From Aggregatilineales bacterium (GTDB taxonomy: Bacteria > Chloroflexota > Anaerolineae > Aggregatilineales > Phototrophicaceae), in NCBI GenBank assembly GCA_029975765.1, contig JARKOK010000046.1:1-34151 (forward strand): a stretch of DNA of 34,151 nucleotides. Reading direction: 5' to 3'. A program made the position numbers and the translations under genes. The notes under the pieces were generated by a model. That model did no database searches. It saw only the letters and a program-made list of their open reading frames with translations, and had not been told where the DNA came from. This document shows, in pieces, positions 1 to 34,151 of this stretch (position 1 is its first letter; every line of letters starts with the position of its first letter).

Positions 1-1170
1 AATCGCCTTGTCGGGAAGCTGGCGGTCGGGCAGATAGCGCGCGCTCAGGGTGGCCGCCGCGATCACGGCGCTGTCCTGAATCCGCACGCCGTGATGCACT
101 TCGTACCGTTCCTTCAGGCCGCGCAGGATGCTGATGGTATCTTCGACACTCGGTTCATCCACAAACACCGGCTGGAAACGGCGTTCCAGCGCCGCGTCTT
201 TTTCGATGTATTTACGGTATTCGTCCAGCGTGGTCGCGCCGACCGTCCGCAGTTCGCCGCGCGCCAGCATCGGCTTGAGCATGTTGCTGGCATCCATCGA
301 ACCTTCGGCAGCGCCCGCGCCAACGATGGTATGCAGCTCGTCCAGGAACAGGATAATACGCCCGCTGCTGCCGGCGACTTCCTTTAAGACGGCTTTCAGG
401 CGTTCCTCGAACTCGCCGCGATACTTCGCCCCGGCCACCAGCGACCCCATATCCAACGCGATGATCTGCTTGTCGCGCAGACCTTCCGGCACATCGCCGT
501 TGACAATGCGCTGCGCCAGCCCTTCAACGATGGCGGTCTTGCCGACACCGGCCTCACCGATCAATACCGGATTGTTCTTCGTGCGGCGGCTGATGACCTG
601 CACCACGCGGCGGATTTCTTCGTCGCGTCCGATCACCGGGTCGAGTTTGCCCTGCCGCGCCAGAGCGGTCAGATCACGCCCATATTTTTGCAGCGCCTGA
701 AACGTGCCTTCCGGGTCCTGCGAGGTGACACGCTGGCCGCCGCGAATGGCCGTCAGCGCCTTAAGGATCGCGTCAGACGTCACGCCCTGTCGTTCCAGCG
801 CGCCGCGTAAGGCAGAATCACCGGTCATACCCAGCAGCACGTGTTCGGTGCTCACGTAGTCGTCGCGCATCTTCTGGGCTTCGCTTTCGGCGCGGTTGAA
901 CACCTGCTGCGCGGCGCGGCTGAGGCCGGCCTGCGTATTCGTGCCGGACACACGAGGTTTATCGTGCAGCATCTGTTCCAGTTCAGCCAGGAGCGCCGCC
1001 GGACGCCCGCCGATCTTGGCGATGACTTCCGGCACCACGCCGTCTGTCTGGCGCAGCAGCGCAACCAGCACGTGCAGGGGTTCGATGGCCGGGTGGCCGT
1101 ACTCGTTGGCTAACGCCTGCGCCGCCAGAATCGCTTCCTGAGCTTTATTGGTGTAACGGTTTAAATCCAT
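1..1170 (-). CDS. clpB: ATP-dependent disaggregase ClpB, N-terminal part (cut by window start)
   Basis: ClpB is a cytosolic hexameric AAA+ chaperone that rescues aggregated proteins together with DnaK. The frame is open from the ATG at 1170 to base 1, giving 390 residues of a protein normally about 860 long. The double Clp N-domain covers about residues 1-145. The first AAA module follows, with Walker A GEAGVGKT at 205-212 and Walker B ILFLDE around 273-278. [12 protein letters not shown], typical of this module, lies just before the edge. The start is supported by a GGGGGAG ribosome site 3 bases upstream. The gene stands alone on the minus strand. Upstream, at 1240-1257, lies a short inverted repeat, but no CIRCE element was seen. 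The N-domain and the absence of a ClpC-type zinc finger favour ClpB over ClpA/ClpC; the diagnostic middle coiled coil lies outside the window. Confidence 0.95.
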
Positions 1171-1318
1171 AGACTCCCCCAATTGTTACAAGATCATAAC
1201 GAGTATAGGAGTGGTATGTCTTAAACCTGTTAGAGCGCCTTCATAAAAGTGTATGAAAAACAGCGTAATCGCTTCAAAAACGCCAGGGTGTAAGTCTGCC
1301 ACCTCAAAACCCCCTCTG

Positions 1319-1343
1319 AGTCTCCCCGCTAGCGGGGGAGACT
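1319..1343. repeat. Intergenic palindromic repeat (strong hairpin)
   Basis: AGTCTCCCCGCT is followed directly by its near-perfect reverse complement with one extra G, giving a 12-bp stem. It has no T-run on either side. About 30 bases on, a CCTCCCCGCTGACGGCTGAGGGG segment resembles a decayed second copy. The look is that of a dispersed intergenic palindrome rather than a terminator. Genome-wide copy number would decide. Confidence 0.6.
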
Positions 1344-1388
1344 TAACATTTCTCTGACTCTACCTCCTCCCCGCTGACGGCTGAGGGG

Positions 1389-1457
1389 TCAGGAAGGCGC
1401 AAATTCGAGCTGCACGCCTGTCTCATCCAGTCTGATATGCAGTATGGGTATATCCAT
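1389..1457 (-). CDS. Doubtful 22-residue reading frame
   Basis: A short frame starting MDIPILHIRLDETG and ending EFAPS reads on the minus strand with a possible GAGGAAAG ribosome site 4-11 bases upstream. The alternating hydrophobic/polar composition looks like a beta strand from a real protein, but nothing identifies it. It may be a small protein or debris of the decayed region next to it. It lies just after another short frame (1473-1556) on the same strand. Confidence 0.2.
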   Translation of the reverse strand: MDIPILHIRLDETGVQLEFAPS

Positions 1458-1472
1458 ACACTTTCCTCACAA

Positions 1473-1556
1473 CTAAATCACCTGGTCGGCGATGTCGGTG
1501 TCATAGTCCAATGCACCTGCTCGCTCTGCCTCGACATAGAATAAAAGCTGCCGCAC
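1473..1556 (-). CDS. Doubtful 27-residue reading frame or gene remnant
   Basis: A GTG-started minus-strand frame reads VRQLLFYVEAERAGALDYDT and ends ADQVI before a TAG. The composition is protein-like (amphipathic helix followed by an acidic loop) and the stop lies 16 bases before the next short frame. There is no clear ribosome site. It could be the tail of a lost gene. No family was recognised. Confidence 0.2.
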   Translation of the reverse strand: MRQLLFYVEAERAGALDYDTDIADQVI

Positions 1557-1605
1557 CCCCTGAGAGTCAGAGAATCAGAGGTCAGATTCATCGGAGATCA
1601 AAAGA

Positions 1606-2019
1606 TCAGATAGGGACGCCCATCAGCACCCGAAAACCGTAGTCGTTGTACCTGTTGAACCCATTGCGCGAGGCGCAGCGCGCAGGGCGTATGAAGTTGT
1701 TCCACGACCCACCCCGCACCACCCGGCGTTCATTGCTCGCCAGATCATCCATACCCCGTTCGCTTGCTCCCGGTGGGTACAGCCCTGCCGCCGCTGCCAG
1801 CCTCACGCATCGCCCGCGCCACGTCATCTTCAGCACCGCGCCTTCCAGTGCCGCACGCCCGACTGAACCCATGTCCAGGCAGTCTATCGAGCGGCCTTGC
1901 AGCATTTGCGAGCCAACTTCTAGCACGGTACTGATGGCCGCGCCTGCCGCCGCACCCAGCAAGAGGGCGGCGATGGGGTTAGCCCAGGGAGAGGCATTGA
2001 GCCGTCCGCATCCCCGCGC
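1606..2019 (-). pseudogene. Decayed chimera: polymorphic-toxin-like piece joined to FGE-sulfatase tail
   Basis: The minus-strand frame is open from a TAG at 2020-2022 down to 1606 but has no convincing start. Its first half contains NPIAALLLGAAAGAAIS and GSVGRAALEGAV, the Ala/Gly-rich hydrophobic stretch and 'W/M-GSVGRAALEGA' signature usual before the toxin tip of Rhs/polymorphic toxins. Its second half contains YPPGASERGMDDLASN, RVVRGGSWNN, RPARCASRNG and YGFRVLM, the hallmark C-terminal segments of formylglycine-generating-enzyme (FGE/SUMF1) domains. The usual VWEWCAD segment between 'ASN' and 'RVVRGGSW' is missing. An FGE domain is normally 200 or more residues, so most of it is lost. Reading it as a fused remnant of two genes is my inference; a small functional protein is unlikely. 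Confidence 0.6.
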
Positions 2020-2110
2020 CTAACTTTTCGTCGCAAATAGTTATTCCAGCCTGATATGGACATGATCGGATTGGATTTAACGATGAGCCGCCGGGCCATG
2101 AAATGATAAC

Positions 2111-2139
2111 TTGACAATTTATTTCATATGTTGTACGCT
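2111..2139 (+). promoter_or_regulatory. Promoter of the RpiR-led sugar operon
   Basis: A perfect TTGACA at 2111-2116 is followed after 17 bases by TACGCT at 2134-2139, a weak -10 in an AT-rich setting. The operator-like palindrome starts two bases after the -10, where a bound repressor would block the polymerase. Confidence 0.6.
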
Positions 2140-2140
2140 G

Positions 2141-2157
2141 ATGAAAATTATTTTCAT
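2141..2157. promoter_or_regulatory. Probable RpiR-family operator palindrome
   Basis: ATGAAAAT-T-ATTTTCAT is a perfect 8+1+8 palindrome between the -10 and the start codon of the rpiR-type gene. RpiR-family regulators commonly bind TGAAA-n-TTTCA type palindromes, so autoregulation of the operon is the simplest reading. No second copy was noticed in front of the downstream genes. Confidence 0.65.
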
Positions 2158-2168
2158 TATGTGGTGAG

Positions 2169-3041
2169 ATGGACTATATGCGAAATAAGAACCACCACGA
2201 GCGCGGCGCGCTGTCCGTCATCTCAGATGCCTTACCGAGGTTGAGAGGGACAACACAGAAGGTCGCCGAGTTCATTCTCAATTCTCCCCAGGAAACAATC
2301 AATCTGACGGTTACAGAACTCGGTGCGCGCGTGGGTGTCAGCGATGCAAGTATCGTGCGCTTTGCACAGTCGCTCGGTTATTCCGGCTTTCACGCCCTGA
2401 AGCTCCGCCTCGCTGAAGACCTGGTTTCGCCGATGCTGATCGTCCATGAAGACCTGAAACCGGACGACACGCCCGCCGCCGCCGTGCAGAAGGCGATGAC
2501 GGTGGGCTTACGCTCACTCGAAGAGACGATACACATTCTGGATATGGCCGTCCTGGACGCGACTGTCGAGGCATTGTGCCAGGCCCACCAGATTGTTTTG
2601 TTTGCCTCCGGGAACTCGATCCCGATAGCGATGGATCTCAATTTTCGCCTGACCAAGATCGGACTATCGAGCCGCTTTTCGATTGACCCGACCATGCAGG
2701 AGATGTATGCCTCCCTGATGACGGCTGAGGACGCGGCGGTGGGCATCTCGCACACGGGAAGTTCAAAAGACACGGTCTACGCGCTGGAACTCGCCAAACA
2801 GCGCGGCGCGCACACAATCTGTATTACCAACCACTCCGACGCCCCATTGACCCGTCATAGTGATCTATGTTTGTTCACAGCCACACGAGTCAACCATTTT
2901 CGGGAAGAGCGGATGGATTCTAACTTAGCCATGCTGGCGCTAACCGAGGCTCTCTACGTGGGTATCTATATAACACGTTCAGATGCTATGGTGCAGGCTG
3001 TCTCGAAAACGAGTCGGGCAACTGAGCACCGCAAGTACTGA
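2169..3041 (+). CDS. RpiR/MurR-family transcriptional regulator (HTH + SIS domain)
   Basis: This is a regulator of about 290 residues that senses a phosphosugar and controls sugar genes. The N-terminal 80 residues carry the HTH_6 domain, including VGVSDASIVRFAQSLGYSGF, the recognition-helix region of RpiR proteins. The C-terminal half is a SIS phosphosugar-binding domain with FASGNS, GISHTGSSKDT and ITNHSDAPL motifs. Length is normal for the family. The ATG at 2169 abuts a GGTGAG; the ATG at 2178, nine bases after that site, is better spaced and may be the true start. It leads an operon encoding a sugar ABC transporter, an aldolase and a kinase, and sits behind a TTGACA promoter with a palindromic operator. 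Whether it represses or activates cannot be read from sequence. Confidence 0.92.
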   Translation: MDYMRNKNHHERGALSVISDALPRLRGTTQKVAEFILNSPQETINLTVTELGARVGVSDASIVRFAQSLGYSGFHALKLRLAEDLVSPMLIVHEDLKPDDTPAAAVQKAMTVGLRSLEETIHILDMAVLDATVEALCQAHQIVLFASGNSIPIAMDLNFRLTKIGLSSRFSIDPTMQEMYASLMTAEDAAVGISHTGSSKDTVYALELAKQRGAHTICITNHSDAPLTRHSDLCLFTATRVNHFREERMDSNLAMLALTEALYVGIYITRSDAMVQAVSKTSRATEHRKY

Positions 3042-3178
3042 GTTCATAGAGCAGAAAGCGAGGGGTATGTAAAGGAGAACAAAAGAAAGGGCAGAGCCGA
3101 CCCTTAATCGTTGTTATGCTGGAGACTCGTTCCGGTAGTTCTGTTCAAAATTGCCTTTTTCTAATGGAGGATAGCGAC

Positions 3179-4429
3179 ATGAAGAAGCTGATTGTTGGTT
3201 TACTCGTGGCGGTTATGTTGGTCGTAACCGGCAGCGCCCTGATGGCTCAGGAATCCGTTACGCTTGAGTTCGCCCAGTGGTGGGAACCGGAACTTCCTGC
3301 AGGAGAATTCAGAGCATTAATGGATGAATTTGAGGCGCAGAATCCTGGCATTACCGTCGAACTGCTCAGCGGCCCGTATTCCACCACCAGAGATCAGATC
3401 GTTGCCGGCGCGGCAACCGGAACGATGGCAGACGTTGTCGGTCTGGACGGAGCGTGGGTGAACGACTTTGTGAAGCAGGGCGCGCTGGCGAGCCTGTCCG
3501 ATCTGATGAGCGAAGCTGACTATGACGACAGCGAACTGGCGGCTCAGATTCAACTGAACGGCGCAACCTACATGATCCCGGTGGTAAACTTTGTTTATCC
3601 CGTGTTTGTCAATTTGGACCTGATGCAGCAGGCAGGCATTGAAAATCCCCCCGCCACGCGGAGTGAATTTGCTGCTGCCGCCCGTGCCTTGACGAATCCC
3701 GACAGCAACGTCTATGGCTGGGTGCTGCCCCTGTCTATGGAACAACCCAACGGTATTCAGAACGATGTGATGTCGTGGGTGTGGGCGAGTGGTGGCAGCA
3801 TGATGCTGGACGGCCAGCCCAATCTGGTTGGCAATGAAGCTGTTAGCAGCGTGGTGGTGTTCATCAAGGATCTGTACGACGCGGGTCTCATTGCCCCCGG
3901 AGCCTTCTCGCTGCGCGAACAGGACAAGGTGGAAGAATTCACCAACGGTCGGGTTGGCATGATGATCAGCAGCCTGGCACACATCAATCTAATCCGCGAA
4001 CGGAACCCGGAACTGAACTTCGCCATCACTGCGCTGCCGGCGGCTGATGACTACGATGGTCCGCGCGGGCTGCCGTATGCCTCCTGGGGGATCGGTGTTG
4101 CGGAAAACAGCGAACACAAGGCCGAAGCCTGGAAGCTGATTGCCTTCCTGATGAGCGCCGACGTCAACTCGCGTCTTTCCTCAATCGCCAATGCCTTCCC
4201 CGGCAACGTCAACTCAACGCCTGATTTCGTTAAGACCGATGAACTGTTTGCTGCCGCTTTCCAGGTCTTCCAGGACGGTTATCTGGCAAATGAGTTCACT
4301 GGTCTGCCGGTGGCTGAACAACTGATGCGTGAGTTCGACGAGCCATTCCAGCTTTACCTGGATGGTGAGATGACGCTGGACGAGTTCCTTACCACTGCCC
4401 AGGAAGCCTGGATCGGGTATTTCAAATAG
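3179..4429 (+). CDS. Carbohydrate ABC transporter substrate-binding protein (family 1)
   Basis: This secreted protein captures a sugar and delivers it to the adjacent permeases. The start at 3179 is chosen because GGAGG lies 8 bases upstream and because it begins a clean signal peptide (KK, hydrophobic core, cleavage after ALMA) of about 22 residues; the frame is open further upstream, but no signal peptide would fit there. There is no lipobox cysteine, so anchoring would need another mechanism. The 416-residue length and motifs such as FAQWWEP, ADVVGLDGAWVNDFVKQGAL, SWGIGVAENSEHKAEAWKLIAFL match the UgpB/MalE-type COG1653 family. It lies 137 bases after the regulator gene and is followed by a 13-bp hairpin before the first permease. 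The sugar cannot be deduced. Confidence 0.92.
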   Translation: MKKLIVGLLVAVMLVVTGSALMAQESVTLEFAQWWEPELPAGEFRALMDEFEAQNPGITVELLSGPYSTTRDQIVAGAATGTMADVVGLDGAWVNDFVKQGALASLSDLMSEADYDDSELAAQIQLNGATYMIPVVNFVYPVFVNLDLMQQAGIENPPATRSEFAAAARALTNPDSNVYGWVLPLSMEQPNGIQNDVMSWVWASGGSMMLDGQPNLVGNEAVSSVVVFIKDLYDAGLIAPGAFSLREQDKVEEFTNGRVGMMISSLAHINLIRERNPELNFAITALPAADDYDGPRGLPYASWGIGVAENSEHKAEAWKLIAFLMSADVNSRLSSIANAFPGNVNSTPDFVKTDELFAAAFQVFQDGYLANEFTGLPVAEQLMREFDEPFQLYLDGEMTLDEFLTTAQEAWIGYFK

Positions 4430-4465
4430 GCTTCCTGTAAACTGGCGAGTACTTCTCGCTGAAGC

Positions 4466-4500
4466 ATGGAGGCTGCAAGGCATTCCTTTGCAGCCTCCAT
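4466..4500 (+). repeat. Intercistronic 13-bp perfect stem-loop after the binding-protein gene
   Basis: ATGGAGGCTGCAA (4466-4478) and TTGCAGCCTCCAT (4488-4500) are exact reverse complements around a 9-base loop. No T-run follows, so full termination is unlikely. Its position between binding protein and permease suggests 3'-end protection of the upper message, giving more binding protein than permease, as known for malE-malF type operons. Confidence 0.7.
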
Positions 4501-4523
4501 CAGAGATAAGGATTTCACAGACA

Positions 4524-5459
4524 ATGGAGAATATCCGCGTCTCCAATGCCTCAAAAAGCTCAAGGAACGCCACCCGGAACGGAATGGCAAAACAGCTTGC
4601 TCCGTATGCTTATCTATCACCAACCATAGTTTTGCTGACTTTGTTGTCGCTCGTTCCCATTGCAACAGTTTTTTATTACTCCCTGATGGACAATGTCATC
4701 ATCACCACTACGCCGCCGGCATTCGTGGGGATGGACAATTACGCTAAAATTCTTTCAGACAGCCGCTTCCTTCAGGCTTTGAGCAACACGCTCGTGTTTT
4801 CAGTAGTCAGCGTCATTGCTCATCTCATTCTTGGTCTGTCGTTCGCTATGCTTCTGAATACCCGCCTGATTGGCGCTGTTCCCAAGGCGCTGTTCCGGGT
4901 GATCTACATCCTGCCCTGGGTATTTACCGCCTCTATTATCGCCATTCTGTGGCGGCTGCTGCTGAACCCCAACGGCGTGGTTAACTACTTGCTGCTTGAG
5001 CTGGGATTGGTTCATGAGAAAATCGAGTGGTTAAGTTCCAGGCAGTTAGCGTTGGCCGCTGTCACGTTTATCAATATCTGGGCAGGCTATCCCTTCTATA
5101 TGGTCAGCTATCTGGCCGGATTGCAGGGAATTTCTGACGACCTTTATGAAGCCGGAAAAATTGATGGTGCCAACAGCGTTCAACTCTTTCGGTTTATTAC
5201 GCTGCCTCAGCTAAAGCCCATTATCATCAGTCTGGCGATGCTCGATTTCATCTGGACGACCCACCAGTTCACCCTGATCTGGATGACGACGGGCGGCGGG
5301 CCGGTCCGGGTGACGGAAATGCTGAGTACATTCACCTACAAACTGGCCTTCAGTTCCTACGAATTTTCTCAGGCGTCAACAACAGCCATGATTATCCTGG
5401 CTATATCAACCTTTGTAGCGGTGTTCTACGTACGAAATCAGAGGTTGGCAAACGAGTAG
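4524..5459 (+). CDS. Sugar ABC transporter permease, MalF/UgpA type
   Basis: This is one of two membrane subunits forming the sugar channel. The 311 residues show six predicted membrane helices, beginning with ILLTLLSLVPIATVFYY-type hydrophobic sequence. The cytoplasmic EAA loop EAGKIDGANSVQLFRFITLP is where the ATPase docks. The ATG at 4524 follows an ATAAGGA ribosome-site-like sequence; an in-frame ATG at 4584 is an alternative that would remove a polar 20-residue leader. The stop is four bases before the next permease, so the two are translationally linked. No ATPase gene lies nearby; a shared MsmK/UgpC-type ATPase elsewhere is inferred. Confidence 0.93.
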   Translation: MENIRVSNASKSSRNATRNGMAKQLAPYAYLSPTIVLLTLLSLVPIATVFYYSLMDNVIITTTPPAFVGMDNYAKILSDSRFLQALSNTLVFSVVSVIAHLILGLSFAMLLNTRLIGAVPKALFRVIYILPWVFTASIIAILWRLLLNPNGVVNYLLLELGLVHEKIEWLSSRQLALAAVTFINIWAGYPFYMVSYLAGLQGISDDLYEAGKIDGANSVQLFRFITLPQLKPIIISLAMLDFIWTTHQFTLIWMTTGGGPVRVTEMLSTFTYKLAFSSYEFSQASTTAMIILAISTFVAVFYVRNQRLANE

Positions 5460-5463
5460 CATT

Positions 5464-6306
5464 ATGACCACACAGTCCGAAAGAGCCATATTAGCGAAAG
5501 CACTCACGATCATTGGGCTGGTGTTAGGCGCTCTCTTTGCCGGACTTCCCGTTCTCTGGATGTTCGCGTCGTCGTTCAAATCAAATACGGCGATTTTTGC
5601 GTATCCGCCCCGCCTGATTGACGAGACGTTCTCGCTGGCCGCCTATACCGCTGTTCTTACCAACCCGGAACAACTGCGTTTCTTCTTCAACAGCTATCTG
5701 ATCTCCGGGCTGGTTACCGTCTTCACGGTGATCGTTGGAATTCTGGCGGGATACAGCTTTAGCAGATACAATTTTAGATTCAAGAAGGTGCTCAATCTGA
5801 TCATCATTGGCGTGCAGTCGGTACCGCCGATTACGCTGATGATTCCTTACTTCGGCCTTATCGTCGCCTTCAGACTGTATAATACCTACTGGGCACTGAT
5901 CCTGACCTACATGGTCTTTACGCTTCCTTATGCCATCATCATGATGACCGGTTACTTCAATACCCTGCCGCGAGAGCTGGATGAAGCGGTTATGATTGAT
6001 GGCGGAAGCAGCTTCACTATTCTATGGCGCGTACTCGTCCCCATTTCTCTACCGGGAATCATTTCCGTAGGAATCTACACCTTCATGCTGGCATGGAACG
6101 AATTCCTGTTCGCGCTCACCCTGACGAGAACGAACGATATGCGAACCGTGCCGATTGGCATCCAGTTGCTCATGGGGCAGCATTCCTTTGAATGGAATCA
6201 GATGATGGCAATGAGTGTACTTGGCTCGCTGCCGGTCTTGCTGCTTTTCCTGTTATTCCAACGTTACTTTATTGCCGGGATGGCGGCAGGCTCCATCAAA
6301 GGATAG
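5464..6306 (+). CDS. Sugar ABC transporter permease, MalG/UgpE type
   Basis: This is the second membrane subunit of the importer, 280 residues. The N-terminal helix (IIGLVLGALFAGLPVLWMFA) and SFKSNTAIF are typical of the MalG branch. The EAA loop reads DEAVMIDGGSSFTILWRVLV followed by PISLPGI, and the protein ends in ...GMAAGSIKG, the usual MalG-type C-terminus that contacts the ATPase. It starts four bases after the previous stop, with only a weak ribosome site, which fits translational coupling. It is followed after 68 bases by the aldolase gene. Confidence 0.93.
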   Translation: MTTQSERAILAKALTIIGLVLGALFAGLPVLWMFASSFKSNTAIFAYPPRLIDETFSLAAYTAVLTNPEQLRFFFNSYLISGLVTVFTVIVGILAGYSFSRYNFRFKKVLNLIIIGVQSVPPITLMIPYFGLIVAFRLYNTYWALILTYMVFTLPYAIIMMTGYFNTLPRELDEAVMIDGGSSFTILWRVLVPISLPGIISVGIYTFMLAWNEFLFALTLTRTNDMRTVPIGIQLLMGQHSFEWNQMMAMSVLGSLPVLLLFLLFQRYFIAGMAAGSIKG

Positions 6307-6374
6307 GAATTCCATAGACTGCTGAACACGCTTGCCCAGTACCTAACGACATTCCAAAGAATGGAGAAATCACA

Positions 6375-7235
6375 ATGTTGATGAACATGAGGGATTTGCT
6401 GGCGGTAGCCCACGCAAATCATTTCGCTGTGCCCGCTTTTAACATGAGCAACAATATGCTGCTCCGGGGTGTGCTGGAAGCCTCTGAAGAGGCGAACTCG
6501 CCGGTCATCCTTGCCATTCATCCAGATGAGCTGGCGTTTGTCCGTCCGGCGTTTGTGAAGGCCGTTATCGAAGAGGCCCGCACAACCTGCATTCCGGTCT
6601 GCATCCACCTGGATCATGGCGCCAACATCAAGCAGATTATGGAAGCCATTCAAGCTGGCTTCACGTCCGTCATGATTGATGCCTCGACCCAACCGCTTGA
6701 AGAAAACATTGCTATCAGTAAAAAGGTCGTGGAGCTGGCTCACGCTGTCAACGTTTCCGTCGAAGGTGAGTTAGGCACCATCGGCACCACCAGCCGCCAG
6801 GCAGAAGCCGGAACCGACGACATCATTTACGTGAATCCCAACGATGTTGAAACTTTTGTTCACTCCACTGGCGTGGACACCCTGGCGGTAGCGATTGGGA
6901 CGGCTCACGGCCTGTATCCCAAAGATCGGAAACCCAAATTGAGACTGGATTTGTTGAAGGAGATCACCGCCAGGGTTGATATTCCGCTGGTGCTTCACGG
7001 TGGTTCCGGTAATCCTGATGAAGAAATCGCGATGGCGGTTAAGCTGGGTATCAACAAGATCAACATCTCCAGTGACATTAAGGATGCCTTCTACCAGAAG
7101 TGCCGTGAAGTGCTGGCCGACACCGGACTGTATGAGCCGCTGATGATCTACCCGGCCTGTATTGACGCCATGAAGAAAGTCGCTCACCACAAGATTGACC
7201 TCTTTGATGCGACTGGCAAGGCGGTACTCTACTAA
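6375..7235 (+). CDS. Class II (zinc) ketose-bisphosphate aldolase, fructose/tagatose type
   Basis: Class II aldolases cleave a ketose 1,6-bisphosphate, or a related keto-sugar phosphate, to dihydroxyacetone phosphate and an aldehyde, using Zn2+. The 286 residues contain the family marks: PAFNMSNN near the start, the catalytic Asp and a zinc His in IHLDHG (D80, H81), SVEGELG (129-134), the zinc His in GTAHGLYP (H178), LVLHGGSG (zinc H208, phosphate loop) and KINISSDI. Length and motifs fit GatY/KbaY/FbaA/IolJ equally well, so the exact substrate is open. TGGAGAAA sits 6-13 bases before the ATG. The gene is in the same operon as the transporter and a sugar kinase, so it probably acts on the kinase product. 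Confidence 0.9.
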   Translation: MLMNMRDLLAVAHANHFAVPAFNMSNNMLLRGVLEASEEANSPVILAIHPDELAFVRPAFVKAVIEEARTTCIPVCIHLDHGANIKQIMEAIQAGFTSVMIDASTQPLEENIAISKKVVELAHAVNVSVEGELGTIGTTSRQAEAGTDDIIYVNPNDVETFVHSTGVDTLAVAIGTAHGLYPKDRKPKLRLDLLKEITARVDIPLVLHGGSGNPDEEIAMAVKLGINKINISSDIKDAFYQKCREVLADTGLYEPLMIYPACIDAMKKVAHHKIDLFDATGKAVLY

Positions 7236-7296
7236 AGCAGATTCTCGTGGGTCTTCAGGGGAGACTCAACAGGATGTCCCTCTAACCACAAAGTCC

Positions 7297-7324
7297 ACAG
7301 GGACGGCAAGAATGCCGTCCCTGT
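7297..7324 (+). repeat. Intercistronic 11-bp perfect hairpin
   Basis: ACAGGGACGGC and GCCGTCCCTGT flank a six-base loop (AAGAAT) between the aldolase and kinase genes. No T-run follows. It may tune expression of the kinase or mark mRNA processing. The kinase frame is open through it, but a coding role is doubtful. Confidence 0.6.
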
Positions 7325-7353
7325 TACTGACGAACAAGGAATCAGGCTGCGGC

Positions 7354-8538
7354 ATGAAGCAAAAAATTGCCCTGGGCTTTGGCAATAACATTGACTACGA
7401 AATTGTGTGGGATTCCAGGGTTATAGAAGACCTGATCACGCACTACAACATCCGTAATGCCGAATTGGATGTTAATCGGGTCATCACCGGCGAACGTGAT
7501 CTGGTGATCTCCATCCTGAGTTTCTTAAAGCTCGGCAGCGGCGGTGAGCGTTTTGTCGCTTCGTCGGACATCATTGAGCAGTTTTCGCAGAAGTTTGCCA
7601 AAAAAATCACCCTGGGCGGAACCAGTGTGCGTGCGGCCATCGCCATGCGAAAACTGGGGGTTACGTCTGCCCTGCATCTCGTCACCATTAATGACCATGT
7701 TCGCCGCCTGATTCCGCAGGACAGCCCTTACGTTTGCAGCAGCGCCCAGGATAGTTCGTACCCGCACCTGATTGTGCAGTTTGGCAGCGCCACGCGCGTC
7801 AAAGCCGGCGACATCACCATCTGCACCGCGCAGGCGAATCGGCTCATCTACCACAGTGATACGGACAATATCACGATGAGCCTGAATGAAGCCTTCGCCG
7901 ACCTGCTTACGGACGCTCAGGTACTGCTGGTTTCCGGCTTTAATGCCATGCAAAGTGAAACTCTCCTTGCCCACCGGTTGGAGTCTGTCTTGAAGATGAT
8001 GACAAGGCTGCCTGAAGACGCGGTGGTCTTTTGTGAGGATGCCGGTTATTACGAGCCGGCATTCAGTCAGATTATTTACCGCACGTTAGCTCAAAAAATG
8101 ACCATTTTAAGTCTTAACGAGGACGAACTTCAGGGCTATGTCCATACGAAGCTGGATTTACTCGATATTTTTCAGGTCACCCAAGCCTTAGCGGAACTAC
8201 GAAAGCTCCTCCCTATACCTATCATTGTGGTCCACACCCGGCATTGGGCGCTGGCCTATGGCGAGGGAGCGACGAGGTTTTCACACGCCCTCAAAGCGGC
8301 GGTCACGATGGCAACGACCCGCTTCTGCTACGGAGATGATTTCACCGTAGATAATTATAAGGCCGTAGCGGCGCTTTCCCCTCATGAAGCACATGCAGCC
8401 TTTGCCGATGCCCTGAACCGACTCCCCGGCGACCACATTTGTTGTGTTCCAGTCGCGCAGGTCCAACCCACCGTTGCAACAACGGTGGGGCTTGGCGATG
8501 CCTTTGTTGGCGGATTCCTGCCGGCGCTGGTGACATGA
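7354..8538 (+). CDS. Sugar kinase of the ADP-dependent phosphofructokinase/glucokinase family
   Basis: This 394-residue protein looks like a ribokinase-fold kinase of the ADP-PFK/GK family (best known from archaea and, as ADPGK, animals). Seen features: GFGNNIDYE at the start, the sugar-side GGTSVRAAIAMRKLG, LLVSGFNAM, the NXXE metal motif in SLNEDEL, VVHTRHWAL, and near the C-terminus the catalytic GXGD motif GLGDAFVGG (D382). Family assignment from these motifs is fairly secure; ADP rather than ATP as donor is only inferred. The ATG at 7354 has a poor ribosome site; the frame is open back to 7195 but overlaps the aldolase and a hairpin, so the short form is preferred. As the last gene of the operon it would phosphorylate the imported (or already monophosphorylated) sugar before aldolase cleavage. 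Confidence 0.8.
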   Translation: MKQKIALGFGNNIDYEIVWDSRVIEDLITHYNIRNAELDVNRVITGERDLVISILSFLKLGSGGERFVASSDIIEQFSQKFAKKITLGGTSVRAAIAMRKLGVTSALHLVTINDHVRRLIPQDSPYVCSSAQDSSYPHLIVQFGSATRVKAGDITICTAQANRLIYHSDTDNITMSLNEAFADLLTDAQVLLVSGFNAMQSETLLAHRLESVLKMMTRLPEDAVVFCEDAGYYEPAFSQIIYRTLAQKMTILSLNEDELQGYVHTKLDLLDIFQVTQALAELRKLLPIPIIVVHTRHWALAYGEGATRFSHALKAAVTMATTRFCYGDDFTVDNYKAVAALSPHEAHAAFADALNRLPGDHICCVPVAQVQPTVATTVGLGDAFVGGFLPALVT

Positions 8539-8626
8539 TAGTATCTCAGCCAGCAGACTGATAAATCAGCCAAAAATCGGTTATGAATTAGAAGTGCAAG
8601 GAGCGTAGGAGCAGAAAACGCAAAGA

Positions 8627-9985
8627 TTAAGGCCCCTTGGCTGGCCGAACCAGCACAGTATCATCGCCAACCGCAACCGCATCCGTCGCGCCATCGCCAG
8701 TAACGTCAGCAAAAAATGTACCGCGCCTGCCCCAAAAAGCTGCTCCCGTCCAGTCTTCAGGCGCTCCAAAGTGCGTGCGACTAGAGGGTCTGACTATGAT
8801 CCTATTGTCGTTCACGGCGATAGCGTCGGCTGCACCATCACCCGTTACATCAGCAAAGAAAGTGCCCTGCGTACCGTAAAACGCCACGTCAATCCACATC
8901 TGCTCAGGAATGAACTGTGAGCCGTTTGACAGTCTGACCATAACCGCAGCATCGTTTACGACAATGGCGTCTGCCCTGTCATCACCATTTACGTCAGCAA
9001 AGAAAGTGCCCCGCGTACCGGCAAAAACGCCCTTCGTCCAGTCTTCATTCGGGTTGAAGCGTGTGCCAGTAGATCGTCTTACCGTTATCCTGCCGGCATT
9101 GTTGACGATGGCGTCCGCTTTGCCGTCACCTGTTACATCAGCAAAAAATGTGCCCTGCGTACCGTAATATGGCCCATTAGTCCAATTTTCGATCTCAAGA
9201 AAAAGCGTGTTGTCCGATCGTCTGATCAGCACCCCCTCATCAACAACGGCGATCGCATCAGCCATCCCGTCGCCGGATACATCAGCGAAGTATGTGCCGC
9301 GCGTACCATAAAACGCGTTTCTCGACCAGTTTTTAAGAGGCAGGAACTGCGCGCCGTCCGATTGCCGGACGACCACCACTCCGATCTCATTGACGACGAT
9401 GGCATCTGCTCGACGGTCACCTGTCACGTCGGCGAAAAATGTGCCAAGCGAGCCATAATAAGCGCCCTTCGTCCAATCCTGCTCCGGGCTGAAGGCAGGC
9501 CGGTCGCGCAGAAAAAACACGACACCCACGATGACCAGCACCACCGCTACACCCACTGCGATGATCCACCAGGGGAACGGCTTCCGCGCGGGATTCGGTG
9601 GTTCTGGAACGGGCGATGTCGCGCTTACAACGACGGTGACGGCTGGCCCTTTCGTCAGCGTTTCGTCGGGGTTAGTGACCTCAAGCATGTTCAGAAGAAA
9701 GATGTAGCTGCCCGCCGGCGCATCAGGTGGTACGATGATCTGGAAACTGTACTGCTGAACACCACCTGCGGGAAAATAACGTTCGGCATCGCCGTTCATT
9801 GTGAGCCAGGGCGACAGACGGGCGTCCCGCAGCTCTACGACAGCACGCCCGCGCAGTCCGCGTCCTGACTGGTTGGTTACTGTAAAAGCTGCCTCGCCGC
9901 GTCGCTTCTGTTGATCAATAGTGATTGTTGTCGAAGTAGCAGTAATATCAAACAGTGTGGTTACAAACGCCTTTTCCTGTTCCAT
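8627..9985 (-). CDS. Single-TM protein with Ig-like N-domain and six FG-GAP/VCBS-like repeats
   Basis: The function is unknown. The 452 residues comprise a beta-rich N-terminal domain (about 10-120) resembling bacterial Ig/CARDB folds (AAFTVTNQSGRGLRG, PPDAPAGSY), a Pro-rich linker, one membrane helix at 139-159 preceded by ARK, and six repeats of about 48 residues (166-452). Each repeat carries (T/R)GTFFADVTGDGxADAI, the Asp-rich calcium-binding signature of FG-GAP/VCBS blades, plus an initial (E/D)WT and a central VRxS. There is no cleavable signal peptide; with positive charge before the helix the repeats should face outside. The gene has its own good promoter at 10097-10125. The stop is 88 bases from the convergent kinase gene. 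Confidence 0.8.
   Translation of the reverse strand: MEQEKAFVTTLFDITATSTTITIDQQKRRGEAAFTVTNQSGRGLRGRAVVELRDARLSPWLTMNGDAERYFPAGGVQQYSFQIIVPPDAPAGSYIFLLNMLEVTNPDETLTKGPAVTVVVSATSPVPEPPNPARKPFPWWIIAVGVAVVLVIVGVVFFLRDRPAFSPEQDWTKGAYYGSLGTFFADVTGDRRADAIVVNEIGVVVVRQSDGAQFLPLKNWSRNAFYGTRGTYFADVSGDGMADAIAVVDEGVLIRRSDNTLFLEIENWTNGPYYGTQGTFFADVTGDGKADAIVNNAGRITVRRSTGTRFNPNEDWTKGVFAGTRGTFFADVNGDDRADAIVVNDAAVMVRLSNGSQFIPEQMWIDVAFYGTQGTFFADVTGDGAADAIAVNDNRIIVRPSSRTHFGAPEDWTGAAFWGRRGTFFADVTGDGATDAVAVGDDTVLVRPAKGP
8630..9490 (-). repeat. Six tandem coding repeats of about 144 bp (FG-GAP/VCBS-like blades)
   Basis: The 3' two-thirds of the gene consists of six head-to-tail units, each encoding about 48 residues with the core GTFFADVTGDG. 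Core codons are largely conserved (for example the plus-strand string GTCAGCAAAGAAAGTGCC recurs with minor changes) while linkers vary. Six blades, possibly closing with the N-terminal segment, suit a beta-propeller. Confidence 0.8.
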
Positions 9986-10096
9986 TGTCGAAAACTTGCC
10001 CCCTAAACATCTACTTTTAACACATCTCCCTCAGTTGATCTTCTACACACCCCAAACTACCGCGATACCAAACACAGTCCGTCATATATTTGAAGA

Positions 10097-10125
10097 ACTA
10101 TATTACGATCTTTTTTATTCGTCAA
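10097..10125 (-). promoter_or_regulatory. Promoter of the FG-GAP repeat gene
   Basis: On the minus strand TTGACG (10125-10120) and TATAGT (10102-10097) are exactly 17 bases apart in a locally AT-rich region. The 5' untranslated leader would be about 105 bases long. An AGGGGG ribosome-site-like stretch lies about 12 bases before the ATG at 9985. Confidence 0.65.
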
Positions 10126-10201
10126 TCAACTAAAAGCAGTGACGGGGGGTGAGGGTTGGAATGCAGGGTTATACTGGATGTAAGCTTGTAAAGGAAATAC
10201 C

Positions 10202-12637
10202 TCACTCGCCTGAAAGCGCGTCAATACACTCAATCGTGTTATCCCGGTCAACCCAGGTTGGCAGGTATAATGAAAGGTGTTTAACCGAAGGAGAAACAGC
10301 TGCGGCCCCAAGAAAATGGGCGGCCTGTTCGGGCTTACCCTGCTGGCAGTACAGTTCTGCTGCTTTGATCAGCGCACAGGACAGCCCAGCCTCGAAGTCT
10401 GCGTCCCGATATAGTTCCAGCCCCCGATGGATATACGATATGGCCTCGTCTCCTCGCTTCATCAGCGCCAGCACATGCGCCAGATCGCAGCAGGCAGCAG
10501 CCATGCCAACAATGTTACTCACTTCCTTCCACTGCTCGTAAATGTCCAGATAAGTCTGCCTCGCCGCTTCCAATTGACCTGATTGTGCCAGAGCTTCCGC
10601 CAGACGGCGGCGCGGCAGAAAAATCGTCAGCTTGTCGCGAATCCTTTGCCAATCGTGGGCAGCCTGTTCCAGATCATGCAAGGCGGCTTCATATCGCCCC
10701 CGAAACAGTTCTTTTTCCCCACGTGCGAAAGCCAAAAACCCGGCAGCCCACACATTGCCGTCCGGATCCAATTGAGCAATCTGTTCAATGAGAGCCTCGG
10801 CTTGCTGTATATCGCCCCGGCTGATCGCCAGCGAGCAGCGTCGGGAGAAAGTCGCTACAGCAAGGTATGGTTTACCCACCTGTTGTAACAGAAGACTCAC
10901 TTCCTGGTAGGCCCGTTCGGCCTGTTCCACCTCACCCCGGGTTTCCAGGATAAAGCCGTACCCCATCACGCTGTTGCTCAGTCCGTTGATGTCGTTGATC
11001 GTTCGTGAAATATGGATGCTGCGCTGGCTGCGCTGTTCAGATAAAGCCAGGTTGCCCTGTAGAAACGCCATCGCTGACGCGCCATGCAGCGCCCGCGCCA
11101 TTTCAACGGTAACCGTTTCCGGTGGGACACGGGCAAGAATCGATTCATGCCAGTATTGGCCTTCTACAACATGCCCCAGCTGCCAGTACCAATAAATCGC
11201 GCCGATAATGCTCAGACCCTTCAACGTGCGGCTGGCGCTGGTCAGACTCCACTCCAGCGCGGCGCGGATGTTGGGGAAGGCGCGTTCCAGACGCTGCATG
11301 GTAACGGCGTTATGGTCATCTTCCAGCAGCGGGCTGGTTTTCTCCACCATCTCCATATAGTATTGCAGGTGGCGGTCACGTACTACTTCAGCTTCAGTCG
11401 CACTCCAGTGCGTTTCGAGATACTGCCGCAGCAGTTCGTGGAGTTCGTAGTCGTCATCAGCATTCCGTCTAACCAGCGATTTGTCTACCAACTGGCGCAG
11501 AATAAACGGCGTGATATCCGCAACAGCCTGTGCCGCTTCCAGAGCGAAGCCTCCACGAAAGACCGCCAGCGGCAGCAGGCAGCGGCGTTCCTCGTCGGTA
11601 AGCAGCCGCCAGGAATGGTCAAACACCGCGCGCAGGCTGCGGTGGCGAGCCGGCATCTCCCGTGTCTGCGTTATCAGTAACGCCTGATCGCGCGTTATGG
11701 CTTCCAGAATCTGGCTGTACGACATCACCCGCAGCCATGATACGGCCATCTCAATTGCCAGCGGCAGACCATGCAGCCGCCTGCAGATTTCCGCCACAAT
11801 ACGCACGTTGTCGTTTAGCGAAAATTGTGGGTTGATCTGTACAGCGCGCTGGAAAAACAATTCAACTGCCGGGTAAGGCTGTATGAGGTCGCTATTCTCC
11901 TGCGGATAAGCCAGTCCGTGCAGTTCAAACAACCATTCACTATGCAGGTGCAGACGTTCGCGAGATGTCACCAGCAGTTTGACATTCGGCGCTTCCGCCA
12001 GTATATCTTGCAACACATAATCTTCCAGACTGTTAAGCAGTTGCTCAAAATTATCCAGCACCAGCAGCAGCGACCGGCTTTTGAGGTGGTTGATAAGCTG
12101 ACTTTGAGGGTCAACCGTGTTAAACAGGTTGATGTTCAACACTTTGGCAATCGCTGATATGAGAAATTTGCCGCTGTCCACCGGGGCGAGTGGGACGAAA
12201 TATACGCCGTCAGGAAAATCCGCGAGAACCCGCCGCGCCACTTCAACGGCCAACCGCGTTTTTCCTACGCCGCCCAGCCCGGTGATCGTCATCAGGCGGC
12301 GCTGTGGATCTTGCAGGTCGTGTTGAAGCTGAGTGATTTCAGCTTCTCGTCCCGTAAATACGTTGCTGATGACGGGCAAATTGTGCGGCGTGGTAGTTGT
12401 CCCGGTACGAGGAAGGCCGCGCGCGCTGGCGATAAATTCCTGCCGCTTTTCGGGCGGCAGATGCAGCGCATCCGCCAGAGCCGCTGCCAGGTATGATGAC
12501 GGACGTAATTTTCCGCGCTCGATTTTCCGCAGTGTATCCACCGAACAATGGGCGTACGCGGCCAACTGCGCCTGTGTCCAGTCCAGAGCTTTACGATACT
12601 GTCTGAGCAGTTGTCCAAAGAAACTCTCAGTGGTCAT
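10202..12637 (-). CDS. XRE-HTH / STAND NTPase (NB-ARC-like) / TPR regulator
   Basis: This 811-residue signal-transducing ATPase has an XRE/Cro-type helix-turn-helix at about 7-60 (LDWTQAQLAAYAHCSVDTLR followed by KIERGK), an NTPase domain with FTGRE (94-98), Walker A GLGGVGKT (120-127), Walker B LLLVLDNFE (about 189-197) and TSRERL as sensor. A winged-helix segment (LPLAIEMAVSWLR onward, DHSWRLL, LAVFRGGF) follows, then TPR-like helices from about 470 to 780. This is the common domain order of MalT/AfsR-related STAND regulators, which oligomerise upon ligand binding through the repeats. Length is normal. The ATG has a weak ribosome site; an in-frame TAG six bases upstream rules out an N-terminal extension. 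It is transcribed divergently from the TIR-WD40 gene and is a candidate regulator of it. Confidence 0.88.
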   Translation of the reverse strand: MTTESFFGQLLRQYRKALDWTQAQLAAYAHCSVDTLRKIERGKLRPSSYLAAALADALHLPPEKRQEFIASARGLPRTGTTTTPHNLPVISNVFTGREAEITQLQHDLQDPQRRLMTITGLGGVGKTRLAVEVARRVLADFPDGVYFVPLAPVDSGKFLISAIAKVLNINLFNTVDPQSQLINHLKSRSLLLVLDNFEQLLNSLEDYVLQDILAEAPNVKLLVTSRERLHLHSEWLFELHGLAYPQENSDLIQPYPAVELFFQRAVQINPQFSLNDNVRIVAEICRRLHGLPLAIEMAVSWLRVMSYSQILEAITRDQALLITQTREMPARHRSLRAVFDHSWRLLTDEERRCLLPLAVFRGGFALEAAQAVADITPFILRQLVDKSLVRRNADDDYELHELLRQYLETHWSATEAEVVRDRHLQYYMEMVEKTSPLLEDDHNAVTMQRLERAFPNIRAALEWSLTSASRTLKGLSIIGAIYWYWQLGHVVEGQYWHESILARVPPETVTVEMARALHGASAMAFLQGNLALSEQRSQRSIHISRTINDINGLSNSVMGYGFILETRGEVEQAERAYQEVSLLLQQVGKPYLAVATFSRRCSLAISRGDIQQAEALIEQIAQLDPDGNVWAAGFLAFARGEKELFRGRYEAALHDLEQAAHDWQRIRDKLTIFLPRRRLAEALAQSGQLEAARQTYLDIYEQWKEVSNIVGMAAACCDLAHVLALMKRGDEAISYIHRGLELYRDADFEAGLSCALIKAAELYCQQGKPEQAAHFLGAAAVSPSVKHLSLYLPTWVDRDNTIECIDALSGE

Positions 12638-12705
12638 GGGCAGCTATCTCGCTTTTTGACCCGGTTTTTGTCCTCCTTTTATATCGCTTAGTCTAGCATA
12701 AAACC

Positions 12706-12714
12706 TGTTATAAT
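12706..12714 (+). promoter_or_regulatory. Extended -10 promoter of the TIR-WD40 gene
   Basis: TG-T-TATAAT forms a perfect extended -10 (TG at 12706-12707, TATAAT at 12709-12714). No good -35 is present, as often with extended -10 promoters. It lies in the AT-rich stretch between the divergent STAND and TIR genes. A small inverted repeat, TCATT-CAA-AATGA, directly follows at about 12718-12730. Confidence 0.5.
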
Positions 12715-12791
12715 ATATCATTCAAAATGATTTAAGTGACCCGAACCCTGATGGGCGCTATACCATATGGGAACAACCGTTATCGTTAGCA

Positions 12792-12810
12792 TGTAAACAG
12801 AATGTTTACA
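12792..12810. promoter_or_regulatory. Perfect palindrome upstream of the TIR-WD40 start
   Basis: TGTAAAC-AGAAT-GTTTACA is a 7+5+7 perfect inverted repeat, ending 24 bases before the ATG at 12835 and about 80 bases after the -10. It could be a regulator site, for example for the divergent XRE-STAND protein, or a leader hairpin. It also overlaps the alternative upstream ATG at 12802. Confidence 0.5.
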
Positions 12811-12834
12811 GATCAGGAAAGTCAGGTATCCGTC

Positions 12835-15800
12835 ATGAGCGATGTTTTTATCTCCTACTCCCGCCGTGACAATCAACCCCCACCACCGAACGAAAACGGC
12901 TTTGTTACACGGCTGTGTGCCGCCCTCGAAAACGAAGGGCTGGATGTCTGGATGGACAAACAGGACATCGTTCCGGGCCAGCACTTCCCGGAATACATCG
13001 AAAAAGGGATACAGGAAGCGGACTTCTTCCTGTTCGTGATGAGTCCGAGTTTCCTGAATAGTCCCTGGTGTGTCAAAGAACTTAAACGAGCGGTTGAACT
13101 GCAAAAGCGGCTGATCCCCCTAGTACGCGTTAGGGCGCCTGAAGAAAAAATCGAAGCGGTGGGGGAAACCATTGAGATGCCGCTCCTGCCCGCGCTGGAT
13201 CGTATTTTTGCCGACAACGATGCCGACCCGAATGGTGAAGGCGGCTTCAACACGGCGATTGCGGGTGTTATCCGGGGCATCCGCACCGCCGATCAGGCAT
13301 TCGTCCACGCGCACACGCGCCTGTTGATTCGCGCGCTGGCCTGGGACGAAGCCAACCGTCCCGATTCGGCTACGCTGCGCGGCAAGGATTTAAAAGATGG
13401 TGAAGCCTGGGTGGAAAATGCACAGGCATGGGCGGCAAAAGATCCACGCAATACCCCCCGCCCCACCCTCTTGCAGTGTGATTACATCGCGGCCAGCCAG
13501 CGCGCTGCCAAACGCCGCGCCCGCACCCTGACCGGTGCAGCAACGACTATAGCGGTGGTTGGAATGGTGCTGCTGACGCTGGTTGTCCTGAACGTCAGCC
13601 GCGCCGACGCTGAACAGGCGGTCGCTGCCCGCCGCGCCATTGAAGCTCGCAGCCTGTCCTTAAGCGGCGCGGCAGAAAGCGCGGTTAATCAGGATTATGA
13701 ACTGGCGCTGCGGCTGGCGATTGAAGCCAACACTATTCCCGCCCCACCTGCCCAGGCACAGCAGGTACTGTCCCGTATTGCCTATCGGGGCGGTTCTGCG
13801 CTACGCCATCTGCCAGGCAACGGCAGTACGGTCACCGCCGCTGCCTGGTCGCCGGATGGGCGGACGGCTGTCACAGGAACGTTTGACGGTTATATTCGTG
13901 TGTGGGACAGCCACACTTTCGCGCTGTTGAGCGAATTTGAAGCGTTGGATCGGCGAGTGGGCGGCCTGGAATTCAGCCCGGATGGGCGCGTGCTGCTGGT
14001 GCGAACCTCCGGTGACGATATAATGCAGAATGCGCTGACGCTGTGGGATATGCAAAAGGGTGTTCTGCTGCACCGGTTGGTCGGCCACACCAGCCATTTA
14101 AACAGCGCGCACTTTTCTCCTGATGGCCGGTATATCGTCTCCAGTTCGGATGACGATACGATACGCCTCTGGGATGTGACGAACGGTGAAGAGGTCAGTC
14201 AGGCGACGTTTAGTTTCACCTTCGGCGGTCTGTCTAATCTGGGTCAGGTATTGTTCAGCCGGGACGGGCGTCTGATCTATGCCCTGTCCGACCTGGCACC
14301 CAGCAAACAACGGCCTTTGATGCGTATGTGGGACAACGTGACACTCCAATATCGAGGGGAACAGGCGCTGCACGCTGAAGGTGGCTGTGGGGTGGCCGTC
14401 CTCAGTCCTGATGGTCAGCAGATCGCCTGCTCTCAGGGCTTTACGGCCAGCGCCGCACTGCGCCTGCTCGATGTCCATACTGGTACGCTGATCCGCAGTT
14501 TCACCGATGTGACCGATATCGTAAATAACATTGCCTTTACCCCGGATGGCGAATGGCTGGCAGCAGCCACAGCCCGAGGCGTGTACTTATGGGACGTTAA
14601 AACCGGCGAACGGCTGCACACCTTCCATGAAGGCAGCAACAGCATGATCGCGCTGGCGTTCAGCCCCGACGGGCGTTTCCTGTTAAGTGACCGCGAATCG
14701 CCATCCAACGATGAAGCCACCGTTTGGAAAGCCAGCCTGGACAGCGGCGCGGAAATTGCCCGCACCGTATACGAGGGCTTCGAATATCCGCTTGAGGTCG
14801 CCTATCTGCCGGACGGAAACCGCCTGCTGGTGACAGTACGCGACCATTTTCGCCTGCTGGATGCCGCCGACCAGCAGGAACTGGCGCGGTATACCGCGCC
14901 TGGCCGAGAGATCACAGAGGTGATGCCGCTGTCCGACGGCCAAACCGCGCTGGCGGCTTATCATAACGGCACCCTGATTCGCTGGAATCTCGATAGCGCC
15001 GAGATTATCTGGGACGTGTCACTGTCCACTGCATCGCTGCCGGCGCTGTCCGTTACCGCCGATGGCAGTACGGCAGTGGTGACAGACACCAAAGGCTCGA
15101 TACTGCTGGTGGATACAACAACAGGCAGCCCGGTGCGCGCTTTCGAGGGTTTCGTCTACCAGGCGACGGCGGTGATCAGCCCGGACAGCCAATATGTAGC
15201 CGGTGAAAGCTGTCTTGAACTGGCAGGGGAAAACTGCGCGGCGCGGTCGCTGAAAGTCTGGAATGCCCAGGATGGCACGCTGTACCGGGAACACAACCTC
15301 GGTCGGCTGGGATTTGCCAAACTGGCTTTCAGTCCGGACAGCCATTCGCTGGTAGTAGGCGCAGCCGGCGGCGAAATGCTGCTGTTTGACTTGCAGCAAG
15401 CGGGTGAACCCCGTTCCTTATCCGGCCATAAAAGCTCGATCTGGGATCTCGCCTTCATGCCCGATGGCAGTCAGCTGCTGTCAACGGCTTACGATCAGCG
15501 CATCCTGCTGTGGGATGTGGCTGCCGCTGTCCCCGTGCGTGAAATCATCCTGCCCGCGTTGGTGAACGATCTCGCCATCGCCCCGGATGGCCGAACAGCG
15601 GTTGGCGTCATACTTGGTCCGCTAACGGCGCTGGATCATACCCTGCTGGTCACATGGCGCTTAGATCGCACGCTGGAAGACCTGCTCGTCTGGATACATC
15701 GCAACCGCAATTTCCGCGAACCAACCTGCATCGAACGTATCCAGTACAGCCTGCCACCGTGTGACGCCGCCGGGTTCGCCCCCAGCCGCACGCCGTACCC

Positions 15801-17391
15801 GCTGCCCACGCTGCCCACGCCAACTCTCGCCCCGCCAACCCCGACACCCCTGCCAACCGCAACGGCCACGCCGCAGCCAACGGTGGTCGCACTCGCGCCC
15901 GAACAACCGGCGCAGGCCCCGTTTGCGCCCCTGTATCAGGCTTTCTGGTCGCCGGACGGCACGCGCATCATGGCAGGCAGCAGTGATGGCAGCGTGCGCG
16001 TGTGGGACGCTGTGACGGGTACACTTCTCCATACCTTCAGCGGCCACGACACACAAGGCTTGTCGGCGCGGGGACGCTGGTCGCCGGATGGCAGCAGGCT
16101 GGTCACCATTAACCAGAACAACGCAGCGCGTGTCTGGGACACCCGCACGGGCGAATTGATCGCCACGCTGGCCGGCCACGTGGAGCAGATCGGCGCGGTG
16201 CGCTGGTCACCCGATGGCGCGTTTATCCTCACGGCCAGTGATGATGGTTCTGCGCGCATCTGGGACGCGGCTACCGGCCAGCAAGTGCTGATTATAAGCG
16301 GTCATACGGCAGCAGTCTGGACAGCGAACTGGTCATCGGATGGCAACCGGGTGACAACGGCGAGCGAAGACTACACTGCGAAAGTCTGGGATGCGCGCAC
16401 AGGCTCTGAATTGTTTTCGTTAAAACCGCGCCCGGTCGGCCCGTTTGAATGGATGGGTAACGCTGGTGTCGTTTATGATGCCGCTTTCTCGCCGGATAAC
16501 CGCCGGCTGGTTACCACCACGCAGGCCGGTACAGCAGAAGTATGGGACATGCAAACCGGGCAATCGCTGGGGCAGTATATCTTTGAAGGCGCTGCGGAAC
16601 GGTTTGGATATTTCATCGTCGGAGCGCGCTGGTCGAATGACAATCGCCGCGTTTTGCTGCACGCAATGGACACGAATCCGGTTGTCTGGGATACGCAGAC
16701 GGGTGAAGCGTCGTACACCCTTCAGGGGCATCAGGATTACATCTTCGCCGCCTTCTGGTCGCCGGATGACAGCCGCATTCTCACGGCTGGCGCTGACGGT
16801 ACGATCAAAGTATGGGACGCGGCGAATGGTCAGCTCACGCTGTCGCTGGAGCATCGCGCGAATGTGAGCAGTGCCGTCTGGTCGCCCGATGGCCGCCTGA
16901 TCGCCTCGACCGGCGAAGATGGCACGCTCCGGTTGTGGGATGCGCAAAGTGGACGGGAACAGGCTTTCCTGTTCCCACCCGCCGCCGGTATCGCGTCCCG
17001 CGTCTCGCCGGTTGCGCCAGGGATCGAGGCCGCGCAGATGGCAATCCTCAATGAAATGGTAGAAACGATAGCGCCCATGCTGACGGAAGTTCCCGGCGGC
17101 ACAGCGCGCCTCGGCCAAAACGAGGGTGAATTGCAGGCCGGCATACCGGCCCGCTGGCAGTACAACGGTGTCGCCGGGGAAGTGGTGACACTGCGCCTGG
17201 AAGCGAGTATTGCCGCTGTACTGCGCGTGCTTGCGCCAGATGAAACGGAAATCGCCTCCACCGAACTGCCCGCAGAAGGCGGCAGCACCGGCAGTCTTGA
17301 ACTCACGCTGCCGGCGAACGGCGTCTACACTTTCGAGGTGAGCAGCGCATCGGCTGGCAGTTACGTTCTTATCGTGGAGTCAAAATTGTAA
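12835..17391 (+). CDS. TIR domain - TM - WD40 (14+8 repeats) - PPC-like domain protein
   Basis: A 1518-residue multidomain protein. The TIR domain spans about 1-125: VFISYSRRD, LDVWMDKQDIVPGQ and SPSFLNSPWCVKEL, in which E82 corresponds to the conserved Glu that is catalytic in TIR NADases. A linker ending KRRAR precedes one membrane helix at about 232-253, suggesting TIR inside and the rest outside. I count 14 WD40 units (about 315-955), a Pro/Thr linker (PTPTLAPPTPTPLPTATATP), and eight more units (about 1015-1360, mostly WSPDG-type). The last 100 residues (NGVAGEVVTLRLEAS...GVYTFEVSSASAGSYVLIVE) resemble a bacterial pre-peptidase C-terminal (PPC) beta domain. Start 12835 begins directly at the TIR domain; 12802 is an alternative with 11 more residues. 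TIR-WD40 proteins are known from filamentous bacteria; a defence or sensing role is inference. Confidence 0.88.
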   Translation: MSDVFISYSRRDNQPPPPNENGFVTRLCAALENEGLDVWMDKQDIVPGQHFPEYIEKGIQEADFFLFVMSPSFLNSPWCVKELKRAVELQKRLIPLVRVRAPEEKIEAVGETIEMPLLPALDRIFADNDADPNGEGGFNTAIAGVIRGIRTADQAFVHAHTRLLIRALAWDEANRPDSATLRGKDLKDGEAWVENAQAWAAKDPRNTPRPTLLQCDYIAASQRAAKRRARTLTGAATTIAVVGMVLLTLVVLNVSRADAEQAVAARRAIEARSLSLSGAAESAVNQDYELALRLAIEANTIPAPPAQAQQVLSRIAYRGGSALRHLPGNGSTVTAAAWSPDGRTAVTGTFDGYIRVWDSHTFALLSEFEALDRRVGGLEFSPDGRVLLVRTSGDDIMQNALTLWDMQKGVLLHRLVGHTSHLNSAHFSPDGRYIVSSSDDDTIRLWDVTNGEEVSQATFSFTFGGLSNLGQVLFSRDGRLIYALSDLAPSKQRPLMRMWDNVTLQYRGEQALHAEGGCGVAVLSPDGQQIACSQGFTASAALRLLDVHTGTLIRSFTDVTDIVNNIAFTPDGEWLAAATARGVYLWDVKTGERLHTFHEGSNSMIALAFSPDGRFLLSDRESPSNDEATVWKASLDSGAEIARTVYEGFEYPLEVAYLPDGNRLLVTVRDHFRLLDAADQQELARYTAPGREITEVMPLSDGQTALAAYHNGTLIRWNLDSAEIIWDVSLSTASLPALSVTADGSTAVVTDTKGSILLVDTTTGSPVRAFEGFVYQATAVISPDSQYVAGESCLELAGENCAARSLKVWNAQDGTLYREHNLGRLGFAKLAFSPDSHSLVVGAAGGEMLLFDLQQAGEPRSLSGHKSSIWDLAFMPDGSQLLSTAYDQRILLWDVAAAVPVREIILPALVNDLAIAPDGRTAVGVILGPLTALDHTLLVTWRLDRTLEDLLVWIHRNRNFREPTCIERIQYSLPPCDAAGFAPSRTPYPLPTLPTPTLAPPTPTPLPTATATPQPTVVALAPEQPAQAPFAPLYQAFWSPDGTRIMAGSSDGSVRVWDAVTGTLLHTFSGHDTQGLSARGRWSPDGSRLVTINQNNAARVWDTRTGELIATLAGHVEQIGAVRWSPDGAFILTASDDGSARIWDAATGQQVLIISGHTAAVWTANWSSDGNRVTTASEDYTAKVWDARTGSELFSLKPRPVGPFEWMGNAGVVYDAAFSPDNRRLVTTTQAGTAEVWDMQTGQSLGQYIFEGAAERFGYFIVGARWSNDNRRVLLHAMDTNPVVWDTQTGEASYTLQGHQDYIFAAFWSPDDSRILTAGADGTIKVWDAANGQLTLSLEHRANVSSAVWSPDGRLIASTGEDGTLRLWDAQSGREQAFLFPPAAGIASRVSPVAPGIEAAQMAILNEMVETIAPMLTEVPGGTARLGQNEGELQAGIPARWQYNGVAGEVVTLRLEASIAAVLRVLAPDETEIASTELPAEGGSTGSLELTLPANGVYTFEVSSASAGSYVLIVESKL

Positions 17392-17691
17392 GTAAGTCCC
17401 TTGAAACCATGCCGGTCAACCGCCGGCTATTGAACAGAGTGCGGGGCTTTCCGGTAGATATTTCACCCGCTGGAAGCCCCGCTGTGGGCTTCGCAGGCAT
17501 TGACCGCTGCGGCGTTCGGCTGTGCGGTTCGAGAACATTGTCCCCATAGTACGTTCTACTCTGCACAACTTTTCAACTTTTATGACCCCTATAAGGAACA
17601 TAATGATCTATGACTGTCAAAATACAAGTGTGGAGTGGCTACGGCACACCTGCTATGGCAGGCTGCCCTGGCGCTTTGCACGATAAACTGT
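17392..17691. other. Intergenic stretch between TIR-WD40 and lacI-type genes
   Basis: No supported gene. It holds an imperfect hairpin at 17441-17482 and a small GCCGG/CCGGC repeat at 17411-17427. Two short frames (27 codons from 17603, 34 codons from 17610) follow an AAGGAA but have no recognisable content. The last 65 bases before the LacI gene are the promoter/operator described separately. Confidence 0.6.
17441..17482 (+). terminator. Possible terminator hairpin after the TIR-WD40 gene
   Basis: GCGGGGCTTTCC (17441-17452) pairs with GGAAGCCCCGC (17472-17482) with one bulged base and a 19-base loop. No T-run follows, so it may be a processing or rho-assisted end rather than an intrinsic terminator. 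Confidence 0.35.
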
Positions 17692-17720
17692 TTGACAAGC
17701 CTAACAACTTATAGTACGAT
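17692..17720 (+). promoter_or_regulatory. Promoter of the LacI-led sugar operon
   Basis: TTGACA at 17692-17697 and TACGAT at 17715-17720 are 17 bases apart. The left arm of a 13-bp inverted repeat begins within the -10, so a bound regulator would occlude this promoter. Confidence 0.65.
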
Positions 17721-17756
17721 CTATTTACACGAGTTAGCTATGACGTGTAAATAGAT
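17719..17756. promoter_or_regulatory. Large inverted repeat: LacI-type autoregulatory site or start-masking hairpin
   Basis: ATCTATTTACACG (17719-17731) and CGTGTAAATAGAT (17744-17756) are perfect reverse complements around a 12-base centre containing TAGCTA. The repeat runs from the -10 to two bases before the ATG at 17759. It may be the operator of the LacI-type regulator itself. If transcribed in full it would also fold over the translation start, which lacks a Shine-Dalgarno sequence. Confidence 0.6.
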
Positions 17757-17758
17757 TT

Positions 17759-18787
17759 ATGGCGAAAAAACCTACACAAAATGACGTTGCAAAATTAGCC
17801 GGTGTCTCTCGCGGCACAGTCTCCATCGTCCTGAATAACCGGCTCGATGGCCGTGTGCCGATCAGTGAAGAGACCAGAGAGCGGGTCTTTAAAGCGGCAC
17901 AGGCGTTGGGGTACGCGCCCAATCCGGTGGCCCAGATGCTTAAAGAAGGCAGCAACCGGCTGATCGGTGTGTTCGCCTACGAAGCCACCTTCCCCTATGA
18001 AACCGGAACTTTCTTCTTCCCCCATCTGCTGGGCATTGAAAAAGCGGCCAGCGACCAGGATTACAATGTCCTCTTTTTCACACGCAACCGGAAAAATGCC
18101 GCCCCCAAAATTTATACAAACGGCATGAATTCTCTGCTGCTGGCCGACGGGACGATCATCCTGGGGGGAGCGCCGGATCGTGATGAACTCCTGCGCCTGG
18201 TTGAGGAAGATTATCCGTTTGTCTGTATTGGGCGGCGTGAGGTGCCGGGCTGCCAGGTTAACTGGGTGACTTATGGTTATGAAACCGGCAGCCAGGAAGC
18301 GACCCAATATCTGATTGATCTCGGCCACACCAGCCTGGGTTTTGTTTATGACAGCACCCTGTCCATTGCCGAACCGACTCAGGACAAACTTCGCGGCGTT
18401 CGCAAGGCCGTTGACGCCACCAATGTTCAGCTGATCGTTCTTGATGTCCCACATCACAACGCACTCATCGAAAGGATACACCAGCATCAGATTACCGCCC
18501 TCATCTTCGCCGACCCTACTGACTTTGTCAGCGCCTTTCATCTCCTGCGCGAAAACAACATCGCTATCCCTGGTGACCTTTCGCTCCTCAGCCTGGTCAA
18601 TATTGATGAACAACTGGCCTACGGGGTAGAGCCGACTCACGTTGAAACGGATCGTTACGTGGTGGCAGAACTCGCCGTGAGGACGTTGATTCAATTATTG
18701 GATGGCAGCGTGCAGCCGCCGCAGCAGCATACGGTGGCCTGCCGCTTTACGATTGGCAATACCACCGGGAAACCGGGCAGGTTGTAA
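17759..18787 (+). CDS. LacI-family transcriptional regulator
   Basis: A 342-residue sugar-responsive DNA-binding protein. The N-terminal headpiece QNDVAKLAGVSRGTVSIVLN (residues 7-26), RVPISEETRERVFKAAQALG and the hinge YAPNPVAQMLKEG are textbook LacI. The remainder is a periplasmic-binding-protein fold for the effector, with TRNRKN, GFVYDST and ALIFADPTDFVSAFHLLREN in the usual order. Length is standard. There is no ribosome site before the ATG; translation may be controlled by the inverted repeat that covers the start region. It heads an operon with a binding protein, two permeases and an FAD oxidoreductase, and probably represses it in the absence of the sugar. Confidence 0.93.
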   Translation: MAKKPTQNDVAKLAGVSRGTVSIVLNNRLDGRVPISEETRERVFKAAQALGYAPNPVAQMLKEGSNRLIGVFAYEATFPYETGTFFFPHLLGIEKAASDQDYNVLFFTRNRKNAAPKIYTNGMNSLLLADGTIILGGAPDRDELLRLVEEDYPFVCIGRREVPGCQVNWVTYGYETGSQEATQYLIDLGHTSLGFVYDSTLSIAEPTQDKLRGVRKAVDATNVQLIVLDVPHHNALIERIHQHQITALIFADPTDFVSAFHLLRENNIAIPGDLSLLSLVNIDEQLAYGVEPTHVETDRYVVAELAVRTLIQLLDGSVQPPQQHTVACRFTIGNTTGKPGRL

Positions 18788-18811
18788 GAATACTTATAAA
18801 ACAGGGACAAC

Positions 18812-18834
18812 CGGCTGCCACAAAAGCGCAGCCG
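18812..18834 (+). repeat. Intercistronic hairpin between lacI-type and binding-protein genes
   Basis: CGGCTGC and GCAGCCG form a 7-bp stem with a nine-base loop; an overlapping GCCG-TTAT-CCGGC then TTTT follows. This could act as an attenuator between the regulator and the transport genes. Confidence 0.4.
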
Positions 18835-18877
18835 TTATCCGGCCTTTTGAAAGCTAGAGTTTCGAGGAGAATAGACG

Positions 18878-20257
18878 ATGATTAACCGTATAAAACTCAT
18901 TTTAGTCCTGTGTCTGGTGGTGTCACTGCTCGGTGTTTCCAGCGCGGCGCTGGCACAGGACAGCAGCGGGGTTTGCGGCGGCGACCCGGTAAGTTTTACC
19001 TTTTTGAACTTCTGGGGTGCGGCGCGTGAACCACTGATGAACCAGGTCATTCAGAACTTTCAACAGCAGTGCCCGAACATCACCATTACCAACAACGTAC
19101 AGGGCTTCGATGGCCGTGAGGAACTGGTCGCATCGGCAGTGGCAAGCAGCAATCCCCCCGGCCTGATTATGACCACCCGCATCGAAACCTATAAATTCGC
19201 CCAGGAAGGTCTGATTATCCCGATTTCGGATTACGTCAGCGCCGCTGGACTTGACGTCAACGAAATCTTCTATGAAGGTGAGATCGGCAACCAGATTTAT
19301 GACGACCAGCTCTGGACATTCCCGCTGCCGACGGCGGGGGGTATCACCGGGCTGTACTTCTACAACAAGGATATGTTCAGAGCCGCCGGGCTTGATCCCG
19401 ATGACCCGCCGGAAACCTGGCAGGAACTCGAAACCGCCGTAGCCGCCCTGACCCGGATGGACGCGCTTGGCATTGAGGCGCTGGGGGCCAGTGTATTCAC
19501 GACACAGCCCAGCAGCGAGTCGTTTGCCGCCTGGCTGTACACCAACAATGGCCGACTGTACTCCGATGATGGCCGCACGGCGACCTTCAACAGTCCCGAA
19601 GGTGTGGAAACGCTGCAATGGATGGTGGATTTCACGAATAACCTGAACGGCGGCGTGGAACTGGTGACCGATTTCTGGTCAGGCGTGGAAGAATCCTCCC
19701 CCGACCACCCCTACTTTAATGAGCGGCTGGGCTTCCACTTCGCCAACGTGTCCTTCTTCGGCCACCTGCAAAACAATGATGCGGAGATGTGGGCGGATAC
19801 GGATCGCTGGGGCATCGCGCTTCGCCCCTACAACGGTGAAAACCCGGACGCGAAACCGGCTGGTATTTCCGGCCTGAGCTTCGCCTGGGGGTACGTCATC
19901 CCCGCCAACCTGCCGCAGGATGTCCAGGACGCGGCCTACGCCTTCCTGGAATTTCTGGGCACGCAGAAAGACGGCGGTTGTTACTTCCTGTTTGAACAGG
20001 GCCGGCCTTCTCCTGTGAAGGAATGTAATGAAAACCCGGCCTACTACGATGCCAATCCCTACTGGGATGGCGTGCTGGAATCACTCGCCGTTGATGTCAG
20101 CGTGCCGGTGACACCGGTTCAGGCACAGATCAACGACATCCTGACCCGCGCGGTGGAAGAAGCCATGTTCGGCGCCGACCCGCAGCAGGTGCTTGATCGC
20201 GCCGCCGGCGAAGCGCAGGCGCTGCTGGACGACTACTGGGCGCGTGTCGGCTCCTAA
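18878..20257 (+). CDS. Carbohydrate ABC transporter substrate-binding protein (family 1)
   Basis: A 459-residue secreted sugar receptor. It starts with a signal peptide (MINRIKLILVL..., cleavage after AALA), preceded by GAGGAG 9-14 bases before the ATG. No lipobox cysteine is present. Motifs such as FTFLNFWGAAREPLMNQVI, a TFPLPTAGGITGLYFYNKDM segment and DDPPETWQELETA are typical of COG1653 binding proteins. Two additional cysteine pairs (C6/C15-like GVCGGD, QQCPN, and GGCYF/KECNEN) could form disulfides outside the cell. It differs clearly from the binding protein at 3179, so the two operons probably import different sugars. A 13-bp hairpin follows the stop by 11 bases. Confidence 0.92.
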   Translation: MINRIKLILVLCLVVSLLGVSSAALAQDSSGVCGGDPVSFTFLNFWGAAREPLMNQVIQNFQQQCPNITITNNVQGFDGREELVASAVASSNPPGLIMTTRIETYKFAQEGLIIPISDYVSAAGLDVNEIFYEGEIGNQIYDDQLWTFPLPTAGGITGLYFYNKDMFRAAGLDPDDPPETWQELETAVAALTRMDALGIEALGASVFTTQPSSESFAAWLYTNNGRLYSDDGRTATFNSPEGVETLQWMVDFTNNLNGGVELVTDFWSGVEESSPDHPYFNERLGFHFANVSFFGHLQNNDAEMWADTDRWGIALRPYNGENPDAKPAGISGLSFAWGYVIPANLPQDVQDAAYAFLEFLGTQKDGGCYFLFEQGRPSPVKECNENPAYYDANPYWDGVLESLAVDVSVPVTPVQAQINDILTRAVEEAMFGADPQQVLDRAAGEAQALLDDYWARVGS

Positions 20258-20268
20258 TGTCTAAGTTT

Positions 20269-20299
20269 GTGTCTCCGCGATGGGTAATCGCGGAGACAC
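20269..20299 (+). repeat. Intercistronic 13-bp perfect stem-loop after the binding-protein gene
   Basis: GTGTCTCCGCGAT (20269-20281) and ATCGCGGAGACAC (20287-20299) are exact reverse complements with a five-base loop. No T-run follows. Position and strength mirror the hairpin at 4466-4500 in the other sugar operon, though the sequences are unrelated. Confidence 0.75.
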
Positions 20300-20333
20300 C
20301 CTTCCAGCATGAGATTCTTGCGGAGCAAACACC

Positions 20334-21305
20334 ATGACCTCGCAAAGCCTCGCGACGGCATCACCGGCGGCGGAATTGCCGCTGACCACGCGCCTGCTTC
20401 GGCTGCTGCAAAAGCGCCGTTCCTGGTTCATCGGTTATCTGTTCATCCTACCCTGGCTGGTTTCGCTGGTACTGTTCGATGTGATCCCCTTTGGCATGAA
20501 CCTGTATCTGGGGACGACCAGTTACTCAGTTGGGCCGGTTGCGTCGGCGCAGTTTACCGGATTCGCCAACTACGAACGGATGTTCACTCAGGATGATTTA
20601 TTCGGCAAAAGCCTGCTGAACACCCTCTGGTATCTGGCTGCCAGCGTGCCGCTGACCGTGACACTGGCCTTCATCATCGCGCTGCTGTTGAATACCAATG
20701 TGCGCGGGGTAGGTATTTTCCGAACGATTTATTACATCCCCTCGGTTGTCCCCATCGTCGCCAGTTCCGTCATCTTCCTGTGGATGTTCAACGCGCGTTT
20801 TGGGGCGATCAACCAGCTTTTGCTGGCGTTCGGGTTAACACCGGTGCGCTGGCTGTCCAGCCCGGACTGGGTGAAACCGGCGATGGTAATTGTCAGTCTG
20901 TGGGGATTTGGGGCACAGATGATTATCTTTCTCGCCGCGCTGCAAAGTATCCCGGAGCACCTGTATGAAGCGGTTGCCATTGACGGCGGCGGGTTGTGGC
21001 GGCGGCTGCGCCATGTCACCATCCCCCTGATGACACCGACGATCTTTTTTAATCTGCTGATCGGGCTGATTTCCGGTTTCCAGGTATTTACCATCGCGTA
21101 TATCATGCTCGGCCCCAACGGCGGGCCGCTGCAATCCGGTCTGTTTTACATGATGCACACCTACAACAACGCCTTCCGTTATTTCAATATGGGGTATGCG
21201 TCGGCGCTGTCGCTGGTGCTGTTCGTCATCATCTTCGTGTTCACGATTTTGATGGTCTGGACTTCGAATCGCTGGGTGTATTACGGCGACGAGAGTGATA
21301 TGTAG
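20334..21305 (+). CDS. Sugar ABC transporter permease, MalF/UgpA type
   Basis: A 323-residue membrane subunit with six predicted helices, the first being IGYLFILPWLVSLVLFDVIP. The ATPase-docking EAA loop is EAVAIDGGGLWRRLRHVTIP, followed by LMTPTIFFNL. The C-terminal RWVYYGDE is usual for the UgpA branch. GCGGAG lies 9-14 bases before the ATG. It follows the binding-protein gene and its hairpin by 35 bases and precedes the second permease by eight. No ATPase gene accompanies it. Confidence 0.93.
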   Translation: MTSQSLATASPAAELPLTTRLLRLLQKRRSWFIGYLFILPWLVSLVLFDVIPFGMNLYLGTTSYSVGPVASAQFTGFANYERMFTQDDLFGKSLLNTLWYLAASVPLTVTLAFIIALLLNTNVRGVGIFRTIYYIPSVVPIVASSVIFLWMFNARFGAINQLLLAFGLTPVRWLSSPDWVKPAMVIVSLWGFGAQMIIFLAALQSIPEHLYEAVAIDGGGLWRRLRHVTIPLMTPTIFFNLLIGLISGFQVFTIAYIMLGPNGGPLQSGLFYMMHTYNNAFRYFNMGYASALSLVLFVIIFVFTILMVWTSNRWVYYGDESDM

Positions 21306-21313
21306 GTGTTGTG

Positions 21314-22171
21314 ATGTACGCACATGAAACCAAATCAACTCAAATGATCCGTCATGGCCTGGTTTATCTCATCCTGTCTATGGGCGCGGTCATAATGATC
21401 TTTCCCCTGTTATGGACGCTTTCAACCTCGTTAAAGCCGCTCGATCAGGTCACGCTGACACAGGTGAACCTGATTCCACAGCCGGTGATGTGGTCGAACT
21501 ACACTGAGATTTTCAACCGCGTGCCGATTATTCGGTATGTGGGCAATACGTTGATTATCGTCGCAGCGTCGCTGTTCGGTGGACTGGTCACCTGCTCGCT
21601 GGCAGGTTTTGCCTTCGCACGCATTAAATTTCCTGGGCGTGACATCCTGTTCATGGTGCTGCTGGCGACGATGATGCTGCCTTACGTCGTGCAGCTAATC
21701 CCGCTGTTCGTCATGTTCGATTCGGCGGGACTGGTCGGCACGTTCTGGCCGCTGGTCATCCCCCGGCTGCTGGGGCATAATGCCTTTTATATCTTCCTGC
21801 TGCGCCAGTTCTATAAAGGGCTGCCAGCGGAACTGTTCGACGCCGCCCGGATTGACGGCTGTTCCGAATTCGGTGTGTGGTGGCGGATTGCCGTTCCCAA
21901 CTCCAAGCCGGTACTGGCGGCGGTGGCGATTTTCTCGTTCCAGTTTGCCTGGAACGACTTCCTAAATCCGCTGCTTTATCTCGGCCCCAATCCTGACTTG
22001 TGGACACTGGCGCTTGCCCTGAATGCGCTTAAAGGGGGCGAAGGGCAGATGGTCGAGATGAATTTGCTGATGGTACTGACAATGTTTATGATCTTGCCGA
22101 TGCTGCTGATGTTTGCCTTTGGGCAAAAATACATGGTTCGCGGCGTGGCGTTCTCTGGTGTGAAGGGCTGA
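21314..22171 (+). CDS. Sugar ABC transporter permease, MalG/UgpE type
   Basis: The partner permease, 285 residues. The pattern [19 protein letters not shown] at the start, the EAA-type loop [20 protein letters not shown] then PNSKPVLAA, and the C-terminal [12 protein letters not shown] are standard for MalG-like subunits. The ATG at 21314 is preferred over the GTG at 21311; AGGTG lies 5-9 bases upstream. The stop is seven bases from the FAD oxidoreductase start, so the genes are cotranscribed. Confidence 0.93.
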
Positions 22172-22178
22172 TCGAAGC

Positions 22179-23789
22179 ATGACAAAAGAACTACAGGCGG
22201 ATATTCTGGTGGTGGGTGGTGGTCTGGGCGGGATCGCTGCCGCGCTGGCCGCGCTGCAATTGGGCCGGCGTGTCATTATGACGGAGGAAACGGATTGGAT
22301 CGGTGGTCAGCTCACCTCGCAAGCTGTCCCGCCGGACGAACATCCCTGGATTGAATCCACCGGCTGCACGGCCAGTTACCGCCGTTTTGCCGAGGGGGTG
22401 CGGAATTACTACCGCCAGCATTATCCGCTGCGCCCGGAAGTTCGATCACAAGTCCTTTTTAATCCAGGCGAAGGTAACGTCAGCCGCCTGTGTCACGAAC
22501 CGCGTGTCGCGCTGGCCGTGCTAGAGGCCATGCTCGCGCCGTACCGCGCCGACCAGCAGCTTACCGTGCTGCTGCGGCATCGTCCGGTTGGTGTGGAGAT
22601 GGATGGGGATCGGGCGCGGGCGGTGACACTGGCCGACGACCTGACCGGCGAACAGTTGATCGTCGTCGCGCCGTACATCCTTGATGCGACGGAATTGGGC
22701 GATCTACTGGAACTGGGGGGCGTTGAACATATCATCGGCGCGGAAAGCCAGGCGCAGACCGGCGAACTCCACGCGCTGCCTGGCGAACCCGACCCGATGG
22801 ATCAGCAGGCCATTAGCTGGTGTTTCGCCCTTGATTATTTACCCAATGAAGACCACACCATCCAGAAGCCGGAGGATTATGTCTTCTGGCACAACTATCA
22901 GGCCGACTTCTGGCCGGACAAACAATTAAGCTGGCACGATGTATATCCGCACACGCTCAACCCGCGTTTTCGCGCCATCTTCGCCGAGGAGCAGTCGAAA
23001 GATGGGCGCGACGTGGGCGATTTCTGGCATTACCGGCGCATCTTCTACAAAGGGCATTATCCCGAAGGCCGCTACGCCAGTGATATTACCCTGGTGAACT
23101 GGCCGCAGATTGATTACTGGCTTGGCCCCATCGTCGGCGTGGACCAAGCCGAAAAACAAAAACACCTGCGGGCAGCCCAGCAGCTTAGCCTGTCCATGCT
23201 CTACTGGATGCAAACCGAAGCGCCGCGACACGACAGCGGCTACGGTTATCCCGGTTTGCGGCTGCGCGGCGATGTGGTCGGGGATGGGCCGCATGGCCTG
23301 GCGAAAGCTGCCTATATCCGCGAGAGCCGGCGCATTCGGGCGGTTTTCACCGTCACCGAGCAGCATGTTGGTGTTGAGGCGCGTCAGGGGTTAAACGAGG
23401 CGGAGCCGTTCGCGGACAGTGTGGGGGTGGGCAGCTACCGGATTGACCTGCATCCCAGCACCGGCCTGCGCAATTACGTGGATGTCAGCAGTTATCCGTT
23501 TCAAATTCCGCTGGGCGCTCTGCTGCCCATCCGCGTCGAAAATCTGCTGCCGGCCTGTAAAAACATCGGCTCGACGCATATCACCAACGGCTGTTACCGC
23601 CTGCATCCGGTGGAATGGAACATCGGGGAAGCGGCGGGCGCGCTGGCTGCTTTCTGTCTGCAAGAGGGCATATCCCCACGCCAGGTACGTGAAAATACGA
23701 ACTATTTGGCCGATTTCCAGCAGCTTATCCAGAACAGACTGGGTTTTGTGCTGGAATGGCCGCCGTATGCCCGCGTCTCCGCGCGCTAA
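22179..23789 (+). CDS. FAD-dependent oxidoreductase (FAD_oxidored type)
   Basis: A 536-residue flavoprotein. The N-terminal Rossmann motif [19 protein letters not shown] with a following acidic residue (TEE) binds the ADP part of [12 protein letters not shown] and [11 protein letters not shown] follow, as in the FAD-dependent oxidoreductases often mis-annotated as xanthan-lyase-like. [16 protein letters not shown] closes the flavin site, and the last third carries the conserved [20 protein letters not shown] then [10 protein letters not shown]. There is no signal peptide, so it should be cytoplasmic. It is the last gene of the LacI-led sugar operon, which suggests oxidation of the imported sugar or a derivative; the substrate cannot be read from sequence. 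The ribosome site is weak, consistent with coupling to the permease gene. Confidence 0.85.
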
Positions 23790-24161
23790 GGAGTAGCGCC
23801 TGATACTGTTTTGTATGCTCTTTACACCTGGCTCGACTTCGCACATGACAATGGGTTGTTCAGTGTTTCCGCTCTGGGGAGTTATCAGAACCTATCAGCG
23901 TTTTCAAACATCGGTGTTTCGCCATGATATGCGAAAAGTCGCATTTGCTGCTTCCCTTGAGCGAGAAGGACCCAATTAAGATGTGTAAAGTCGAGTTCAG
24001 ACAAGCACCAGGAAGCCGTAAATACATCTATGAGCGATGGGTCATCTGACCTATCTTTGTCCCATATAGCAGACCTCGGTCAGAAAACTGACAAAATTCT
24101 AATAAAAGCGCAGTATAACGATGTCAAGTGTGAGTGATGAATTGAAACAGCGGAGGTAGAG
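23790..24161. other. Intergenic stretch after the FAD oxidoreductase gene
   Basis: No clear gene. It contains a small inverted repeat TGCGA-AAAG-TCGCA at 23930-23943, a possible 22-codon frame at 23981-24049, and GTCAG-AAAA-CTGAC at 24079-24092 just upstream of a TATAAC (24114-24119) that may be the -10 of the next gene. The -35 spacing is not convincing. No intrinsic terminator was recognised for the preceding operon. Confidence 0.55.
23981..24049 (+). CDS. Doubtful 22-residue reading frame
   Basis: The frame MCKVEFRQAPGSRKYIYERW ends VI before a TGA. GAAGGA lies about 10 bases before the ATG. The basic, aromatic composition is protein-like, but it is not recognised and may be chance. Confidence 0.2.
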   Translation: MCKVEFRQAPGSRKYIYERWVI

Positions 24162-24434
24162 ATGGATCCGATCAATATTGTTGTGTGGCTGATTGTCGGC
24201 GCGATTGCCGGCTGGCTGGCGAGCATCGTTATGGGCACAAACCGGAGTCAAGGGCTGCTGGCCGACATCGTGGTTGGTATCATTGGTGGTTTCCTGGGCG
24301 GCTGGCTGCTGGACGTGCTGGGCGTAGGCGGCGCGGTTACCGGCCTGAACATCGGCAGCATTCTGACCGCCTTCATCGGCGCGGTGGTGCTGCTGGCCCT
24401 GCTCCGGCTCATTCGTGGGACGGCGCGCGTCTAA
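24162..24434 (+). CDS. GlsB/YeaQ/YmgE-family small membrane protein
   Basis: A 90-residue inner-membrane protein of the 'transglycosylase-associated' family, often stress-induced, of uncertain function. Three hydrophobic helices are seen with Gly-rich signatures: IVVWLIVGAIAGWLASIVMG, ADIVVGIIGGFLGGWLLDVL and NIGSILTAFIGAVVLLALLR followed by LIRG. GGAGG lies 5-9 bases upstream of the ATG. It is monocistronic, closed by the intrinsic terminator at 24461. Confidence 0.88.
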   Translation: MDPINIVVWLIVGAIAGWLASIVMGTNRSQGLLADIVVGIIGGFLGGWLLDVLGVGGAVTGLNIGSILTAFIGAVVLLALLRLIRGTARV

Positions 24435-24460
24435 CAGCGCACTCATCGTTGCAACTCAAG

Positions 24461-24487
24461 CACCCGGCCAGCGCGCCGGGTGTTTTT
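24461..24487 (+). terminator. Intrinsic terminator of the YeaQ-type gene
   Basis: CACCCGGC (24461-24468) and GCCGGGTG (24475-24482) form a perfect 8-bp GC-rich stem with a six-base loop, directly followed by TTTTT on the plus strand. Confidence 0.88.
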
Positions 24488-24510
24488 GTTGCTGCACCAG
24501 CGGCAGCGTT

Positions 24511-24783
24511 TCAGGCGTGGGCGAACTCGGCCACGTTCAGCACAAACAGCGTCGCGGCGTGACCTTCCGGGCGGCTGTACGGGCGGCACACCTCGCGGAT
24601 GACGGCCATCGCCCCCTCCAGACGTTCTTCCTCGACACCGATCATGAAGGTGGTGTTCTGGCGGCGCAGAAAACCGCCGGTACTGCTGATTTTGGTGACG
24701 GAATAGCCCTGTTCCAGCAGCGCCTGGGACAGCGGCTCGACGGCATCGGCATTAAATATGACGGCGAGGATAAGTTTTGACAT
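24511..24783 (-). CDS. Cyclic-di-AMP receptor family protein (PstA/DarA-like), short form
   Basis: A 90-residue PII-like protein of the PF06153 family, whose members bind the second messenger c-di-AMP as trimers. Seen: KLILAVIFNADAVEPLSQAL for strand and helix 1, VTKISSTGGFLRRQNTTFMIG containing the Thr-Gly-Gly-Phe-Leu and Asn-Thr-Thr ligand region, EEERLEGAMAVIRE, and the final strand TLFVLNVAEF. Compared with the usual 105-110 residues, the large loop before the last strand is shortened. It lies three bases after the stop of a longer paralogue. Ligand binding looks possible because the core motif is intact; the partner is unknown. Confidence 0.88.
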   Translation of the reverse strand: MSKLILAVIFNADAVEPLSQALLEQGYSVTKISSTGGFLRRQNTTFMIGVEEERLEGAMAVIREVCRPYSRPEGHAATLFVLNVAEFAHA

Positions 24784-24786
24784 CGT

Positions 24787-25104
24787 TTAAACCTGTTCGA
24801 AGTGATCCAGTTCCATGACGTAAGACAGAAAACCCCCGACGTTCACTTCAACAAAGCTGGGCAGGGGCACGCTGGCCGTATGGGCATAGGGGAAAATGCC
24901 GGGACGCGGGGCCGCTACTTCCGCGATCACGTCCAGACAGGGCTGCACCTGCCCGTCATTCAGGCCGATGAGCAGCGTGGATGTGCCGGCGACGAGCAAT
25001 CCCCCCGTGCTGTTGATGCGCGTGACGCCGATGTGCCGTTGAGTCAGCGCGGCCATAAGCCTGTCAGAATCCTGATCGTCCACAACGGTGATAATCAGTT
25101 TCAT
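24787..25104 (-). CDS. Cyclic-di-AMP receptor family protein (PstA/DarA-like), long form
   Basis: A 105-residue paralogue of the gene behind it, colinear over its whole length with characterised PstA/DarA proteins: KLIITVVDDQDSDRLMAALT, VTRINSTGGLLVAGTSTLLI, a long loop (RPGIFPYAHTASVPLPS) and the terminal VEVNVGGFLSYVMELDHFEQ. The start at MKLII matches family proteins; a frame extension upstream to 25194 has no family support. In the ligand region Phe of TGGFL is Leu, and the Asn of AGNTT is Thr (AGTST), which may weaken or change binding. Cotranscribed with the short form, it is expressed divergently from the DICT-domain gene. A TATAAT lies 44 bases upstream. Confidence 0.88.
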   Translation of the reverse strand: MKLIITVVDDQDSDRLMAALTQRHIGVTRINSTGGLLVAGTSTLLIGLNDGQVQPCLDVIAEVAAPRPGIFPYAHTASVPLPSFVEVNVGGFLSYVMELDHFEQV

Positions 25105-25147
25105 GCGGTTACCCGATATCACAACGTGAAAAAGATTGATGTCAGGT

Positions 25148-25153
25148 ATTATA
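25148..25153 (-). promoter_or_regulatory. -10 element for the c-di-AMP receptor pair
   Basis: A perfect TATAAT on the minus strand lies 44 bases before the ATG at 25104. The -35 region 17 bases further up (TTTCGC) is poor, so confidence is limited. Confidence 0.45.
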
Positions 25154-25212
25154 ACGGGGGATGGCAAAGCGCGAAAGCCAGCCGCCCGGATCAACTATTT
25201 CCAATCTTACGT

Positions 25213-25240
25213 TTGAAGATGGCGGCAGTCAGGGCATAAT
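25213..25240 (+). promoter_or_regulatory. Possible promoter of the DICT-domain gene
   Basis: TTGAAG (25213-25218) and CATAAT (25235-25240) are 16 bases apart, 38 bases before the ATG. The overlapping TAATAC offers an alternative -10. Confidence 0.35.
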
Positions 25241-25278
25241 ACAATCAACCGAAACATTACTGTGGATTGAGGTTTGCC

Positions 25279-25962
25279 ATGCCTGATATTGCTCTTGACC
25301 CGGCGCTGTCGGTTTATGCCCTGGTGCGCCGCACGCTGAACCAGCGCACGCTGGTCAACCACCGCCGCACCATGCTCATCATCAGCCACGAAATCGAAAA
25401 TGTGATTCTGCTGGATAAAGTCCGCGCCCGGTTGTTCAGCGGCTTTCAGCGCATGAGCGCCTTCCTGCCGCAGGTGGAACGCTACCAGCGCCTCGCAGAG
25501 CAGGCCGAGTCCATTTATGTCTTTGGTGTGATGGATGTAACGCCCCCACCGATCATGCGCGTGACCTATGTGCCGCTGCGCCCGACCGACCAACTGGCGC
25601 GGGAATGGTTCATCGTGGCGGACGCGCCGGAATACTTTACCACGCTGGCGACGGAAGAAATCAGCCCGGCAGGGGTGCAGGATATGGAGCGCCGGTTTGA
25701 GGGTATCTGGTCGTTTGATGAGGACATGGTGCTGATTCTGCGCGACTGGCTGAGCAGCCTGGTGGACGCGCAGCCGGTAAGCGCGACGGACCGCGATTAT
25801 GCCCGCCAGATCAAAACGATGAGCCGCACCATCGGGCGGCTGACCGGGCGCATCACCCGCGCGCTGGAACAGCCGGACGCGGCGGCGCAGGAATTACAGA
25901 CCGTGATGACGGCACAGGTCGAACCGGAAGCGGAACGCATGGCGGGAAAGCTGGGGACATAA
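25279..25962 (+). CDS. Stand-alone DICT sensory domain protein
   Basis: A 227-residue protein built almost entirely of a DICT domain, a sensory module usually fused to diguanylate cyclases, phosphodiesterases or two-component proteins. Seen: MLIISHEIENVILLDKVRAR then LFSGFQRMSAFLPQVERYQR, YVFGVMD, VTYVPLRPTDQLAREWFIVAD and YFTTLATEE, in family order. The remaining 90 residues are helical (SFDEDMVLILRDWLSSLVDA; RTIGRLTGRITRALE) and may be a dimerisation or signalling helix. There is no enzymatic domain. GAGG lies about 8 bases before the ATG; a TTG at 25267 is a less likely start. It faces away from the c-di-AMP receptor pair. Confidence 0.82.
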   Translation: MPDIALDPALSVYALVRRTLNQRTLVNHRRTMLIISHEIENVILLDKVRARLFSGFQRMSAFLPQVERYQRLAEQAESIYVFGVMDVTPPPIMRVTYVPLRPTDQLAREWFIVADAPEYFTTLATEEISPAGVQDMERRFEGIWSFDEDMVLILRDWLSSLVDAQPVSATDRDYARQIKTMSRTIGRLTGRITRALEQPDAAAQELQTVMTAQVEPEAERMAGKLGT

Positions 25963-26015
25963 CAACACCGGGCAGGGTTGATACCCGAAGTACAACCAAA
26001 TTAAAAATATCGGAT

Positions 26016-26044
26016 GTAGGGGAGAGTCTGAGACCTTCCCCTAC
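26016..26044. terminator. Hairpin in the convergent DICT/cytochrome intergenic region
   Basis: GTAGGGGA (26016-26023) pairs with TCCCCTAC (26037-26044); an outer CGGATG/CATCCG pair (26011-26016 and about 26052-26057) may extend the structure. It sits between two convergent genes and could serve both, although T-runs are modest. Confidence 0.45.
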
Positions 26045-26156
26045 GCAAAAACATCCGACGGAATTTATCTGTTTGTACTCAGTGGCTACCGTATCTATAC
26101 AAGGGTCACAGCGCGCCGTCACCCTACGGTCATGGTTTGTACCGGAGATATGACGC

Positions 26157-27152
26157 TTATGAGTCGGGCGTGACTTCCGGTGTGGCCTGCGGAACACCCA
26201 TGCCTTCCGGCAGGGCGCGGTCTTCCGGCCTCATATCCGGCAGGCTGCGAATCCAGGCGATCAACGCCTGATGGTCAGTTTCCGGCATATGCTGGAACGA
26301 CGGCCAGGGCATCCCCATCGCGATATCGCCATCATTTTCGACCCCTGTATGCAGCAGGGTATCAAGCTGCTCGTCGGTGTATTGGTTCAGATTAAACGGC
26401 AGCAGTGACGCGCCGACCAGATCGCCCCAGGGCAGCCCGGCAGGCGCAGGCGTGGGCAGAAAAGTCTGCATATCCAACTGGCCGTGACAGTGCATACAAC
26501 TGGATACATTCGCCAGATACAGGCCGCGCGCCAACGGATCGCTGAAATCCGGCGCTGGTGCTGCCGCGTCCTGATCGAACAGCAGGCCGTACATCTGCGC
26601 GAACATGGCGCGGCTGAGTCCCGGCGCGACGAATTCGGCTTCGGGAATATCATTCTCGACCGGAGTCAGACTGCGGAGGTACACAATAATGTCGCTCATA
26701 TCCTGCGCGGTGATCTGCTGGTACAGCGGGAACGGCATAATCGGGCCAAGACCGGAACCATCGGGGCGCAGGCCGTACCGGATGGCGGTTTCAATCTGCT
26801 CATCCGTCCACTGCCCTAACTGCGTCAGGTTAGCGGCGTACAGCGTCATGGTATCGGGAAATTCAAACGGTTCACCACCGGCCAGTTCCGAGGTCAGCGG
26901 GTTGACACCGGCCAGCGGCCCGCCCTCGGTGTACGTGCCATGACAGCCGACACACGCCATCTGCACCCGCACCAGATACTCACCCCGCACCAACGGATCG
27001 CTGCTGGCCGGGTCAGGCGCGACGGCGGCCTGTTCCGCTTCGGTGGGCAGAAACATGGCGGGATCCGGCCCCTCTTCCTGCGCGGCAGCGTGATAAACAC
27101 CCAACACCAGCCCCAAAACCAGTAACACACTCCATTTACGACTGAACCTCAT
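26157..27152 (-). CDS. Secreted dihaem cytochrome c
   Basis: A 331-residue extracytoplasmic electron carrier with two c-type haem domains. The signal peptide MRFSRKWSVLLVLGLVLGVY ends near HAAAQ. Haem 1 is attached at CVGCH (67-71) with a likely axial Met in GPIMPFP; haem 2 at CMHCH (219-223) with Met in AMGMPWPSF. Each domain ends with the usual helix (MSDIIVYLRSL; HQALIAWIRSL). Start 27152 is chosen because GGAGG lies 7 bases upstream; an ATG at 27167 is too close to that site. No lipobox is present. Similar dihaem cytochromes donate to terminal oxidases or dehydrogenases; no partner enzyme adjoins it here, although a molybdoenzyme lies 5 kb away. Confidence 0.9.
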   Translation of the reverse strand: MRFSRKWSVLLVLGLVLGVYHAAAQEEGPDPAMFLPTEAEQAAVAPDPASSDPLVRGEYLVRVQMACVGCHGTYTEGGPLAGVNPLTSELAGGEPFEFPDTMTLYAANLTQLGQWTDEQIETAIRYGLRPDGSGLGPIMPFPLYQQITAQDMSDIIVYLRSLTPVENDIPEAEFVAPGLSRAMFAQMYGLLFDQDAAAPAPDFSDPLARGLYLANVSSCMHCHGQLDMQTFLPTPAPAGLPWGDLVGASLLPFNLNQYTDEQLDTLLHTGVENDGDIAMGMPWPSFQHMPETDHQALIAWIRSLPDMRPEDRALPEGMGVPQATPEVTPDS

Positions 27153-27369
27153 ACCATTTCCTCCCACAAACTACCAATAGAAGCCGGGTAACAACCCGCA
27201 GGGACTATATGCCAGGTACGTACAAATTGCAATCAACGGATTTATGCCGGCCAACGCTTCCGGTACACAGCGGCGTGTGGCCGCCCGTTGAGCGTGGGGT
27301 GAACGACTTGGAAAGTGCCGGATTTCGACCTATAGTTGAAACAAATGATGCACCCATCTTCGAGGTTCT

Positions 27370-28686
27370 ATGTTCCGGGTTTTCTGGCTGCTGTTCCTGA
27401 TGCTGCTGGCCGCGCCCGCCGCCGCGCAGACGCCCTCACCGGATTATACGATTCGGAATATCGAGCGCCGCTTCAGCGACGACAACCGCGAGGCGATCAT
27501 CAAGTTTGACGTGATTAACCTGGGCGGTGACGCGACGATTGAGGCGACCACGCAGCTGGTGATACTATCCAGTGGGCAGGAAGTCGCAGCGGCCACTATC
27601 CCGCCGCTGCGCCAGAACGGGGTATACCGCGTCACGCTCACGTTTTCGACGGCGGCCTTCGCGCCGGGCAGCACTGAGTCGCTGCGCGCGGCGGTTGGCG
27701 TGAACGAGATCGAGCCGTTCGGCAACGAGTCGACGCAGAATAATTTCGCGCAGTTCAGCCTGACATTCCCCGATACGCTGCCGCCGGCGGCCACGCCCGA
27801 AGTCACCCCGCCGCCCACCGCCACGCCGGACGACCCGCTGGTGCGGCTGGGACTGGACACCAGCGACCCGGCGCATCTGGCGGTCATCGCCGGCGTGGTG
27901 GTTTCCGGGCTGGTGCTGCTGCTGATCGTGGGCATTATCCTGCGGCTGCTGTTCCGCCGCCCGCCGGATTTCAGCGGGTGGCAACCAGCCTACGCCGCGC
28001 CCTTCCCGCTTGACCCGAACTCGGCAGCCGGACGCCGCCACCAGTGGCAGGCGCTGGCGCAAAACAATTCGCTGCCGCCGATCTGCGCCGATGGCAGCCT
28101 ACAGGCCAGCAAACGGCTGTTCGGGCTGGAAGGCGCGTATCTCTCCGGCTGGAAGGTGGTCGCGGTGCGTGCCTGCCAGTACGATATGTACGGACGCATC
28201 AACCGCAGCCAGGTGCTCGCGTCGCGGCGGCTGGTGCGGCGGCTGAACGCCATCGTGCGGCGGCACGACAACCTGACGAGTGACCAGCTTGAACGGCGGC
28301 TGCGCCCGGTCGCGCGCGGGCTGGTCAACCAACTGCGCAGGCGGCTGAACGACCGCAGCGCCATGCTGCCGATTGCGCTTGATCTGCGCTTCGAAGGGCG
28401 GCACGGCGAGGTACGCATTCTGTTTGAGCTGTACCAGTGCCAGTTCGGCCAGTGGAATCTGCTTGACCGCTGGGAGCCGGAGATGACGATCAGCGGCAAA
28501 AGCCTGAACGAAGCCTATACGTACACGTTCTACGGCCAGCGGCCTACCGAAACGCTGAAAACGTTTCTCCCACGGTTGCAGGATGATGTCGCGCGGACGC
28601 TGGCGGAGATGGTCAGGCCGCAGGTGTTCACCGATACATCACCCACCCCCGTCCCCACGCAGACCCACCAGCCCAAAGTGGAATAA
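27370..28686 (+). CDS. Membrane protein with extracellular CARDB-like domain and unknown cytoplasmic domain
   Basis: The function is not recognised. The 438 residues show a signal peptide (MFRVFWLLFLMLLAAPAAAQ), a beta-rich domain (about 25-135) resembling CARDB folds (AIIKFDVINLGGDATIEATT, IPPLRQNGVYRVTLTF), a Pro/Thr linker (TPEVTPPPTATPDDP), a membrane helix at about 170-195 and, after LFRRPPD, an Arg-rich cytoplasmic domain of some 240 residues with predicted helices (SRRLVRRLNAIVRRHDN; LRPVARGLVNQLRRRLND) and a beta part (LDLRFEGRHGEVRILFELYQ). The layout suggests a sensor or anchor linking an outer binding domain to an inner one. A weak GAGG precedes the ATG. The gene ends at a perfect palindrome shared with the convergent fasciclin gene. 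Confidence 0.75.
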   Translation: MFRVFWLLFLMLLAAPAAAQTPSPDYTIRNIERRFSDDNREAIIKFDVINLGGDATIEATTQLVILSSGQEVAAATIPPLRQNGVYRVTLTFSTAAFAPGSTESLRAAVGVNEIEPFGNESTQNNFAQFSLTFPDTLPPAATPEVTPPPTATPDDPLVRLGLDTSDPAHLAVIAGVVVSGLVLLLIVGIILRLLFRRPPDFSGWQPAYAAPFPLDPNSAAGRRHQWQALAQNNSLPPICADGSLQASKRLFGLEGAYLSGWKVVAVRACQYDMYGRINRSQVLASRRLVRRLNAIVRRHDNLTSDQLERRLRPVARGLVNQLRRRLNDRSAMLPIALDLRFEGRHGEVRILFELYQCQFGQWNLLDRWEPEMTISGKSLNEAYTYTFYGQRPTETLKTFLPRLQDDVARTLAEMVRPQVFTDTSPTPVPTQTHQPKVE

Positions 28687-28714
28687 AAAACGAGGCCGGA
28701 ACGTTCCGGCCTCG
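28685..28714 (-). terminator. Bidirectional intrinsic terminator
   Basis: Positions 28691-28714 form a perfect 24-base palindrome (half-site CGAGGCCGGAAC, own complement following). A-tract 28685-28690 on the plus strand gives a T6 tail for transcripts coming from the fasciclin gene on the minus strand. For the plus-strand gene the tail (GCGCCTTTC) is weaker. Confidence 0.85.
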
Positions 28715-28761
28715 CGCCTTTCAGGACTCGAACGGATGGGATATGCCGTTGGGTGTCCGCT

Positions 28762-29907
28762 TTATTCCGACGGCGGGATCAGCACACCCTTGATGATGTG
28801 CAGCACGCCGTTGGCGGCCTCGATGTCCACCGTTTCCAGTTCGACCGAGTCGTTCAGATACACCTTGCCATCCCGTTCGCTGATGGTGATCGCCTCGCCA
28901 GTCGCCGACGAGAGTTCAGACTCGCCGACGATATCGGCAGCCATCAGTTTGCCGGGAACGACATGGTACAGCAGGATGTAAACCGTATTGTTGGAGGTCG
29001 GGTTGTCGGCAATGGCGTTAAAAGCGCCCAGCCCGATCTGCTGGCGCAGCGCGTTAAAGGCTTCGTTCGTCGGCGCAAACAGCGTGAACGGGCCGACCTG
29101 ATTCAGCATGGCAACGCTGCCCCGGAAATAACGCCCGGCGCCCAGCGCCGACAGCGTGGACAGATCACTGATAGTCGAAACCAGTTCGCCCACCTTCAGC
29201 GGTTTCGGTGCCTGGCCGGTGGCCGCGTCGGTCGCCACGATCTTCACCTGCGGATCATCAGCCGTCCCGACCGCCGCGACGAAGTAGTTCACGCCGGACT
29301 GGAGGAACGTGCCGGGCAGATCGAGCAGCACCGGCGTGCCGCGCCCGAACGGGACCACCTGGAAATCATAGACATTGCTCGGTACGGTCACGGTGGTAAA
29401 ACCGTCATTGTTGCCACGCGAGCCGGGGAAGGCCAGCGAACGCACCGCCGCCGCGCCGTCCGCCAGCACGTCTACCGGCGGCGCGCCTTCGATACCGTGA
29501 AACAGGCTGACACGGGCGCTGCCCGCCGGAATGGCGCTGTAGTCTTCAATCAGGACAGCGGGTTGCAGCGTGCCGTCCGCCAGCGAACCAACGGCGGCAA
29601 CGGTGATCCACGCGCCGGCTGGCAGTTCGAAGTCCGCCGGGCCAATCGCTGCCTCGTTAATCGTCGCGCCGGAAGGAACGACAGCGACGTTATAACTGCC
29701 GGCGGGCACTTCCACCCACGCAGTCACGTTCGGAAATTCAAGGCCGGTGAGCGGGGACTTCATACCGTTCAGATAAATGTCCACCGCCGGGGCATCCGGT
29801 GAGAAGTGCGCGATACGCACGTGAACCGTGTTCGCTTCCTGCGCCAGCGCCGGAACAGCCAGCGACAGCACAGCCAGTAAAACGCCTAGCACAAGCACTT
29901 TACGCAT
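28762..29907 (-). CDS. Secreted DUF4397 - fasciclin (FAS1) domain protein
   Basis: A 381-residue extracellular protein, probably adhesive. The signal peptide (MRKVLVLGVLLAVLSLAVPA, cleavage after ALA) is followed by a DUF4397 domain (about 28-235) starting VHVRIAHFSPDAPAVDIYLN with GSYNVAVVPSG and a second half repeating RVSLFHGIEGAPPVDVLADG. The C-terminal FAS1 domain (about 245-380) shows GPFTLFAPTNEAFNAL, YILLYHVVPGKLMAADI and the final ANGVLHIIKGVLIPP, its H1/H2-type boxes. AAGGAG lies 7-12 bases upstream of the ATG and a TATAAT promoter is at 29959-29988. DUF4397 and FAS1 fusions are a recognised architecture; a cell-surface adhesion role is inferred. Confidence 0.9.
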   Translation of the reverse strand: MRKVLVLGVLLAVLSLAVPALAQEANTVHVRIAHFSPDAPAVDIYLNGMKSPLTGLEFPNVTAWVEVPAGSYNVAVVPSGATINEAAIGPADFELPAGAWITVAAVGSLADGTLQPAVLIEDYSAIPAGSARVSLFHGIEGAPPVDVLADGAAAVRSLAFPGSRGNNDGFTTVTVPSNVYDFQVVPFGRGTPVLLDLPGTFLQSGVNYFVAAVGTADDPQVKIVATDAATGQAPKPLKVGELVSTISDLSTLSALGAGRYFRGSVAMLNQVGPFTLFAPTNEAFNALRQQIGLGAFNAIADNPTSNNTVYILLYHVVPGKLMAADIVGESELSSATGEAITISERDGKVYLNDSVELETVDIEAANGVLHIIKGVLIPPSE

Positions 29908-29958
29908 AGACGAATCTCCTTAAGTTGGTGAGAAGGCTGGAAGACTTCAGCTACCGTG

Positions 29959-29988
29959 ATTATAACAGAGTCAAGGCGAGACTACCAA
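29959..29988 (-). promoter_or_regulatory. Promoter of the fasciclin gene
   Basis: On the minus strand TTGGTA (29988-29983) and a perfect TATAAT (29964-29959) are 18 bases apart. The transcript would start about 45 bases before the ATG at 29907. Confidence 0.6.
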
Positions 29989-30048
29989 TCGAAGATTAGT
30001 CAAAAACTAGACAGGCATGAGTTTATGTTTAACTTTCCTGAGAGCTTG

Positions 30049-30501
30049 TTAAGTCTTTTGAACGTGATTGCCGTTATCAGCGTTTAAATCGCCAGTGACG
30101 GCGTAAATAATCACCCCGATAGACGCGACCACAAAACTGCCAATAATGCCCGCCGCCTGCAAGCCGCCAAAGAAAATATCCCCGCCGGCGCCGCGCTCAT
30201 GCGAGCCAAAACCCAGAATATCGGCGTAGCCCGCCATCGCCGCGAACAGCAGGCCGGTCATCGCCAGCCGCACGCCGATCTGCTGCGCAAGATTGGCGGG
30301 TTTCAGCACATAAAAGGTGAATTTCACGTAGATCAGCGCCCCCAGAATCAGCAGCAGAAAACCGATCAGGATGGCGGAAACCTGCGTGATGCCAATCCCC
30401 GCCGCCGGTTCGATGCCGGTCATTCCGGGGAACAGCCCCATCAGCGTTAAAACAATCCCCAGCACACCCAGGGCAATCCCAAACTGCGCTACACGCGGCA
30501 T
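30049..30501 (-). CDS. Hypothetical four-helix membrane protein
   Basis: A 150-residue protein of unknown function with four hydrophobic segments: IALGVLGIVLTLMGLFPGM, SAILIGFLLLILGALIYVKF, VRLAMTGLLFAAMAGYADIL and AGIIGSFVVASIGVIIYAVT. The loop FGSHERGAGGDIFFGG is polar and glycine-rich. No family was recognised. AAGGAAG lies 4-10 bases before the ATG. It begins nine bases after the dipeptidase stop and is probably cotranscribed with it. Confidence 0.75.
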   Translation of the reverse strand: MPRVAQFGIALGVLGIVLTLMGLFPGMTGIEPAAGIGITQVSAILIGFLLLILGALIYVKFTFYVLKPANLAQQIGVRLAMTGLLFAAMAGYADILGFGSHERGAGGDIFFGGLQAAGIIGSFVVASIGVIIYAVTGDLNADNGNHVQKT

Positions 30502-30510
30502 TATGCTTCC

Positions 30511-31590
30511 TTATTTCACCGGCAAACCCTGACGCAGCTTGCGCAGCATGTTGCCGCTCAGGATCGCCGTGACATCGGCCTCGGCGTATCCCCGCGCCCG
30601 CAGCGCCGTTCCCAGCGACAGCAGATCGGCGATCGAGTCCAGACCATCCGGGATGCTTTCCGTACCAAAGCCGCCGTCAAAATCCGTCCCGATGCCAACG
30701 TGCGCCGCGCTGCCCGTAAGCTGGCAGACGTAATCAATCGCATCCACCACCCGGGCCAGAGGCACGGCGCTTTTGGGGCTGCCTTTCGTCCAGTCATCAC
30801 TCAGGAAACGATTGTACAGCACAATGCCCATCACGCCGTCACGCTCCGCCAGCAGCCGGATCATGAGATCGCTCAGGTGGCGGTCGGAATTACGGAAACG
30901 GCGCGGGTTGCTGTGGCTGGCGATGATCGTCCCGTCATAACGTTCAACAGCCTGCAAATAGGCTTCTTCCGACATATGCGACAGATCGAGGATGGCGTTA
31001 AAACCCGCCATCACGTCCAGCAGTTCTTCACCAAGTTTCGTCAGCGGGCCGGGATAACCCGTGCCGCCGCAGTAGCGGGTGGCTTCCCACGCCGGCCCGA
31101 CGAGGCGCACGCCGCGTTCGTACCATTCCTCAAACTGCCTCGGTTCCAGAATCGGGTCGGCATTTTCCATCAGCAGCGCCAGCCCAAGCTGGGGATCGCT
31201 CGTTTCCGGGCTGTCCTCCCACGTCGCCAGCACCGCGTCCAGATCAGCCTGGGTTCGGATCAGGCGCACCTGGGGATTTTCATCGGCCAGCCGGTGATAA
31301 TAATCGGCCTGCTGCATGGCAAGCTGGTAGGCTTCACGCGGGGTTTTATAACTGTACTTCGACCAGGGCTGGTCGTCCTTGCCGTCATAGGGCGCGACGA
31401 ACAGCGTTGCGAAGATCACCCCTACCCGCCCGGCAAGCGCGTCCGGCAGTCCCAGCGTGGCATTACCGCGCTGCTGCACCGCCGCCGTCCCGGCTTCCAG
31501 CCGGCGGGTGTCGCGCACGGCGCGGCGGTAATCGCGGCCATAACACAGCACGTTGTAAGCAATATCCTCATGCCCGTCTACGACGATCAT
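30511..31590 (-). CDS. Membrane (renal-type) dipeptidase, peptidase family M19
   Basis: A 359-residue zinc dipeptidase that in bacteria usually cleaves L-/D-configured dipeptides. Metal-binding motifs are visible in family order: HED at 7-9 (HxD), the bridging Glu in LLMENAD, His in LDLSHMSEE and IIASHSNPR, and Asp in GIGTDFDGG. The C-terminal NMLRKLRQ is also usual. The ATG at 31590 is chosen because AAGGA lies 8-12 bases upstream and the zinc HxD immediately follows; the frame runs upstream to 31686 without family-like sequence. No signal peptide is seen, so the enzyme should be cytoplasmic despite the family name. It shares a transcript with a small membrane protein. Confidence 0.9.
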   Translation of the reverse strand: MIVVDGHEDIAYNVLCYGRDYRRAVRDTRRLEAGTAAVQQRGNATLGLPDALAGRVGVIFATLFVAPYDGKDDQPWSKYSYKTPREAYQLAMQQADYYHRLADENPQVRLIRTQADLDAVLATWEDSPETSDPQLGLALLMENADPILEPRQFEEWYERGVRLVGPAWEATRYCGGTGYPGPLTKLGEELLDVMAGFNAILDLSHMSEEAYLQAVERYDGTIIASHSNPRRFRNSDRHLSDLMIRLLAERDGVMGIVLYNRFLSDDWTKGSPKSAVPLARVVDAIDYVCQLTGSAAHVGIGTDFDGGFGTESIPDGLDSIADLLSLGTALRARGYAEADVTAILSGNMLRKLRQGLPVK

Positions 31591-31746
31591 CACAGCGTCC
31601 TTAACGATGGTGGGTGTGGTGAATGTTCCACACAGAAAACAGCCAACTGCGGCGTGTATTGTAAGCCGCCGCCGCGAAAAAACCAAAAGGGCTGGTTTCG
31701 GTAGAGAGTTTGCTTAAAAACCGCCGCCGCTGGTGTAACACTGACC

Positions 31747-31752
31747 TATAAT
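31747..31752 (+). promoter_or_regulatory. -10 element for the molybdoenzyme gene
   Basis: A perfect TATAAT lies 41 bases before the ATG at 31793. No convincing -35 is present 16-18 bases upstream. Confidence 0.4.
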
Positions 31753-31792
31753 CCACAGACAACAGCCGAACACTAACGTGATGAGGTGCCTT

Positions 31793-33427
31793 ATGACACA
31801 GAACGAGCGACCCAACTGGCTGACCGGCGCGGGCGTAGGGGCGCTGCTGATGGCGGCGCTGCTGGCCGTCCTGTACGCGGCGGCGCAGATCATCGGAACA
31901 CCGTTCGCTCCCTTCGATCTGTTTGACGGGCTGGCGCGGGTGCTGCCGGGCAGCGTGATTCGTTTCGGCATTGATGCCATCGTCAGCATCATCGCGGCGC
32001 TCAATCTGGAAGACACCTCGCGTTCGGCCAAGACCGCCGAACATATCCTGGCGCTGCTGCAATTTATGGTCATCGGCGCGGCAGCGGGGGCAGTCTTCTT
32101 CGCGGCGCTGCGGCGGCAGGCCGTTCCCGTGCCGCGCTGGCCGGGGTTGGTGCTGGGCGCGCTGCTGGGGCTGCCGCTGGCGACGCTGAGCGCCGCCATC
32201 AACACCGCCGCCACCGCGCTGCCGCTGCTGGGCGCAGCCTGGATCGTCGCAGTCTTTCTGGCGTGGGGCGCGGCGCTGGTCGTGGTTTACAACCGGCTGG
32301 CGGCGCTGCCGGCGGCGGACGAACTGCCCCCCGCATCCGCCCACACGCTCAACCGGCGGCAGTTTCTCGTCCGGCTGGGCGGCGCGACCGCCACGATAAC
32401 GGTCGTCGGGGCCGGCGTGGGCGCGCTGCTGGGGAACGCACCAGAGTCACAGGCTGCCGCCGAGGGCGAAGCCGCGCCGCTGGCGTGGTCGGACAGCAAC
32501 CCGCTGCCCAACGCCAGCGCCGCCGTCGCGCCGGCCCCCGGCACGCGGGCGGAACTGACCCCCGTGAGCCGCCACTACCGGATTGATATTAACTCGCTGC
32601 CGCCGGTCGTGCGCGAGGAGGACTGGACGCTGAGCGTGTTCGGGCAGGTCGAGAACCCGCTGGAACTCACGCTGGCGGAACTGCGCGCGAACTACGAGCC
32701 GGTTGACCAGTTCATCACCCTGTCGTGTATCTCTAACCCCATCGGCGGCGACCTGATCGGCACGCAGCGGTGGACAGGTGTGCCGCTGAAACGCCTGATC
32801 GAGCAGGTTAAACCGACGATCAACGGCGGCTATGTCCGCATCCGCACGGCGGACAGCTTTCATGAAGTGGTGCCGCTCAACCATGTGTTAAACGACGAAC
32901 GTATCATGCTGGCGTATGACTGGGACGGCCTGCCGCTGACGATCGGGCACGGCTTCCCGCTGCGCATTTATATTCCCGACCTGTACGGCATGAAACAACC
33001 CAAGTGGATCGTCAGCCTCGAAATTCATGAGGAATATGAAGAAGGTTACTGGGTGCGGCGCAACTGGGATGAAGCCGCCCTGGTGCGTTCGACGGCGGTG
33101 ATTGACACGGTGGCCGCCGACAGCAGCATCCAGCAGGGCGAGCAGCGCCTTGTGCCGGTGGGCGGCATCGCCTATGCCGGGGCGCGCGGCATCTCGCGGG
33201 TGGAAGTGAAGGTAGATGAAGGCGGCGACTGGCAGCCGGCGCAGCTTCGCACGCCGCTGTCAGATACGACGTGGGTGATCTGGCGCTACGACTGGCCGTT
33301 TACGCCGGGGCAGCACACCTTTTACGTGCGCTGCGTGGACGGCAACGGTGTGGCGCAAACCGAGCGCGTGAGCGATACGTTCCCCAGCGGCGCGACGGGT
33401 TATCACAGCCGGCGGCAAAACCTGTAA
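31793..33427 (+). CDS. Membrane-fused YedY/sulfite-oxidase-like molybdopterin oxidoreductase
   Basis: A 544-residue protein combining a membrane domain with a molybdenum enzyme. Residues 1-170 hold about five hydrophobic helices (GALLMAALLAVLYAAAQIIG; FMVIGAAAGAVFFAAL; GLVLGALLGLPLATLSAAIN; AAWIVAVFLAWGAALVVVYN). Then comes NRRQFLVRLGG (186-196) with a hydrophobic stretch, an internal twin-arginine-like signal, and the oxidoreductase domain (about 255-440) with the presumed Mo-binding Cys312 in ITLSCISNPIGGD, GTQRWTGVPLKRLI and IGHGFPLRIYIPDLYGMKQP. The last 100 residues are the Ig-like Mo-co dimerisation domain. GAGGTG is 6-11 bases before the ATG. It resembles annotated 'molybdopterin-dependent oxidoreductase' proteins of Chloroflexota. 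The substrate (sulfite, methionine sulfoxide or other) is unknown. Confidence 0.87.
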   Translation: MTQNERPNWLTGAGVGALLMAALLAVLYAAAQIIGTPFAPFDLFDGLARVLPGSVIRFGIDAIVSIIAALNLEDTSRSAKTAEHILALLQFMVIGAAAGAVFFAALRRQAVPVPRWPGLVLGALLGLPLATLSAAINTAATALPLLGAAWIVAVFLAWGAALVVVYNRLAALPAADELPPASAHTLNRRQFLVRLGGATATITVVGAGVGALLGNAPESQAAAEGEAAPLAWSDSNPLPNASAAVAPAPGTRAELTPVSRHYRIDINSLPPVVREEDWTLSVFGQVENPLELTLAELRANYEPVDQFITLSCISNPIGGDLIGTQRWTGVPLKRLIEQVKPTINGGYVRIRTADSFHEVVPLNHVLNDERIMLAYDWDGLPLTIGHGFPLRIYIPDLYGMKQPKWIVSLEIHEEYEEGYWVRRNWDEAALVRSTAVIDTVAADSSIQQGEQRLVPVGGIAYAGARGISRVEVKVDEGGDWQPAQLRTPLSDTTWVIWRYDWPFTPGQHTFYVRCVDGNGVAQTERVSDTFPSGATGYHSRRQNL

Positions 33428-33448
33428 GAACCTGGCCGGCCTATCTCT

Positions 33449-33480
33449 GTGAGGGCGAAAATTTCGCTCTCACTTCATTT
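33449..33480 (+). terminator. Intrinsic-terminator-like hairpin after the molybdoenzyme gene
   Basis: GTGAGGGCGAAA (33449-33460) pairs with TTTCGCTCTCAC (33462-33473) with one mismatch; TTCATTTT follows, an interrupted T-rich tail. Confidence 0.65.
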
Positions 33481-33627
33481 TCCCCCGGCTACGAACCCCT
33501 TTTTTAAGAAAAAGGCGGTGGAATCGGCGTTCCTGACGATTCCCTATGCGTTTTGTCGGCGTTCTCTCCACGTTTATCCGGTATGGTGCAGCTATCAATA
33601 CGGATGTAATCACAGGGAGAGATGCTC

Positions 33628-34151
33628 ATGTTCAGGAAAGCCGTCGCACTGGTTCTGCTGCTGGCGGTCGCCAGCCTCGGTGTACTGGCCGTTTCGGCGC
33701 AGCAGGATACGACCCCCATGAAAGTAGAAGTGGCGGAAGATGGCAACCGCTTCATCTTCTCGCAGGAACGGCTGTTTGAAGACGGGATGCCGCAGTACGG
33801 CTCCGCTTTTGTCACCCAGGGTTTCATCTACCCGGAAGGCACGCTGAACGGCGGCAACGGCGTGATGCCGGATGGCAGCCCGGAATTCCCCGATCTGGTG
33901 ATGGGTGAATGGACGTGTTACGGCTGGATGATCGGCGATGGCGCGCATACCACGACCGGCATCTGGGTGGTTTCGACGCAGGTGTACCAGTTTAATGAAG
34001 CGCACGGCGGCGACATGATCATCACCGATGGCTTCGAACTGGTGGACTTCGACGTGCCGCTGTCCCGCTCCATCACCGGCGGCACCGGCAGCTATACCGC
34101 CGTCAAGGGCGAACAAATCCAGACCCTCATGGGCTTCACCGAAACGATGGG
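33628..34151 (+). CDS. Secreted allene-oxide-cyclase/dirigent-barrel-like protein (cut by window end)
   Basis: The first 174 residues of a protein running off the window. A signal peptide (MFRKAVALVLLLAVASLGVL, cleavage after VSA) leads to a beta-rich domain. GSAFVTQGFIYPEGTLNGGN, GEWTCYGWMIGDG and ITGGTGSYTAVKGEQIQTLM resemble the strands and the Gly-rich hairpin of AOC-barrel proteins, which occur as secreted bacterial proteins of unclear role. GGGAGAG lies 7-13 bases before ATG 33628; ATG 33622 in the same frame is too close to it. Family call is by eye and moderately certain. Confidence 0.7.
   Translation, partial: MFRKAVALVLLLAVASLGVLAVSAQQDTTPMKVEVAEDGNRFIFSQERLFEDGMPQYGSAFVTQGFIYPEGTLNGGNGVMPDGSPEFPDLVMGEWTCYGWMIGDGAHTTTGIWVVSTQVYQFNEAHGGDMIITDGFELVDFDVPLSRSITGGTGSYTAVKGEQIQTLMGFTETM

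Follow-up and report, generated by a model that had tools for sequence, protein, structure and literature searches.

A predicted single-pass TIR-WD40 receptor from a Chloroflexota bacterium and its multi-copy family

Our analysis indicates that a protein of 1,518 aa encoded in an Aggregatilineales genome (assembly GCA_029975765.1) is best explained as a single-pass receptor that would signal from the outside in through its TIR domain, a reading that we consider likely on the basis of sequence comparison. The window (the whole 34,151-nt stretch of DNA analyzed, contig JARKOK010000046.1) carries the gene at positions 12835 to 17391 of the plus strand, and comparison with related sequences gives good support to the view that the predicted protein is one member of a multi-copy family of single-pass receptors. 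The reading frame contains no internal stop, is open upstream to position 12802, and ends with a stop codon at 17389-17391. Translation from the ATG at 12835 gives MSDVFISYSRRD as the N terminus, which agrees with the start of the TIR domain in relatives. From the N to the C terminus, the chain consists of a TIR domain, a linker, a KRRAR cluster, one hydrophobic helix, 14 plus 8 WD40 blades, and a PPC-like C-terminal domain, as follows.

12835-13137, plus strand: TIR domain (residues 1-101), predicted cytoplasmic; Pfam TIR_2, with invariant S7, Y8, R10, W39, D41, and E82
13078-13080, plus strand: Glu82 codon; aligned to a Glu in Cat1 and SARM1/tir-1 as well as in TLR1
13138-13509, plus strand: conserved TIR-membrane linker (residues 102-225); H160, W170, L181, and W192 invariant
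13510-13524, plus strand: positive cluster KRRAR (residues 226-230), predicted cytoplasmic flank of the helix; net charge drops across the helix
13525-13599, plus strand: single predicted transmembrane helix (residues 231-255); hydropathy, and 92% hydrophobic or small columns at 43% identity
13600-13794, plus strand: juxtamembrane segment (residues 256-320), predicted outside; low-confidence AF2 helices; common to proteins with other or no N termini
13807-15669, plus strand: 14 WD40 blades (about residues 325-945); Pfam, blade profile, AF2, and Foldseek
15670-15774, plus strand: cap following blade 14, containing Cys965/Cys976; the closing Cys pair recurs in relatives
15793-15909, plus strand: Pro/Thr-rich linker (residues 987-1025); P or T makes up 21 of its first 30 residues
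15910-16956, plus strand: 8 WD40 blades (residues 1026-1374); blade profile
17032-17388, plus strand: PPC-like beta-sandwich (about residues 1400-1518); Pfam PPC match under the cut-off, AF2 and Foldseek; PPC above the cut-off in relative L080

Relatives were collected from 40 places, taken by score and frame length from among the matches listed for residues 1-320. The resulting comparison set comprises the window protein (P0001) and 43 relatives, leaving out frames shorter than 700 aa and the 161-aa frame in L094, as well as L099, L104, L106, and L111; the main alignment has 43 rows (without L105). Pfam TIR_2 matched 43 and WD40 matched 41 of the 43 aligned members, and a frame or fusion artifact was rejected because both domains occur in these 41. 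With residues 1-320 as the query, 60 of 61 genomes (own genome included) give matches at an E value of at most 0.001, many of them to the TIR domain only. In four better-assembled genomes, and with split matches of one frame joined, frames of at least 700 aa with a match reaching from the TIR domain past the helix number four each in G024, G009, and G014 and eight in G005. The linker plus helix (146 aa) matches 21 of 301 genomes drawn across the phylum (own genome included); thus, the form is sparse beyond near relatives.

Residues 1-320 also match 11 plasmid records, none covering 80% of the query, and three of the 11 were examined in detail. A Tolypothrix sp. PCC 7712 plasmid encodes a protein (WP_264267989.1), annotated only as a TIR domain-containing protein, in which TIR, linker, one helix at 215, and WD40 repeats follow in the same order. 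Its two cysteines at 986 and 1006 are the only ones after the helix, whereas its length (1,071 aa) and C-terminal tail differ from those of the window protein. The Kovacikia and Bernardetia plasmid proteins share the TIR domain and the linker, but a simple pattern search reveals no WD motif in them; therefore, the linker is not specific to propeller receptors. Scans of genome contigs with the whole protein and with residues 1-330, which depend on exact short-peptide matches, yielded no confirmed relative, and those of viral contigs likewise yielded none.

The window genome (6.0 Mb, 594 contigs) is 95.7% complete with 6.65% contamination. It contains 40 TIR_2 matches in any architecture, 39 of them over the cut-off, which is an unusually large TIR complement for one genome; four lie within 2.9 kb on one contig (C317). 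In the TIR region of the window (12835-13224), K42, V46, D122, and R123 are each found in one of 43 sequences, at positions that are otherwise nearly fixed, and the window protein is therefore a divergent member; the contamination level of its genome bears on its origin.

The original prediction of a TIR domain with a Glu at position 82, a KRRAR cluster directly before a single helix, and WD40 repeats was borne out: Pfam TIR_2 matches residues 4-101 (E = 8.8e-25), KRRAR occupies residues 226-230, and there is one hydropathy peak. S7, Y8, R10, W39, D41, and E82, as well as the linker residues H160, W170, L181, and W192, are invariant in all 43 aligned sequences. A Pfam scan of residues 100-330 gave no family above the cut-off; a match to CobD/CbiB over the helix lies under it and was taken as chance. 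A profile built from 40 family TIRs (the TIR alignment without L079, L084, and L090) was compared with known TIRs and scored best with Cat1 (58 bits), followed by a Toll-receptor-related TIR (48 bits), SARM1/tir-1 and TLR6 (44 bits each), TLR1 (42 bits), and AbTIR (38 to 39 bits).

E82 aligns with the catalytic-position Glu of Cat1 and SARM1/tir-1 and also with a Glu of TLR1. One survey reports the same Glu in over 90% of the TIRs of TLR1/2/6/10 and notes that how often it occurs need not track reported TIR activity (PMC7075850). We therefore rejected E82 as proof of NADase activity: because these receptor TIRs, as described there, carry the Glu too, sequence cannot tell an NADase from a scaffold. 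The proposal that the TIR domain is an NADase or a scaffold thus keeps the Glu at the catalytic position but loses it as a sign of NADase. The Trp of the WxxxE motif is present in the window protein (W78) and absent from 42 of 43 aligned sequences, 37 of which have V, Y, or I there. If the protein does signal as a receptor, we see about even chances that its output is enzymatic and based on NAD+.

The propellers are evident from the Pfam WD40 family (PF00400; E = 4.6e-100, 324 bits versus a cut-off of 27). A blade profile built from the window protein itself found 14 rows between residues 325 and 923 and 8 rows between 1026 and 1374, so that both predicted blocks of blades were recovered. Seven rows of the first block score less than 3 bits, and the count of 14 therefore leans on spacing. 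An AF2 model of residues 256-980 (like the other AF2 model, made from the window sequence only) has 54 beta strands, which corresponds to 13.5 blades of four strands each, although its confidence is low (pLDDT 63, pTM 0.47); the first 14 blades would group into two seven-bladed propellers. Among the 50 Foldseek matches listed for this model, the highly repetitive propeller 2ymu ranks first, followed by Pwp2 and Apaf-1, with TM-scores below 0.45; by name, the propeller matches among these 50 are eukaryotic intracellular assemblies or 2ymu, and the fold therefore says nothing on location. A PADLOC match to HEAT-ARM_XIII at 714-898 (3.7e-24) falls inside the WD40 blades and was taken as a blade match.

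Close cysteine pairs occur in the window protein at 518/532, 793/801, and 965/976, and cysteines adjacent in the chain and 8 to 30 residues apart occur beyond residue 300 in 32 of 44 proteins. The strict cap motif C-x-[ER]R-...-C is limited to 5 of 44. Nine relatives (L067, L068, L070, L081, L082, L085, L090, L091, and L101) have two directly adjacent cysteines near the propeller end rather than a spaced pair.

For the C-terminal domain, the label "PPC-like" appears fairly justified by the model comparisons. The last 120 residues match Pfam PPC (PF04151) at E = 0.027 with 15.8 bits, under the gathering cut-off of 25.9, and the AF2 model of the tail is all beta (pLDDT 64). Among the 50 Foldseek matches listed for it, p24 GOLD domains rank first; the PPC/collagen-binding domains 5sv5 (TMt 0.64) and 3jqw (TMt 0.63) follow below them at E = 1.2e-3, and the Tk-SP subtilase and CBMs are also listed. 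The predicted PPC-like beta domain hence stands as a beta fold with a weak PPC match and falls short of the Pfam cut-off. In tail scans of 10 relatives, SH3_3 was above its cut-off in four, and PPC was above it in one and 3 to 4 bits under it in two; these SH3b and PPC tails support the earlier argument that a PPC tail agrees with a location outside the cell.

A search with the helix and the juxtamembrane part alone recovers proteins whose exteriors are similar but whose interiors differ. Twenty of the 42 listed places were taken, namely, those outside the TIR set, and L106 and L111 were added. Of these proteins, the 20 that have a helix and are not truncated at the end were counted (19 not of the TIR type and the cyanobacterial Tolypothrix protein), leaving out L161 and L167 (contig end) and L165 and the 352-aa L162 frame (no helix). 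Domain scans of nine N-terminal parts identified a Ser/Thr kinase with nSTAND1 in eight and a LuxR HTH with nSTAND1 in one (L167). The eight kinase-nSTAND1 proteins additionally contain a LuxR-type HTH (four), BTAD (one), an extra TIR (one, L106), or nothing further (two). L106 (4893-11633, plus strand; 2,247 aa) combines a Ser/Thr kinase, TIR, nSTAND1, one hydrophobic helix, and WD40 repeats in one chain.

Other exteriors stand alone. In L153, L162, L163, L164, and L170, a positive stretch and a hydrophobic segment lie within approximately the first 65 residues and are followed by the juxtamembrane part and WD40 repeats; as read from the sequences, these proteins have no cytoplasmic domain. 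The whole of L153 was scanned, and its 25 listed matches include WD40-type families and no signaling domain. These five proteins are possibly soluble or anchored coreceptors. All five have two cysteines three residues apart (396/399 in L153), a feature that only L093 shows among the 44 TIR forms. The stand-alone forms would not need an export-like start if they were cytoplasmic, which argues for propellers outside, and the reverse orientation is unlikely because it would put the related kinases and DNA-binding domains outside. Module exchange and the stand-alone forms together would be the strongest independent argument for the topology. The contrast drawn earlier with the usual cytoplasmic WD40 proteins proved to be relative, as the same genomes also encode kinase-nSTAND1 proteins that share this single-pass WD40 layout.

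The exchange of interiors also bears on a first alternative, that the protein is a membrane-tethered adhesin or wall-binding protein whose TIR domain only organizes proteins beneath the membrane, with no ligand-triggered enzymatic signaling. The great length and repetitiveness of the ectodomain, the SH3b and PPC tails of relatives, the failure to find a partner gene in the short flanks compared, and the loss of the WxxxE Trp in 42 of 43 sequences would all suit such a protein. Nevertheless, we consider it unlikely, since the same exterior is joined to kinase, LuxR, and nSTAND1 signaling modules and S7, Y8, R10, and E82 are invariant throughout the 43 aligned TIRs.

With regard to the membrane topology, an N-in/C-out arrangement is very probable. 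In the window protein, the Kyte-Doolittle mean over 19 residues rises to 1.9 in one stretch only (maximum of 2.37, at 234), and all 44 proteins have exactly one stretch of at least 1.9 over the whole chain. The 43 relatives were chosen by similarity to a query containing the helix, and the presence of the helix in them is therefore partly selected. In 43 of 44 proteins, the 15 residues preceding the helix carry a higher net charge than the 15 that follow it (means of +3.5 and -0.2), which supports the original use of the positive-inside rule to place the WD40 and PPC-like parts outside. Helix columns are 92% hydrophobic or small at an identity of 43%, compared with 60% for TIR and 55% for the linker; hydrophobic yet least conserved, the segment is what one expects of a lipid-facing helix, not of a buried conserved one. 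The helix starts at approximately 230 to 245 in P0001, L089, L096, L097, L098, and L102, which have a longer TIR-linker region, versus about 200 to 217 elsewhere.

A second alternative is a cytoplasmic sensor with WD40 repeats inside, in which the hydrophobic segment is a reverse-oriented anchor or a buried helix. WD40 propellers are mostly known as intracellular, and on the Wimley-White octanol scale a TIR core stretch (62-80, -6.4) is slightly more membrane-like than 237-255 (-5.8); therefore, hydropathy alone is insufficient to fix the topology. An even number of cysteines follows the helix in 38 of 44 proteins and in 32 of 35 when one protein per 55%-identity cluster is kept (2 of the 35 have none). 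However, ectodomain cysteines are odd in number in 8 of the 20 related proteins, so that Cys parity was rejected as a rule; a Cys pair exactly 12 residues apart near the end is present in 19 of these 20. Taken together with the stand-alone forms and the kinases and HTH domains that a reverse orientation would expose, the data make a cytoplasmic sensor improbable. The N-in/C-out topology is supported by (i) the charge asymmetry, (ii) Cys pairing, (iii) the Pro/Thr linker, (iv) the SH3b/PPC tails, (v) exchanged interiors, among them kinase, NTPase, and DNA-binding modules, and (vi) interior-less exteriors. The same lines of evidence support the proposal that the protein is a surface receptor whose TIR domain lies inside and whose propellers lie outside the cell.

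Given this topology, receptor-type signaling is quite likely. The propellers and the PPC-like tail would bind a partner on the surface of the cell or within its wall, and binding would cluster or reorient the receptor, with the juxtamembrane segment, helix, and linker relaying the change. Cytoplasmic TIR domains would thereby be brought together, as suggested by the behavior of TIR domains in other systems. Once assembled, the TIR domains might then cleave NAD+, as a signal or for depletion, or recruit other TIR proteins, for which the 40 TIR_2 matches of the window genome provide candidates. Tentatively, and with more doubt than confidence, we can extend this to a lineage that runs a repertoire of paralogous Toll-like TIR-membrane-propeller receptors, sensing non-self or neighbor molecules with fast-changing propellers and answering via NAD+-derived signals or TIR assembly, as an independently built counterpart of the TLRs.

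The layout was initially called Toll-like. As in the animal TLR/IL-1 receptors, there is one membrane helix, with TIR inside and a repeat-built or multidomain binding part outside (described for the animal receptors in PMC7075850), and the profile built from the family TIRs scores 42 to 48 bits with Toll-related, TLR6, and TLR1 TIRs. A cytoplasmic TIR domain and a single helix are thus shared, as predicted from sequence, whereas the LRR type I order is not: the window TIR is N terminal, while TLRs have an N-terminal LRR ectodomain and a C-terminal TIR. The ectodomain consists of WD40 repeats and a PPC-like domain, not LRR or Ig, and no adaptor is known for the window protein. "Toll-like" therefore holds for topology and not for chain order or ectodomain, and the same topology with a reverse order and a different ectodomain makes convergence, not membership, the likely explanation.

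The TIR NADases Cat1, AbTIR, and SARM1, which act inside the cell, have in common with the family of the window protein the TIR fold and a Glu in the catalytic position; 42 of 43 family members differ from them in lacking the WxxxE Trp. PkwA-type WD40 Ser/Thr kinases likewise have a signaling module followed by WD40 propellers, and the kinase-nSTAND1-TM-WD40 proteins of the same genomes share the helix and the juxtamembrane region; both kinase types differ in having a kinase, NTPase, or DNA-binding interior instead of a lone TIR. By analogy, the window protein would work most like the kinase-nSTAND1-WD40 receptors L106 and L111 of its own genome among bacterial proteins. In the available text of the PkwA paper (PMC6113231), we found no statement on PkwA topology.

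Discussion of TIR proteins in bacteria mostly concerns their role as intracellular defense effectors. Among titles and abstract beginnings in the open-access literature, no paper was recognizable as dealing with bacterial TIR-membrane-propeller receptors, which does not prove their absence in print, and the word TIR is absent from the main text of a systematic study of prokaryotic WD40 proteins (PMC5587647). A multi-copy family that combines an internal TIR domain with an external binding module would, if confirmed, mean that bacteria use TIR in transmembrane receptors too, and it would offer a simple system to test whether an outside ligand switches a TIR domain across a membrane.

As for a defense context, the TIR part matches the PADLOC models PDC-S66 (4e-14), ThsB (1.3e-11), bSEFIR, and others, and NCBIfam ThcB4 (E = 1.6e-13). 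An ordinary anti-phage TIR effector from one of the known systems (Thoeris, CBASS, etc.), membrane bound by chance, is nonetheless very improbable, even though bacterial TIRs are common defense effectors: ThcB4 reaches 50.3 bits versus a cut-off of 220, none of the 10 NCBIfam matches of the window protein reaches its own cut-off, STALD (ThsA) has no match over the cut-off in the own genome and 20 relatives (one under it in G010), and no defense partner was recognized among the neighbors scanned beside the gene.

Comparison of the relatives' flanks (about 1 to 3.5 kb each) with the flanking ORFs of the window (7000-26000) at E = 1e-8 identified no shared gene; ORFs resembling histidine kinases by eye adjoin six relatives. 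Upstream of the receptor gene and divergent from it, the window encodes an HTH-NB-ARC-TPR protein of 811 aa (10202-12637, minus strand), which is unmatched in the relatives' flanks. Another propeller-type protein, with FG-GAP repeats and a Dockerin_1 match, is encoded nearby (8627-9985, minus strand). Downstream, genes for a LacI regulator, an ABC solute-binding protein, two permeases, and an FAD-dependent oxidoreductase lie in the same direction as the receptor gene (17759-23789, plus strand) and look like an ordinary carbohydrate operon.
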